Assembly (NCBI GenBank): GCA_017649705.1
Contig: JAGCGH010000150.1
Location: forward strand, 1-49,331
Reading direction: 5' to 3'
DNA length: 49,331 nucleotides
Source of the DNA: a bacterium
GTDB taxonomy: Bacteria; Auribacterota; UBA3054
Part shown: positions 1-49,331 of the stretch, one piece after another
Layout: every line of letters starts with the position of its first letter
Numbering within the stretch: the stretch's first letter is position 1
Notes under the pieces: generated by a model
Databases searched by the model: none
Told to the model about the DNA's origin: nothing
The model's input: the letters and a program-made list of their open reading frames with translations, nothing else
Made by a program: the position numbers and the translations under genes

Positions 1-141
1 AACGAGAAGTTCATCGACGCCGTCCGTAGCGGCGACTGGTCCAAGAACCCCTCCACTTACCGCGACGCCGCGAAGTCCCTGGCCCTTACCCAGGCCTGCA
101 TCGACTCCCTGAACAAAGGCATCCAGAAAGTGAAGTTCTAA
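1..141 (+). CDS. C-terminal end of a probable Gfo/Idh/MocA-family oxidoreductase (partial)
   Basis: Only the last 46 codons are present; the frame is open from base 1 and stops with TAA at 139-141. The tail contains the segment AVRSGDWSKNPSTYRDAAKS, which resembles the C-terminal helix region of Gfo/Idh/MocA-type NAD(P)-dependent sugar or inositol dehydrogenases, a family often amplified in PVC bacteria. The assignment rests on general resemblance of a short tail, so it is tentative. A strong terminator follows 21 bases after the stop, so this gene ends its transcription unit. What else it could be: any soluble protein with an amphipathic C-terminal helix. Confidence 0.4.
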   Translation, partial: NEKFIDAVRSGDWSKNPSTYRDAAKSLALTQACIDSLNKGIQKVKF

Positions 142-162
142 ATTTTTCGCCAGGAAAATTAA

Positions 163-188
163 GGCGCGGCAAATGCCGCGCCTTTTTT
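163..188 (+). terminator. Rho-independent terminator
   Basis: A perfect 8-base stem GGCGCGGC (163-170) / GCCGCGCC (175-182) with an AAAT loop is followed by six T residues (183-188). It ends the gene stopping at 141. The minus-strand gene stopping at 192 converges on it, and the mostly A/T bases 5' of the stem (AAAATTAA) could give it partial function in the reverse direction. Confidence 0.9.
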
Positions 189-191
189 GTT

Positions 192-3100
192 TCAGGGAAG
201 TTTTAAGAAATTGATTTTCCTCATACCCGTTCCGGGAGCCGCGGGCCCTATGGACAGCAGAAAGCGGCGGACGCGGGAGGAGATCTTCACTTCCAGCTCG
301 AACAAAGAGGCGGCGGGCTGGCGGCGCTCTTTCCGAGGAAGCGCTTTTTCCAGGGCGCCCTCCGTCCGGGGAAGGATCTTTTGGGGAACGGTCAGGGGAA
401 TGGGCCCCTGCTTGTTTAGGCTCGCGCATGCTTTGACCGGGCGCCTGGGAGGGCAGACGGCGATCCCCTGGAACCAGGCGCGCCCGCTGCCCTCGGGGTC
501 TTTCAGGTTCCTGGCGGCGAGCCTTAGTTTCAGGCAGCCCCTGGGAGAGATGTGGCGCGCTTCCAGGAGGGCGAGATACGCGGCGTCGTTTTTTTCGAAG
601 CGGAGGGCGGGGAAGCTTTCCCAAGCGTTCCTGTGCCAGTCGAACAGTTTCGGTTCCAGGAGGGCGTTGTGGTTCTCCTCCAGGAATTCCCCGGAATCTA
701 TGGCGTCGCTCAGCCCCCTGAGGTACAGCTCCCCGCCGGCGCAGTCCCAGAGGTTGGAAAAAGTCCATTCGCTTTGCGCGTCGTTTTTCCAGGCTGTGTA
801 AAAAATGTTCCCGTACCCTGGGCCCAACGCGGCCTCTCCTGATTTGAAAGACGCGGGGCGCTTGCGGCCGGGAAGGGAAAGGCCGCTTGGAAAAACCACG
901 TTTTCAAAACTGCCGGTCACGGAAAAAGTCTCGCCTTTCAGTTCGCCGGAGAGAAAGCGGATCTTCTGATTCCGCCAAAAATCAAGAGGCCAGGAGACTT
1001 TTGAAAAGGCGAAGCCCTTCTCAACTTTTTCCGCCCTGCCTCCCGAGAGCTGCCAAGCCCCTTCGTGAAAGGCTTCCGAAGCGGGAAACTCCCTTACGTA
1101 AAGGGAGAGAGCGGCGGAACGGAGATAAGCCTCCGTAAGCCTCGGATCCTCCAGGACCGACAGCGCTGACAGGACCTCCGCGTCGTTGGTCAGGGGACGG
1201 TCGAAGTAAGTTTTCAATTCCGGGGGAGTGAAATTAATAAAAGGCGTTTCGTTCAGACGCCAAGTGTTATTTTCTTTTTTCAGGGAGGAGTAGTCCGGAG
1301 CCTCTTTCGGCCTTCTTATGCCTTTCGTTCTGGCGGCCACCAGAGAGTACTCGTTCTTCAAGGTCAGGGAGGCGTATTCCACGTGGCGGGGGAGGCCGAG
1401 TATCCTTATCCGGTCGCCTTTTTTCAGATCGGCGTAGCGCTCCAGCCTCAGGTTTGAGAACAGGAGAGTGTTTTTGGTGTTGCCTCCTTCTATGGGGAAG
1501 CGCAGCCCGTCTTTCGTTTCCGCCACTTCGTCGATCAGCGCGTCCTTTTCCCAGAGCGCGTTTCGGCATCCGACATAGGTGTAATACTGCGCGCCTTTTT
1601 TCAATTCCCTCACGTCGCTTATTTCGTAATCGAGGCCCCAGCTTTCCTTGGGCAGGGCGATCAGGGCCTCCCCGGGGGAATACCTTCCTTCGAGATATTG
1701 GAAGCCGTATTCGAGGTTGGCGATCTCGGATGAATCGGTCAGGTAGAACCTCTCGCCGGGATAGAGGGCGGCTTCCTCAGGCAGCGTTCCTAAAAGCGTG
1801 CTGCCGCTTCCTGTCTGCGCCGTGAGGCGCCAGTTGGCAAGCGTCAGGGGAGTTTGGCTTTTGTTGATCACGGCGATGATGTCCGGGCGGCGGAAATAGA
1901 CGCTGTTGATCCTGACGCGCTTTTTTGGCGAGCAATCGGAGGGGCTTTTTACGAGAAGCTCCATTTCGCCAAGAGGGCCGCTTTTCTTGGGTTTTCCTTT
2001 CGCGTAACAAAAGGCGTATTTGTCCGCTTCGACCTCTTCGCCGCTTATGATCAGTTTGTTGTTCCTTCTCATGCCGTATTGCTCGTCCTTGAGCGGCACC
2101 GGGAAATTGGCGTCCTGAAGCAGCACTTCATAGTATTTTTCTTTCATCAGATCGCTCACGGAGATCCAGAGCGCTTGCTCCGGGGCTTCGGAATAGAGCG
2201 TTTCGGAATGGATCCAGCCCCTCAATTGCGCGAAGCGAAAATTTGAGTTGGTGATGGAATTGAAAAGGCCTTCCTCGTCTTGCAAAACAAGGATGTCGCC
2301 CACGGAATCTTTTATATTAAAGACCGCCCTCGGCGTTATGCCTTTCACGGCCAGGCCGAAAAAAGCTATGCGGCAGTTTCGCCAGAGATGGTCTTCGGGA
2401 AACTGGCGGCGCTTCTTTTTCTGCCAGCTTTTCAAAAGAGCGCTTTCGGAGTCCTCCGTCAGGGCGTCGGAGGAGAGCTTCACAAAGACGCTGCCGCCTT
2501 CCTTTCTGCATTCGTCCTTCAAAACATACCTTGCGGTCCTGGGATCGAAGAGCTCCCTTCGCGCCGGGTCGTTTTCCGTTACGGGAGCGTTCCCGTCGTA
2601 ATCCCTTCCGCCGTAGAAGTAGGGGAGGGACGTTACGGCGCGCTCCTTGTACACGGCGTTGGCGCGGTAGGCGAATCTGAGCTCGCTGCCGTCGTCGCTT
2701 AAGATCTCGGAAAAGTCGACGGCCTCGGCGCCGTAGAGCCCGGCGTTCTCCTGAAGGGCGTGGTTCTCGTCGCACCCGTCGCTTAAACAAAGCGCCAGCT
2801 CCTCCAGCACGCGGTCTTCGGCGTCCTTGCCTTCCCGCTTCAATTTGGCAAGCATTTCCCTCGGCGCGGCGAGGGAGACGGGCGTTTGTTTCTGCCAGCT
2901 TCCGTCCCAATACTCCTGGTAGGCGAGATTGTCGGCAAGCGGACGGAGACTGAGGGTGTACTCCCGGCCCCGCATGCGAAAGGGGCCGGCCTCCCCCGGG
3001 GAGAGCCAGGAGCCTGGATATGAGAGCTGGGCGGCTTCGAAGAGCGCCATTAAATGCTCCAGGGCGGAGGAATAGACAAGGTCGTCCTGCCGGGAGGCGA

Positions 3101-3236
3101 TGAGGTTTTCCGCCAGCTGTTTCTCCGTGAGGAAGCAGGCGGCGGAAAGAGCCGCCAGAAGCCCCAGGGCAAAAAGAAAAAGCAGCGCCGCCGGCAGCAC
3201 GAGGCCTGCGCAGGTTTTGAAAGGGAAATTTTTCAC
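192..3236 (-). CDS. Large membrane-anchored protein with a lamin-tail-like segment, function unknown
   Basis: This encodes 1,014 residues. A short basic N-terminus is followed by one hydrophobic helix (about residues 11-36), so it is most likely anchored in the inner membrane with the bulk outside the cytoplasm. The single N-terminal helix followed by a mixed soluble region recalls GspK/PilX minor pseudopilins, but I see no prepilin cleavage motif. Around residues 440-545 the pattern (hydrophobic strands, NKSQTPLTLANWRL, later YPGERFYLTD) resembles a lamin-tail-type Ig fold. The rest is unrecognised. The start is GTG at 3236. No good Shine-Dalgarno precedes it, but TAAAAT lies five bases upstream (3242-3247), which would give a leaderless message. 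It stands alone, divergent from uvrD. Confidence 0.7.
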   Translation of the reverse strand: MKNFPFKTCAGLVLPAALLFLFALGLLAALSAACFLTEKQLAENLIASRQDDLVYSSALEHLMALFEAAQLSYPGSWLSPGEAGPFRMRGREYTLSLRPLADNLAYQEYWDGSWQKQTPVSLAAPREMLAKLKREGKDAEDRVLEELALCLSDGCDENHALQENAGLYGAEAVDFSEILSDDGSELRFAYRANAVYKERAVTSLPYFYGGRDYDGNAPVTENDPARRELFDPRTARYVLKDECRKEGGSVFVKLSSDALTEDSESALLKSWQKKKRRQFPEDHLWRNCRIAFFGLAVKGITPRAVFNIKDSVGDILVLQDEEGLFNSITNSNFRFAQLRGWIHSETLYSEAPEQALWISVSDLMKEKYYEVLLQDANFPVPLKDEQYGMRRNNKLIISGEEVEADKYAFCYAKGKPKKSGPLGEMELLVKSPSDCSPKKRVRINSVYFRRPDIIAVINKSQTPLTLANWRLTAQTGSGSTLLGTLPEEAALYPGERFYLTDSSEIANLEYGFQYLEGRYSPGEALIALPKESWGLDYEISDVRELKKGAQYYTYVGCRNALWEKDALIDEVAETKDGLRFPIEGGNTKNTLLFSNLRLERYADLKKGDRIRILGLPRHVEYASLTLKNEYSLVAARTKGIRRPKEAPDYSSLKKENNTWRLNETPFINFTPPELKTYFDRPLTNDAEVLSALSVLEDPRLTEAYLRSAALSLYVREFPASEAFHEGAWQLSGGRAEKVEKGFAFSKVSWPLDFWRNQKIRFLSGELKGETFSVTGSFENVVFPSGLSLPGRKRPASFKSGEAALGPGYGNIFYTAWKNDAQSEWTFSNLWDCAGGELYLRGLSDAIDSGEFLEENHNALLEPKLFDWHRNAWESFPALRFEKNDAAYLALLEARHISPRGCLKLRLAARNLKDPEGSGRAWFQGIAVCPPRRPVKACASLNKQGPIPLTVPQKILPRTEGALEKALPRKERRQPAASLFELEVKISSRVRRFLLSIGPAAPGTGMRKINFLKLP

Positions 3237-3301
3237 GCCTTATTTTATTTTTAGCCCCTGCCTTTCCCTGAGGGCGGGAACTGAAGAGCGCCGTGGGAGG
3301 A

Positions 3302-3322
3302 TTTGAGACGCGGCGTCTCAAA
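3302..3322. promoter_or_regulatory. Perfect 10+1+10 inverted repeat, operator-like
   Basis: TTTGAGACGC (3302-3311), one central G, then GCGTCTCAAA (3313-3322). No T-run follows on either strand, so a terminator is unlikely. It lies in the divergent region between the 1,014-residue membrane protein (start 3236) and uvrD (start 3452), about 65 bases upstream of the former. A dimeric regulator binding site is the simplest reading; the regulator is unknown. Confidence 0.5.
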
Positions 3323-3410
3323 ACCGGCCTCTTCGGGTGCGTTTTCCGCGGGAATTTTCGCCTGCTTATAAGTTAGCGGAGGAGAGATGCATAACTGAAG
3401 CGCGCCCCCT

Positions 3411-3439
3411 TTGCATTTTAAGGTCTCTTTTGGTAAAAT
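3411..3439 (+). promoter_or_regulatory. Promoter of the uvrD operon
   Basis: TTGCAT (3411-3416), a 17-base spacer, then TAAAAT (3434-3439) with the extended -10 dinucleotide TG one base upstream (3431-3432). A start of transcription about seven bases downstream would leave only about five bases before the ATG at 3452, or about 41 before the alternative ATG at 3488. Confidence 0.65.
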
Positions 3440-3451
3440 AAAGAATAAAAT

Positions 3452-5752
3452 ATGTTCCTTAACTTATCTATTCCCGTTCCTTTTCCTATGGCCACCTCAA
3501 CAAAAAAAGCCAAGACGGCAAAAAGATCCCCTGATACCGTCAAACCCAAGGCCGGGCTTGATCTCGCCGGCTGCCTTAATCCTTCCCAACTCGAAGCTGT
3601 CACCGCTCCCGACGGCGCGCAGCTGGTCGTGGCCGGCGCCGGCAGCGGCAAGACGCGGGTCTTGACTTACCGCATCGCCTATTTGGTCAGCCGCGGCGTC
3701 AAGCCGGAAAGAATACTTGCGGTGACTTTCACCAACAAAGCGGCGAGGGAAATGAAGAACCGCGTGGAGAAGCTGGTGGGCGAGAGCGTCCCCATCTCCA
3801 CCTTCCACTCCTTCTGCCTCAAGGTCCTGAGGGCGAACCGCGCGAAGCTCAATTATGAAAACGGCTTCGTCATCTACGACCAGAACGACCAGCTGACGCT
3901 TCTTAAGGAGTGCATGCGCCGCCAGGACATTTCCGACAAGCATCTGAAGCCCGCTTATTTCGCCAACATGATAGGCCTGGCCAAGGATCGGCTGGAAACC
4001 GCCGACAAGTTCGCCAGGAGAGCGGAGAAGTCCAAGGAATACATGGACGAACTGGTGGCGAAGGTCTACAAGGAATACGAAAGGGAGCTCAGGCGCGTCA
4101 GGGCGCTGGACTTCGACGACCTCATCATGCAGACGGTCCTTCTTTTCAAGCGCGATCAGGAACTGCTGAAAAAATACCAGGAGAGCTTCGACTGCGTTCT
4201 GGTGGACGAATACCAGGACACCAACTTCGCCCAGTACCAGCTGGTGAAAATGCTTTGCCAGAAACACGGCAACGTTTTCGTGGTGGGCGATCCCGACCAG
4301 TCCATCTACCGTTTCCGGGGCGCCGAGATCGGCAACATCTTCGCTTTCGAAAAGGATTATCCCAACGCGAAGAAGACCGTCCTGGAAAGGAACTACCGCT
4401 CCACCGCTTCCATCCTGAAGGCCGCCAACGACATCATCGCCCACAACCAGGACCGCTGGGAAAAAGAGCTCAAGACCGAGAACCCTGAAGGGAAGAAGGT
4501 CTCCTTCTTCAGCGCCAAGGACGAGCACGAAGAGGCCGCGGAAGTGGCCAGGATGATCAAGAAGCTTCTGCGGGAAGGCGTGAAGCGCCGGGACATGGTG
4601 GTCTTCTACCGCGTCCATCTTCTCTCCCGCCTCATCGAGGAGGAGATGGTCAGGAACCGCATTCCCTGCAAGCTTGTGGGCGACGTGAGTTTTTACAACA
4701 GAAGGGAGATAAAGGACATATTGGCCTACATGCGGGCGGCTCTTAACACCTTCGACGACGTTAGCCTCCGCCGGGTCATCAACAGCCCCACCAGGGGGCT
4801 TGGCGAGACCACCCAGGAATATCTGGCGGGCTTCGCCCAGACCGCCGGCATAACTTTCTTCGAAGCCGTCAAGCAGCACCGGCGCATCGACCGCTTCACG
4901 GACGGCGTGCACAGGAAGCTGGACAAGTTCCAAAGCCTGATAGAGGAGCTTTCCGAGGCGCAGAAGACCATGCTGCCCACGGAATTCCTCGATTTCATCT
5001 TAGAGAAGACCGAGTACATCGAGAAGGTCTGTCCGGGGGACGACGAAGCGGATCTTGACCGCCGGGAAAACATCGGCGAACTGAAGTCCGCCGTGGCCGA
5101 TTACGAGAACACCACCACGGACGAGAAGGCTTCCACGGAAGGCTTCCTGAACGAAGTGGCCATCACCGCGGACATCGACAAGTGGAACGACGAGACGGAC
5201 GTGGTGACCTTGATGACCATCCACAACGCCAAGGGATTGGAATTCCCGGTGGTCTTCATCGTGGGCATGGAGGAGGATCTCTTCCCCCACATCAACGCCA
5301 AGGGCGTGAAAGAAGAGATCGAGGAGGAGCGGCGCCTCTGCTATGTGGGCATGACCAGAGCCAAGGAGCGCCTTTTCCTCTCCTGCGCCCTGAAGAGAGC
5401 CATGTTCGGGCAGATCCAGTCCCGGGACCCCTCCCGCTTCCTGAGCGAGATCAAGCCCAGCCACGTGGAGTGCCGCTACAGCAGCCGCAAGCCGACTTTG
5501 AGCGAGGAGAGCACAAGCCAGCAGCTGCCCTCCCGGCCCGCCGGCACCATCGACACCGGCGAACTCACCGTGGGCATGGAAGTGGTGCACACCCATTTCG
5601 GAAACGGCAGGATCACCTCCATTTCCGGGGAAGGGGAGAGCGCCAGGCTGACCATCGAATTCGACAACCTGCCCGCGCCGAAGGTCCTGGTGGCCAAGTA
5701 CGCGAAATTGAAACCAGCTAAACAAGGCACGGGCAAGCAATGTCGCAAGTAA
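3452..5752 (+). CDS. pcrA: UvrD/PcrA-type superfamily 1 DNA helicase
   Basis: This is an ATP-dependent 3'-5' DNA helicase for nucleotide-excision or mismatch repair and replication-conflict resolution. The 766 residues carry all the SF1A motifs: Walker A GAGSGKT (residues 62-68), DEYQDTN, GDPDQSIYRFRGA, RNYRS, a motif V block TIHNAKGLEFP, and motif VI YVGMTRAKERL. The C-terminus has a Tudor-like PcrA tail (GMEVVHTHFGNGRI), which in PcrA/UvrD contacts RNA polymerase. ATG 3452 follows the promoter closely without a Shine-Dalgarno sequence; ATG 3488 (MATSTKK) is an alternative start that also lacks one. It is the first gene of a five-gene operon and overlaps the next gene by 13 bases. UvrD and PcrA cannot be told apart by sequence alone. 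Confidence 0.95.
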   Translation: MFLNLSIPVPFPMATSTKKAKTAKRSPDTVKPKAGLDLAGCLNPSQLEAVTAPDGAQLVVAGAGSGKTRVLTYRIAYLVSRGVKPERILAVTFTNKAAREMKNRVEKLVGESVPISTFHSFCLKVLRANRAKLNYENGFVIYDQNDQLTLLKECMRRQDISDKHLKPAYFANMIGLAKDRLETADKFARRAEKSKEYMDELVAKVYKEYERELRRVRALDFDDLIMQTVLLFKRDQELLKKYQESFDCVLVDEYQDTNFAQYQLVKMLCQKHGNVFVVGDPDQSIYRFRGAEIGNIFAFEKDYPNAKKTVLERNYRSTASILKAANDIIAHNQDRWEKELKTENPEGKKVSFFSAKDEHEEAAEVARMIKKLLREGVKRRDMVVFYRVHLLSRLIEEEMVRNRIPCKLVGDVSFYNRREIKDILAYMRAALNTFDDVSLRRVINSPTRGLGETTQEYLAGFAQTAGITFFEAVKQHRRIDRFTDGVHRKLDKFQSLIEELSEAQKTMLPTEFLDFILEKTEYIEKVCPGDDEADLDRRENIGELKSAVADYENTTTDEKASTEGFLNEVAITADIDKWNDETDVVTLMTIHNAKGLEFPVVFIVGMEEDLFPHINAKGVKEEIEEERRLCYVGMTRAKERLFLSCALKRAMFGQIQSRDPSRFLSEIKPSHVECRYSSRKPTLSEESTSQQLPSRPAGTIDTGELTVGMEVVHTHFGNGRITSISGEGESARLTIEFDNLPAPKVLVAKYAKLKPAKQGTGKQCRK

Positions 5753-6921
5753 GCATCGTCCGCGCGGCCTACGCGGAAGTCCTTCCCAAACTGCGCGAAC
5801 TTTTAGCCCCCCTGGGGGGCATAGAGGCTTTCGTAAAACCGGGACAGAAGGTCCTTTTGAAAGCCAATCTTTTGGGTTCCTACAACGTGGCCAAGGCCGT
5901 CACCACCGATCCCAGACTGGTGGAGGCGATGATAACTTTGGTGAAAGAGGCCGGCGGCATCCCCACGGTGGGCGACAGCCCCGGCATGGGAACGCTCCGC
6001 TCCGCCATCAAAGCCGGAGGGCTGGAAGAGATCCTTATTAGGGAGAATGTCCCGGTCGCCGACTTCGAGAACGAGGACGTTTACCCAAGGCCGGAGAATC
6101 GCGTCTCCCAAAGGCTGGTCCTGGCCAGGGCCGTAAAGGAAGCCGACGTCATCATAACGCTCCCGAAACTGAAGACGCATGTGCAGATGAATTTCACCGG
6201 CGCCATCAAAAACCAATACGGGCTTATGGTCGGCGTCAGGAAGAGCAATTACCACCTGCGCTTGAGGGACAACGATCTCATGGGCGAACTGATGGTGGAA
6301 ATAAACAAGACCGCAAAGATCGCCCTGGCGGTGATGGACGCGATCGTCGCCATGGAAGGGGACGGCCCTTCCGGCGGCAGCCCGAAGGAAGTGGGCCTGC
6401 TTCTGGCCTCCGACGATCTTCTGGCCGTGGACATGGCGGCCTGCCGCATCATAGGCTTGGACCCCATGAAGGTCCCCACCGTCACGGCGGCTCTGCGTTT
6501 GAACTACGGGGAAGGCGAAGAGAAATCGACATTCCCGCTGCTCACGCCGGAGGAAGTGAAAGTAAAAGATTTCAGGCAGGTCTCCCACAGCAAGGACATC
6601 ATAAGGATGCTGCCGATGCCGAAATGGTTCATGCGCTGGTTCGGAGCGCAGTGGGCGCCGCACCCCGAGATCGATACGAAAAAATGCATAAAGTGCTTCC
6701 GCTGCAGAAACGGCTGCCCGGTCAAGCCGCCCGCCATCGATCCCGAAAGGGGGAAGTCCGTCAGCAAGGACTGCATCCGCTGCTACTGCTGCCACGAGTT
6801 CTGCCCGGCGGACGCCATCAAGCTGAAGCGCTCCTTGTTGGACCGCGTCTTCCGCTTCACTTCGCTGCTTAACTTTTTGAACAATATTTTCGGTAAACTG
6901 ATATCCAAATTCAGCATATAA
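5740..6921 (+). CDS. DUF362 protein with two C-terminal [4Fe-4S] motifs
   Basis: The 393 residues have two parts. Residues 1 to about 300 look like the DUF362 domain (GDSPGMGTLRSAIKAGGL, then LPKLKTHVQMNFTGAIKNQ, a hallmark-like lysine/histidine stretch). The C-terminal part carries two ferredoxin motifs, CIKCFRCRNGCP and CIRCYCCHEFCP, each fit for one [4Fe-4S] cluster. A hydrophobic or basic tail follows the clusters. Members of this family are uncharacterised cytoplasmic iron-sulfur proteins; the reaction is unknown. The ATG overlaps the end of the helicase gene by 13 bases and the PyrK-like gene starts two bases after its stop, so translation is probably coupled. The pairing with a flavoprotein reductase suggests an electron-transfer partnership (inference). 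Confidence 0.85.
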   Translation: MSQVSIVRAAYAEVLPKLRELLAPLGGIEAFVKPGQKVLLKANLLGSYNVAKAVTTDPRLVEAMITLVKEAGGIPTVGDSPGMGTLRSAIKAGGLEEILIRENVPVADFENEDVYPRPENRVSQRLVLARAVKEADVIITLPKLKTHVQMNFTGAIKNQYGLMVGVRKSNYHLRLRDNDLMGELMVEINKTAKIALAVMDAIVAMEGDGPSGGSPKEVGLLLASDDLLAVDMAACRIIGLDPMKVPTVTAALRLNYGEGEEKSTFPLLTPEEVKVKDFRQVSHSKDIIRMLPMPKWFMRWFGAQWAPHPEIDTKKCIKCFRCRNGCPVKPPAIDPERGKSVSKDCIRCYCCHEFCPADAIKLKRSLLDRVFRFTSLLNFLNNIFGKLISKFSI

Positions 6922-6923
6922 AA

Positions 6924-7691
6924 ATGGATCGCGAAAAAACCACAGTTTTAAGAAATACGGCGCTTAATTCTGACCACCGCATGTTGGCGGTGCGCGCGCC
7001 GAAGCTTGCCGCGCAGTCCCTCCCCGGGCAGTTCGCGGAGCTGGAGACCAAGGGGGCGACGCTTTTGAGAAAACCCATCAGCCTCGCTTACTGCGATCCG
7101 GCGAAAGGGGAGGCGGTCTTTGTCTTCAAGATCGTCGGCAGGGGCACGCAGGCCCTGGCGGCGCTGGAGGAAGGGGACAGCCTCGACATCATCGGCCCCC
7201 TGGGGGAAGGCTTTAGGATAAAAGAGAAGCCGGCTGTTTTGATAGGCGGAGGCGTCGGCGTCCCGCCCCTGTGGTTCCTGGCTTCGCGCCTCGGCGCCAA
7301 ATACGGCGTGACGGCGGTGCTGGGGGCCAGAGATCAAAAAGACCTGATCCTGAGGGAGGAGTTCGAAAAGCTCGGAATAAACACCATCGCGGCCACCGAC
7401 AACGGCAGCCTGGGAGTCAAGGGCACCGTGATAGACGCCCTTTCGGCTTCCGGCGTTTCCTTGGGGGAGGCGGAAATGTACGCCTGCGGCCCCTTCCCGA
7501 TGCTGAGATCCCTCGCCGCTCTGGCGGAGGAACGCTCCCTTTCCCTGCAGGTGAGCCTGGAGGCTTACATGGGCTGCGGCATGGGGATCTGCGTGGGCTG
7601 CACCGTGCCGACTAGGGAAGGCATGCAAAGAGTCTGCAAGGAAGGCCCCGTTTTCGATTCTAAGGAGATAGTATGGAGCAAAATTCGCTAG
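6924..7691 (+). CDS. pyrK: PyrK-like iron-sulfur flavoprotein (dihydroorotate dehydrogenase electron-transfer subunit type)
   Basis: The 255 residues have the ferredoxin-reductase layout: an FAD-binding barrel with RKPISLAY, an NAD-binding Rossmann part with GGGVGVPPLWFLA, and a C-terminal [2Fe-2S] region GCGMGICVGC with the last Cys in RVCKEGPVF. The spacing is C-x4-C-x2-C-x11-C, as in PyrK, which passes electrons from dihydroorotate dehydrogenase B to NAD+. PyrD is not next to it; the neighbours are a DUF362 ferredoxin-like protein and a membrane protein, so an alternative is a reductase serving the DUF362 protein. All four cluster cysteines are present, unlike the NfnA-like paralogue at 14191, which has Asp in the first position. 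The next gene overlaps its end by 19 bases. Confidence 0.75.
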   Translation: MDREKTTVLRNTALNSDHRMLAVRAPKLAAQSLPGQFAELETKGATLLRKPISLAYCDPAKGEAVFVFKIVGRGTQALAALEEGDSLDIIGPLGEGFRIKEKPAVLIGGGVGVPPLWFLASRLGAKYGVTAVLGARDQKDLILREEFEKLGINTIAATDNGSLGVKGTVIDALSASGVSLGEAEMYACGPFPMLRSLAALAEERSLSLQVSLEAYMGCGMGICVGCTVPTREGMQRVCKEGPVFDSKEIVWSKIR

Positions 7692-9172
7692 GCGTCATTA
7701 CCGACAAGGAAGGCTTTTTCGGGCGCTTTCTGACCAAGCTGCTTTTCATCGCGCTTCTGATGGCGCTTTTCTGGTCGCCCTTGTGGTTCGGCACTCCCCA
7801 GAACAAGGAGCTGCAGAAGACTCTCATAGAAAACAAAGTCGACCTGAAGCCCCAGGACGCCTCGCCCGCCTCGCTTTTCTCCTCCGCCTACGTGGCGCTT
7901 TTCCAAAACTCTTATCCCAACAAGAACCTGGAGTACCTTCTCTTCTTCATAGGCATCGTCGCCGTGCTGGCCCTGGCCGCGCGCTGCAAGGTGCTTCTGA
8001 AAAGCCACAACGTCACCTACACGGGGATTGGCTGGGCGCTTATCATGCTTCCCATCATGGCTTCCGGAAAAATGTCGAAACTGGCACAGTTCCGCGACCC
8101 CTGGGGCACCGCGCTCTTTGTTTTGTACGGCGCTTTCTTCTACGCCGCGGCGGTCGGGTTCCTGGAGAGGAAACGCCGGGACGCGGCGGCGGTGGTGATA
8201 TGTCTGGCCATGATCGCGGTGGCCTTCAACGCCGCCGCCCAGTTTCACGGAGGCCTCGAGAGGACCAGGGAGCTTTACGCCCAGGAGCAGGGCTTCAGCG
8301 ATTTCGCGGCCTACACCAACAACTGGCTAGCCAGCACCCACAACGCCGAGGAGACTTACTCTTTCCAGCGCCTTGTGAGCCCCAGGGTGAGCGCCAATTT
8401 CACCAGCCCCAACATTCTGGCGGCTTATTCCATGCTGGCCTTTTTCGTGGCCCTGGGGCTTTGGAAGTCCAGCAGGACAAAAGTGATCAAGACGCTGGGG
8501 GGAGCGGCGGCGGTTCTTGCTCTCCTGACGCTTTTCTACACCCGCTCGAAATCCGTCATCGCTATAACCTTTGTCATGGCGGCGGCCTGGGGCTTTGTGC
8601 TTTTCAAGGCCAAGGAGCTCTCCAAGACCTGGCTCTTTGTGATCCTGGGGGTGGGAGCCCTTTTCACCGCCGCCAGCTTCCTCTGGGGCTACGGGGCGAA
8701 TCTGGGGGCCAAGCTTTCCTCCTCGGGCGGCGCCAGGCTGACTTATTGGAAAGTGGCCGTGAGGATGCTCAGGCAGAAACCCCTGACGGGCTGCGGCTAC
8801 AACTCCTTCGACTACTGGTACAGGGCCTGGAAGCCCCAGGGCGCGGAGCCCAGCAGGTTCGTCCACAACACCATACTGCAGATGTGGGCCGAGTTCGGCA
8901 TGTTCGCGGCCTTGGGAAGCCTTCTGGCTTTGACGCTGCCTTTCGTGAACGGCTGGGACAACTTCAAGTTTTCCTTCAAAAAGGACGCTTTCCAGCTTGC
9001 CTGCATCGTGGCTTCCATCGGCTTCTTTCTGCACAATCTATTGGATTTCGATTTTTACGTGCCCGGGCTTATGCTGACGGGGCTTTTCGTCCTGTCCATG
9101 GCTCTGAGAGGCCGGGAGGACGACGATAATAACGAGGAAACAAAGGACGCCGCCGTTCCGGCTCAAAATTAA
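7673..9172 (+). CDS. O-antigen ligase/polymerase-like polytopic membrane protein
   Basis: The 499 residues form about ten to twelve hydrophobic segments, starting at about residue 20, with a long periplasmic-type loop near residues 180-235. The region SPRVSANFTSPNILAAYSML, the positively charged TRSKSVIA, and the block RLTYWKVAVRMLRQKPLTG followed by the conserved-looking loop histidine in RFVHNTILQMWAEFG match the WaaL/Wzy/TupA-like O-antigen ligase family. These enzymes transfer or polymerise lipid-linked glycans at the periplasmic face of the inner membrane. The ATG at 7673 lies inside the end of the PyrK-like gene and is preceded by a good Shine-Dalgarno (AAGGAG). No glycosyltransferase cluster surrounds it, so the substrate cannot be guessed. 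Confidence 0.8.
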   Translation: MEQNSLGVITDKEGFFGRFLTKLLFIALLMALFWSPLWFGTPQNKELQKTLIENKVDLKPQDASPASLFSSAYVALFQNSYPNKNLEYLLFFIGIVAVLALAARCKVLLKSHNVTYTGIGWALIMLPIMASGKMSKLAQFRDPWGTALFVLYGAFFYAAAVGFLERKRRDAAAVVICLAMIAVAFNAAAQFHGGLERTRELYAQEQGFSDFAAYTNNWLASTHNAEETYSFQRLVSPRVSANFTSPNILAAYSMLAFFVALGLWKSSRTKVIKTLGGAAAVLALLTLFYTRSKSVIAITFVMAAAWGFVLFKAKELSKTWLFVILGVGALFTAASFLWGYGANLGAKLSSSGGARLTYWKVAVRMLRQKPLTGCGYNSFDYWYRAWKPQGAEPSRFVHNTILQMWAEFGMFAALGSLLALTLPFVNGWDNFKFSFKKDAFQLACIVASIGFFLHNLLDFDFYVPGLMLTGLFVLSMALRGREDDDNNEETKDAAVPAQN

Positions 9173-9186
9173 AAAAGGATGAATTT

Positions 9187-9600
9187 ATGTCAAAGGAATT
9201 AGAGGAAGGCTCCCAGCTCACGCTGGATTTCACGAAACTGAAAAAAGTCGCCATGTGCGGCGCCGACGTTCTGCCGGTGGCGGTCCAGAACGCTGAAACG
9301 GGCGAACTTCTTATCATCGCCTACGTCAACCAGGAGGCCTTCGAACATACCCTGAAGACCGGCAACGCCACTTTCTGGAGCACTTCCAGAAACGAGCTGT
9401 GGGAGAAAGGCGCGACTTCCGGCGACGTTCTGAAGATCGTGGAAATAAGGGTAAACTGCGAGCAAAATTCCCTGCTTTACCTAGTGAGACCGGTTGGCAA
9501 AGGCGCCTGCCACACCAAGGATTCCAAAGGAACAGCCCGTTCCTCCTGCTACTACCGCAGGATAGTGGAGGGGGACAGGCTGGAAAAACTTCCGGAATAA
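9187..9600 (+). CDS. hisI: Phosphoribosyl-AMP cyclohydrolase
   Basis: HisI opens the adenine ring of phosphoribosyl-AMP in histidine biosynthesis, using Zn2+ and Mg2+ in the cytoplasm. The 137 residues are the usual length for a stand-alone HisI without the HisE domain. Family blocks are present: AVQNAETGELLIIAYVN, FWSTSRNELWEKGATSG, and the metal-binding cysteines in EIRVNCEQNS, KGACHTK and SSCYYR. The Shine-Dalgarno AAGGAT lies six bases before the ATG. It is the last gene of the uvrD operon and no other his gene is nearby. Its stop is only three bases from the stop of the convergent minus-strand gene, and I see no terminator between them. Confidence 0.93.
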   Translation: MSKELEEGSQLTLDFTKLKKVAMCGADVLPVAVQNAETGELLIIAYVNQEAFEHTLKTGNATFWSTSRNELWEKGATSGDVLKIVEIRVNCEQNSLLYLVRPVGKGACHTKDSKGTARSSCYYRRIVEGDRLEKLPE

Positions 9601-9603
9601 GGA

Positions 9604-11082
9604 TTACTGCGGGCCTTCTCTTTTTACGGCCCGGAAGGAGGCTTTTACGCCGGACCTGAAGGTTATTTCGCCCTCCATGCTGTCCGAGGTATAGGTCCCT
9701 TCTATGCTTTCAAGCTCGCTTCTGTAAACGCCGTCGTCTTTGGCGGAAAAAGACCCGTCCTTTATTTTCCCTGAAAAGGAGGCCAGGTACTTCATCGAGT
9801 TGCGGGTGTAAACGGCTTGGATGACATCCAGGCCGGTGAGCATGTCGCGGCCGCAGATCAGGCGGAGGCTCCAGGTCTCGCCGTCTTTTGTTATCTCTCC
9901 CTTCCAAAAGGTCGTGGCGAGATCGGAAGTCTCTGCTTTTTGCGCGGCGCTGAGGAGATCCAGGGCGCTGAAGGAACCGAGAAGTTTGTCGCCCAAAAAA
10001 ACGCTTCCGGTGACGCGGCCGTCTTTGAAACGGCCCCTGGCGGTCATAACTTCGCCTCCCCCCAAAGGAACGGCGGCTTTGAAATAGCCTTCTCCCATGG
10101 CTCCCAAAAGCAGTTCTTCGCGCCTTGTCCCGTCGTCTGAATAGACGGTGAAGAGAAATTCCCGGACGCCCTTTTCGGCTTTGGATATGGAAAGGGAAAA
10201 TCGCGTGCTTTCCTTGTCCTTTTCCTTGAATTTGCCCCGGTAATATTTTTCTATGGGGCGGGAAAGTTTTTTCCCGGCCGTTTTTTCCTCCGCATCGCCC
10301 GGGGCCGCTTTCGCTTCTGCCGGAGCATTGCAATCTTCGGCCCGGAAATAGTAGGCCTGATAAGTTCCCCCCAGCAGTTTCACGCCGTTGAGGGCGGGTC
10401 CGTCTATTGAGCAGTTCAGCGTGTTGCCGGAACCGTCAAAGGCTGTGAGGGAAGTTTTTTCAAGCGTTCCCGCGAACTTTTCCTCGGTCCCTTTATAGTT
10501 GAGAGCGATCTCGCAGCGCCCGCCTTCCGCAACGGTCATTTCCGCCCTTAGGGGGAAGGAGGAGGCGTCGTTTTCATAGAGTTTCCCCTCGAAGATGTTT
10601 TTGCCGCCGCTTTGAGGATCAAAAGTTTTCTTTTCTTGCGAAGCAGTCACTTTAAGATCCGCCGCCGGGGCGGCGGCTTCCTCCGCGAGTCTGTCCTGCC
10701 TCCTTATGGCTTCCCGGTCGCCCGCCGACACCAAAAAGACGACGTTGTTGTCCCGATCCGTGATCCCGGCTTCCAGGGTGTCATCCGCGAAAAAGCCCGA
10801 GAAGGTCAGTTCCTGAAAGGCGTCCCGGGCCAGGAAGGAATTGTCGTAGGACTTTTCGCCGAGGAAAACGTCGGTCCTCAATGACTCTACGCTCTTGTAG
10901 GTCAGCTCGATGAACTGTTTTGATCCCGCCTCTTCCCCGGAAGTGATCTTCACTATGCAAGGAACGGCTTCGCCTCCCGGGCGTTTTATTTCCCCGAGAA
11001 GATAATCCGTTTGTTTGGCGTGGGCTGAAAGCGAGAGCAGAAACGCCAGGGACGCGGCGGCTGCGAGCTTGAAGGATTTCAT
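9604..11082 (-). CDS. Exported protein of unknown function
   Basis: The 492 residues begin with a clear signal peptide (MKSFKLAAAASLAFLLSLSA, probable cleavage after AHA). The mature protein is rich in short charged beta-strand-like segments with recurring phrases such as GxFKDGRVTGSVFLG, KIKDGSFSAKDDG and GEITFRSGVKASF, suggesting repeated small beta units, but I recognise no named domain. I place the start at 11082 rather than at a more upstream in-frame codon, because it gives the signal peptide and has AGGTG about six bases upstream. Residues 195-290 and 310-350 are Glu/Lys/Ala-rich linkers. It is probably periplasmic or surface exposed. It is transcribed divergently from the HAD phosphatase gene out of an overlapping promoter region. 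Confidence 0.75.
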   Translation of the reverse strand: MKSFKLAAAASLAFLLSLSAHAKQTDYLLGEIKRPGGEAVPCIVKITSGEEAGSKQFIELTYKSVESLRTDVFLGEKSYDNSFLARDAFQELTFSGFFADDTLEAGITDRDNNVVFLVSAGDREAIRRQDRLAEEAAAPAADLKVTASQEKKTFDPQSGGKNIFEGKLYENDASSFPLRAEMTVAEGGRCEIALNYKGTEEKFAGTLEKTSLTAFDGSGNTLNCSIDGPALNGVKLLGGTYQAYYFRAEDCNAPAEAKAAPGDAEEKTAGKKLSRPIEKYYRGKFKEKDKESTRFSLSISKAEKGVREFLFTVYSDDGTRREELLLGAMGEGYFKAAVPLGGGEVMTARGRFKDGRVTGSVFLGDKLLGSFSALDLLSAAQKAETSDLATTFWKGEITKDGETWSLRLICGRDMLTGLDVIQAVYTRNSMKYLASFSGKIKDGSFSAKDDGVYRSELESIEGTYTSDSMEGEITFRSGVKASFRAVKREGPQ

Positions 11083-11123
11083 ACTGTCACCTGATCTGCG
11101 GGCTAAATTAATATCTTTTGAAA

Positions 11124-11154
11124 ATTTTAACATAAAGTCAGACTTTGCTAAAAT
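11124..11154. promoter_or_regulatory. Two overlapping divergent promoters
   Basis: Plus strand: TTAACA (11127-11132), 16-base spacer, extended -10 TGC-TAAAAT (11146-11154), serving the HAD phosphatase operon. Minus strand: TTAGCA (11151-11146), 16-base spacer, extended -10 TGT-TAAAAT (11132-11124), serving the exported protein. The -35 of each overlaps the -10 of the other, so the two polymerases should exclude one another. Confidence 0.55.
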
Positions 11155-11160
11155 TAAAAC

Positions 11161-11832
11161 ATGGAAAAAAATAAGATCAAAGCGATAATATTCGACCTGG
11201 ACGGATTGATGCTGGACACCGAGCCGGTGGCCATGCGCGCCATGGCCCAGGCCATCAGGGAAAAGAACGGGCGGGAGATGACCTTCGCGTTTTTCCGCCA
11301 GCTCATCGGCCACGCCCGCTCGGACACCTACGGCTATTTCGAGGCGGAATACGGCTTTACGAAAGAGGAGACCAACGCGGTGCGGGACCGCACCGCCGCG
11401 CTTGTCGTGGAAGCCATAGGCAGGGGCGAAGGCAGGCCGAAGAAAGGCTTAAATGAACTCCTCGACCTGCTGGACGAGAAGGCCGTGCCCCGGGTGGTGG
11501 CCTCCAGCTCGCCCCGCTCCCAGATCCTGCAGAAGCTCAGGATGGTGGGTCTGCTCCACCGCATCAACAGCCTCGTGAGCGGCTGGGAAGTTTCCCAGAG
11601 CAAGCCCGCCCCGGACATTTTCCTGAAAGCCGCGGAACTGATAGCGGTCCCGCCGGAAAACTGCCTGGTGTTGGAGGATTCCCCCGCGGGCCTTCTGGCG
11701 GCGAAACGGGCGGGCATGGCAGCCATTATGGTGCCGGATCTGGTGGCCCCCGGAAAGGAGGAGGAAGAGCTGGCCCTGGCGGTCCTGCCGGACCTTTGCG
11801 CCGTCCGCGAAAGGCTTTCCGATATGCTATAA
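11161..11832 (+). CDS. HAD-superfamily phosphatase or phosphomutase
   Basis: The 223 residues fit the beta-phosphoglucomutase-like HAD branch. Motif I is DLDGLMLDTEP (nucleophile Asp plus acid Asp), followed by a helical cap, motif II with ASSSPR, and motif III/IV with K in SQSKPAPDIF and LVLEDSPAGLLAA. Such enzymes hydrolyse or transfer phosphate on small sugar phosphates or nucleotides in the cytoplasm; the substrate cannot be read from the sequence. The ATG follows the -10 element by six bases with no Shine-Dalgarno, so a leaderless mRNA is likely. The stop codon overlaps the -10 element of mutL. It is the first gene of the mutL-nfn operon. Confidence 0.88.
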   Translation: MEKNKIKAIIFDLDGLMLDTEPVAMRAMAQAIREKNGREMTFAFFRQLIGHARSDTYGYFEAEYGFTKEETNAVRDRTAALVVEAIGRGEGRPKKGLNELLDLLDEKAVPRVVASSSPRSQILQKLRMVGLLHRINSLVSGWEVSQSKPAPDIFLKAAELIAVPPENCLVLEDSPAGLLAAKRAGMAAIMVPDLVAPGKEEEELALAVLPDLCAVRERLSDML

Positions 11833-11833
11833 T
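11825..11833 (+). promoter_or_regulatory. Extended -10 promoter element of mutL
   Basis: TGC-TATAAT, a perfect extended -10, covers the last codons and stop of the HAD gene. The mutL ATG at 11843 is nine bases downstream, so transcripts from here would start within a few bases of the start codon. No good -35 is visible. Confidence 0.55.
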
Positions 11834-11842
11834 AGATCATTC

Positions 11843-13720
11843 ATGACGGAAGAAAAGAACAGAATAAAATTGCTCTCGGAAGACGTGGCCAACAAGATCG
11901 CCGCGGGCGAAGTCGTGGAGCGTCCCTCTTCGGTGGTCAAGGAGCTGGTCGAAAACGCCCTGGACGCCGGAGCCAGGCGCGTCTGCGTGGAGATAGGGGA
12001 GGGCGGCAGAAAGCTCATCCAGGTCTCCGACGACGGCTGCGGCATGGAAAGGGAGGACGCCAAGACTTCCCTCCTGCGCCACGCCACCAGCAAAATAAGG
12101 ACGGCCGCGGACATCTCCGACGTCAGGACCCTGGGCTTCCGCGGGGAGGCTCTTCCCAGCATCGCCTCCGTTTCCCGCTTCGAGATGGTGACCGCCCCCG
12201 AGGACGGCGGCCAGGGCACCAGAATAACCGTTGAGGGCGGCGGAAAGCTTATGGTGCACGACGCCGCCAGATCCCGGGGAACCACCGTCTGCGTGAAAAA
12301 TCTTTTTTACTGCGTGCCGGCCAGGGCGAAGTTTCTGAAGACCGACGCCACCGAGATGAGCCACATCGCCCGCTTCATGCAGAACGCGGTGCTCTCGCAC
12401 CCCGACGTGGGATTCCGCTACGTGGCGGACCGCACGGAGATCTTCGACCTTCCGCCGCAGCCCGACACCGTTCCTTTCATGGAGGCGGTGGCCGTAAGGA
12501 TCGGCCAGCTGCGGGGAGGAAAATTCGCCAAGACGCTCATTGCAGTGCAGCGCTCGGAGGAGGGACGCTCCGTGGAAGGTTTCGTCTCCCCCTGGACCGT
12601 GGGCTGCGCCACCAGGCAGGAAATATTGTTTTTCGTCAACCGCCGCCCGGTGCGCTGCCAGTGGCTGGCGGCGCTTCTGAAGAGGGCTTACGGCACCTTG
12701 CTTCCCCCGGAGCGCTATCCTTACGCTTTCCTTTTCCTTAACGTCGCCCCCAGTTCCGTTGACATCAACGTTCATCCCGCCAAGCTGGACATCCGCTTCC
12801 GCAACGAACACCTAATCCAGGATCTCATCGCCCGGGCCGTCTCGGAAGCGCTGCGCAAAGACATGGCGCCGCCGGACCTGACCCTGAGCCCGCGGGAAGG
12901 CAGCGGGCCGGGGAACGCCGCGCCTCCCGGCGAGGGCTACCGCTCCGCTTTCCCCAAGCCCGCCGCCGGCTCCATAGTCAACGGCGAAAGGATGACCGTG
13001 GAGGATTGGAAAAAGATCTACGTTATGCCTGAGCCGCGCTCAGGCGCGGCCGCCGAGGAAGACCTCTCCAAAGATTACGCCGCAGGCGGCGCGCAGCGCG
13101 CCGAAACGCAGGAAGCGGGGGAGGGCGCGGGGGCTCTCTCCGGCGCAAAGGTCATCTCCCAGGCGGGGGGAATGTACATCATAGCGGAGCTGCAGGGCGG
13201 CATCGGGATCATAGACCAGCACGCGGCTCACGAGCGCATCAACTACGAGAAGGCCCTGGCGGCCTTCGAAAGCGGAAGCGCCCCCAGCCAGGCTCTTTTG
13301 ATGAGCGAGACGCTGGACCTTTCCCCGGAGCAGATGGCGGTTTTGAAAGGCCGCCTGGACGAGATTAGGAAAACGGGCTTCGTAATAGAGGAGTTCGGTC
13401 CCCGCAGCCTTAAGATAGACGCGGTGCCGGCCTTCCTGGAAGCCTCCGCCCTGCCTGAGCTTTTCGCGGACATGGCCGCCGATCTGAAGCTTCTGGGCAG
13501 CACCTCCCGGGTGGAGGAGATCAGAAGGCGCCTGGCCCTGGTCATGGTCTGCCGGAAGAGCATAAAGTTCCATCACCAGCTGAGCCTGGAGGACTGCCAG
13601 GCCCTTTTGAACGAACTGACGATGACCCGCACTCCCTGGACCTGCCCCCACGGCCGGCCCACCATCATCATGTTAACTTACTCCGAGCTGGAACGGCGCT
13701 TCGGCCGCTCCGGATTTTAA
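11843..13720 (+). CDS. mutL: DNA mismatch repair protein MutL, endonuclease type
   Basis: MutL couples mismatch recognition by MutS to strand removal. The 625 residues show the GHKL ATPase half (KELVENALDAG with the expected catalytic Glu34, DDGCGM, the TLGFRGEALPSIASV lid) and the family tail. A linker at about residues 345-435 is Ala/Glu/Gly-rich. The C-terminal domain has DQHAAHERINYE, which fits the metal-binding endonuclease motif DQHAx2Ex4E, together with a CRKSIK-type and a CPHGRP motif, so this MutL should nick DNA itself and would not need MutH. No mutS is in the window. A promoter element sits just upstream; the next gene starts three bases after the stop. Confidence 0.97.
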   Translation: MTEEKNRIKLLSEDVANKIAAGEVVERPSSVVKELVENALDAGARRVCVEIGEGGRKLIQVSDDGCGMEREDAKTSLLRHATSKIRTAADISDVRTLGFRGEALPSIASVSRFEMVTAPEDGGQGTRITVEGGGKLMVHDAARSRGTTVCVKNLFYCVPARAKFLKTDATEMSHIARFMQNAVLSHPDVGFRYVADRTEIFDLPPQPDTVPFMEAVAVRIGQLRGGKFAKTLIAVQRSEEGRSVEGFVSPWTVGCATRQEILFFVNRRPVRCQWLAALLKRAYGTLLPPERYPYAFLFLNVAPSSVDINVHPAKLDIRFRNEHLIQDLIARAVSEALRKDMAPPDLTLSPREGSGPGNAAPPGEGYRSAFPKPAAGSIVNGERMTVEDWKKIYVMPEPRSGAAAEEDLSKDYAAGGAQRAETQEAGEGAGALSGAKVISQAGGMYIIAELQGGIGIIDQHAAHERINYEKALAAFESGSAPSQALLMSETLDLSPEQMAVLKGRLDEIRKTGFVIEEFGPRSLKIDAVPAFLEASALPELFADMAADLKLLGSTSRVEEIRRRLALVMVCRKSIKFHHQLSLEDCQALLNELTMTRTPWTCPHGRPTIIMLTYSELERRFGRSGF

Positions 13721-13723
13721 AAT

Positions 13724-14167
13724 ATGGCGAAAGATCTGAGACAAAGCGTATTCGGCGAGCAGGAAGAGGAGGTCAAAGCCCCTCCCCAGGACACGGAAAA
13801 TCCTTTCGGCCCCACCAAGAGAGAGCTGGAGAAAAAGTATCTCGAGCTGCAGAGGAAGCAGCGGGAGGAATCGCTTAGGGTCCTGGGCTACGACGTCCTG
13901 GATTCCCACTGCCCCCACTGCCAGGAAAAATACTGCCTTTTCATCGAGGATGAAGGCAAGGAGATCCCGCCTTCCCTGCGCTTCCTCACGATCTTCATCC
14001 CCAGGCTGAAGAATACGGAAGTCACCCTGCGCTGCACCTCCTGCGACAAGGAGTACAAAACGCCGTCCCTTCTGGCGGAATTGGCCATCCCCATCGCCCT
14101 CATAGGGCTCATAGCGGCCGTCATCATAGGAGACGCGGTCCTGATCTCTTTCCTCTGCCGTTATTGA
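13724..14167 (+). CDS. Small zinc-ribbon membrane protein, unknown function
   Basis: The 147 residues consist of a charged helical N-terminus (1-55, Glu/Gln/Lys-rich, possible coiled coil), two CxxC pairs (SHCPHCQ and LRCTSCD) about 40 residues apart that could form a zinc ribbon, and a C-terminal hydrophobic segment of some 25 residues. The topology suggests a cytoplasmic zinc-binding domain tethered to the inner membrane. The first CxxC pair is separated from the second by a conserved-looking strand region (RFLTIFIPRLKNTEVTL). It sits between mutL and nfnA with short gaps. No named family was recognised. Confidence 0.75.
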   Translation: MAKDLRQSVFGEQEEEVKAPPQDTENPFGPTKRELEKKYLELQRKQREESLRVLGYDVLDSHCPHCQEKYCLFIEDEGKEIPPSLRFLTIFIPRLKNTEVTLRCTSCDKEYKTPSLLAELAIPIALIGLIAAVIIGDAVLISFLCRY

Positions 14168-14190
14168 CAGGAAAACCACTTTTAAAACAC

Positions 14191-15021
14191 ATGCCTTTTA
14201 AAATACTTGAGAAAAAGAAGCTTGCCGACCAGGTCTATTACATGGTCGTCGAGGCTCCCCGCCTGGCCGCCAAGCGCCGGGCCGGGCAGTTCGTTATCGT
14301 AAGGCCCAAAGAGAACAGCGAAAGGATCCCCCTCACCATGGTCTCCTCCCGGCCGGAGGGCGGTATCGCCCTGATCTTCCAAACCGTGGGATACACCACC
14401 ATGGAGCTGGCGAGCCTGGAGGTCGGCGAGAGCGTTCAGGATGTCCTGGGACCTTTAGGACAGCCCACCGAGATACCCGAAAAAGGCTCTGTCATCTGCG
14501 TAGGCGGGGGAATCGGCACCGCCCCCCTGCTCCCTATAGCCTCGGCCCTGAAAGAGGCCGGAAATCGCGTCCTGGGCATTTTGGGCGCCAGGACGAAGGA
14601 GCTTCTGATCCTGGAAGAGGAGATGAGAGAAGCCTGCCAGGAAGTCATGATAGCCACGGACGACGGCTCCTACGGCGAGAAGGGCCTGGTCACCAACCTT
14701 CTGCGCCGCGAACTGGAGAAAGGAGGAGTCGACCACGTTTACATCGTTGGCCCAATCCCCATGATGAAAGCCTGCGCCGAACTTACGAAAGAATTCAAGG
14801 TCCCCGCCACCGCCAGCCTCAACTCCATCATGATCGACGGCACGGGCATGTGCGGAGGCTGCCGCGTCAGCGTGGGCGGCAGGATACGCTACACCTGCGT
14901 GGACGGCCCAGAGTTCCCGGCCGCGGAAATAGATTTCGACGAATTGAGAAGACGCTCCGGGATCTACAGGGAATACGAGCATAAATGCCGCCTCAGGGCG
15001 CAGGAGGAGGGCTTGGCATGA
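14191..15021 (+). CDS. nfnA: NfnA-like ferredoxin:NADP+ oxidoreductase small subunit
   Basis: NfnA with NfnB performs electron-bifurcating transhydrogenation between NADH, NADPH and ferredoxin. The 276 residues have an FAD barrel (RAGQFVIVRP, RIPLTM), an NAD-binding part (CVGGGIGTAPLLPIA) and a C-terminal [2Fe-2S] region IDGTGMCGGC with the last Cys in RYTCVDGPEF. The spacing D-x4-C-x2-C-x11-C matches the Asp-plus-three-Cys ligation known for NfnA, whereas PyrK has four Cys. I chose ATG 14191 because the family begins at MPFKILEKKKLAD; a TTG at 14164 would add nine residues. It overlaps nfnB by four bases (ATGA). SudB is another name used for this subunit. Confidence 0.85.
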   Translation: MPFKILEKKKLADQVYYMVVEAPRLAAKRRAGQFVIVRPKENSERIPLTMVSSRPEGGIALIFQTVGYTTMELASLEVGESVQDVLGPLGQPTEIPEKGSVICVGGGIGTAPLLPIASALKEAGNRVLGILGARTKELLILEEEMREACQEVMIATDDGSYGEKGLVTNLLRRELEKGGVDHVYIVGPIPMMKACAELTKEFKVPATASLNSIMIDGTGMCGGCRVSVGGRIRYTCVDGPEFPAAEIDFDELRRRSGIYREYEHKCRLRAQEEGLA

Positions 15022-16412
15022 CGAATCAGGAGAAAATGAAGATACCCAGGCAGCCCATGCCGGAGCAGGATCCCCTCGTCAGAAGGCGAAATTTCAAGGA
15101 AGTCCCCCTGGGCTATTCCCCGGAGACGGCGGTCCTGGAAGCCTCCCGCTGCCTTAGTTGCCCCAATCCCCGCTGCGTTACGGGCTGCCCGGTCCACGTC
15201 GACATCCCGGGCTTCATAGCGCGCCTGGCCGACAAAGATTTTCCCGGCGCCTACGCCTCCCTCATAAAGGACAACAGCCTGCCCGCCGTCTGCGGCCGCG
15301 TCTGCCCCCAGGAATCCCAGTGCGAGAGCAAGTGCGTTCTGGCCCTGAAGGGCGAGGCGGTGGCGATAGGAAGGCTGGAGCGCTTCACCGCCGACCGCCA
15401 CAGAGCGGAAGCCAAGGAAGAGAACGTGCCGATACCGGCCTCTTCCGGCAAAAAGGCGGCGGTGGTCGGCTCCGGCCCCTCCGGACTGGCCTGCGCCTAC
15501 GAACTTTTGAAAGCGGGATTCTCGGTGACGGTCTTCGAGGCCCTGCACGAGCCCGGAGGCGTTCTGGTCTACGGCATCCCGGAATTTAGGCTGCCGAAGG
15601 ACATCGTCAGATCTGAGATAGAAGGCTTGAAGAAACTCGGCGCGGAATTCCGTTTGGACTCCCTGGTGGGGCGCCTTTACACCATAGACGAGCTTCTGAA
15701 GGAGGAAGGCTACCAGGCCGTCTTCATCGGCAGCGGCGCGGGGTATCCGAAATTTTTGAAGATAGAAGGCGAGACCTTGAACGGCGTGTACTCCTCCAAC
15801 GAATTCCTGACCAGGATAAACCTTATGAAAGCCTACCGCGAGGATTCCGTGACGCCTCCCATCAAAGGAAAGAGGGCGGCGGTCTTCGGGGCCGGCAACA
15901 CGGCCATGGACTCCGCCCGCACGGCCCTCAGGATGGGATTCGAGGAAGTCTTCATCGTTTACCGCCGCTCCAGGGACGAGATGCCCGCCAGGGCGGAGGA
16001 GATCCACCACGCGGAGGAGGAGGGCGTTCAGTTTTTGCTCCTCAGCAACCCGGTGCGCTTTTTGGGCGACGAAAATGGCAGCCTGAAAGCCGTGGTGTGC
16101 CAGCGCATGGAATTGGGCGAACCCGACGCCTCCGGACGCCGCAGGCCGGTCCCGGTGCCGGATTCGGAATTCGAGCTTCCCGTGGACACCGCCATCGTGG
16201 CCCTGGGAACGGAAGCCAACCCCCTGCTGCGTCAGACCACGCCGGATCTTCCGTGCAGCGAGCGCGGCTACATCATAGCGGACGAAGACGGCCGGACCAA
16301 AAAGCCCGGCGTTTACGCCGGAGGCGACATAGTGACGGGCTCCGCCACGGTCATCAAGGCCATGGGCGCCGGCAAAAAGGCGGCCCAGGCCATCATAAAA
16401 GATCTCATGTGA
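15018..16412 (+). CDS. nfnB: NfnB-like large subunit (GltD/SudA-type flavoprotein)
   Basis: The 464 residues resemble the NADPH-dependent glutamate synthase small chain family. An N-terminal ferredoxin-like region has two cysteine clusters (CLSCPNPRCVTGCP and CGRVCPQESQCESKC) for two [4Fe-4S] centres. FAD-binding VVGSGPSGLACAYEL and NADPH-binding VFGAGNTAMDSARTA nucleotide folds follow, and the end YAGGDIVTGSATVIKAMGAG is typical. Pairing with the adjacent nfnA makes a bifurcating NfnAB complex the best reading, not a glutamate synthase subunit, since no gltB is present. The start is ATG 15018, inside the nfnA stop and preceded by GGAGGAGGG; an upstream in-frame start would overlap nfnA by 37 bases. 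Confidence 0.88.
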   Translation: MTNQEKMKIPRQPMPEQDPLVRRRNFKEVPLGYSPETAVLEASRCLSCPNPRCVTGCPVHVDIPGFIARLADKDFPGAYASLIKDNSLPAVCGRVCPQESQCESKCVLALKGEAVAIGRLERFTADRHRAEAKEENVPIPASSGKKAAVVGSGPSGLACAYELLKAGFSVTVFEALHEPGGVLVYGIPEFRLPKDIVRSEIEGLKKLGAEFRLDSLVGRLYTIDELLKEEGYQAVFIGSGAGYPKFLKIEGETLNGVYSSNEFLTRINLMKAYREDSVTPPIKGKRAAVFGAGNTAMDSARTALRMGFEEVFIVYRRSRDEMPARAEEIHHAEEEGVQFLLLSNPVRFLGDENGSLKAVVCQRMELGEPDASGRRRPVPVPDSEFELPVDTAIVALGTEANPLLRQTTPDLPCSERGYIIADEDGRTKKPGVYAGGDIVTGSATVIKAMGAGKKAAQAIIKDLM

Positions 16413-16416
16413 AATT

Positions 16417-17250
16417 ATGCGAGTTTTAGCTTATTACGGAAAATCTGACATTCGCGACGAGGAGTGGCCCCGGCCCAAGAAGCTCCCCCAGGGCTGCGTA
16501 AGGGTGGACGTCAGGGCGGTGACTTTGGGCGAAGCGGCCAGAAGCGCCTATCTGAGCGGCGGCATGCATGCGCCCTGCCCGGTGGGACAGTGCGCCGCGG
16601 GTATCGTGGAGGAAAGCGCAGATCCGTCCTTCGCCCAGGGGCAGCCGGTGCTTTTGTGGAGCGACGACGTCTCCAAAGGCGGGCTGGCGGCGGAATCGCT
16701 CATTTGGCCCGCGGAAAAACTTTTCGCCCTTCCCGAAGCGCTGAGCTATCCCGAAACGACGCTTCTTCCGCTCTGGGCGGAGCTTTGGAACGCCCTGGAA
16801 GGGCTTAGGGGCACAGGCTGCGTGCTGGGGGAAGGCCCCCAGGCGGAAATGATAAGGCATCTTGCTTCTCATCTGGGACTTGAAATTTCCTCCGAAGAAG
16901 GGGAAAAGGATTGGACGATCCTTTTGAGAGCCGACGGCAAACTCTTGAAAAAGGCCATGATGACCACAAGGCAGGGGGGATCCCTCCTGATCCAGTCCGT
17001 CCAGCCGGACGCGGCCCTGGGAGATCTGCCCCTTGCTTTGGAAAAGAGATTTTGCTTTAATTTTGGAGCCGTCTGTCAAAGAAGCGCTTTGGAGGCGATC
17101 TTCAAGTTGACGAAAGAAGGCGGCCTTTCTTTGGTGTGCGGAAACAAGCTTTTTTCCTGGGATCAGGCCGAGTTGGCTTTCGGGGAACTGGAAAAGGGAG
17201 CTTTTGTGACCTTATATCAGGAAAGTTTCGACGAACCTTATTTCCCCTGA
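16417..17250 (+). CDS. Short MDR-like (alcohol dehydrogenase/quinone reductase-like) protein, degenerate
   Basis: The 277 residues resemble a medium-chain dehydrogenase without the usual length (330-350). The N-terminal part has a GroES-like phrase (RVDVRAVTLGEAARSAYLSG, then CPVGQCAAGIVEE), while the Rossmann part is compressed (CVLGEGPQAEMIRHLASHLG as the probable nucleotide loop). The structural-zinc cysteine cluster and the catalytic zinc ligands of classical alcohol dehydrogenases are not evident. It starts four bases after nfnB in the same operon and is followed eight bases later by the lipoprotein gene. It could be a divergent reductase or a non-enzymatic NAD(P)-fold protein. Confidence 0.6.
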   Translation: MRVLAYYGKSDIRDEEWPRPKKLPQGCVRVDVRAVTLGEAARSAYLSGGMHAPCPVGQCAAGIVEESADPSFAQGQPVLLWSDDVSKGGLAAESLIWPAEKLFALPEALSYPETTLLPLWAELWNALEGLRGTGCVLGEGPQAEMIRHLASHLGLEISSEEGEKDWTILLRADGKLLKKAMMTTRQGGSLLIQSVQPDAALGDLPLALEKRFCFNFGAVCQRSALEAIFKLTKEGGLSLVCGNKLFSWDQAELAFGELEKGAFVTLYQESFDEPYFP

Positions 17251-17258
17251 AAATAAAA

Positions 17259-17591
17259 ATGCGTTATCTTTTATTGACCGCTTTGCTCGTGTTGGCCGGC
17301 TGCGCTTCGGAAAAGCCCCGGGCCTATTCCGAATCAGCCCTTCATCTCGACGCGGTGGCGATCGACCAGGAGTGTTTGAACGCAAGCCCCAAGGCGGACT
17401 TTACTTTCGATGCTGATCTGGAAGGCGACGACGAAGTTTATGTCAGCGCCGTGCCCGCCCCCAGGGAAGGCGAGATCTTCGCTCTGGCCCTCGAGAACGA
17501 CATCGAGGACACCCTGCGCTCCCTGAGGAAAAAGGAGGCCTTCATCGACAAAAGGGCCCGCTTCCTGGGCTACGAGGACGGAAAAGAATAA
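17259..17591 (+). CDS. Small lipoprotein, unknown function
   Basis: The 110 residues start MRYLLLTALLVLAGCASEKP, an N-terminal signal with lipobox LAGC, so Cys15 is the probable lipidated residue. The mature part is acidic (many Asp and Glu) with no recognised domain. I place the start at the ATG at 17259, eight bases after the preceding stop, because it gives the signal at the very N-terminus. It is the last gene of the HAD-mutL-nfn operon and is followed by a strong terminator. Confidence 0.75.
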   Translation: MRYLLLTALLVLAGCASEKPRAYSESALHLDAVAIDQECLNASPKADFTFDADLEGDDEVYVSAVPAPREGEIFALALENDIEDTLRSLRKKEAFIDKRARFLGYEDGKE

Positions 17592-17614
17592 CGCCGAAGG
17601 ATAATGAAAACAAA

Positions 17615-17645
17615 AAGGCGGCTCCCAAAGGAGCCGCCTTTTTTT
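17615..17645. terminator. Bidirectional Rho-independent terminator
   Basis: Stem GGCGGCTCC (17617-17625) / GGAGCCGCC (17630-17638) with a CAAA loop, T-run 17639-17645 on the plus strand, and AAAACAAAAA on the 5' side, which gives a T-rich run on the minus strand. It serves the lipoprotein operon (plus) and the DUF805 gene (minus). Confidence 0.9.
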
Positions 17646-17663
17646 ATGGCTTTAAGTTCCGGC

Positions 17664-17957
17664 TTATTTGCCCGGCTTGACGCAGAGGTAAATGAGCAGG
17701 ATGAGGTTCACGATGGGGATGAGGTAAAGCAGCACCCAGAGTCCGGAATGGCCGCAGTCATGGAGACGGCGGACAGAGATGGAGATCGAGGAGATTAAAA
17801 TGATGATGGAAAGGATCGTGCCGACGACACCGCCGATCACACCGCCGAGGATTATGCTGAGGATCAGGATGACGACCAGAGGAATGATGAACTCTTTCCT
17901 GGAGGCCTTGCCGCTGAAATTCAGGATGTTGGTGAAGAAGCTAACGAATTCGTTCAT
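17664..17957 (-). CDS. DUF805 family membrane protein
   Basis: The 97 residues begin MNEFVSFFTNILNFSGKASRKEF, the typical opening of DUF805 proteins (aromatic residues, then SGRASRREF). Three hydrophobic helices follow, with the conserved motif RRLHDCGHSGLWVLL between the second and third. The function of the family is unknown; it lies in the inner membrane. The Shine-Dalgarno AGGAG lies eight bases before the ATG. TATAAT (18002-18007 on the minus strand) lies about 45 bases upstream and may be its -10 element, so it is probably a single-gene unit. The bidirectional terminator follows the stop. Confidence 0.88.
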   Translation of the reverse strand: MNEFVSFFTNILNFSGKASRKEFIIPLVVILILSIILGGVIGGVVGTILSIIILISSISISVRRLHDCGHSGLWVLLYLIPIVNLILLIYLCVKPGK

Positions 17958-18036
17958 GTGTTTCTCCTGTTGGTTGAGGTTGTGAAAGTATAAGCGTTTT
18001 TATTATATTCAATTTTCCCTGTTTTTTCCACACGGC

Positions 18037-18528
18037 TCACTGCACGGTGGCGTCCGCTTCCTTGGGAGCGCCGGGAGGCCCCAGCTTCACGGCCTGCCTC
18101 ACGACGTACCAGCGGAAAAGGGAGGCGGCCACCAGCATGACAAGGATGTGGCAGAGGGCCGGCCAGGCGGCCGAGAAGATGCAGGCGATGATGGCTATGG
18201 GCACGATGCCGAAGCCGCAGAGCAGGATGCCGATGAGCAGCCAGGCCCAGTGGAAGACGCACAGCGTCATGAAAGCGGAGAAGATGAAAAGGAAAAAGCC
18301 CAGGATATAGGAGATTATGAGGATAGGGGCCAAAAGGGGCTTTGTCAGGCCCGGTATCAAAGAGAGGAGGACAAGTATCACGCCAATGCCTATGACGGTG
18401 GGCGAAACGTAGGTCAGGGGGGCCATGAAGGCCGACAGGAACTGGGCGCCCTTGAAGAGGAGGAACAGGATGAAGATCAGGCCCAGGAAGAAGAAGATGG
18501 ACAGAAGAATGTTGCCTAGAGTTTTCAT
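18037..18528 (-). CDS. Polytopic membrane protein, unknown function
   Basis: The 163 residues are almost entirely hydrophobic, with about four or five membrane helices and a short basic/Pro-rich C-terminus (KLGPPGAPKEADATVQ). No family motif was recognised. Its ATG overlaps the stop of the XPB-like helicase gene by four bases, so it is the last gene of the rpoN-XPB operon and its translation is coupled. Alternatives such as a transport permease fragment are possible but unsupported by any motif. Confidence 0.7.
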   Translation of the reverse strand: MKTLGNILLSIFFFLGLIFILFLLFKGAQFLSAFMAPLTYVSPTVIGIGVILVLLSLIPGLTKPLLAPILIISYILGFFLFIFSAFMTLCVFHWAWLLIGILLCGFGIVPIAIIACIFSAAWPALCHILVMLVAASLFRWYVVRQAVKLGPPGAPKEADATVQ

Positions 18529-20237
18529 GGTTTTTTCGGTTTTTTTGGTTCGGTTGGTTCTTTGTATTTTTCAATACGGTATTCGTAGCCCTGCTCCGTC
18601 AGGAACATCTGCCGGTTGAGGGCGAAGTCCTGCTCCATGGAGTTCTGGGTCACGATGGTGTAGAAGTAAGCGGTGTTTGATCCGGACTTGGGGCGCAGGA
18701 TGCGGCCCAGGCGCTGGGCTTCCTCCTGGCGGGAGCCGAAGGTGCCGGAGACCTGGATGGCCACGTTGGCGTCCGGGAGATCCACGGCGATGTTGCCGAT
18801 CTTGGAGACCATCAGGACGTTGATCTCGCCCCGGCGGAACATGCCGTACAAAAGGTCCCGGCGCTCCTGGGAGGCGGAGCCTGTGAGAAGCGGGATCTTC
18901 AGTTCCTTTGAAAGCTTCGTGAGCTGCCCGATGTACTGGCCGATTATGAGAATGTGGGAGCCCTTGTGCCTTTTCAAAAGCATTTTCACGCAGCCGGTCT
19001 TGGAGGGGTTCTCGGAGGCGACGCGGAAACGCACACGGTCGCTTGAGACGGCGTAGTCGCATTTGCTCTCCTCCGCCAAGGGCACCCTGATCTCCGTGCA
19101 GGTGGCGGAGGCAAGCCAGTTCTGGCTCTCCAGCTCCTTCCAGGGAACGTCGTAGCGCTTGGGCCCCACCAGGCTGAAGACGTCGCCTTCCTTGCCGTCC
19201 TCCCGGACCAGGGTGGCCGTCAGCCCGAGGCGGCGGCGGGCCTGGATGTCGGAGGTGATCCTGAAGACCGGCGCGGGCAGAAGATGGACTTCGTCATAGA
19301 TTATAAGCCCCCAGTTGCGCTTGTGGAACAGTTTGAAGTGGGGGAAATTGTCGCTGCTTTTTTCCGGATGATAGGTGAGTATCTGGTAAGTGGCCAACGT
19401 GATGGGGGCGATCTTTTTTATCTGTCCGGAATACTCCGCGATGTCCTCGGGAGGAATGTTTGTCTTGTCCAGAAGCTCCCGCTTCCACTGGCGCAGGGCG
19501 GTGATGTTGGCGCTCAGGATAAGCGTGCAGGTCTGCAGCTTCGCCATGGCGCAGATGCCAATGATGGTCTTTCCGGAGCCGCAGGGCATGACCACCACGC
19601 CGCAGCCGCCCTCCACGGAGCCGCCTTTGTAAAAATTCTCCACCGCCAGATCCTGGTAGCCTCTTACGGAGAAGCCGCTTTCGCTTTCCGGCTTGAGGCT
19701 GAAATGGTAGGGGTCTCCCGGCACGTAGCCCACCAGGTCTTTCACCGGATATCCGAACTGGGTGAGGAGCCTTTTTATTTCGCCCCGGTTTTTTTCATCC
19801 ACCAGCCAGGAGGGATTCCCTCCTTCTCCGTGGGTGTCGGGGATGAGAAGAGAGGAGATCTTGGGATGGGCCGCCACGTAGCGCGCGGCCATTTCGTCCG
19901 TGGAGGAGAGCCTGAGCCAGGGTTCCTCCGCCGGAGTGAGGACCATTTTTCCGTAGCGGGAGCTGATGTCCAGCACGTTGCTGAGCATGGTCTTCGGCAG
20001 GGGAAATTTGCTGTAGCGTTCCAGAAGCTCCACCAGCTCTTCCGGCGTCAGGCCGGAGGCGATGGCGTTCCAAAGGGAGATATTGCTGATCCGGTAGGTG
20101 TGGATGTGCTCTGGGCTTTTTTCCAGTTCTGCGAAACGCGCCAGGGCGTCCCTGGCTTCCCCGAAAAGGGGATTGTCCACTTCCAGAAGAATGGAAAGAT
20201 CGCTCTGCACTATCACCGGATTCGTCAGGTCGGGCAT
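18525..20237 (-). CDS. XPB-like superfamily 2 DNA helicase
   Basis: This is a bacterial homologue of the eukaryotic TFIIH helicase XPB/Ssl2 (570 residues), expected to be an ATP-dependent 3'-5' DNA translocase. An N-terminal XPB-type domain (residues 5-120, VIVQSDLSILLEVDNP, SPEHIHTYRISNISLWNA) is followed by Walker A PCGSGKT (218-224), DEVH box (315-318), LGLTATLVREDGKEGDVFSL carrying the XPB-specific RED motif (345-347), and the C-terminal helicase half (SGTFGSRQEEAQRLGRILRP). The C-terminus is Lys/Pro-rich. The helicase-associated gene precedes it by ten bases and a membrane-protein gene overlaps its stop. A Bax1-type nuclease partner, found with archaeal XPB, is not adjacent. Confidence 0.92.
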   Translation of the reverse strand: MPDLTNPVIVQSDLSILLEVDNPLFGEARDALARFAELEKSPEHIHTYRISNISLWNAIASGLTPEELVELLERYSKFPLPKTMLSNVLDISSRYGKMVLTPAEEPWLRLSSTDEMAARYVAAHPKISSLLIPDTHGEGGNPSWLVDEKNRGEIKRLLTQFGYPVKDLVGYVPGDPYHFSLKPESESGFSVRGYQDLAVENFYKGGSVEGGCGVVVMPCGSGKTIIGICAMAKLQTCTLILSANITALRQWKRELLDKTNIPPEDIAEYSGQIKKIAPITLATYQILTYHPEKSSDNFPHFKLFHKRNWGLIIYDEVHLLPAPVFRITSDIQARRRLGLTATLVREDGKEGDVFSLVGPKRYDVPWKELESQNWLASATCTEIRVPLAEESKCDYAVSSDRVRFRVASENPSKTGCVKMLLKRHKGSHILIIGQYIGQLTKLSKELKIPLLTGSASQERRDLLYGMFRRGEINVLMVSKIGNIAVDLPDANVAIQVSGTFGSRQEEAQRLGRILRPKSGSNTAYFYTIVTQNSMEQDFALNRQMFLTEQGYEYRIEKYKEPTEPKKPKKP

Positions 20238-20247
20238 AAGTTTTTTC

Positions 20248-22431
20248 TTATATCGTTGGGAACGTCTGAAGGACGGCGCGTTTGTCGGTGATGTGGCTCA
20301 GGGCCTGGCGGACATCCGCCACGCATTCTTCTTTGACCACGAACTGGCCGAGACCGATCTGGGCGCTGAAACTGCGGTACCAGGAAAGGTGGGAGCTTTG
20401 CAGCTGCTGCTTGGTTTTCGTCGGGCAGTTGAGAAGGACCGTGACGGGCCCCCGGCTTTGTATGAGCCCCATGGCCCGCATGATGCGAAGCTTGGTTATG
20501 ATGGAGGTGTCGGGAGAGAACACGCGGGAAAGGCGCTGGTAGAAGACTTTGGGATTCTGGATGGCGGCCAGCTTGTCATGGGAGATGACGTAGCGCTTTT
20601 TGCCGTTGCGGTCCAGGTCCTCCTCCGCGATCGTTAAGCCCAGGGCTTTTATCCTGAAATCCAGCGTGTTGTTGAAGACCACCTCGTTGTCCATGGTGAC
20701 GGTTATGGCTCCGGAGGCGGGGATGGAGTAGTCCACCGCGCTGATGCGGTTGGAGTTCATGAGCTTCATGATGCTCTCGTCGCTCATGTAGCAGAGCAGC
20801 ATGGAGTCCCCGATGGGGGAGAAGGACTTGGGATGCTTGGCCAAAAGGTTGGCGGCGTCCCTGGGATTGTCGAAGGCGAAGAAGCAGGCGTCCTTGTGGA
20901 GAGTAACCTCCGAGATCACCCAGTCCCTCAAGGTGGTCACCACGTTGTCGGGGATGGGGGCGGTGGCGTGCTTTTTCAGAAAATCTATGAGCATGGAGAC
21001 CGGCCGGCCAGCCGCCACGGCTTCCCTGATGGTCTTCTGCTTGAGATGAAACACCGTGCTGGCATGGGTGGAGTTGGGAGCCGTTTCCGTAAACAGGCTT
21101 AAGAAATAGCGGACGTAGTCCCAGCGGCCGGAATTGATGAGGATAATTTCGAAATCATTCTTGACGATGAGCTGGACCTTGGAGGAGTCGTAACTGGGCA
21201 GAGGAGAAATGCCGTTGAAGGCTTCCCCCAATTCCGTCATGGAAACGTAATTTTTGCCGTCCTTGTCCGTGCCATGGTAGGTGAGGCCGGGAATGAAGAA
21301 ACGGAACCTAAGCTCGTTGTTGAAAAAGTCCCTGAGCTCTTCTTTCGTGAGGACATTGAGACGGACGTCTTCCCAGCCCCATTTTTTGGAGCCGCCGGCA
21401 GAGCAGCAGCGGTGGAGCGAGCGCTCCATCTCGGCGAGCACTTCCTCCTTCGGGAGCCATTGGCCGCGGCAGCCTTTCAGCATCCTGTTGTAGGCGCAGA
21501 CTAAAAAAAGCTCCAGCGAGGCGGTGCGCAGCGAATCGTTTTCCTTGACCAGCACCGAGGGGCAGGTGTTGCGCCACTCCACGTATTTGATCATTTGCGC
21601 GCCGAGGGGGAGCAGGCGAAAATCGCAAAGCTTCGGCCCCGGGGCTATGACGCCGGAGGAATCCATGCACAGAAGCCCGGAATCGATGCCGAAGCGCAGG
21701 ATGTATTCGAAGAGAAGGTCCCGGTTCTCCACGTTGGCGAAATGTTTTTCCAGCATGTCCCGGCTGAAGGCGTAGAAGCGGTGCTGCACCGAAAAGCGCA
21801 GATGCCCTTTTTCCGCCAGGCTCAGGAAGCTGTCCAGCCAGCGGCACATTTTTCCAGAGAATTCCGTGTCGACATTAAGGGGCTGCTCCGCCGGGGAGAC
21901 GCTGCCGATTATTTTCTGAGGCAGCTCGAACTCGTCCGTCTCGAAGCCCGGCGCCAGGACGATGTCGCCGGCGAAGTGGTCCTCGGTGAAGGGCCCGGGA
22001 GGCCAAAGCGCGGGGTCGGTGAAAAAAGCCACGCCGTAGTAATGGAGCTCCGCAAGATGGTCCAGGTTCAGGTCGCCGGAATAAGCGTTGGCGTAGAACT
22101 GGAGCTCGCAGCAGTTCATGACGAAAGTTTTTTCCTGGCCCAGGTCCAGCATGGCCAGGGGCGAGGAGGGAGATTCCGGATTGATCTTGTAGCGCTGCCC
22201 CCGGCAGTTCCTGAGGACCGCGAGCAGGGCGTAGGCCTGGGGGGAAAGTTTTTTCAGAACCGCGGCGCGCTTCGCCGGATTCGAGACCGCGTCCATCCAG
22301 TGGACGCCAAGCATGTTTTCCCCGTCCTCCAGCTGCTCTTTGGTCAGCCAGTGGCGGAACATGTTCCTGAGAGAATGCCTTTCCCCGGCCTTCTTGAAGA
22401 GATGGATGAAGTCAACAGTTGCGTTAGCCAT
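20248..22431 (-). CDS. Helicase-associated protein with XPB N-terminal-like domain
   Basis: The 727 residues have no Walker A or DExH box, so it is not itself a helicase. The region around residues 500-620 resembles the XPB/Ssl2 N-terminal (Helicase_C_3-type) domain also found in the neighbouring helicase: LRDWVISEVTLHKDACFFAF, LMNSNRISAVDYSIP. In several bacteria such a protein is encoded beside XPB, which supports a complex (established gene pairing, recalled without a search). The N-terminal half is helical and may be winged-helix-like (KAGERHSLRNMFRHWLTKEQ). The start is ATG 22431, overlapping the 68-residue gene by eight bases; the XPB gene starts ten bases after its stop. Confidence 0.8.
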   Translation of the reverse strand: MANATVDFIHLFKKAGERHSLRNMFRHWLTKEQLEDGENMLGVHWMDAVSNPAKRAAVLKKLSPQAYALLAVLRNCRGQRYKINPESPSSPLAMLDLGQEKTFVMNCCELQFYANAYSGDLNLDHLAELHYYGVAFFTDPALWPPGPFTEDHFAGDIVLAPGFETDEFELPQKIIGSVSPAEQPLNVDTEFSGKMCRWLDSFLSLAEKGHLRFSVQHRFYAFSRDMLEKHFANVENRDLLFEYILRFGIDSGLLCMDSSGVIAPGPKLCDFRLLPLGAQMIKYVEWRNTCPSVLVKENDSLRTASLELFLVCAYNRMLKGCRGQWLPKEEVLAEMERSLHRCCSAGGSKKWGWEDVRLNVLTKEELRDFFNNELRFRFFIPGLTYHGTDKDGKNYVSMTELGEAFNGISPLPSYDSSKVQLIVKNDFEIILINSGRWDYVRYFLSLFTETAPNSTHASTVFHLKQKTIREAVAAGRPVSMLIDFLKKHATAPIPDNVVTTLRDWVISEVTLHKDACFFAFDNPRDAANLLAKHPKSFSPIGDSMLLCYMSDESIMKLMNSNRISAVDYSIPASGAITVTMDNEVVFNNTLDFRIKALGLTIAEEDLDRNGKKRYVISHDKLAAIQNPKVFYQRLSRVFSPDTSIITKLRIMRAMGLIQSRGPVTVLLNCPTKTKQQLQSSHLSWYRSFSAQIGLGQFVVKEECVADVRQALSHITDKRAVLQTFPTI

Positions 22432-22630
22432 GTATCACAACCTTTATTGGGATGTTGAGACGGGCGCACTGGCGCTCGATGTCAGGGATGTGCTTCTCCT
22501 CGATGAGCCAGTGGGTGTCGTCCAGCTCGGTTATCACGGACCGGCTGATGCAGCGGTTCTTCCTGAGCTCGTTGCTCATCTTGGGATCCATGATGGTGAG
22601 GATGTGAACGTGGTAGTGCAGGACATTCAT
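22424..22630 (-). CDS. 68-residue unknown protein in the XPB operon
   Basis: A small open frame whose ATG overlaps the SpoU methyltransferase stop by four bases (22627-22630) and whose stop overlaps the helicase-associated start by eight bases. The protein begins MNVLHYHVHILTIMDPKMSN and ends with ARLNIPIKVVIHG; the alternating charged and hydrophobic pattern (WLIEEKHIPDIERQ) suggests a small alpha/beta domain. No cysteine cluster, signal peptide or membrane helix is present. The tight coupling on both sides and codon use like the neighbours argue that it is real. Its function is unknown; a small partner or regulator of the helicase pair is one guess. Confidence 0.7.
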   Translation of the reverse strand: MNVLHYHVHILTIMDPKMSNELRKNRCISRSVITELDDTHWLIEEKHIPDIERQCARLNIPIKVVIHG

Positions 22631-23448
22631 GGTTGCGTCCTCTTCTTTGGTAATGACCAGAAAAGGTAATAGGCGATCGCCGAGGCGGCCGTGACATTCA
22701 GGGATTCCACCCGTCCCTTCTGGGGAAGGGAATAAAGGGGAAGCGCCTCCCTGACCTTTTGCGGCAGACCGTGGGGTTCGTTGCCGGAAACGACCAACTC
22801 ATCTGACTTATTATAGCAAAAGTCAATATTAAGCGCATCTCCGTCGCCCGAAAGCGCGCAGATCCTATGCTTTTCCGGCAGTAGGAAGGCGAGGGCTTCC
22901 TCTTCGTCAAGATACATGAAATCCATGTCCAGAGCCGCGCCGGCGCTGGCTCTGACGGCCAGGGGATGAAGAGGGGAGACGCAGGGCTCGACCAATATCA
23001 TGGTTCGGCAGCCGAAGGCGGCGGCGCTTCTTATGATGGTCCCCAGGTTGCCCGGATCCTGCAGCTGCCAGAGGCAGGCTGCGGGCTCGCCCTTGGGAAG
23101 CGGCGAAGCCGGCTTAAGGGGAGGATTGGGCTCCACTATGAGCCCCAGCCCCTCGGGGTTTTTCAAAACGCTGGCTTTTTCGAAACATTCCTTGGTCAGG
23201 AGAAAAGCTTCGCAATGCGGCCCCGCGAGGGCTTCCGCCAGCTTTTGGCACTTGGGCGTGGCCTCTTCGGAAAGGAGAATCTTTTTGATTCTTTTTTTGT
23301 CCAAAGACAGGGCGTACTCAGCGGCGACGGCGCCTTCGGCCCAGCACAGGCCGCTGGCGTCCCGCTCCTTTTTCTCTCTCAGCTGTAGGGCGGACAGGAT
23401 GACGCCGGATCTGCGGCTGGTGATCCTCAAAAAGTTTTTCAAAGACAT
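22627..23448 (-). CDS. SpoU/TrmH-family RNA 2'-O-methyltransferase
   Basis: The 273 residues show the SPOUT knot motifs: motif 1 QDPGNLGTIIRSAAAFG, motif 2 ELVVSGNEPHGLP, and motif 3 SLPQKGRVESLNVTAASAIA. These enzymes use S-adenosylmethionine to methylate the ribose of rRNA or tRNA; substrates differ within the family (TrmH, RlmB and others) and cannot be fixed here. The N-terminal 95 residues form the usual RNA-binding substrate domain (LLSEEATPKCQKLAEAL). The start is ATG 23448, four bases after the TPR gene's stop; its own stop overlaps the 68-residue gene. Confidence 0.9.
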   Translation of the reverse strand: MSLKNFLRITSRRSGVILSALQLREKKERDASGLCWAEGAVAAEYALSLDKKRIKKILLSEEATPKCQKLAEALAGPHCEAFLLTKECFEKASVLKNPEGLGLIVEPNPPLKPASPLPKGEPAACLWQLQDPGNLGTIIRSAAAFGCRTMILVEPCVSPLHPLAVRASAGAALDMDFMYLDEEEALAFLLPEKHRICALSGDGDALNIDFCYNKSDELVVSGNEPHGLPQKVREALPLYSLPQKGRVESLNVTAASAIAYYLFWSLPKKRTQP

Positions 23449-23452
23449 TGTC

Positions 23453-24574
23453 CTAATAGATGGTTTGGCTGAGGTCTCCGGGAGACCGTTGAAGTTTTGA
23501 CGTCAGGTTTTTCAAAAAGGGGCTGGCGCCTTTGTGGATGTGCACCAGGGCGTAGCGGCGCAAGGCCTCCTCCCTGTCTCCCCTGGCGTCGGCGCATTTC
23601 CCCAGCATCAGCTGGGCGGCCGCCTGCACCCTGGGTTTCGCTTCTCCCGCCTTCAGGGCCCTTTCGAAGAAGCCTTCGGACAGGCGGATGTTGCCCAGGG
23701 CGAAGGCGGCGGAGCCCGTCAGGAAGGCGGCGTCCGATCTCAGGGGAAGGAAAGCCTTTTTGGAAAAACTTTTCGCGTAAAGGTTGGTGGCGGAGGCGAA
23801 GGCGCCGCGCGCGTTGCCGGAGCTCATTTCCGTTCTGATGGCGATAATGTCCAGGAAAGGGGAGCCCTTAAGCTCTTTCCGCAGTTCCGCGAGATGGGCC
23901 TGCGCAAGCCTGGGATATCCCAGGCTGCAGTATTCGAAGATCAAGAAGATCCTCATCTCCTTTTCGAATTCGCAGTTCGGGGAAAGCTGCTCCTCCACCA
24001 GGGCCAGTTCGTTTCCCGCCCCGTCGCTTTTCACGATCCAGTCGAGGCTGATGCTAAGCGGCCAGGGAGACTTTCCGAGAACGTGGTCGTAGGCGGCCTG
24101 GAGCATCAGGGCGTCGGCGGCGCATTCCCGGAAGGCGGCGGCTTTCCTAAAGCGCAGCAGGGCCAGCTTTGCCCAGAACATGGCTTCCGCGTATTTTTCG
24201 CTCCTGGCTTCCAGGGAGGCGCGCAGCAGGAAGGAGGCTCCGGAATAGAGCAGGAGCATGCCGTCTTCCTCGTCTTTCAGTTTCATAGCTAAATCGCAGC
24301 AGGCGGCCACCCGCTGCTCCAGGTTGCTGACGGAATTCTCGTCCTCTCCGTAGTAGGTCATTTTCCCAAGCTGCCCGGCCGCCAGGTAAAAGCAGGGCAG
24401 GAGGGAATCGGGAGCGGAGTTTTTGGCTTTGAGAAAAAGCTTTTCCGCCTCTTCGAAACGCGCGGAGTAAAGAAGGTCGCGGCCGGCTTTCAGATCGAAA
24501 CTTGGCGGGGCCGGGCGCGCCGCTAGGGCGGAGAAAAACACCAGGGCGGACAGCAGCAAGGGAAGCGGCCTCAT
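23453..24574 (-). CDS. Exported TPR-repeat protein, unknown function
   Basis: The 373 residues begin with a signal peptide (MRPLPLLLSALVFFSALAA), then about eight helix-turn-helix units with TPR-like spacing: DLLYSARFEEAEKLFLKAK, AMFWAKLALLRFRKAAAF, ALGNIRLSEGFFERALKAG, and DARGDREEALRRYALVHIHK. A periplasmic scaffold is the likely role. It overlaps the rpoN stop by four bases and precedes the methyltransferase by four bases, placing it second in a seven-gene operon. The residues LSQTIY end the protein. No named family is recognised beyond the repeats. Confidence 0.78.
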   Translation of the reverse strand: MRPLPLLLSALVFFSALAARPAPPSFDLKAGRDLLYSARFEEAEKLFLKAKNSAPDSLLPCFYLAAGQLGKMTYYGEDENSVSNLEQRVAACCDLAMKLKDEEDGMLLLYSGASFLLRASLEARSEKYAEAMFWAKLALLRFRKAAAFRECAADALMLQAAYDHVLGKSPWPLSISLDWIVKSDGAGNELALVEEQLSPNCEFEKEMRIFLIFEYCSLGYPRLAQAHLAELRKELKGSPFLDIIAIRTEMSSGNARGAFASATNLYAKSFSKKAFLPLRSDAAFLTGSAAFALGNIRLSEGFFERALKAGEAKPRVQAAAQLMLGKCADARGDREEALRRYALVHIHKGASPFLKNLTSKLQRSPGDLSQTIY

Positions 24575-26094
24575 AAGATCTGCCTCCTCAGGCGGCTCTT
24601 GGGAATGCCCAGGGCCTCCCTGTATTTGACCACGGTGCGGCGGGCGATGGGGCAGCCCTTCTCCGCCATGATGGCCGCCAGCTCCTCGTCGCCGTAGGGT
24701 TTTCTTTTGTCTTCGCCGGCAATTATTTCCAAAAGCAGATTCTTGGCGTCCGCGCCGGAGGTCTCCACGCCTTCGGAACTGGCGGCGGCCCTGCTGAAGA
24801 AGGCTTTCATCTCCATCAGTCCCTGGGGAGTGTCCATGTATTTTCCCGAGATGGTGCGGCTGACGGTGGAGTCGCTGAGGCCGAGCTCCTCGGCCAGGGC
24901 GTGCATGGTCAGGGGCTTCATGTGCCCGGGGCCGTTCCTCAAAAAATCACTCTGATGCTCGACTATGGCCTCCGCCACCCTGAGGATCGTTCTTTTGCAG
25001 AAGTTGAGCTGGCTGATGAAATTTTTCCCCGCGGCGATCCTTTCGCTCACGAAGGCTTTGGCCTTTTTGTCCATCGAGCGGGCGGAGTCGCGGAAACTTT
25101 TGGCGATCCTGACGTAGGGGAGGGCGTTGTCGTTGGTCTCCACTTCGAATTCGCCGTTTTCCTTTTCCCTGACTATGACGTCGGCCACGGCTTTGTCGCT
25201 TCTCGAATAGACGAGATCCCTGCCCGGGCGGAGGTCCAGGGTCCTGATGACTTCCAGGGCGTCCTTAAACTGCCCGCTGTCGATTTTGAGAGCGCTCATA
25301 ATGCGCTCGAAACGCTGGTGGAGAAGGTCCTCGTAGTGGTCCCTGACGATAAGATAGGCAGTTGAGTCCCGAAGGCCTTTCCGCTCCAGCTGGAAAAGGA
25401 AACTTTCCCTCAGGTCCCGGGCGCCCAGGCCGGGCGGATCGTAGCTTTTCAAAAGCTCCAGGCACTTTTCCACCATCTTTTGGTCGACCTTCAATTCAGC
25501 GGCCATCTCCTCCGGGCTTTCCGTAAGGAAGCCTTTTTCGTCCAGGCTGGCCAGGAGGTAATCGTAAACCGGCTCGTACTCTCCGGGCAGATCCAGGGCA
25601 AACTGATCCCTGAGCTCGTCGGAGAGGGTGCTGGGTCTGGAGAGGGAGTTCATGATGAAATCATGTCCCTCCTGCAGGCTCTCCCTGTCGCCCCGGGAGA
25701 GGTCCTCGCCGGCTTCCTCCCGGTAATAGTCCCGCCACTCCTCGCTTTCGCCGCTGAGCTTGTCGAGGGCGTAATCCTCGTCGCTGCCGTCGTTGGCGTC
25801 GTCGTCCTCGAATTCGCTGTTCCCATCGTGCTCGCGCCTCGCTTGGGCGTCCTGGCCGTCAGGGGAGAACTCGTCGGAAAAGATCTCGTCTTCGGAGCGG
25901 TCCTCGTCCGGGTAATACTCCTCCAGGGCGGGGTTGGTGTCCAATTCCTTCCTGATGGTCTGCTCCAGCTCCGTTCTGGTCTGCTGAAGCAGCGCGAGAG
26001 CCTGGCGCTGCTGCTGGGTAAGCCGCTGCTCCTGGCGCACGCTGAGATCGAGATCCAGCGAGGGGGTGTTGTAATGCTCCTGATCCTTAGGCAT
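24571..26094 (-). CDS. rpoN: RNA polymerase sigma-54 factor
   Basis: The 507 residues carry all the sigma-54 landmarks: the glutamine-rich region I (LTQQQRQALALLQQTRTEL) followed by a long acidic linker (about residues 60-150), the core-binding region, the promoter-binding helices (FLRNGPGHMKPLTMHALAEE and SDSTVSRTISGKYMDTPQG), and the RpoN box ARRTVVKYREALGIP near the C-terminus. Sigma-54 needs an AAA+ activator to open promoters; none is present in the window. I place the start at 26094 (MPKDQEHYN), since upstream codons add an unrelated leader. It has an extended -10 element upstream but no clear Shine-Dalgarno. It heads the operon running through the XPB genes. Confidence 0.95.
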   Translation of the reverse strand: MPKDQEHYNTPSLDLDLSVRQEQRLTQQQRQALALLQQTRTELEQTIRKELDTNPALEEYYPDEDRSEDEIFSDEFSPDGQDAQARREHDGNSEFEDDDANDGSDEDYALDKLSGESEEWRDYYREEAGEDLSRGDRESLQEGHDFIMNSLSRPSTLSDELRDQFALDLPGEYEPVYDYLLASLDEKGFLTESPEEMAAELKVDQKMVEKCLELLKSYDPPGLGARDLRESFLFQLERKGLRDSTAYLIVRDHYEDLLHQRFERIMSALKIDSGQFKDALEVIRTLDLRPGRDLVYSRSDKAVADVIVREKENGEFEVETNDNALPYVRIAKSFRDSARSMDKKAKAFVSERIAAGKNFISQLNFCKRTILRVAEAIVEHQSDFLRNGPGHMKPLTMHALAEELGLSDSTVSRTISGKYMDTPQGLMEMKAFFSRAAASSEGVETSGADAKNLLLEIIAGEDKRKPYGDEELAAIMAEKGCPIARRTVVKYREALGIPKSRLRRQIL

Positions 26095-26118
26095 AAAAAT
26101 TGCTTGCAGTATTAAACA

Positions 26119-26127
26119 ATTATACCA
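26119..26127 (-). promoter_or_regulatory. Extended -10 promoter element of the rpoN-XPB operon
   Basis: On the minus strand TGG-TATAAT spans 26127-26119. The rpoN ATG (26094) lies 24 bases downstream of the element, giving a leader of about 18 bases. No convincing -35 was found, which fits the extended -10 type. Confidence 0.5.
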
Positions 26128-26262
26128 AATTTGTCTCTGTGGGAAATCAGCGGATTTTTTTGCGGCGAATTCTGACAAATCCCATTTTTTATTGTAGATA
26201 TTTCACAAAAGATGGCTTTTTTTTGAAGATTAGGGGACAATTTTGGGAAAAGGAGAACAGTC

Positions 26263-26922
26263 ATGAAAGGAAAGACCGTATTGATAGCAGACGATTTCCC
26301 CGTGGTGGGAATGGGTCTGAAAAAGATCCTGGAGGACGCGGGAGGCTTTGAATTCAAGGGCTCCGCGGACAGCGCCTACGCGCTGAGGTCGTATCTCTCC
26401 GCCCAGAAAGCGCCGGATCTCATCGTGGTGGACTCCAACATTCCCCGCTGCGACATCAGCGAACTTTTAAGCAGGCTGAGGGAGTGGGCGCCCACGAGCA
26501 ACATTTTGCTTTTCTGCGCGGCGGACGAGGAGTTCACGGCGCTTTTGGGCTTGAAAAAAGGCGTGAAGGGAGTTATAAGCAAATGCGCCGGGATCGACGA
26601 GGTCGTGAGGGCCTGCCGCACGGTGGCCTACGGCGGGACTTACGTTTCCGGCGTGGCGGCGGAAAAGATGGCGGAATACATTTCGCAAAGCCCTTTCACC
26701 GCTGAAAAGAAAAGCGGCAAGCCTATTTTGTCCGCCCGGGAATTCATGGTCATGAGGAAGCTGACCACGGGAAACAATCTCTCGGAAATAGCCAGGGAAC
26801 TGAAGCTCAGCCCCAAGACCGTTTCGACTTACCGGGAGCGGCTGATGGCGAAACTGGGGGTGAAGACTTTGGCGGGGCTGATACGCTATGCCCTGCAGAA
26901 CGACATCCTATCTGACAGCTGA
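26263..26922 (+). CDS. NarL/FixJ-type response regulator
   Basis: The 219 residues comprise a receiver domain (1-120) and a LuxR-type helix-turn-helix (about 150-215; LSEIARELKLSPKTVSTYRE). The receiver has the acidic pair Asp10/Asp11, phospho-acceptor Asp57 (LIVVDSNIP) and Lys107 (GVISKCAG). The conserved Thr/Ser switch position is Cys85 (NILLFCAADEE), which is unusual. No histidine kinase lies in the window, so it is an orphan here. A good Shine-Dalgarno (AAAGGAGAA) precedes the ATG. It is divergent from rpoN and converges on the esterase gene with one base between stops. Its targets cannot be inferred. Confidence 0.9.
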   Translation: MKGKTVLIADDFPVVGMGLKKILEDAGGFEFKGSADSAYALRSYLSAQKAPDLIVVDSNIPRCDISELLSRLREWAPTSNILLFCAADEEFTALLGLKKGVKGVISKCAGIDEVVRACRTVAYGGTYVSGVAAEKMAEYISQSPFTAEKKSGKPILSAREFMVMRKLTTGNNLSEIARELKLSPKTVSTYRERLMAKLGVKTLAGLIRYALQNDILSDS

Positions 26923-26923
26923 A

Positions 26924-27643
26924 TCAGCTTTCCGTGAGGAAGGCGAGCATCTCCGGCAGATGGGTGTCCCAGAAGAGCCAGTTGTGGTGGCCGGGGAATT
27001 CCGTGTATTCGTGGGCGGCGCCGGCTTCCGTGAGCCATTTGTCGAAAGCGCGGTTGTGCTCCAGGAGAAAATCTTCTGTGCCGCAGAGCATTTTTATGCG
27101 GGGGAATTCCTCCGGCTTGAGATCTTTCGCTATGACTTCCAGCCTGGAATCCTCGTCCCAGAGGCGGGCGCTGAATTCCGGCCTTTCCAGGTAGCGCCTG
27201 GAGTCCACCGCGCCGGAGAAGCTGCCGATGGCGCCGAAATAGCCGGGATTCTTGAGCCCCAGCCTCAGAGCGCCGTAGCCGCCCATGGAAAGGCCGCAGA
27301 TGGCGCGGTCCTCCCGGCTGTATTTCGCGGGCAGGTGGGCCTCCACGTAGGGAAACAGTTCCTCGGTGAAGAAGCTTTCGTAATTTCCTCCGTGTCCGTC
27401 CCTGGCGTCGGAATAAAAGGAGCGGCCCCCGTCGGGGCAGACGACGGTAAGCTCTTTGCTGTATTTTTCCCAGTAGCGCTCCAATGACGTGTTGCGCGAC
27501 CAGGAGGAATAATCGTCGCTCAGGCCGTGGAGAAGATAGAGTATCTTCTGGGGCTTTTTTTCGAAACTGTCGGGGATAAGGGCGCGGAAAGTGTAATTGA
27601 CGTCAAGTATCCGGCTGAAAAACCGCCATTCGACATTAGCCAT
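26924..27643 (-). CDS. Alpha/beta-hydrolase esterase (EstD/tributyrin-esterase type)
   Basis: The 239 residues follow the esterase-D-like fold. LYLLHGLSDDYSSW is the oxyanion-hole region, GLSMGGYGAL contains the nucleophile serine (GxSxG), and Asp in CGTEDFLLEHN and His in EFPGHHNWLFW complete a plausible triad. Such enzymes hydrolyse short-chain acyl esters or S-formylglutathione, or deacetylate sugars; there is no signal peptide, so it acts in the cytoplasm. Its ATG overlaps the end of murB by eight bases, forming a two-gene operon with murB upstream. The physiological substrate is unknown. Confidence 0.88.
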   Translation of the reverse strand: MANVEWRFFSRILDVNYTFRALIPDSFEKKPQKILYLLHGLSDDYSSWSRNTSLERYWEKYSKELTVVCPDGGRSFYSDARDGHGGNYESFFTEELFPYVEAHLPAKYSREDRAICGLSMGGYGALRLGLKNPGYFGAIGSFSGAVDSRRYLERPEFSARLWDEDSRLEVIAKDLKPEEFPRIKMLCGTEDFLLEHNRAFDKWLTEAGAAHEYTEFPGHHNWLFWDTHLPEMLAFLTES

Positions 27644-28568
27644 TGATGGTATCCTTAGTGTAGAGTGGGAAAGAGGGGAAGCCCAAAAAGCGGCATTCCG
27701 GAACGGGAACGAGCCCGAAATTTTTATAGACCAGTTTCTGCATTTCGCGGGCCAAAGCTATCACGTCGGCGGAAGTCGCGCCTTCTTTCGTTTCCAGCAT
27801 ATTGGCGTGCTTTCTGCTGACGACGGCGTTCCCAACCGAGAGGGTCCCCTTTACGCCGACTTTGTCGAGGTAAAAGGCGACGCTCGGAACTTTGCCGCAG
27901 GCTTCTTCCGGCAGGAAGTTCCTGAAGAAACTGCCGCAGGTCCTTTCCTTGGGATAGCGGCGGCTCCTTTGGCGGATTATTTCGAAGGCTCTGCCCTTGG
28001 CGAAGGCGGCCTCCAGCTCGCTGCCTTTCCTCAGACGGAAAACGGCGCTCCAGACGATCCATTTCTCACGGTGCAGCCTGGAGACGTCGTAGCCGTATTC
28101 GAACCAGTCAGCGGAAACTTCCTTAGTTTCGCCGGAAGGGCTGACGACGACGGCGGAGACCAAAAAGTCCGCCAGGAAAAACTCGAAGAAATGCGCGTTG
28201 ATGAAAGCCGCGCCGCCAATGGTCCCGGGGAGTCCGGAGAATTCCTCCAGCCCCAGGGCCAATCTTTCCAGGGCGTAGTCTATGGCGTCCTGAACTTTGG
28301 CGCCTGCACCGGCTTCCAAAAGGAAGCAGTCCTCCCGTTCCGTAAGCTTAAGATCCTTGTTGACGGGATGGATGATCATTCCGGGATACCCTTCGTCGGA
28401 GATGAGAGTGTTGGCGCCTTCGCCCAGAACTTCGAAGGGAAGATTGTTTTTTGCCGCGAAGGCAAGGTCTTCTTTCAATTCTTCCAAAGTCGCGGGCTCG
28501 GAAAGATACCTGGCCTTTCCGCCGGTCCCGAACCAAGTCAAGGGAGCTAAGGAAATATCGTTGCGCAT
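27636..28568 (-). CDS. murB: UDP-N-acetylenolpyruvoylglucosamine reductase
   Basis: MurB makes UDP-N-acetylmuramate, a cytoplasmic step of peptidoglycan synthesis, using FAD and NADPH. The 310 residues include the FAD-binding segment EVLGEGANTLISDEGYPG, EEFSGLPGTIGGAAFINAH, YDVSRLHREKWIV, and the GSFFRNF motif with the catalytic serine. The shortened architecture without a long C-terminal extension fits the type II branch. The ATG lies six bases downstream of a perfect extended -10 and has no Shine-Dalgarno, so a leaderless mRNA is expected. The esterase gene overlaps its end. Confidence 0.95.
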   Translation of the reverse strand: MRNDISLAPLTWFGTGGKARYLSEPATLEELKEDLAFAAKNNLPFEVLGEGANTLISDEGYPGMIIHPVNKDLKLTEREDCFLLEAGAGAKVQDAIDYALERLALGLEEFSGLPGTIGGAAFINAHFFEFFLADFLVSAVVVSPSGETKEVSADWFEYGYDVSRLHREKWIVWSAVFRLRKGSELEAAFAKGRAFEIIRQRSRRYPKERTCGSFFRNFLPEEACGKVPSVAFYLDKVGVKGTLSVGNAVVSRKHANMLETKEGATSADVIALAREMQKLVYKNFGLVPVPECRFLGFPSFPLYTKDTING

Positions 28569-28574
28569 GGAAAC

Positions 28575-28583
28575 ATTATAGCA
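28575..28583 (-). promoter_or_regulatory. Extended -10 promoter element of murB
   Basis: TGC-TATAAT on the minus strand (28583-28575), then six bases (GTTTCC) and the murB ATG. Transcription would start at or within a base or two of the start codon. Confidence 0.6.
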
Positions 28584-28601
28584 TAATGCCTCCGGACTTT
28601 T

Positions 28602-28610
28602 TGTTATAAT
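28602..28610 (+). promoter_or_regulatory. Extended -10 promoter element of the 595-residue PEP-CTERM gene
   Basis: TGT-TATAAT (28602-28610), 29 bases upstream of the ATG at 28640, with a purine-rich ribosome-binding stretch (AAAGGAAAGGAA) between them. It is divergent from the murB promoter, 18 bases away. Confidence 0.55.
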
Positions 28611-28639
28611 AATGAATAAGAAAGGAAAGGAACCTCGCT

Positions 28640-30427
28640 ATGAAAAAAATATGCTTGCTAATTTCGCTGCTTTTCACCCTTGAGTGCCTGGCCGTCGGCA
28701 ACCTTGACCTGAAGGTCGCGGTGGTCTGCTACAACCCCTGGATGACCAACGTGGCGGAGCTCGTCAGGGGCCGCAGGCTCAACGCCACCTTCGGCTGGCC
28801 CACCGGACAAGCCATGGCCAACGAGCAGAAGTCCTGGTGGAAGGAAGCCACCTTCGGCATGGTCAAAGCCGATTTCGTGGTGGTCACCAATCTCGACATT
28901 TTCCCGCTGATGACCAGCGGCAAGCGCTTCAACCAGCAGAGCTATTATGACTATTGGAAGAAAGGGGAGAAGGACAAGCATCCCGGCGGCTCCTTCGACT
29001 ACGCCCACTTTCTGACCAACGACGTGCCCTGGATGATCCCGGCCATCGAAGAGGGCAGGATAGACCAGGTCTGGCTCTACGGCTGGCCCGGCATGGACAC
29101 CAATGAGACCAGGATGTTCGGCAAGGGCGCCTTCGGCTGCAATTCCTTCGGCTTCTCCGCGCTGCAGAACGAAAGGATGTTCATGATGTGCATGCCCAGC
29201 ATCGAAAGGTCGGATACGCCCATGGAAAACTTCGGCCACGGCTGCGAATGGCATCTGGGCGGCGCCTTCCACAACTACGTCTATTCCTTCGACAACGGCA
29301 TCGACTACACCAATTCCCACGACATGGCGCTTTACAGGGCCCACGGCAGCGAATGCACCGACAACGTCAACATAGGCGACGTGCACTACGCCCCCAACTC
29401 CGTGAGAGATTACGACTGGGGCAACACCACGCCGGTCATGAGCTACGCCGACTGCTGGTACGATTACCCCAACATGACCAACTGGGTGCCGAGGGAGATG
29501 ACCTGCGCGGACTGGGGAAACGGCGTCAACTACAAGCACAAAATTTGGTTCTTTAAGCATATGCCGGAAAAAGTCGGCCTGCGCCGCGGGCATATGATGA
29601 ACTGGATCACGAAGTACATGAACCCCAACATCGCGGCTTACCCGATAGGCTCGCATGAAACGATCCGCCAGGAGGACGTGGATCTGGCGGGCTTCTTCTC
29701 CTTCGAGATGAACGTTCCCCTGGGAACGACGCAGGTGGTGGTTAGAGTCAAGACCGGGCTTCCCGTGCTCTGCGGCTTAAGGAAGAATTACATTCCCTTT
29801 TACGACCGCTACCAGCAGGCCGGATCCGTTTACGATTATTTGAGCGACAGCCGCCAAACGGAACACACGATCACGCTGACGGGAAACGACTGCTTCGGCA
29901 AGCACATAGCGGGCAAGTGGTATCTTTCCTTCGGCAGCGCCTACGGCCACGGAAGCGTGGTCACCCGCAGACCTTTGAACTCCAACACCTTTTACACCGT
30001 CACGATGGAACTCTCGCCTAAGCCGGAACCAATGGACGGGACGGAATACGTGGAAATTACGAAGCCCGCGGAGGGGGACGTCTACCGCACCATGACCGAG
30101 CCCATAGAATGGGAATACAAGGCGCCCTCCGACGGCTGGCGCGCTTTTTACCTTTCTTACTCCACCAACGAGTTCCAGGGTCCCTTTTTTGACATCTGCG
30201 AGGACTACTATTACGAGCTGGACAAAAAATTCAGCTGGAACACCTTCCCTTACAAGCAGGTCACCGACAGGGCGGTGGTCAGGATCATCGCCGAGGATCT
30301 CCACGGCCACAACGTGACCAACTATTCCGGCATCTTCGGCATCAGTACCGAGCCCATTCCCGAGCCGGCGGCCGCCCTTTGCGCGCTGCTTTTGCTCGCG
30401 GCTTTGGGCGCGGCGAAAAAGCGCTGA
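28640..30427 (+). CDS. Secreted PEP-CTERM protein of an unrecognised family
   Basis: The 595 residues start with a signal peptide (MKKICLLISLLFTLECLAVG) and end with a PEP-CTERM tail: IPEPAAALCALLLLAALG followed by AAKKR. Such tails are recognised by exosortase-type systems for sorting to the envelope. The mature protein is Trp/Tyr/Asn-rich, with blocks such as FGHGCEWHLGGAFHNYVYSF and NIGDVHYAPNSVRDYDWGN; these look like conserved motifs of an uncharacterised secreted family, which I recall only loosely. The last third (residues 350-560) looks like beta-sandwich domains. No exosortase is in the window. A strong terminator follows. Function unknown. Confidence 0.8.
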   Translation: MKKICLLISLLFTLECLAVGNLDLKVAVVCYNPWMTNVAELVRGRRLNATFGWPTGQAMANEQKSWWKEATFGMVKADFVVVTNLDIFPLMTSGKRFNQQSYYDYWKKGEKDKHPGGSFDYAHFLTNDVPWMIPAIEEGRIDQVWLYGWPGMDTNETRMFGKGAFGCNSFGFSALQNERMFMMCMPSIERSDTPMENFGHGCEWHLGGAFHNYVYSFDNGIDYTNSHDMALYRAHGSECTDNVNIGDVHYAPNSVRDYDWGNTTPVMSYADCWYDYPNMTNWVPREMTCADWGNGVNYKHKIWFFKHMPEKVGLRRGHMMNWITKYMNPNIAAYPIGSHETIRQEDVDLAGFFSFEMNVPLGTTQVVVRVKTGLPVLCGLRKNYIPFYDRYQQAGSVYDYLSDSRQTEHTITLTGNDCFGKHIAGKWYLSFGSAYGHGSVVTRRPLNSNTFYTVTMELSPKPEPMDGTEYVEITKPAEGDVYRTMTEPIEWEYKAPSDGWRAFYLSYSTNEFQGPFFDICEDYYYELDKKFSWNTFPYKQVTDRAVVRIIAEDLHGHNVTNYSGIFGISTEPIPEPAAALCALLLLAALGAAKKR

Positions 30428-30445
30428 AATAAAACGCGGGAAAAA

Positions 30446-30479
30446 AACAAGGCGGACAAACGTCCGCCTTGTTTTTTTT
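30446..30479. terminator. Bidirectional Rho-independent terminator
   Basis: Perfect 12-base stem AACAAGGCGGAC (30446-30457) / GTCCGCCTTGTT (30462-30473) with an AAAC loop. A T-run follows on the plus strand (30472-30479), and a run of seven A residues before the stem gives a T-run on the minus strand. It ends the PEP-CTERM gene (plus) and the 589/594 operon (minus). Confidence 0.92.
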
Positions 30480-30500
30480 ATTCCGCTATGGAGGAAGCGA

Positions 30501-32285
30501 TCATTTGTCGCGCCTTTGCCCGCTCACGTAGACCGCGTTGGTGGTGAAGTCGAAAGTCTTAGGCGAGATCTGCGTTTTTCCTTTCGAAAGGATCATGTTG
30601 CGCAGGGCCTTCAGCTTGAATTTCGCGGTGTTGACGTTGCCCAGATACGAGGCGTGCTCGGGGGTTGTGAGGTCGCTTATGATTATGCCTCCCGCGAAGA
30701 GGGAATCGTAGGCTTCGCTGCAGCTGAGGCTGTTTATCTGACCCTTCTCGTTGGCCGTCGTCTCCACTATGCCCTCGTAATTGTATTCGGTGGGGTAATG
30801 CAGGTCGCAGGTACCTTCGCTGTCAGCCTTGACGGTGATGTTCGGCCTGACGTCCAGGAAGAGTTCCGGGGAGCCCTTGCGCAAGACTCTTATGGTCAGG
30901 TTCGTCACCTTGAGGGCGCTTTCTCCGCCGAAGTACAAATTTTCCACGCCCGGTTCCCAGACGAGATCAGCCGAGTAATTTTCCTTTCCCGTGATCTCGA
31001 TCTTGGAGAGGCCCTGGGCCGAGCCGTCTTCCGATTCAAGGCTGGCGCTCCAGGCCCGGTCCCTGTGTGGCAGGTAGAAGGAATACTCCGCCTCCGAGAT
31101 CAGGTTGCTTATGGCAATGGGAATGGTCAGAGTGGCGTTGGTGGAGACTTCCACGGTCCTTTGCAGGTAGACCGTGGGCATGTCGTAATTCAGGATCTTG
31201 CCGGAATAGCCGGCGCGGGCCACGACGCCGGAAATGACGCCGTAGGGGAGAGCCTTGTTGGAAGTTGCCTTCAACTCCGAGAGGTTGCCCTGGCAGGTCA
31301 GGGTGCTGTTAACTATGTTGGCGTCTTTTGCGGAGATGGTGCGGACGAAGAAGTTCGTGTAGTTCAGGGTCGTCTTGTTGTAGTCCCGGATGGAGAAGTA
31401 GGCGTTGTGTATGCCGCAGAGGCCGCGCTCAATGGGGTAGCTTTGGGCGGTCTTGAAGCCGCTGACCGCGAAAGTCCTCAGGAACTTCGAGCGGATCATG
31501 CCGCCAAAGAAGGCGCCGCCCTTTATCTGCATGTCTTTCAATCCGTCCAGCATGGAAACGATGTCGCAGTTCACCACGCCGCCGTAGCATTTTGCTTCCT
31601 TGGTGTATTTGTCCTTGACGATCTGCGAGGCCACGGTGAAAGTCCTCATGTTGTCGCTGGATTCTATGAGGCCGTGGGTGCCGCCGGTCGTGGGATCGTA
31701 GTAAAGGTTGCCGCCTTTTATGGTGGTGTACTGCAGCTGGTCCTTGACGATGAGGTCGGCCCAGACATTGCCGCCCCAGTATTCCGTCCTTTGTTTTTCG
31801 GTGTTCTGGAAAACTTTGCCGCTGACGTTGAGGTTGGTGATGCGGCCCTTGATGCGCATCTTTCCGCCGGCCCCTAAGGGCGAACCAAGGTCGCCGCCCG
31901 TTATGGTAAGGTAGCGGATGTTGCCGATTATCGTTATGTTCTGAACGAAGCCTGCGTGGTCCAAGCCGGGAGGGAAGGTCGCGTTGAGGGATTTTAAGAT
32001 GCCGTCGCAGTAGATCTCCCTTATCTTCACGTTAGCGGGAGTCTTGGCGTATTTCTGCTGGGGGGCGATGGTCAGCGTGCCGTCAAGGTACCAGACGCCG
32101 GCGTCCGTTATCCTGATGTCCCAGACGTCCGTTCCCATGACCGGGACGGCTTCCAGGGTGCCGTTGCCGAAGTAGGTGGCCTTCATGTTGCCGAACTGGA
32201 CGGTCTGCGTCCTCTCTTTCTTGGCGAAGAGAGAGAGGGCTCCGAAAATTATAAGCACAAAGAGGGAAGCGTTTATTTTCCGCAT
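30501..32285 (-). CDS. Secreted protein, second of a tandem paralogous pair, unknown function
   Basis: The 594 residues start with a signal peptide (MRKINASLFVLIIFGALSLF). The mature part is rich in short beta-strand phrases with regularly spaced Gly (TITGGDLGSPLGAGGKMRIK, YWGGNVWADLIVKDQL, QIKGGAFFGGM), consistent with a beta-helix or stacked-strand fold. Shared landmarks with the upstream 589-residue protein include an opening FGNMKATYFGNG-type block, GGDLGS, YWGG-x-WAD, a C-terminal FAGG...TPEHASYLGN block and a final YVSGQRRDK. No PEP-CTERM or membrane tail is present, so it is probably released or periplasmic. A good Shine-Dalgarno (AAGGAAAAG) precedes the ATG; 21 bases separate it from the 589-residue gene. 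No named family was recognised. Confidence 0.75.
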   Translation of the reverse strand: MRKINASLFVLIIFGALSLFAKKERTQTVQFGNMKATYFGNGTLEAVPVMGTDVWDIRITDAGVWYLDGTLTIAPQQKYAKTPANVKIREIYCDGILKSLNATFPPGLDHAGFVQNITIIGNIRYLTITGGDLGSPLGAGGKMRIKGRITNLNVSGKVFQNTEKQRTEYWGGNVWADLIVKDQLQYTTIKGGNLYYDPTTGGTHGLIESSDNMRTFTVASQIVKDKYTKEAKCYGGVVNCDIVSMLDGLKDMQIKGGAFFGGMIRSKFLRTFAVSGFKTAQSYPIERGLCGIHNAYFSIRDYNKTTLNYTNFFVRTISAKDANIVNSTLTCQGNLSELKATSNKALPYGVISGVVARAGYSGKILNYDMPTVYLQRTVEVSTNATLTIPIAISNLISEAEYSFYLPHRDRAWSASLESEDGSAQGLSKIEITGKENYSADLVWEPGVENLYFGGESALKVTNLTIRVLRKGSPELFLDVRPNITVKADSEGTCDLHYPTEYNYEGIVETTANEKGQINSLSCSEAYDSLFAGGIIISDLTTPEHASYLGNVNTAKFKLKALRNMILSKGKTQISPKTFDFTTNAVYVSGQRRDK

Positions 32286-32306
32286 GGCTTTTCCTTGCTG
32301 ATTGAT

Positions 32307-34076
32307 TTACTTTTTACGCGCGCCGCCGATCCAGACTTCGTTGTTTTCGTAATCGAAGTATTTGTCCAGCTTGATGTTCTTTTTGGAATAGAGAAAATTT
32401 GCTTTGGCGCTGCCGCTTGCTTTGAAGGAGTTCAGGGAGCCCATATAGGTGGCGTGTTCGGAAGTTCCGTCGCTGCCGAAGAGCAATCCCCCCGCGAAAA
32501 GGCTGCCTTTAGCCTCGCAGCAATTGACGGCCCCTATGTTCCCGGGATAGACCTTGCGCTGGGGAGCGGCTGAGGAGGCGGAATGGATGAAGTTCGTGGA
32601 GGTGACCTCCTTCTTATTCTGCCTGACCCTGATGGTCAGGGGGAGTTCCGTGTGCCTCCTGGGGGAGGCGCCGTAGGAAACTCTGATCTTGATGTTGGTC
32701 AGGGTGTAATATTCGGTGCCGCTGAAATCGAAATCACCCAGGGCGGGATCCCAAACGAAGGTTCCCGATACGGCGTTGGTGCCGCTTACGCTGTACATGT
32801 CGAAACCAGAAAAAGTCTCGTTGACCGCGTTCGAGATAAAGCAGCCCCAGGCCAGGCCGCGGGCGGCAATGCTAAGGGATGAGACGCCCTCGGGAGGAAG
32901 GTTGGTGACGGAAAACGGCAGGGTGAAGACGCAGTTGGTGCCGGCCTGCAGTATTCCGCTGTTGGGGGCGCTGGCGAAAATGACGGGGGATGATATGTAA
33001 TTGTTCTCGTAGCCCACGCCGGCGTAGACGGAAGTGTTGTCTATAGTTCCGCCTTCGCCGCTCTTGTCCGCACTGGCTTTAAAGCTTTTCAGGCTGCCGT
33101 GGGAGGAGATCAGGGAATCGCGGGCGCTGACAGAGCGCAGGGAAACGGCGCCCATGTAGTAGTTCGTGAAATTGCCGGGATTGGCGTCGTTCATGGTTCT
33201 CAGGGAGGCGTTCAGAAGACCGTAATCCTCCTTGGGAGCCGGCAGAAAGGCGGCCTGGAGATTCGGTCCGCTGATGCTGACTTTTCCTATCCTCTGGGCC
33301 TTTATGAGCCCCATTTGCCAGCCGCCGCCGGCGATGGTCAGGTTGTCGATGAAAGAGGAGGCGGTAAGATCGGCGCTGGCAAAGCCGCCCTTCAGATAGG
33401 CAACCCCGGAGGCGTCTTTCATAAGATATGATTTCAGGGCGAATTTCTTGACGGTCCCGGAGACATTAAAGCAGGCCAGACGCTGCTCCTTAAGCCCGGG
33501 GAGGTAGGAATAATTGCCGCCCGTGATAAGGCAGGAGCCCAGGTTGCCCTTTAGGGAGACGTCGGCCCAGAGGTCGCCGCCCCAGTAGGTCAGATCTCCC
33601 GTGGCTTTGTCCTTATGCTTCAGGCCGGAAATTTTCAGCTGCTCCAGGGAGCCCTTGACGGAGACAAGTCCGTCGCCCGCCTCGTTGGACCCCAGGTCGC
33701 CTCCCAGGATGGTTATGCTCTGCATGGCGCTGTCCACGTACAGATCCTTCAGGTAGCCGACGCCGTTGGCGCCCGGCGGGAAGGTGATCTTAAGAGACTT
33801 CAGGGCCGGAGCGCTGAGGCTCCTTATCTTCAGGCAGAAGTTGGTGGGATCGTTCTCCAGAGGCCTGATGGTCAAGGCCGCTTTGGCGGCCGAAGCGGCG
33901 TCGTCCACGACTTTCAGGTCCCAGACGTCCCATTTTCCGCCGTTGCTGTAAGGGGAGGCGACGCAATAGCCCTTGCCGCTGTAATTAAGGCGCATGCCGC
34001 CGAAGATGACGGTGTCGGCGGAAAAGGCGGCCGCGGCAAAGCAGAATACGAAGGCGAATATAATACTTGTTCTCAT
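32307..34076 (-). CDS. Secreted protein, first of a tandem paralogous pair, unknown function
   Basis: The 589 residues start with a signal peptide (MRTSIIFAFVFCFAAAAFSA). The layout mirrors the downstream 594-residue protein: FGGMRLNYSGKG near the start, TILGGDLGSNEAGDGLVSVK, YWGGDLWADVSLKGNL, several GG-turn repeats, an Ig-like or beta-sandwich region near residues 365-470, then GSLFAGGLLFGSDGTSEHAT and a final VWIGGARKK. Sequence identity between the two is moderate, so the duplication is not recent. No catalytic motif is visible; a structural or binding role at the surface is plausible. It is the promoter-proximal gene of the pair, reading away from the giant modular gene. Confidence 0.75.
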   Translation of the reverse strand: MRTSIIFAFVFCFAAAAFSADTVIFGGMRLNYSGKGYCVASPYSNGGKWDVWDLKVVDDAASAAKAALTIRPLENDPTNFCLKIRSLSAPALKSLKITFPPGANGVGYLKDLYVDSAMQSITILGGDLGSNEAGDGLVSVKGSLEQLKISGLKHKDKATGDLTYWGGDLWADVSLKGNLGSCLITGGNYSYLPGLKEQRLACFNVSGTVKKFALKSYLMKDASGVAYLKGGFASADLTASSFIDNLTIAGGGWQMGLIKAQRIGKVSISGPNLQAAFLPAPKEDYGLLNASLRTMNDANPGNFTNYYMGAVSLRSVSARDSLISSHGSLKSFKASADKSGEGGTIDNTSVYAGVGYENNYISSPVIFASAPNSGILQAGTNCVFTLPFSVTNLPPEGVSSLSIAARGLAWGCFISNAVNETFSGFDMYSVSGTNAVSGTFVWDPALGDFDFSGTEYYTLTNIKIRVSYGASPRRHTELPLTIRVRQNKKEVTSTNFIHSASSAAPQRKVYPGNIGAVNCCEAKGSLFAGGLLFGSDGTSEHATYMGSLNSFKASGSAKANFLYSKKNIKLDKYFDYENNEVWIGGARKK

Positions 34077-34106
34077 AAGCGAAAATCTTTTGAGTTTAAC
34101 TATATA

Positions 34107-34115
34107 ATTTTATCA
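34107..34115 (-). promoter_or_regulatory. Extended -10 promoter element of the 589/594 operon
   Basis: TGA-TAAAAT on the minus strand (34115-34107), 30 bases upstream of the ATG at 34076. No clear -35 is seen. Confidence 0.45.
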
Positions 34116-34181
34116 TAAACCGCGCATTATTTTTACGGGGAGCAAATGATTCCCGGAATGGCCCGGCCGTTTCTGTTCAAG

Positions 34182-34210
34182 TTGACAAAATTTGCGTTGT
34201 TTAATAAAAT
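34182..34210 (+). promoter_or_regulatory. Strong promoter of the 1,467-residue modular protein gene
   Basis: Perfect TTGACA (34182-34187), 17-base spacer, TAAAAT (34205-34210). The leader carries a small hairpin CCTGT-TTTT-ACAGG (34229-34242) and an AAGGAG ribosome-binding site (34259-34264) seven bases before the ATG. This is the best consensus promoter of the window together with that of ilvE. Confidence 0.8.
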
Positions 34211-34271
34211 TTTCCTATCTTACCTAGACCTGTTTTTACAGGCCGCACCCAATTAACCAAGGAGTTCATTT

Positions 34272-37200
34272 ATGAAACGTTTTCTTCTCCTGGCGCTTCT
34301 TTTGGCGCTTTCCTCCACGCTTATGGCCGTGACCATCTACGAAGAGGATTTCGAGAGCTACGAGACCGGTACCGAACTGGTCGGGAACGTCGAAGGCTGG
34401 GCCTTCTTTTCCACCTACGACGGCAGCTCCACCATCGTCGAGAACGAGAGCGGCATTTCCAGCAAATGCCTGAAAATGCAGCAGACCGACGGCGGTTCGG
34501 CGGATTACGACATGATCTTCAGCCCGAAGTTCGATATGTCCACAGAAGATCCTCTTAGACAGCTTGTGAGAGTTTCCGCCACCGTGGTCCCCTCCAGCGA
34601 GACGGACATTATGGCGCTCTACGCCGTGAACGGCGAGACCAACCGTTTCGCCTATCTGCACATGAACGTGGCGAAAGGCGAGCTTACTTCCTACCCCACC
34701 GGCGCGACGCTGACCAATCTCCACAAGGACAATACGCCCAACCAGATCTCCATACTGTGGGACAACTACGACAACACCATCAGGGAGATCACCTGCAACG
34801 GCGAAGCCCAGGCCTGCCACATCCCCATGTCCGGCAGTTTCTATGGCCAGCCCGTCAGGATCCGCTTCTCCACGCAGTTCAGCACCAGAAAAGACTGGGT
34901 CACCTACTACGACGACGTCAAGGTGGAAGTTGAACCGCGCTACTCCGGCCCGCATCTGTTCATCGACACGAACAGCCTGACCCTTAAGAAGAAAGCCCAG
35001 GGTCACCTGACTCTCCAGAACGCCGGCAGTGAAGGCGACATCACCTTCTCGATCACCAAGAGCGAAGGCGCCGACTGGCTGACCGTCAGCCCCTCTAGCG
35101 GCACTTACAACGGCACCAAGGACCTGACCCTCTCCACTTCTGGCGACAAGGATTACGCCAGAGCGAAGTTCACCATCGACGCCGGCGACGCCGGAAAAGA
35201 AGTGGTGAGCGTTTACTGGGTGAACGGCACGGTCTTTTACCGCGAGGATTTTGAGGAACCCTTCATGACCATGGGCGACCTGCAGAACCAGGAAGGCTGG
35301 CTGGTCAGAAGCGACACCGGCTCCAGCAGCAACAGGGCCGAGATCGAAAAGCCCGAGTTTGCCGAAAGCCAGGTCATGCACGCTTACAGGTCCACCGGCT
35401 ACGACGGCGTCAGAAAGGGCGGCCGTCCCGGCAGCACGCCCATCGAAGGCTGCCCGGCCCTGGCCGTGGTGAAAGTTTCCGGCAAGGTCTATTGGGATTC
35501 TGCTTCCAACGCCGGCAGCGTCTACATCGCCACGCCTGACACCGCCAAGCCCTTCTGTATGAAGATCAGAAAGACTGACGGCCAGAACACCTTCTATCTC
35601 TACCAGATGAAGGATGGCTATTTCAGTCCTCCCGAATCGTTCAGCGGCAAGACCTGGCCCATGGACGAGTGGGTCTACATCTCCTACACCATCGACTTCG
35701 CCACTATGAAGGGCGTGGAAGTCCAGATCGGCGAGGATGTGGCGGACATCTCCGGCTACGAGCTCTACAACGTTGACGTCAAGGCCTTCACCGGCCTCTC
35801 CTTCTGCACCGACAAAGCTAGCGGCAACGACGACTGGGACGCCAAGTTCTACTTCGACGACATCCAGTGCGAATACATCCCCAGGGGCGACGAGCCCATC
35901 ATGGGCATCGACAACGACACTTTCCACACCGGCTTGACGGCTGAAAGCGGCGAAGTGACGCTGGTCAACGCCGGCGGCGGCAGCTTCGACTACACCGCCT
36001 CCGTTACAATGGGCAACAGCTGGCTCTCCATCGCCGAGCCCGCCAGCGGCACCTGCGAAGACGAAGCCAAGATCGTCTTCAACATCGACCGTTCCGGCAT
36101 GAACGAGGACTATTACCGCGGCGTGATCAACATTGACTGCGGCACGGCCGGCTCCACCAACGTCCTCGTGACGGCCGGCGCCGGACACATCATCTACAAG
36201 GAAGACTTCGAGGAACCCTTCATGCAGGTCGGCGACCTCCAGGGCCAGGACGGCTGGGTCGTCAGAGGCACCAACTGCGCCGACAGTAACGAAGCCTACG
36301 TCATCGACGCCCACGGCTCGCACTGCATGCACGCCAAGCGCGCCCAGGGTTACGACGGCATCAGGAACAACTCCATGTCCGGCTGCCCCGAGAACCAGCT
36401 CGTGAAGTTCTCTTACAGGATCTACTGGGACGACCAGTCCGAAGCGCAGAACGTCTATCTGGCCACCCCGGCCGGCATGAAGCCCTTCTGTATGAAGATC
36501 AGGAGAAAAGACGACGGCACCTTCTATCTCTACCAGATGATGGACGGCTCCTATCGTCCGCCGCTGGATGGCGTCAGCTGGTCCCTGAACGAATGGATCC
36601 CCATCTCCTATACCCTGGACTTCCGTTCCAACAGCGGCGTGACAGTCCAAATAGGCGACGACGAGGCTGACATCAACACCCTGGAACTCTACGGCAGCTA
36701 CAAGAAGCTGGAAGGCTTCTCCTTCTGCACGGACGGTTCCGGCAACGAATTCGACTCCCTCTTCTATTTCGACGACTTCAAGATGGAAGTCCTCGACAGG
36801 CCGGCCGATCCCAAGCTCTTCCTGACCAAGGACAGACTGGTGGTGGGCTTCGACGTCGAGACCGGCGCTCTGGCCATCCAGAACTCCGGCGCCGGCAGTT
36901 TCGAATGGACCGCTTCTTTCCCGGATGATCCCTCCTGGGTGGAACTGGTCGCCGAACACGGCACCTGCGAAAAGGAAGACGAGATCCGCTTCAAGATCCT
37001 GAGGGACGAGATGGAGTCTGACTACTACCGCACCGTCATGCACATCGACGCCGGCGAGGCCGGCGAGGCCGACGTTGTGGTCTGCGTCTGCTCCGGCAGT
37101 GTCTTCTACAAGGAAGACTTCGAGGAACCCTACATGCACGTGGGCGACCTGCAGAACCAGGACGGCTGGTGCGTCAGGAACGGCGGCTACTGCCGCGACG

Positions 37201-38675
37201 TGAACTCCGCCTTCGTCACCAACGGTCTGCCCTTCTCGGACGGCGCGGTGATGCACACCGTGGTCTCCAAGGGCATCGACGGCACTACCAAGGACTACGT
37301 CGACACCTGCCCCAGGGACGCCAGGGTGAAAGTCTCCATGGACGTTTACTGGGATAGCGCTTCTCCCTGCGACGCGGTGTACCTGGCCTGCCCGGCCCGC
37401 CACAAACCCATGACTCTTAAGATCGAGAACAAGGGCGACGGCACCTTCGGCGTCAGAGGCATGCAGGACGACAGCTACAAAGTGATGGTTGGCAAGACCT
37501 GGTCCATGGACGAATGGGTGCACATCAGCTATTCTATGGACGTCAGGACCCAGACCGGCGTCGAACTGACGATCGGCGAAGAGACCGAGGACATCACCCA
37601 GGTCGTGCTTTATGGCAACGGCGGCATTCACACCTACGAAGGCTTCTCCTTCTGCACGGACGGCGACGACGATATGGACTCCCTCTTCTACTTCGACAAT
37701 TTCGTCTTCGAGATCGTCCCCAAGGAAGACAAGCCCCATCCCGTGATGCCCAGCGCGACCGTTGTCGGATCGGAAGATTCCGCCACGGTGAAAGTTCTCA
37801 ATTACGGCACGCCGTATGACTTCTCTATCAGCGTGCTGGATATGCCCGGCAACGTGAGCGTCACTCCCGCCAGCGGCCGCACCGAGGATAGCACGGAGTT
37901 TACCGTGAAGGTGAGCCGCGAAAGTCTGGAAGAGAACTACTACCGCGCCAGGGTACGCATGGCTTATACCGACGGAACCACGGAGGGCGCTCTGACGTCC
38001 TTGGTGACCTTCGCGGTGGGCGGCTGGTACTATGGCGCCGACTTCCTCGGCCCCTGGTTCAGCTACGGTCCGCTGAACGGTCAGGAATGCTGGAGCGTCG
38101 GTGTCAGCGACTGCGAGATCATCAATCTGGACGGTGAGAACTGCATCAAGTTCCCCTATGCCTGCACCGCCGAGCTGGAAGCCAAGGTGCCCCTGGAAGG
38201 CATCTTCACCTTCAGCGGCCGCGTCTACTCCGAAGAGCTGGCTGACGACTCCTATTTCCACTTCGGAACCGTGGACGGCAGCGGCTACTATCCGATGTAC
38301 ATCTCTAGGGAAGGCGATCCCAGGGAACTGCAGTTCGGCTACTTCCAGGGCAACAACTGGACGCCTATTGCCACCGCGCCCTTCGGTGAATGGGTCGACT
38401 TCAGCTTCACCATGGACACCGACGTGACCGTGGCCAGCGTGACCCAGATCACCTTCGGCGACTTTGTGACCAACTTCGCCATCGGCGATCTCCCGCTGAA
38501 CACCAAGTACGACTTCGCGAAGATCGACAAGTTCACCATCGGCTTGCACGACGTGGCCAACCCGGCCGGCATGTATCTCTCCAGGATCGTCGTCAGGGAT
38601 CCCTCGGTCCCCGAACCGGCGATCTTGGCGTTGCTCGCCTTGGTCGGATTGCTCTTCGTGCGTAAAGCGAACTAA
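34272..38675 (+). CDS. Giant modular surface protein: repeated jelly-roll/BACON-like modules with PEP-CTERM tail
   Basis: The 1,467 residues have a signal peptide (MKRFLLLALLLALSSTLMA) and a C-terminal PEP-CTERM tail (VPEPAILALLALVGLLFV, then RKAN). Between them lie five modules of about 215-320 residues, beginning near residues 20, 321, 642, 945 and 1253. Each opens with a phrase like FYKEDFEEP...GDLQNQDGW, continues as a concanavalin-type jelly roll ending in FYFDDF or similar, and the first four end with a BACON-like Ig domain (for example SWLSIAEPASGT, DYYRGVINIDCGTAGS). Modules 2-4 share near-identical phrases even in DNA (tacaaggaagacttcgagga at 36196 and about 37110), so they expanded recently. 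Codons are strongly biased, suggesting high expression. Carbohydrate binding is an inference. Confidence 0.85.
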   Translation: MKRFLLLALLLALSSTLMAVTIYEEDFESYETGTELVGNVEGWAFFSTYDGSSTIVENESGISSKCLKMQQTDGGSADYDMIFSPKFDMSTEDPLRQLVRVSATVVPSSETDIMALYAVNGETNRFAYLHMNVAKGELTSYPTGATLTNLHKDNTPNQISILWDNYDNTIREITCNGEAQACHIPMSGSFYGQPVRIRFSTQFSTRKDWVTYYDDVKVEVEPRYSGPHLFIDTNSLTLKKKAQGHLTLQNAGSEGDITFSITKSEGADWLTVSPSSGTYNGTKDLTLSTSGDKDYARAKFTIDAGDAGKEVVSVYWVNGTVFYREDFEEPFMTMGDLQNQEGWLVRSDTGSSSNRAEIEKPEFAESQVMHAYRSTGYDGVRKGGRPGSTPIEGCPALAVVKVSGKVYWDSASNAGSVYIATPDTAKPFCMKIRKTDGQNTFYLYQMKDGYFSPPESFSGKTWPMDEWVYISYTIDFATMKGVEVQIGEDVADISGYELYNVDVKAFTGLSFCTDKASGNDDWDAKFYFDDIQCEYIPRGDEPIMGIDNDTFHTGLTAESGEVTLVNAGGGSFDYTASVTMGNSWLSIAEPASGTCEDEAKIVFNIDRSGMNEDYYRGVINIDCGTAGSTNVLVTAGAGHIIYKEDFEEPFMQVGDLQGQDGWVVRGTNCADSNEAYVIDAHGSHCMHAKRAQGYDGIRNNSMSGCPENQLVKFSYRIYWDDQSEAQNVYLATPAGMKPFCMKIRRKDDGTFYLYQMMDGSYRPPLDGVSWSLNEWIPISYTLDFRSNSGVTVQIGDDEADINTLELYGSYKKLEGFSFCTDGSGNEFDSLFYFDDFKMEVLDRPADPKLFLTKDRLVVGFDVETGALAIQNSGAGSFEWTASFPDDPSWVELVAEHGTCEKEDEIRFKILRDEMESDYYRTVMHIDAGEAGEADVVVCVCSGSVFYKEDFEEPYMHVGDLQNQDGWCVRNGGYCRDVNSAFVTNGLPFSDGAVMHTVVSKGIDGTTKDYVDTCPRDARVKVSMDVYWDSASPCDAVYLACPARHKPMTLKIENKGDGTFGVRGMQDDSYKVMVGKTWSMDEWVHISYSMDVRTQTGVELTIGEETEDITQVVLYGNGGIHTYEGFSFCTDGDDDMDSLFYFDNFVFEIVPKEDKPHPVMPSATVVGSEDSATVKVLNYGTPYDFSISVLDMPGNVSVTPASGRTEDSTEFTVKVSRESLEENYYRARVRMAYTDGTTEGALTSLVTFAVGGWYYGADFLGPWFSYGPLNGQECWSVGVSDCEIINLDGENCIKFPYACTAELEAKVPLEGIFTFSGRVYSEELADDSYFHFGTVDGSGYYPMYISREGDPRELQFGYFQGNNWTPIATAPFGEWVDFSFTMDTDVTVASVTQITFGDFVTNFAIGDLPLNTKYDFAKIDKFTIGLHDVANPAGMYLSRIVVRDPSVPEPAILALLALVGLLFVRKAN

Positions 38676-38683
38676 GTCCGTTT

Positions 38684-38697
38684 AGCCAGCGCTGGCT
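38684..38697. repeat. Short palindrome after the giant gene
   Basis: AGCCAGC followed directly by GCTGGCT, a perfect 14-base palindrome nine bases after the stop codon and just before the long terminator hairpin. It could be a hairpin in the mRNA tail or a protein-binding dyad. Confidence 0.4.
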
Positions 38698-38700
38698 TAC

Positions 38701-38772
38701 AGCGCAAAAAAGACACGCCCCTCTTGATTTTACTTCGTAACAAAATCTTGAGGGGTGTGTCTTTTTTTGCGC
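38701..38772. terminator. Very long terminator hairpin
   Basis: Arms of about 31 bases pair almost perfectly: AGCGCAAAAAAGACACGCCC followed by CTCTTGATTTT on the left and AAAATCTTGAGGGG followed by TGTGTCTTTTTTTGCGCT on the right, with a loop of about ten bases. One G:T wobble, a central TT/TT mismatch and one extra T in the right-hand T-run are the only imperfections. The seven T residues (38762-38768) lie inside the right arm. It ends the giant modular gene and can work in both directions. Confidence 0.8.
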
Positions 38773-38801
38773 TTACAGCCTTTGGTTTATTTTGCTATAA
38801 T
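38772..38801 (+). promoter_or_regulatory. Promoter of the 869-residue modular protein gene
   Basis: Extended -10 TGC-TATAAT (38793-38801) with a weak -35 CTTACA (38772-38777) at 18 bases. The -35 overlaps the end of the long terminator hairpin. The ATG is at 38834, with AGAGGA about six bases upstream of it. Confidence 0.55.
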
Positions 38802-38833
38802 TTCCGGTAATTTAATCAATAAGTAGAGGAATT

Positions 38834-41443
38834 ATGCGAAAGTTTTTTCTAACGGCTTTGGCCGGATTGACGGCTGCCGCGGCCTTGGGCGGGCAGGTCT
38901 ATTACAGCTGTGATTTTGAGGAAGGCTACACTGACGGCGACCTTCAGGGCCAGCACAACTGGACGGTCAGGTCCACCGACGGCTACAGCAGCCAGGAAAA
39001 CGCTGCCACGGTAGGAAGCTACAACGGCCGGCGCTGCGCCAAAATAGAAAGGGGCACCGGTTGGGACGGCGTCATCGTGAAAGAAATACCGGAAACGCCC
39101 AAGGGCAGTTTCGTCAAGGTCTCCTTCAAATTCTTCTGGCCGTCTGATTCCAGCGTCTCCAGCGTCCTTTTCACCAGCCACTGGTGGAACCGCCCCATGC
39201 TTCTTAGGTTCTCTTTGAACGACAAGGGCAAGATTCAGGTCTACGCCCTCCAGGACGACGTCAACTGCGTGCCGCAGGTCTTCAAGACGAAAGGCTTCGA
39301 CCAGGGGCAGTGGATAGACGTCTCCTACACGGTGGATTTCAGTTACCAAATGTTCGATACTCTCACGGTCAACGGCACCGAGGGCGACATCAGCAAGGTG
39401 GCTTTGCACGACGACTCCAAGAATCTGAAGAGCTTCGCCGTCAACGTGGACGCCGGCGCCGACATCTGCGTGGACGACATCAAGGTTGAGACTGTGGCGC
39501 ATTCAGGCAACCCCAGGCTGGTCCTGAAGACCGACCGTTTTGTCATAGCCTCCAAAAACGCCTCCGCGAAAATGCCCATGTACAATTTCGGCGAAGGCGA
39601 GATCACTTATAGAGCCACTGTTGACGATCAGCCGGAATGGCTGACCGTGAAGAACCCGGAGGGGACTTTCACGGCCAACACCACGCTTGACTTCAATCTT
39701 GACCGCTCGCTTATGGCGACCAACGTCTATTACCGCGTGCTGCACCTTGAAGCGGGTTCGGCCGGCAGCAAGGAAGTCATGCTGAAGATCCATTCCAAGG
39801 GCGCCATCGCCGCCTATTCCTTCGATCCGCCGGCCCTCTATCCCGGCGAGATCACCGGCCAGGACGGTTGGAAAGGCAGAAGCGGGGACGGCTACGGACC
39901 AAACGACATGTCCATGGACGTCACCAACGTCTCTTTCGGCGTGGACGGCCCCTGCGGCTATATTCACAATTCCTACGGCTGGGACGGCTACGACTGTCCC
40001 GCCAAATCGGATGGCGAGAATCCTCTCATCAGAGTGTCCATGAAGATCAGGAAGGGGAGCGAGAGCACCCAGGATTCCTTCTATCTGCGCAACGGATGGT
40101 GGGATTTCCTCTATGAATTCTGGTTCTGGGTCTACGAGGGGAATTTCTATCTTTACAAATTCAATCTCGGCGATTCTTACGCCGTCACCGGTTTCCATCC
40201 CTTCCCCTTGGACACCTGGCTTGATCTCTCCTTCACCGTCGACATGCGCCTTTACCGTCTGACGGAGTTCTCCCTGGGCGACTTCTCGACGAACTTCGTC
40301 AAGGGCTTTGAGCTTTACACCAAGCACGATTCCGAGGAGCGCTACACGATCTTCAACACGCTGGCCTTCATCTGCGGCAACACGGACGTCACCGACGCTG
40401 AGCTTTTAATCGACGACATTCTGGTCACGGAACTGGAACGCGAGAAAAAACCCGTGCCGATCATGGAAAAGATCGTGCCGGTCGATCCGAAGGCCAGCAG
40501 CATGACGGTGCCCCTTTTGAACGCGGGCGGCAGGGGCTTCAACTACACCCTTAGCGTGCTTGATCTGCCGGACAACATCGTCCCCAATCCCAACAGAGGC
40601 AGAGTGGGGGAAACGGCCGAGCTTAAATTCGATCTGAAAACGTCCAAACTGGAAGACGCTTTTTACCGCTCCAGAGTCGTTCTGGATTACAAGGGCGTTT
40701 CCAGCAGCGGCGACGGCTCCGTAACTTCGCTCTTCACCCTTGCCAAGGGCGGCTGGTACTATACCACGGATTTTGAGACCGGCGGTTACGAGCTGGGCAA
40801 CCTGAGAGACCAGGACACCTGGGTGGCCGGGGGCGTTTCTTCGGAAACGAATCCGCAGGTCGCCAAGAAAGAGGGCGAGCAGTGCGCCTGTCTCCCAGGC
40901 GAAGGCTACATGAAGAGCGCCTGCTTCATTCCCTCGGAGAGCGACTTTACTTTCAAGTGCCGCTTCTTTGTCGAGGAAGGCGACGACGAAGGCTACGCCA
41001 AGCTTTCCTTCATCGATGACACCGGCTTCCTGCCATTCTACATCTGCCGCGACAACGAGATCGGCCGCGCGGTCCTGGGCTATATCCCGGCCGGGGGAGA
41101 CACCTTCGAGCCGCTCTTCACCGCTCCTCTTGACTCCTGGCAGAATTTCTCCGTCAGCATGAACACCAATCTGGAATTCGACGAAGTCACGGCCATCACC
41201 TTCGGCGATTACGAGACGAACCTGCCTCCCGGCTCGATCTTTCTGAAAACGGAATACGACGCCTGCGCCGTCTCCAATTTTACCATCAGGGTGGATAGAA
41301 ATACGGAGGAGGAAGTGGACGTCGCGCCCTTCTGGTTCGACAACATCGTCGTGAGGGACAGTTCCATACCGGAACCCGCGGCCCTTTGCCTGCTGGCGCT
41401 TGCTTTGGCTTGCGCTCGCGTTTGTTTGACACGGAGAGCTTAA
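38834..41443 (+). CDS. Three-module jelly-roll/BACON-like surface protein with PEP-CTERM tail
   Basis: The 869 residues have a signal peptide (MRKFFLTALAGLTAAAALGG) and the tail IPEPAALCLLALALACARVC followed by LTRRA. Three modules start near residues 23, 325 and 640, each opening with a phrase like DFEEGYTDGDLQGQHNW and followed, in the first two, by a BACON-like Ig domain (QPEWLTVKNPEGTF, YYRVLHLEAGSAGS). It is a clear but diverged paralogue of the 1,467-residue protein immediately upstream and of the partial protein at the right edge; DNA-level identity is low, so the duplication is older than the module expansion inside the giant gene. Sugar or glycan binding at the cell surface is inferred. 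No enzyme motif is visible. Confidence 0.83.
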   Translation: MRKFFLTALAGLTAAAALGGQVYYSCDFEEGYTDGDLQGQHNWTVRSTDGYSSQENAATVGSYNGRRCAKIERGTGWDGVIVKEIPETPKGSFVKVSFKFFWPSDSSVSSVLFTSHWWNRPMLLRFSLNDKGKIQVYALQDDVNCVPQVFKTKGFDQGQWIDVSYTVDFSYQMFDTLTVNGTEGDISKVALHDDSKNLKSFAVNVDAGADICVDDIKVETVAHSGNPRLVLKTDRFVIASKNASAKMPMYNFGEGEITYRATVDDQPEWLTVKNPEGTFTANTTLDFNLDRSLMATNVYYRVLHLEAGSAGSKEVMLKIHSKGAIAAYSFDPPALYPGEITGQDGWKGRSGDGYGPNDMSMDVTNVSFGVDGPCGYIHNSYGWDGYDCPAKSDGENPLIRVSMKIRKGSESTQDSFYLRNGWWDFLYEFWFWVYEGNFYLYKFNLGDSYAVTGFHPFPLDTWLDLSFTVDMRLYRLTEFSLGDFSTNFVKGFELYTKHDSEERYTIFNTLAFICGNTDVTDAELLIDDILVTELEREKKPVPIMEKIVPVDPKASSMTVPLLNAGGRGFNYTLSVLDLPDNIVPNPNRGRVGETAELKFDLKTSKLEDAFYRSRVVLDYKGVSSSGDGSVTSLFTLAKGGWYYTTDFETGGYELGNLRDQDTWVAGGVSSETNPQVAKKEGEQCACLPGEGYMKSACFIPSESDFTFKCRFFVEEGDDEGYAKLSFIDDTGFLPFYICRDNEIGRAVLGYIPAGGDTFEPLFTAPLDSWQNFSVSMNTNLEFDEVTAITFGDYETNLPPGSIFLKTEYDACAVSNFTIRVDRNTEEEVDVAPFWFDNIVVRDSSIPEPAALCLLALALACARVCLTRRA

Positions 41444-41454
41444 AGCGGTAGAAT
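41426..41454 (+). promoter_or_regulatory. Promoter of ilvE
   Basis: Perfect TTGACA (41426-41431), 17-base spacer, TAGAAT (41449-41454). The -35 overlaps the last codons of the preceding PEP-CTERM gene. AAGGAG lies about seven bases before the ATG at 41490. Confidence 0.75.
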
Positions 41455-41489
41455 CAATACATAAGCAATAATCTATTAAGGAGTTTTTT

Positions 41490-42515
41490 ATGAGCCGCGA
41501 CATCGATTGGGGAAGCTTGGGCTTCGCTTACATGAAGACGGATTATCGTTACGTTTCTTACTTCAAGGACGGGAAGTGGGACGAAGGCAAGCTTATTGGC
41601 GACGACATGATCACGCTGAACGAGTGCGCCTGCGTCTTCCAGTACTGCCAGGCCTGCTTCGAGGGTTTAAAGGCCTACACCACCAAGGACGGCAGGATAG
41701 TCAGCTTCAGGCCCGACCTGAACGCCGAGAGGATGGCAGAGAGCGCCAGGCGCCTAGTTATGCCTCCTTTTCCCGAAAAACGCTTTATAGAGGCTGTGAG
41801 GGCCCTTGTCAAGGCCAACAAGGACTTCGTCCCGCCCTTTGGCAGCGGCGCGACTCTTTATATCCGTCCCTTCATGATCGGCTCCAACTCCGTAATAGGC
41901 GTGAAGCCGGCTGACGAGTTCGAGTTCAGGATGTTCTGCACGCCGGTGGGACCTTACTTCAAGGGCGGCGCCAAGCCCATCGTCATCAGAGTCTGCGACT
42001 ACGACCGCGCGGCCCCGAGAGGCACCGGACACATCAAGGCCGGGCTTAACTACGCCATGAGCCTCTACGCCGGCATGGAAGCCCATGCGGAAGGCTATGC
42101 CGAGAACATGTACCTTGACCCCGCCACCAGGACGAAAGTCGAGGAGACCGGCGGCGCCAACTTTATCTTCATCACCAAGGACGGCAAGTTCGTGACGCCG
42201 AAGTCCGACAGCATCCTGCCCTCTATTACCCGCCGCTCCCTTATGGTCGTGGCTGAGAAATACCTCGGCATGAAGGTGGAGCAGAGGGAAGTGACCTTGG
42301 CGGAAGTTCCCGAGTTCGCGGAATGCGGCCTGTGCGGCACCGCGGCGGTCATCTCCCCGGTGGGCAAGATCGTGGATCACGGCAAAGAGATCGCCTTCCC
42401 CAGCGGTATGGAGAAGATGGGTCCCTGGACGCAGAAACTCTACGATACGCTTACGGGCATCCAGATGGGCGTAATAGAGGGCCCCGAGGGCTGGGTGGAC
42501 ACCATCATAGGGTAA
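41490..42515 (+). CDS. ilvE: Branched-chain amino acid aminotransferase
   Basis: IlvE is the PLP-dependent enzyme that makes or breaks leucine, isoleucine and valine by transfer of the amino group to or from 2-oxoglutarate, in the cytoplasm. The 341 residues match the class IV (BCAT) family: QACFEGLKAYTTKDGRIVSF, ARRLVMPPF, TLYIRPFMIGS, the PLP lysine in GTGHIKAGLNYAMS, EETGGANFIF, SILPSITRRSL and CGTAAVISPVG. The length is typical. It is a single-gene unit with its own strong promoter. Its 3' end is the last GC-rich coding sequence before the AT-rich block, and the downstream convergent gene ends 34 bases away with no evident terminator between. Confidence 0.95.
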   Translation: MSRDIDWGSLGFAYMKTDYRYVSYFKDGKWDEGKLIGDDMITLNECACVFQYCQACFEGLKAYTTKDGRIVSFRPDLNAERMAESARRLVMPPFPEKRFIEAVRALVKANKDFVPPFGSGATLYIRPFMIGSNSVIGVKPADEFEFRMFCTPVGPYFKGGAKPIVIRVCDYDRAAPRGTGHIKAGLNYAMSLYAGMEAHAEGYAENMYLDPATRTKVEETGGANFIFITKDGKFVTPKSDSILPSITRRSLMVVAEKYLGMKVEQREVTLAEVPEFAECGLCGTAAVISPVGKIVDHGKEIAFPSGMEKMGPWTQKLYDTLTGIQMGVIEGPEGWVDTIIG

Positions 42516-42549
42516 AATTCGCCGATTTATTATTAAATCTTGACTCTAT

Positions 42550-43461
42550 CTAAGGCGTTTTAGGTGGCAATATTTCCGGTGCGGCAGTAATAAGTTTTTG
42601 CCGTTCGTTGATTGCCATTGAAAAAACTGTTAGTCGCTCTTCATTAGAAGACTGTCTCAGTGCTAAGTTTGTCAGAGCATGATAATAGTCTACTAATGTT
42701 TGAGGATGTTTAGAATCGGCAAGCATGGATATGATGGGAAGAGACCTCGCTATTATTTTTTCCGAAGCATCTGCGTTTTTTTCTAACCATTCGCAGGCTC
42801 TAGCCATTTTTTTAGTTATTTCATCTTTTGATGTGATAATTGCAGCCAGTTTAAGCTCCTCATAAAGTGTTCCGCCTGCCCCTACATATTCCTTTATGAA
42901 ATCGTCTAACTCACCGCACGTCTCAGGGTCTTTTTTTGCATAATCTATTAGTTGCGTAACGGCGATATAATCTTTAGGATCGTATAAAATAACTTGCTTT
43001 TGTATATCAATAGCTTTGCTGGTGTCACCTAAATGGCTATAATATCGGCGCAATATTTGATAAATTTGCTTATACGAGGTGAGCCCTCTTCCTTCTGCTT
43101 TTTCTTTATGTTTCGAAAGCAGAGAGTTGACTTTCTGGGGAATTGTTTTATTATCAGAATTATCACAGACCCAATAATATAATTCCATTCCGTCCAAAAC
43201 CAAAGGCAATAATTCCTTGTCTTTCAGGACAACTGTGCTAAGGTTGTTATTTTTTCGGAGTTCTTTTATCATTCTTATTGCTTCTGCTCTTTTGTGACGT
43301 TTAGCTAGAACCTCGATATCTTGAAGCTTTAATCTTAAAGCATCGTTACTCACTATATTTTCAGAAACCAGCCAAACACTCGCGGATATATTTAGACCTT
43401 CTGACTTAAACGACGTCAGAGTGATTGCTGATAATAGCATAAAAAGTTTTATGTATTTCAT
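42550..43461 (-). CDS. Exported TPR-like protein of the AT-rich island
   Basis: The 303 residues start with a signal peptide (MKYIKLFMLLSAITLTSF) and continue with paired helices resembling TPR units: DIEVLAKRHKRAEAIRMIKE, QILRRYYSHLGDTSKAIDIQ, and DYYHALTNLALRQSSNEERL. A longer reading frame begins at 43512 but would overlap the preceding gene by 38 bases and bury the signal peptide, so 43461 is the better start. It is the last gene of the island operon and converges on ilvE. Function unknown; the role is probably in the periplasm. Confidence 0.72.
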   Translation of the reverse strand: MKYIKLFMLLSAITLTSFKSEGLNISASVWLVSENIVSNDALRLKLQDIEVLAKRHKRAEAIRMIKELRKNNNLSTVVLKDKELLPLVLDGMELYYWVCDNSDNKTIPQKVNSLLSKHKEKAEGRGLTSYKQIYQILRRYYSHLGDTSKAIDIQKQVILYDPKDYIAVTQLIDYAKKDPETCGELDDFIKEYVGAGGTLYEELKLAAIITSKDEITKKMARACEWLEKNADASEKIIARSLPIISMLADSKHPQTLVDYYHALTNLALRQSSNEERLTVFSMAINERQKLITAAPEILPPKTP

Positions 43462-43474
43462 GAGTGCTTTATCC

Positions 43475-44713
43475 CTATTTGTTAACTTTATATTTTTTAT
43501 AATCGTTTTCAACAGATGTTTTAAAAAAACAATTGTTGAGTACTCTGTTTGTCATTATGCCCTCAGGAAGTTGATCGATTTCAGGCCATTTTATAGTTAA
43601 AGCATCATAAAGGTCATTAAATTCAACGACCGCGTTTTCATTCGTAAGAGCCGCCACCACAGCATTGTGTTTATCTATAATGCTTAACTTATTTGTTGCG
43701 CAATAATTCCATAATGATTCGTTCCTAAAATCATTAGGCAAAATTTTAAGGATATCATTTGCTCTGGAAGCGAATCTTTGATCAAATGATATGGCTGTTT
43801 GAATATGTTTAATGCAATTTGTATAATCCTTCAGATTAATACAATAATCAGCGGCAAGGCTGTGTCGCAATCCTGCGAAAGTATCATGATCTATGCTTGG
43901 TACTTCAACAAAAATCAAAGCCAAGGCGCTTCTATAATCGTTTAAAAGCGCAGCTGATTGGGCGGCAGCAATATATGAATATGTTATGTAGGTCAAGCAA
44001 GTAGGGAAGGTAGGGACTTTTATAAAATGAATAAGCGCTTCTTGATTAGAAGATATAAAATTAATAGGAATGTCATTATCAAAAACACTTGCTAGCGTGC
44101 GTCCAAGGAAAAAATGTGACGCACCTCGCACAAAGCCATCTTTGTTTTCTGGTAGTAGGAAGAAATTAAAAACATTCTTAGCTTTCTCGAAATGGCTATT
44201 CCAAAATGTTCTTTCTGCGAGCCAGTACACTTTTCCTGGGAAACTGGACAGTTTCAAAAGATTCCGATATTTTTCGATATCGTACATCATGTCGTGGTCG
44301 TTTTCTAGTCTTTCTTGAAATTCCTCTACTGTTTTAAGCGATATGATCGTTTTTTGTACATTTATGCCAAACTGAGAACGCTGCCTATACGCAGCGCTCC
44401 AGTTATACTCAATAGATTTTTTAAGCAGGTGATAGTTGATTAAATTTTTTGCTTCCCAAATATACACATTTTCTTTTTTCTTTAGCTGCTTTTGCATTTT
44501 AAGAATAGCCTGCTCAGAGATTTTAAGATTAATACTCCTCTGTTTAATAAAAATATTACTTAATGATTCATAAGAAATATTTTCCGGGATCTTTGAATCT
44601 ATGTCGCTGTTTTCCAAAAAATCCCTCATATATTTGCGTGAAAACCATTCTTCTGACGCATGGATATTTCCGATGATTATCAAAGCAAATAAAGATATGA
44701 GCAATTTTTTCAT
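43475..44713 (-). CDS. Exported helical (TPR-like) protein of the AT-rich island
   Basis: The 412 residues begin with a signal peptide (MKKLLISLFALIIIGNIHAS). The remainder is mainly helical, Lys/Asn/Ile-rich, with TPR-like patches such as AERTFWNSHFEKAKNVFNFF, AAQSAALLNDYRSALALIFV and DYCINLKDYTNCIKHIQTAI. No enzyme motif is visible. It starts four bases after the stop of the preceding 394-residue gene with no obvious Shine-Dalgarno, so its translation is likely coupled. The paralogy with the next gene is limited to the repeat type. Function unknown. Confidence 0.72.
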   Translation of the reverse strand: MKKLLISLFALIIIGNIHASEEWFSRKYMRDFLENSDIDSKIPENISYESLSNIFIKQRSINLKISEQAILKMQKQLKKKENVYIWEAKNLINYHLLKKSIEYNWSAAYRQRSQFGINVQKTIISLKTVEEFQERLENDHDMMYDIEKYRNLLKLSSFPGKVYWLAERTFWNSHFEKAKNVFNFFLLPENKDGFVRGASHFFLGRTLASVFDNDIPINFISSNQEALIHFIKVPTFPTCLTYITYSYIAAAQSAALLNDYRSALALIFVEVPSIDHDTFAGLRHSLAADYCINLKDYTNCIKHIQTAISFDQRFASRANDILKILPNDFRNESLWNYCATNKLSIIDKHNAVVAALTNENAVVEFNDLYDALTIKWPEIDQLPEGIMTNRVLNNCFFKTSVENDYKKYKVNK

Positions 44714-44717
44714 TTAA

Positions 44718-45902
44718 TTAATCGGCCGGAGTCAGATATCGTGGATTGAAGTTAGTGCAGTTGCGATCAAGTTCGAAAGCCATCCTTGAAGTGAAATTTG
44801 AAATCTCATCCGGCAATTTATAGTACCAATAATCTGGAACAGCCGGCCTATTTGTATAATAAGATAGCATTTCACGGCTATAGGCTTGCATGTATTCCTT
44901 ATATGATTTATCTGTTCTTATCGTTTTATGGCCTAATGAACCTATACTAAAAATACCGTTTAATTCATTTACGTAGTTTGTGTCTGTTATTCTTAATTTG
45001 GCTGCTTCAAGTCCCTCACAAGCTGGAAGAGTATATTTGCTGCCATTAGAAGAATACCAGCTTGCGAATGTTTGATTAGTCAACCCTCCGTCTTCTAATT
45101 TTATTGCCAAAGCCTTTAAAACAGGATTTAGAGTATTATCACCCGAATCAATAGCCCCTTTTACCAATGGAATAGCAGAAATACCTAATTCGGATATTTC
45201 TTTTGCTAGACAATCCAGAACACCTTCACGAGGGTTTTGCCTAGCCTGTTCGTATTGCCAGCAAGTATAAAAATCATTCCAAATATTTGTGGCATATTTT
45301 CTGCCTTCATACCACCAATAAATATAAAAATTGCTTGGTGATGGCGGAGGCCAATGATGTTTTGCCCATATTTCTGTAATATACCAATCTTCTGATTTTG
45401 TAAGTAATTTAAGACTCTCCCTGATGTATCGTTTTGTTACGGCATAAATTTTGGCTTGTTTTTTAAAGACTTTACCCTTTGAACAAATGCCAATGGCTTC
45501 ACCATCTCTTTCATCAATCCAATTATCATAATATTCATAAAATTCATTTGTGCCGAAAGCTCCGGTCTCCAGAATTTGAAAAAGCAAAGGCAATAGAAAG
45601 GAAGGCGGAACACTTTTTATATTGAAATCTGCTTCGCAGGCAAGATTTTCGTTCCGATTTATGTCAACGTTAATATTTGTGAGCCCATTCTGATTCAAGT
45701 TAACATTTCCAAACCTAAGATTTGCCAATTCTGCATAATTTGATAAATTTGTGGTCCATAGCTCAAATGAAGCTTGTTTGCTCATGTCCCAAACATGAGG
45801 TTTTTGAGAGACATTTATTAGCCACCCCATAATTTCTTCTTGCGAATCTATGCAAAAAGCATTAATTGTAATTATTGAAATAATTAAAAAAATTTTTTTC
45901 AT
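44718..45902 (-). CDS. Exported Trp-rich protein of the AT-rich island
   Basis: The 394 residues start MKKIFLIISIITINAFCIDS, a signal sequence (possible lipobox-like Cys at residue 17 but with Phe before it, so lipidation is doubtful). A central part is unusually Trp/Tyr-rich (EIWAKHHWPPPSPSNFYIYW, WNDFYTCWQYEQ). The region DCLAKEISELGISAIPLVKG with NPVLKALAIKLEDGG may be HEAT-like. No known family is recognised. AGGGG six bases before the ATG is a plausible Shine-Dalgarno. It begins 14 bases after the broken gene upstream and is followed after four bases by the 412-residue gene. Confidence 0.7.
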   Translation of the reverse strand: MKKIFLIISIITINAFCIDSQEEIMGWLINVSQKPHVWDMSKQASFELWTTNLSNYAELANLRFGNVNLNQNGLTNINVDINRNENLACEADFNIKSVPPSFLLPLLFQILETGAFGTNEFYEYYDNWIDERDGEAIGICSKGKVFKKQAKIYAVTKRYIRESLKLLTKSEDWYITEIWAKHHWPPPSPSNFYIYWWYEGRKYATNIWNDFYTCWQYEQARQNPREGVLDCLAKEISELGISAIPLVKGAIDSGDNTLNPVLKALAIKLEDGGLTNQTFASWYSSNGSKYTLPACEGLEAAKLRITDTNYVNELNGIFSIGSLGHKTIRTDKSYKEYMQAYSREMLSYYTNRPAVPDYWYYKLPDEISNFTSRMAFELDRNCTNFNPRYLTPAD

Positions 45903-45916
45903 AATAACCCCTTACC

Positions 45917-47907
45917 TTATTTGTATGATCTATTTATTTCACCGGCATAATCGCTTATTTGGTTGTGAAGATGCAAAATTACTCCTAGATCACCCAGTTT
46001 GCTTGCAAATATTTCCCACTCAATTGGAATGTGTGTCGGTTGCTTGTATTCTTCCGTTCTTAGCGAATTAGCTTTTCTGGCTGCATGATAATATGAATAG
46101 CAAATAATAATTCTACTTCTGTCATTGTTTTGACATTTTGTTAAATTTATATTACCATTCGATTTTTTCCATAGGTTATGGGTGAAAAATGCGTCGATCT
46201 CATCTTGCACATTTGCATTTTTAAAGTCATTCATTTTTACGAAATATTGATACAAAATTTTATTAATATTACTTCGTTGATCATTTAAAAATCCGGGTAT
46301 ATTATCTTTAAAGTATTCGTTGTATCCTAGAAGAATAGTAAAATCTCCATTTTCGTCTTGCTGAGGGTCGGTTGGATAAAAATTTTCTTCCCCAAATCTA
46401 TCATAAGCGGCTGCGATTATCTCATCGTATTTATTGGGTTTGATTGAGAATTTAGCAGAAAGAATAAAATTGTCTTTTGTCTCGGTGGGAAGTGGAACGG
46501 ATATATCTCCAAGAGGGAATGGATTTGCGCGAAACGATCCGATATATTTATTATCAATATTCATTGCTGGTCTTATGTTTTCGCCGTTTTGGAAATCAAC
46601 TTTTTTAAATACTTCAAGATATGGGTCTACAGCGAATGCATAACAATTGTAATTAAAATCGGCTGGCCTTATAAGACACCATTCGCAATCAATAATATTT
46701 TTACATTGATTCTATACTTCCTTCTTTCGGTTTTTGTTGGTTGAGTTTTTGAATCACCTACTGAGCAAGTAGCGTATTTAATTTTCTTTTGGATATTCTT
46801 TACGGTTATGGTTATTTCTCCTTCTGCGTCATAGGCTATTCCTTCAACATAAATAGGATGACCTAAAATTTCGCTGTTACTGCCATTGGAATTTAATGTC
46901 CATTCCCCAATTTTATCATCTCCCCCTAAAAGAAGATCACTTTCTTCTTGCCTGCTTTGATTTTTCCATACTCTAAGACAATCAGGCACTTCTATGCGTA
47001 TTTTTTCTCCTTGAAGGCTTTCGGCTCCGTCTGCTTTGCTAATGCTGATTTCTAATTCGCAAAGATCATCGTCTATGCTATCATTTTCAAAAACTTTTTG
47101 GAGATAATCCCAACCACAATTTCCTTTATCATCTTCTTCGGCAGATCCATCGTCATCATCTACATTAAAGTGGATAAAAACGCAACGGTCGTCCGTTATA
47201 TATGGATTTGTATGTATCATTTTCTGAATATCTGGTATGTAGGTTCCGCTATAATCTTTCCTTTTGACGGTTAAGAGATAGCTTTGATCCAGAACATTGA
47301 TGATTTTGGGATTTGCGTTAACTTCTACTCCGCTAACATTGGCTTTGCAGTTTAGAATTATAGCATCAGTTGACGTATTGGAAAAATTTAATGGATATGT
47401 GTCTCCTGTAGATGTGTGTGTCAAACCATTGTCTTCCCATGTCCATATATACGTTGCACCAATGCTGTTAAGATTACCATGGTGCTCTGGGTAATAAATG
47501 TGAGTTGAGTCTCTTAGAACTTCTTCGTCTCCGATTATGTCTATTGTTATTTGCGGCGCTTCCCACTTAACTGTTACAAGATTTGAAAATATTGTTTTCT
47601 CTACTCCAGGTTCTTCGGTGTATCTTGCACTGCATCTTACTGTAACTTCAACCGGGTACCCAGTTGATGGTTTTTCATTTCCGTTGAAATCAATGGTGAC
47701 CCTATTACCATTAGGTGTTTTAGTAGCATCGCCGGTTACTATCCAACTATATCCTATAAGGCCGTCCCCAATAAATGTTGCCTCGCAAACTGCTGAAGGC
47801 GGGATAAAATCTTCCATGGAAACATTTCCGCTAAGTGTCAAACTAACATTTTAATTAGCTAAACACAAAGAACTGAGAATGAAAATAAAAAGCAAAACTT
47901 TTTTCAT
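45917..47907 (-). pseudogene. Secreted Ig-like plus cysteine-hydrolase-like protein, broken by a stop and a frameshift
   Basis: Read on the minus strand from ATG 47907, the frame encodes a signal peptide (MKKVLLFIFILSSLCLAN), then TAA (47853-47851), then continues open in the same frame (NVSLTLSGNVSMEDF) for about 390 residues of Ig/PKD-like beta domains. It then hits a stop at 46669. One extra A in the A5 tract (T5 at 46698-46702 on the plus strand) would join the frame to the downstream part: NVK-NIIDCEWCLIRPADFNY, running through MNIDNKYIGSFRANPF to the stop at 45917. The downstream part contains NCYAFA, then YYHAARKAN and FASKLGDLGVILHLH, resembling a recalled family with NCxAxA, HxAR and SKLG...IxH motifs (DUF7689 type, uncertain), possibly a papain-like hydrolase. 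Restored, it would be about 663 residues. It heads the island operon. Confidence 0.75.
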
Positions 47908-47935
47908 AGGAATACCATTAAATTTAATCACATTC

Positions 47936-47964
47936 ATTTTAGCATTTTACACTCATGGAGGCAA
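47936..47964 (-). promoter_or_regulatory. Promoter of the AT-rich island operon
   Basis: On the minus strand TTGCCT (47964-47959), 17-base spacer, extended -10 TGC-TAAAAT (47944-47936). The ATG of the broken first gene is at 47907. No Shine-Dalgarno is obvious before it. Confidence 0.5.
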
Positions 47965-47999
47965 TCAAAAATATCAGTGATTACTCTTCTATAGGAACG

Positions 48000-48028
48000 A
48001 AAGAGCGGGCTTTGCGGCCCGCTCTTTT
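48000..48028. terminator. Terminator hairpin near the right end of the island
   Basis: Stem GAGCGGGC (48003-48010) / GCCCGCTC (48017-48024), extended by A:T pairs, loop TTTGCG. The plus strand has TTTTGTTTT after it; the minus strand has only TTTCGTT. The minus-strand PEP-CTERM gene ends 26 bases before it, so it probably ends that gene, with modest strength. Confidence 0.7.
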
Positions 48029-48049
48029 GTTTTGCTTGCGGAATATTGC

Positions 48050-49331
48050 TCAGCTTCTCTTTTTGAGGAGCAGGAGAGCAAGCAGGAGCGCTATGACCGT
48101 CGGCTCGGGCAGGCTCCTGTCGCAGACTATGAGGTTGTCCACCCAGACGCCAACTTCATCGTCCTCCTCCAGATTAAAGGCCGTAAGTACCAGCTCGTCC
48201 AGGGGCAGGCCGTCGTAAGCGGGATTCAGCACGATCTCGCCCTCATAGAAGTTGGTGGTAAAGTCGTTCAGGGTGAGGCTGACGGCGCAGGAAGCGGCCA
48301 GGTCAGTGTCGAGAATGAAGGAGAGATCGTTCCACTGCTCCAGAGGAGCCTCGCAGAGCTTGTAATCCGGGTCATTGTAGCTCGTGTGGTAAACAAAGGC
48401 GTTCTTGCTCTTTTTGGGCTCGTAGACCACGTAGACTTGCAGGTTGCCGTCGCCGCCCTTCTTCCTGTTCTTCGCGGTCACTTCCATAAGGTAAGGCTTC
48501 CTCCTGTCTTCCATGAAGAAGCGCAGGCTGGTCCTGTAGGGAGTCTCGGCGGGCACGAGCATGGTGGAGGAGGCGCTGGAGTCGTAGGGGAAGAAGAGGC
48601 ACTGCAGCCCGTCCTTAATGGCCACGCTGGGAGCGGCCGTTCCCCAGGTGTAGGCGCTCCAGGTGTCCTGACCACTGAGGAAGCCGGGTTCGTAGCCTGT
48701 GCCCTCGAATTCCGAGGTGTAGAACCAGCCGCCCTGGGAGAAGGTGAGGTAGCATGAGAGGCTGCCGGAACTTGAGCCGTCCACCGCGGAGTAGTCCATA
48801 ATGAGGTAGGCGCGGTGGAAACCTTCGTCGACGGAGGCGCGGTCCAATTTTATGATGACCGTTCCGTTCCCGGAGCCGGTGCCGTGATCGTTGACCACCG
48901 AGAGGCCTTTCTTGTCGCCGCTGAATCTTAAGGTGTAATTGAAATCAACGCTTCCCAGATTCGAGATCTTGTTCGTAAGTGCGCTGAGCTGGCCGCCGAA
49001 ATTCATGGCGGCGGTCCAGATGGGCAGGGCGGCCTCGGGCCTGTCGATCTGCTCGACCAGAATGTTGTCCAGGTAGAGGGCGGCGTCCTCGGTCTCGCTT
49101 CCGCCGCAGGTGACGTCGAAGTACTCGTAGCGCTCGACCGGATTGACGCGGTCGTTGGGAGCGTTCCAGAGCGTCATGCCTTCCGCGTAATTCGTGGTGA
49201 AGCTGCCGAAGGTCACGCTGGTCAGCTTGTAGGCCTTATAATCCAATGTGAAGGAGAAGGGGACCCATTCGTCCAGATATTCGGCGTGCTCTCCCGCCAG
49301 GGTGTAGGTGTCGCCCTCGTTCAACCTGTAG
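48050..49331 (-). CDS. C-terminal part of a modular jelly-roll/BACON-like PEP-CTERM protein (runs off the window)
   Basis: At least 426 residues are visible; the frame is open to the window edge, so the N-terminus and signal peptide lie outside. The visible part ends one module (RLNEGDTYTLAG, WVPFSFTLDYKAYKLTSVTF, ALYLDNILVEQI), then a BACON-like Ig domain (VDFNYTLRFSGDKKGLSVVN, FHRAYLIMDYSAVDG), then a last module opening WFYTSEFEGTGYEPGFLSGQ. It ends LPEPTVIALLLALLLLKKRS, a PEP-CTERM tail. It is a paralogue of the 1,467- and 869-residue proteins, on the opposite strand, and closes the region to the right of the AT-rich island. The role is presumably at the cell surface. Confidence 0.85.
   Translation of the reverse strand, partial: YRLNEGDTYTLAGEHAEYLDEWVPFSFTLDYKAYKLTSVTFGSFTTNYAEGMTLWNAPNDRVNPVERYEYFDVTCGGSETEDAALYLDNILVEQIDRPEAALPIWTAAMNFGGQLSALTNKISNLGSVDFNYTLRFSGDKKGLSVVNDHGTGSGNGTVIIKLDRASVDEGFHRAYLIMDYSAVDGSSSGSLSCYLTFSQGGWFYTSEFEGTGYEPGFLSGQDTWSAYTWGTAAPSVAIKDGLQCLFFPYDSSASSTMLVPAETPYRTSLRFFMEDRRKPYLMEVTAKNRKKGGDGNLQVYVVYEPKKSKNAFVYHTSYNDPDYKLCEAPLEQWNDLSFILDTDLAASCAVSLTLNDFTTNFYEGEIVLNPAYDGLPLDELVLTAFNLEEDDEVGVWVDNLIVCDRSLPEPTVIALLLALLLLKKRS

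Follow-up and report, generated by a model that had tools for sequence, protein, structure and literature searches.

An XPB helicase, a p52/Tfb2-like partner and a p8/Tfb5-like small protein encoded in a conserved bacterial gene module

In a bacterium of the phylum Auribacterota, the gene for an XPB-family helicase lies in a compact operon headed by the gene for sigma-54, raising the question of which genes of this operon belong together and what the proteins encoded next to the helicase could do. The window analysed here, a stretch of 49,331 nucleotides (contig JAGCGH010000150.1), is part of a 2.1-Mb draft genome. Its relatives place it in one phylum with Candidatus Auribacter fodinae (G032, which has DNA identical to that of L088); one genome of the same genus (L053, the same as G007) originates from water-buffalo rumen. 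An earlier note on this DNA had described a seven-gene operon with overlaps of 4-8 bases and gaps of at most ten bases. This description holds. All seven frames are encoded on the minus strand, in the order rpoN, TPR protein, SpoU, 68-aa protein, partner, XPB and membrane protein (Table 1), the sigma-54, SpoU and XPB families were confirmed, and the computed junctions are, in operon order, a 4-bp overlap, a 4-bp gap, a 4-bp overlap, an 8-bp overlap, a 10-bp gap and a 4-bp overlap. Family searches with the 163-aa membrane protein gave no match, and a DUF805 gene lies 79 bp downstream of its gene.

Table 1. Genes of the operon and its downstream neighbour (nucleotide positions in the window), and domains and motifs of the partner and XPB proteins (residue numbers)
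Feature	Position	Strand	Evidence
rpoN, sigma-54, first operon gene, flank	24571..26094	-	TIGR02395 374 bits; linkage
TPR protein, signal-peptide-like N-terminus, flank	23453..24574	-	weak TPR matches; linkage
SpoU/TrmH-family RNA 2'-O-methyltransferase, flank	22627..23448	-	PF00588 E 1.5e-26; linkage in 15 genomes
68-aa p8/Tfb5-like protein, core	22424..22630	-	Tfb5 profile and hhalign matches; low dN/dS
727-aa p52/Tfb2-like partner, core	20248..22431	-	PDB profile search, AF2 model, Foldseek, VIA-align, hhalign
XPB-family SF2 helicase/translocase, 570 aa, core	18525..20237	-	NF045503 810 bits; PDB matches; motifs
Hydrophobic membrane protein, 163 aa, genus-specific	18037..18528	-	without family; seen only in genus
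DUF805 membrane protein, genus-specific	17664..17957	-	PF05656 E 1.3e-18
Partner, winged-helix N-terminal half	residues ~59-410		
Partner, clutch	residues 415-510		
Partner, p52-CTD-like domain	residues 514-564		
Partner, extra C-terminal p8-like domain	residues 660-724		
XPB, PF13625 domain (N-terminal)	residues 8-132		
XPB, p8-like domain (N-terminal)	residues ~111-166		
XPB, helicase motifs (intact)	Walker A GSGKT 220; DEVH 315; RED 345; motif VI QRLGR 508		

Contig breaks aside, the order of the first six genes, from rpoN to XPB, is kept in 15/15 genomes of the order to which the window belongs, eight from its genus and seven from three other families (four families in total), yet the partner shares just 21-23% identity between families. 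The arrangement is thus not peculiar to this genome. The 68-residue frame is conserved as well, with dN values of 0.02-0.13 against dS values ranging from 0.4 to saturation and with changes mainly at third codon positions; it is a real gene under strong purifying selection. Among these 15 genomes, the membrane protein and DUF805 genes were seen in the genus only.

The earlier note had also suggested that the operon might place promoter opening, RNA modification and DNA unwinding under one control. The rpoN, TPR and SpoU genes accompany the remaining three throughout the order (15/15 genomes) and nowhere else among the genomes examined: rpoN is present in other families of the phylum but unlinked to XPB, and none of the XPB loci outside the window's order has rpoN nearby. 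The suggestion therefore finds no support beyond one order; for the same reason a function linked to rpoN was rejected as the general role, and rpoN, TPR and SpoU are flanks, not core. The core unit that the note had proposed to look for, in which the helicase, its partner and the 68-residue gene stand without flanks, was recovered in Planctomycetia (the class of Gemmata), where the three genes co-occur and co-localise without rpoN, TPR or SpoU. We refer below to the partner and the 68-aa protein as p52-like and p8-like. When p8, XPB and p52 were each searched separately in 118 Planctomycetia genomes, the same 60 were found to hold all three and the other 58 none, a count that ignores kinship. 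The three genes lie together in 51/60 genomes; nine genomes have one or more of them beyond 6 kb from p8 or on a different contig, yet lack none of the three. Some of these split sets reflect contig breaks, others true relocation in long replicons; as examples of the latter, p8 stays with p52 and XPB is 2 Mb away (G110), p8 stays with XPB and p52 is elsewhere (G098), or all three are separate (G157). Gene order differs as well, being p8-p52-XPB in the window's order and XPB-p8-p52 in Planctomycetia. This pattern points to a functional link among the p8-like, p52-like and XPB genes.

A wider scan of genome contigs for XPB yielded 80 loci from many phyla, of which 42 have a p52-like gene adjacent to XPB or in its vicinity and 22 a free-standing p8, as counted with profiles built partly from these same loci. 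The loci with a free-standing p8 belong to the window's order and to Planctomycetes. In a further genome (G446), p8 directly precedes a p52-like gene. Since an iterated p8 HMM after two rounds also gathered XPB and p52 domains, free-standing p8 was counted from the A5 profile (see below) combined with ORF length. In a further family of the phylum (f8, with Auribacter), XPB follows a p52-like gene that is shorter, at 559-576 aa. This family, Paenibacillus and Chloroflexi lack p8 despite having XPB and p52-like genes, so p8 is not obligatory. A common partner downstream of XPB was also considered for phyla without p52 and discarded, the genes scanned being unrelated (aminotransferase, UbiA, PMI, PhyH).

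The partner carries a single Pfam domain, PF13625, which is also found at the N-terminus of XPB. Proteins matching this model (Helicase_C_3) are annotated as helicase-associated, an annotation that mentions neither kinship with p52 nor a p8 companion. A profile built from 33 partners of several phyla (A4) was searched against all PDB sequences and placed yeast Tfb2 at the top (E 5.3e-8), human p52 next (E 0.003) and XPB after them (E 0.19); the segments aligned between A4 and Tfb2 are collinear. The sequence link between partner and p52 runs via this wider family, the order-only profile (A3) failing to reach p52 in the PDB, and the Pfam Tfb2 model matches just 2 of the 33 partners (best E 0.016). 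Further support comes from structure prediction. The AlphaFold2 (AF2) model of the partner (pLDDT 85) was compared with 350,542 PDB chains using Foldseek, and p52/Tfb2 filled the top 20 places (best E 5e-11), the XPB N-terminal domain coming next. VIA-align superposed model residues 175-564 on residues 128-458 of p52 chains with Z 11.7-13.9, over about 245-300 residues and with an rmsd of ~6-7 in most rows and higher in some, because the domains are placed differently; the crystal structure of the p52 N-terminal half (6tru_A) gave Z 9.5. The layout of p52/Tfb2, with a winged-helix half, a clutch and a C-terminal domain (p8-binding in TFIIH) in this order, is thus found in the partner, which extends about 160 residues past the end of p52. 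We consider its homology with p52 to be close to certain.

For the 68-aa protein, the Pfam Tfb5 model (PF06331) gave E 0.001 and 19.4 bits, below the gathering score of 23.5 bits, and exceeded its cut-off in 0/19 genomes of relatives. It ranks the 68-aa gene as its best match within the genus but not in other families. Profile methods were therefore needed, and the protein should be regarded as a distant homologue of p8 rather than as a formal member of the Pfam family. An order-only profile of 12 homologues already placed five Tfb5 chains at the top of 177,635 PDB sequences (E 0.03-0.05). With the Planctomycetia homologues added to those of the order (A5, 28 sequences), the same five Tfb5 sequences led the 177,635 (E 5e-5 to 8e-5), ahead of a sequence at 0.037, so that Tfb5 was alone at E < 0.01. 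Profile comparison by hhalign with human (the sequence used being identical to the PDB chain), Chaetomium and yeast p8 gave probabilities of 65-78% over two runs, and a score of 26.8 against a maximum of 14.7 among 150 column-shuffled profiles (0/150 as good). The 68-aa family and Tfb5 share a core made of DPxM..L and LDDTH, and their similarity in both profile searches and hhalign, including the LDDTH region, goes beyond chance. The AF2 model (pLDDT 81.5) has a beta-alpha-alpha-beta-beta-alpha-beta topology; Foldseek placed Tfb5/p8 at ranks 2-4, 9 and 10 (prob 0.93-0.99) with other ferredoxin-like chains scoring alike, and VIA-align gave many unrelated chains Z 6-7, with no Tfb5 chain among the matches listed. 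With so widespread a fold, and with Tfb5 not standing out in VIA-align, structural resemblance by itself was not taken as proof; on the profile evidence, homology with p8 is highly probable. The earlier note had labelled the products of these two genes as a helicase-associated protein and a 68-residue protein, missing their p52-like and p8-like nature.

The helicase itself scores 810 bits against the XPB/ERCC3 model NF045503 (cut-off 610) and matches Rad25/XPB in the PDB at E 6e-85. Residues 418-563 of the partner align with XPB 5-163 by hhalign (probability 95%), and the p8 profile finds counterparts both in the 60 C-terminal residues of the partner (94%) and in XPB 111-166 (83%), with 0/150 shuffles as good. 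Both proteins therefore have a clutch with a p8-like unit behind it, which in XPB lie ahead of the two RecA domains. This pseudo-symmetry of XPB and its partner mirrors that of TFIIH, in which the p52 clutch pairs with an XPB N-terminal domain of the same fold, and the last domain of p52 binds p8 (PMC6422496).

Compared with the XPB-p52-p8 subcomplex of TFIIH (human 6nmi, Chaetomium 6trs, yeast Ssl2-Tfb2-Tfb5), the bacterial module has three homologous subunits, a clutch in both XPB and the p52-like protein, followed in the latter by a p52-CTD-like domain, a free-standing p8 of about 70 aa, and an XPB with RED and helicase motifs. It differs in being bacterial and encoded in one operon, in its very low sequence identity to the TFIIH subunits, and in the extra C-terminal region of about 160 residues of the partner, the end of which is a second p8-like domain; the genes of the operon include none for the remaining TFIIH subunits (p34, p44, p62, XPD, kinase). 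Judging from profiles and predicted structures, the three core genes probably represent a bacterial counterpart of this subcomplex, and their co-occurrence and domain make-up suggest that the products are likely to form a working complex. The clutch of the partner would pair with the XPB N-terminal domain and p8 would dock onto the p52-CTD-like domain. In the fungal system, a lunate ring composed of p8, the p52 clutch (MD2), the XPB NTE and the DRD surrounds the RecA lobes, and the XPB ATPase is activated by p52/p8 when DNA is absent and capped by them when DNA is present (PMC7708078). All four ring elements have counterparts in the bacterial module, where a ring of p8, clutch, XPB N-terminal and p8-like domains may hold the RecA lobes and, as p52/p8 do in TFIIH, switch on and limit the ATPase. 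The complex would then act as a regulated double-stranded-DNA translocase whose speed is set by p52/p8. Fungal XPB/p52/p34/p8 alone showed no translocase activity when the other parts of core TFIIH were missing (PMC7708078), so the bacterial unit must dispense with these or use other helpers.

These observations could be read differently. The partner might have originated within bacteria as a paralogue of the N-terminal region of XPB and merely have PF13625 in common with p52, the 68-aa protein might be an unrelated ferredoxin-like protein, and the three together might form a helicase complex of a non-TFIIH kind. The presence of PF13625 in both XPB and the partner, their strong alignment, the commonness of the p8 fold and the failure of the order-only partner profile to reach p52 are all consistent with this. 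However, p52/Tfb2 outranks XPB both in the sequence search (5e-8 vs 0.19) and throughout the top 20 of the fold search, the N-terminal half of the partner also matches p52 (6tru_A, Z 9.5), and at E < 0.01 the p8 profile matches Tfb5 only, which makes such an origin unlikely.

A second reading concerns the task rather than the ancestry of the module. Sigma-54 RNA polymerase requires an ATPase to open promoters, and XPB-p52-p8 could aid this polymerase as TFIIH aids Pol II, in which case promoter opening would explain why the operon is shared with rpoN, its first gene in 15/15 genomes and four families of the order. Against this stand the absence of the linkage elsewhere in the phylum and at the XPB loci of other groups, and the inclusion of SpoU and an exported TPR protein, owing to which the operon may be just a string of housekeeping genes; we regard this role as improbable. 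Some defence systems carry XPB-like helicase cores, and PADLOC reported PbeA matches on that of the XPB protein. A defence module, as entertained in the earlier note, or a mobile helicase module is nevertheless very improbable, since PADLOC matches the helicase core alone, without the full-length PbeA and partner genes of a Pbe system and without any match to the p52-like or 68-aa protein, no nuclease is adjacent, and the module is single-copy and keeps its gene order throughout an order and a class. For the XPB-p52-p8 complex proposed here, a task in DNA repair or general DNA opening is more likely than one at sigma-54 promoters alone, because the module stays together without rpoN in other phyla.

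Previously studied prokaryotic XPB proteins differ from this picture. The Mycobacterium tuberculosis enzyme is likewise an XPB with an N-terminal domain, and was studied alone and assumed to work without a TFIIH-like complex (PMC3353954). Archaeal XPB also has a partner protein, Bax1, a nuclease that binds the thumb/HD2 region. The bacterial partner has no nuclease domain, PF13625 being its sole Pfam domain, and its fold is p52-like, so an XPB-Bax1 identity was rejected. Homologues of p44 and p52 had not been found in bacteria (Balasingham et al.), bacterial homologues of p52 or p8 were unrecognised (PMC3353954), and we found no later report of either in the open-access literature, preprints excluded. 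To our knowledge, the bacterial XPB-p52-p8 module, which is real and conserved, has thus far gone unrecognised. The earlier note had seen an XPB helicase pair in an unfamiliar combination: the pair is present, and the core is larger, with p8 added and a partner that is p52-like.

With p52 and p8 relatives encoded beside XPB, the control unit of XPB in TFIIH appears to exist in bacteria too. Such partners offer a testable complex for bacterial XPB and would explain its N-terminal domain, and the three proteins could serve, in Gemmata for instance, as a genetic system for studying how p52/p8 drive XPB. The p52/p8-XPB unit is also the one broken in trichothiodystrophy, and the finding bears on the origin of TFIIH. 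It is conceivable, and we propose it tentatively, that the XPB-p52-p8 engine predates eukaryotes, works in bacteria to open DNA during repair or transcription, and was inherited as a prokaryotic module around which TFIIH was built. The groups that can be named in this respect are Planctomycetia and Auribacterota, p52-like genes being also present in Methanofastidiosia archaea: in the phylum of a Methanofastidiosia genome, a p52-like gene occurs in 9 of 115 archaeal genomes, and in one of them (G065) it lies away from XPB.

The C-terminal region that the 727-aa p52-like partner of the XPB helicase carries in addition to p52 is closed by a second p8-like domain (table). Elsewhere, two different p52-like genes are found around XPB in some loci (L113, L128, L101, L114 and L115, from Victivallaceae, Lentisphaerae and Chloroflexi), an arrangement that suggests a more complex assembly. 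Archaeal p52-like genes, encoding proteins of 684–705 aa, occur in two loci (L239 and L240) from the phylum of a Methanofastidiosia genome, each adjoined by an ORF of 545–550 aa.

Upstream of the operon, the gene of a LuxR-type response regulator keeps its position beside rpoN throughout the genus, and it may have a regulatory region in common with the operon.

Further features of the window
Feature	Position	Strand	Remark
Partner C-terminal extra region (residues 566-727)	20251-20736		absent from p52
LuxR-type response regulator	26263-26922	+	divergent from rpoN
Large exported protein (predicted)	28640-30427		PEP-CTERM-like sorting signal at end
Large exported protein (predicted)	38834-41443		PEP-CTERM-like sorting signal at end
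Large exported protein (predicted)	48050-49330		PEP-CTERM-like sorting signal at end

In all three exported proteins the sorting signal consists of PEP, a hydrophobic stretch and a basic end. Between positions 42500 and 48000 the GC content is 35–42%, against 55–60% before the drop, and the ORFs are flanked by PEP-CTERM-type protein genes; from its composition and gene placement, this stretch thus looks recently acquired. Some of its ORFs have a signal-like start.

Follow-up and report, generated by a model that had tools for sequence, protein, structure and literature searches.

A recurrent AT-rich cassette encoding a polymorphic exported hydrolase-like protein and its helical partner in a genus of ruminant-gut bacteria

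The described systems closest to the locus reported here are the polymorphic toxin–immunity systems, the DUF7689 family (PF24738) and the exosortase/PEP-CTERM surface proteins. Among polymorphic toxins are papain-like ones that have an NC-H signature and are exported by way of a signal peptide (PMC3482391). Our locus is built around a gene pair, A and B, and shares with these systems a constant N-terminal part followed by a variable C-terminal enzyme domain, an adjacent and co-varying partner gene, and the occurrence of orphan partners (PMC3482391). It differs in that A and B match no known toxin or immunity family; in B only the N-terminus is variable, many copies of A are pseudoenzymes, and two helper genes, C and D, are present. 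Canonical DUF7689 members are, among those seen, mostly single-domain proteins of about 170–200 amino acids, and the literature searched holds no published function for them. The C-terminal domain of A shares their invariant Asn, Cys, His, Lys, Gly and His residues. In the copies from the present genus, Cys and His are separated by an insertion, which is long in the window type, and the protein has a signal peptide and an Ig-like stalk in addition. PEP-CTERM-like tails are found on modular proteins that flank the cassette and on the partner protein of a second cassette type, whereas A, B, C and D are tail-less.

The window, i.e. the whole stretch of 49,331 nucleotides that was analysed, is a complete contig (C165) of the MAG G000. 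It contains an island (42518–47995) with a G+C content of 0.354, compared with 0.578 on the left side and 0.586 on the right side. When 5.48 kb stretches were scanned over the first 42.5 kb of the window, the lowest G+C content was at least 0.559 (mean 0.579, s.d. 0.011). GC3 is 0.27–0.33 in the island genes and 0.76–0.84 in the surroundings. The genes A-B-C-D form a single minus-strand operon in which neighbours overlap or are separated by 4–15 bp. This agrees with the first-pass annotation, which had described an operon with a composition and codon use sharply different from its flanks. The features are the following.

41490–42515, plus strand: left flank, ilvE (branched-chain aminotransferase; Pfam Aminotran_4, 7.6e-37), outside the cassette.
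42518–47995, no strand assigned: AT-rich cassette, an insertion relative to genome G003 (G+C, GC3 and alignment to the empty site).
42550–43461, minus strand: gene D, exported-type, weakly TPR-like (TPR matches below the cut-off); corrected start at the ATG at 43461.
43475–44713, minus strand: gene C, exported-type, weakly TPR-like (TPR matches below the cut-off).
44718–45902, minus strand: gene B, the partner of A, a Trp-rich, all-alpha protein of exported type (40 homologues among the loci fetched from the genus).
45917–47907, minus strand: gene A, broken; signal peptide and Ig-like region, with DUF7689 as the C-terminal domain (from tblastn with an intact homologue).
About 46717–46726, minus strand: gene A changes frame, ahead of the part for the catalytic domain (frameshift seen as a frame switch between tblastn pieces).
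47851–47853, minus strand: codon 19 of gene A is an in-frame stop (TAA), directly after the signal peptide (MKKVLLFIFILSSLCLAN*; direct translation).
48050–49330, minus strand: right flank, a modular protein ending in a PEP-CTERM-like tail, truncated by the contig end (99% identical in G003, where it adjoins ilvE).

The island is an insertion. Its junctions were set by alignment to the empty site of G003 (contig C38, locus L078), where ilvE and the modular gene are joined by a clean 80 bp junction and the flanks are 92% identical to the window on one side and 98% on the other. About 18 bp, a terminator-like hairpin, are present there in place of the 5.48 kb of the window. The first-pass annotation had proposed that such an empty site be looked for, and would have abandoned the idea of transfer had the same block, with the same composition, occupied this place in all relatives; it is missing between ilvE and the modular gene in all seven congeners. 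Since a different modular gene adjoins ilvE in most of the others, G003 provides the one clean comparison. The window ilvE itself is 94–97% identical to the copies in congeners. Searches of the window island and its surroundings for tRNAs, Rfam RNAs, direct repeats and mobility genes were negative, as had been noted earlier for mobility genes and repeats. Positions 34272–41443 and 48050–49330 encode large modular proteins that are BACON-like and have PEP-CTERM-like ends; each genome of the genus contains 17–28 relatives of these proteins. The G000 MAG appears to be a mixed population: the flanks on contig C165 are 92–98% identical to G003, the other contigs mostly 86–88% with one piece at 95%, and a second version of the ilvE region lies on contig C130 (L080). 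Because two versions of this region are present, the window contig may stem from a second population close to G003.

The reading frames of B, C and D are open in the window. The operon is of exported type as first described, except that the open reading frames at 46669–47841 and 45917–46564 belong to one broken gene A: tblastn with an intact homologue aligns 47895–46717 in one frame and 46726–45923 in another. Intact A proteins in relatives have about 640–680 amino acids. Assembly errors are possible in principle; with two lesions in a single gene, decay is the more likely cause, and the window copy reads as a decayed cassette with an inactivated A. The closest cassette in G002 (L021) likewise has a frame-broken gene A. 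Intact homologues from other genomes were used for the analyses of A, and the broken window gene was left unmended.

A Pfam search with the window copy of A alone gave no match. DUF7689 was matched by three of 20 A homologues (best 1.5e-5), and one copy from the genus (L130) lies above the curated cut-off. The six residues named above are invariant between canonical DUF7689 proteins of other bacteria and the A family in an eight-sequence alignment that includes the window, and the C-terminal domain of A has the motif YNC...HAAR...W..SKxG..I.H. Both the profile match and the N-C, H and SKxG-H residues of DUF7689 are thus present in the A family. In the AlphaFold model of an intact A (pLDDT 83), Cys410 is located at helix 410–415 and His590 on strand 589–594. 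The Foldseek matches are dominated by the Ig part, which is the only part recognized in the PDB search with this model; no useful sequence relatives were found in the PDB. A is probably a papain-like cysteine hydrolase or peptidase that would use the N-C and H residues.

Gene B is characterized by the motif WWYEGR..IW.DWY.CW. Its AlphaFold model (pLDDT 78, pTM 0.78) has no match in the PDB or in a viral structure library at E ≤ 1e-3. Homologues of C occur in six of the eight genus genomes, and in some relatives D is fused to C, giving a DC fusion family of 632–648 amino acids. The best match of C and D to Pfam TPR families is 14.2 bits, below the curated cut-off of 30.1. Signal-like N-termini, judged by reading and a hydrophobicity count without a dedicated predictor, are present in 29 of 33 A, 39 of 40 B, nine of 11 C and all 17 D proteins, and are the only export feature seen in A–D. 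A B-type domain precedes a GH27 α-galactosidase (Melibiase) in L056 (4305–6563), and in L038 and L052 a B domain follows what reads as an Ig-like part. Beside pheT, L035 (8930–12162) contains three tandem B genes and no A, like arrays of orphan partners.

About 31 such cassettes are present across seven of the eight genomes of this ruminant-gut genus. Homologues of B are found in all eight (18 matches in G002, eight in G006, eight in G007); the single match in G003 is the α-galactosidase fusion, hence the count of seven for cassettes. None of 90 other genomes searched contains a relative of B. Pattern scans of GTDB r220 together with a genome-contig scan found B in members of the genus only; the matches, from which records near the window may be omitted, have titles that name them as MAGs from the ruminant gut (yak, water buffalo and goat). 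Relatives of A or B were absent from IMG/VR, those of A from plasmids and those of B from phages. Bar distant pairs, the cassettes have so far been found only in a single genus of bacteria from the gut of cow, yak and goat. One of these, a distant DUF7689 and B-like pair, lies outside the genus in the same phylum (G033, L129; hhalign 95.5%, 1.5e-8). In another genome (L138) a DUF7689 gene is followed by a B-like gene with a weak match to B (hhalign 81%, 1.2e-5). The A–B pairing thus predates the genus.

The cassettes are inserted between differing housekeeping genes, and whether a given site is filled varies between species. One set has the gene orders ABCD, DABC or DCAB (window-like); the other includes an anchored repeat protein or a fused DC. 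The trpD site spans 5.8 kb in G002 and at most 150 bp in four genomes, the filled lysC site 4.2 kb compared with about 115–121 bp in three genomes, and the rpsD site 4.8–5.5 kb in G004 and G007 compared with about 95 bp in G003 and G001. At a site common to G000, G006 and G007, cassette GC3 is 0.36–0.47 and that of the neighbours is 0.7–0.8; the orthologous cassettes at this site have a dN/dS of about 0.1–0.2, i.e. they are under purifying selection. As cassettes conserved at a locus are equally AT-rich, composition is no proof of recent import. Of the transferred block originally proposed, the insertion is therefore upheld, but composition alone does not indicate an unrelated donor. Conserved cassettes of low G+C content and few relatives outside the genus make it appear that the cassettes circulate within the genus. 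Single genes are also exchanged within orthologous cassettes (L039 versus L058: dS of 0.15 for A and 1.49 for B). One assembly contains a near-identical cassette with flanks twice (L049/L050; G006, contigs C4 and C6), the result of a duplicate assembly or a mixture.

The order of the two central genes is invariably A then B, mostly with gaps of less than 60 bp (31 pairs). B without A is seen in eight of 40 cases and A without an intact B in one of 33. The distances within A and B correlate strongly (Mantel r = 0.925, reached in none of 2000 permutations), a correlation of which linkage by itself yields much. The partial correlation with the catalytic domain of A is 0.365 for the N-terminus of B and −0.17 for its C-terminus. 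The paralogs L026 and L027 are mostly 73–99% identical in nucleotide sequence over the upstream 330 bp and the stalk of A, about 50–68% identical over the catalytic domain of A and the N-terminus of B, and 85–100% identical over most of the C-terminal half of B. This pair is the only one with a clear co-swapped block; in other pairs the exchange lies elsewhere, as in L049/L058, where it affects the N-terminal part of A. A constant N-terminus with an exchangeable C-terminal domain, as in toxin–immunity systems, is thus seen in one clear pair, next to a cognate protein that co-varies with the effector domain.

We favour, at a probability of about 0.4, a genus-specific mobile AT-rich cassette that encodes a polymorphic exported hydrolase and its specific partner and resembles a toxin–immunity pair. 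The co-exchange of domain and partner, the rarity of A without B and the orphan B genes argue for this reading. A would be exported by the Sec pathway, with its DUF7689 hydrolase domain at the C-terminal end of the Ig-like stalk. B would be an exported helical protein that uses its variable N-terminal region to bind the catalytic domain of A, rendering this domain harmless or ensuring its proper targeting, and C and D would be exported, weakly TPR-like helpers. The catalytic domain and the N-terminus of B are exchanged jointly, as in toxin–immunity or enzyme–specific-inhibitor pairs, and this joint exchange makes competition, either extracellular or in the envelope, the most likely role, with B as the cognate protection. 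By analogy, the diversification of A and B looks like weapon-and-shield evolution. The system agrees with the earlier suggestion of an exported system not described so far, and a toxin, one of the roles suggested there, would fit the way in which A and B have evolved; no evidence was found for the predation-related role also suggested. A known anti-phage defence system was rejected, as PADLOC gave no match.

It is possible, though somewhat unlikely, that the cassette is instead a secreted module for degradation and nutrient uptake, in which A degrades proteins or glycoproteins of the rumen, B serves with the TPR-like proteins as a scaffold for binding, and the copies diverge by substrate. The fusion of B to GH27, the BACON-like and PEP-CTERM-like surface proteins that flank the cassette and abound in each genome, and the purifying selection on orthologous copies are all consistent with such a module. 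The B domain in the three fusion loci could equally be a module for binding in general or an immunity protein, and both the α-galactosidase fusion and the pseudoenzyme branch are compatible with a secreted binding or degradation system. However, a simple hydrolase has no need of block-wise co-variation with B or of so constant a companion, and the catalytic Cys has been lost from more than half of the A copies. 

The catalytic Cys is kept in ten of 12 cassettes without an anchored protein or DC fusion and in none of the 20 with them (Fisher 1e-6, related copies being non-independent). Many A copies that lack it are nevertheless kept under purifying selection (dN/dS of about 0.1–0.2). The PEP-CTERM-like tail is present on 25 of 30 anchored proteins and never on A–D. 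This second cassette type, which travels with the exosortase-anchored repeat protein, is probably a surface or binding derivative.

Att-like direct duplications of 95–129 bp bracket some of the cassettes; the window island lacks them. In L024 the repeats (3556–3650 and 10481–10575; 95 bp, 100% identity) comprise the 3′ part of tRNA-Arg and a terminator; those of L028 (129 bp, 93%) contain the end of lysC and those of L046 (121 bp, 92%) lie near rpsD. The empty lysC and L024 sites have a single repeat copy. Each genome encodes one or two full-length tyrosine recombinases, with an additional 184-amino-acid frame in G000, and none is located at the islands. Their size and conservation suggest the XerC/XerD type. 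The genome of L024 has two full-length tyrosine recombinases, neither of them near the repeat-bracketed cassette. An integrase-borne genomic island or ICE failed as an explanation, as the islands have no integrase and the window has no att-like repeats. We consider it rather doubtful that the cassettes constitute a new mobile element that spreads by duplicating gene 3′ ends (tRNA-Arg, lysC) in a host essentially without integrases beyond XerC/XerD, in which the hydrolase domain and the N-terminal half of a novel-fold partner are exchanged jointly and a second lineage has become a surface-anchored pseudoenzyme.

A variable surface or adhesion system, in which recombination diversifies proteins of the extracellular matrix or of attachment and the hydrolase domain is mostly a binding fold, is distinctly unlikely. 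The Ig-like stalk, the gene-wise mosaic divergence of orthologous cassettes, the anchored repeat protein adjoining many A–B pairs and the loss of Cys in anchored-type cassettes would fit, but window-type cassettes have no anchor and retain the catalytic residues. An ordinary genomic island recently imported from an unrelated AT-rich donor, with host-irrelevant genes now decaying, is very improbable and largely refuted: the contrast in composition, the empty site in G003 and the two lesions in gene A fit it, but the families occur at many loci of the genus, some common to several species, with equally low G+C content, and no donor outside the genus was found in 98 related or other genomes, the GTDB scans, IMG/VR, phages or plasmids.

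Should A be toxic and B protective, as in the toxin–immunity-like reading, the cassette represents a new rumen competition system; if otherwise, the secreted enzymes form a new, partner-dependent family. In this uncultured rumen genus, a gene family resembling an exported arsenal roams by an unexplained and apparently integrase-free route. The pair also links the widespread DUF7689 domain to a co-evolving partner and so offers a handle on its function. In unrelated genomes, L136 (214–1875) and L140 (258–1881) have genes for TIGR04255, a small HEAT-like protein and DUF7689 in a row. These loci have no PADLOC match, and the small protein is not significantly similar to the B profile (hhalign E of 0.3). 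By reading, their proteins are non-exported, unlike A and B; as in B, the small helical protein directly before DUF7689 contains a stretch of the form I.GMG..A.P..L.EL. In L135 (813–1884) the HEAT-like and DUF7689 genes are present and TIGR04255 is missing.
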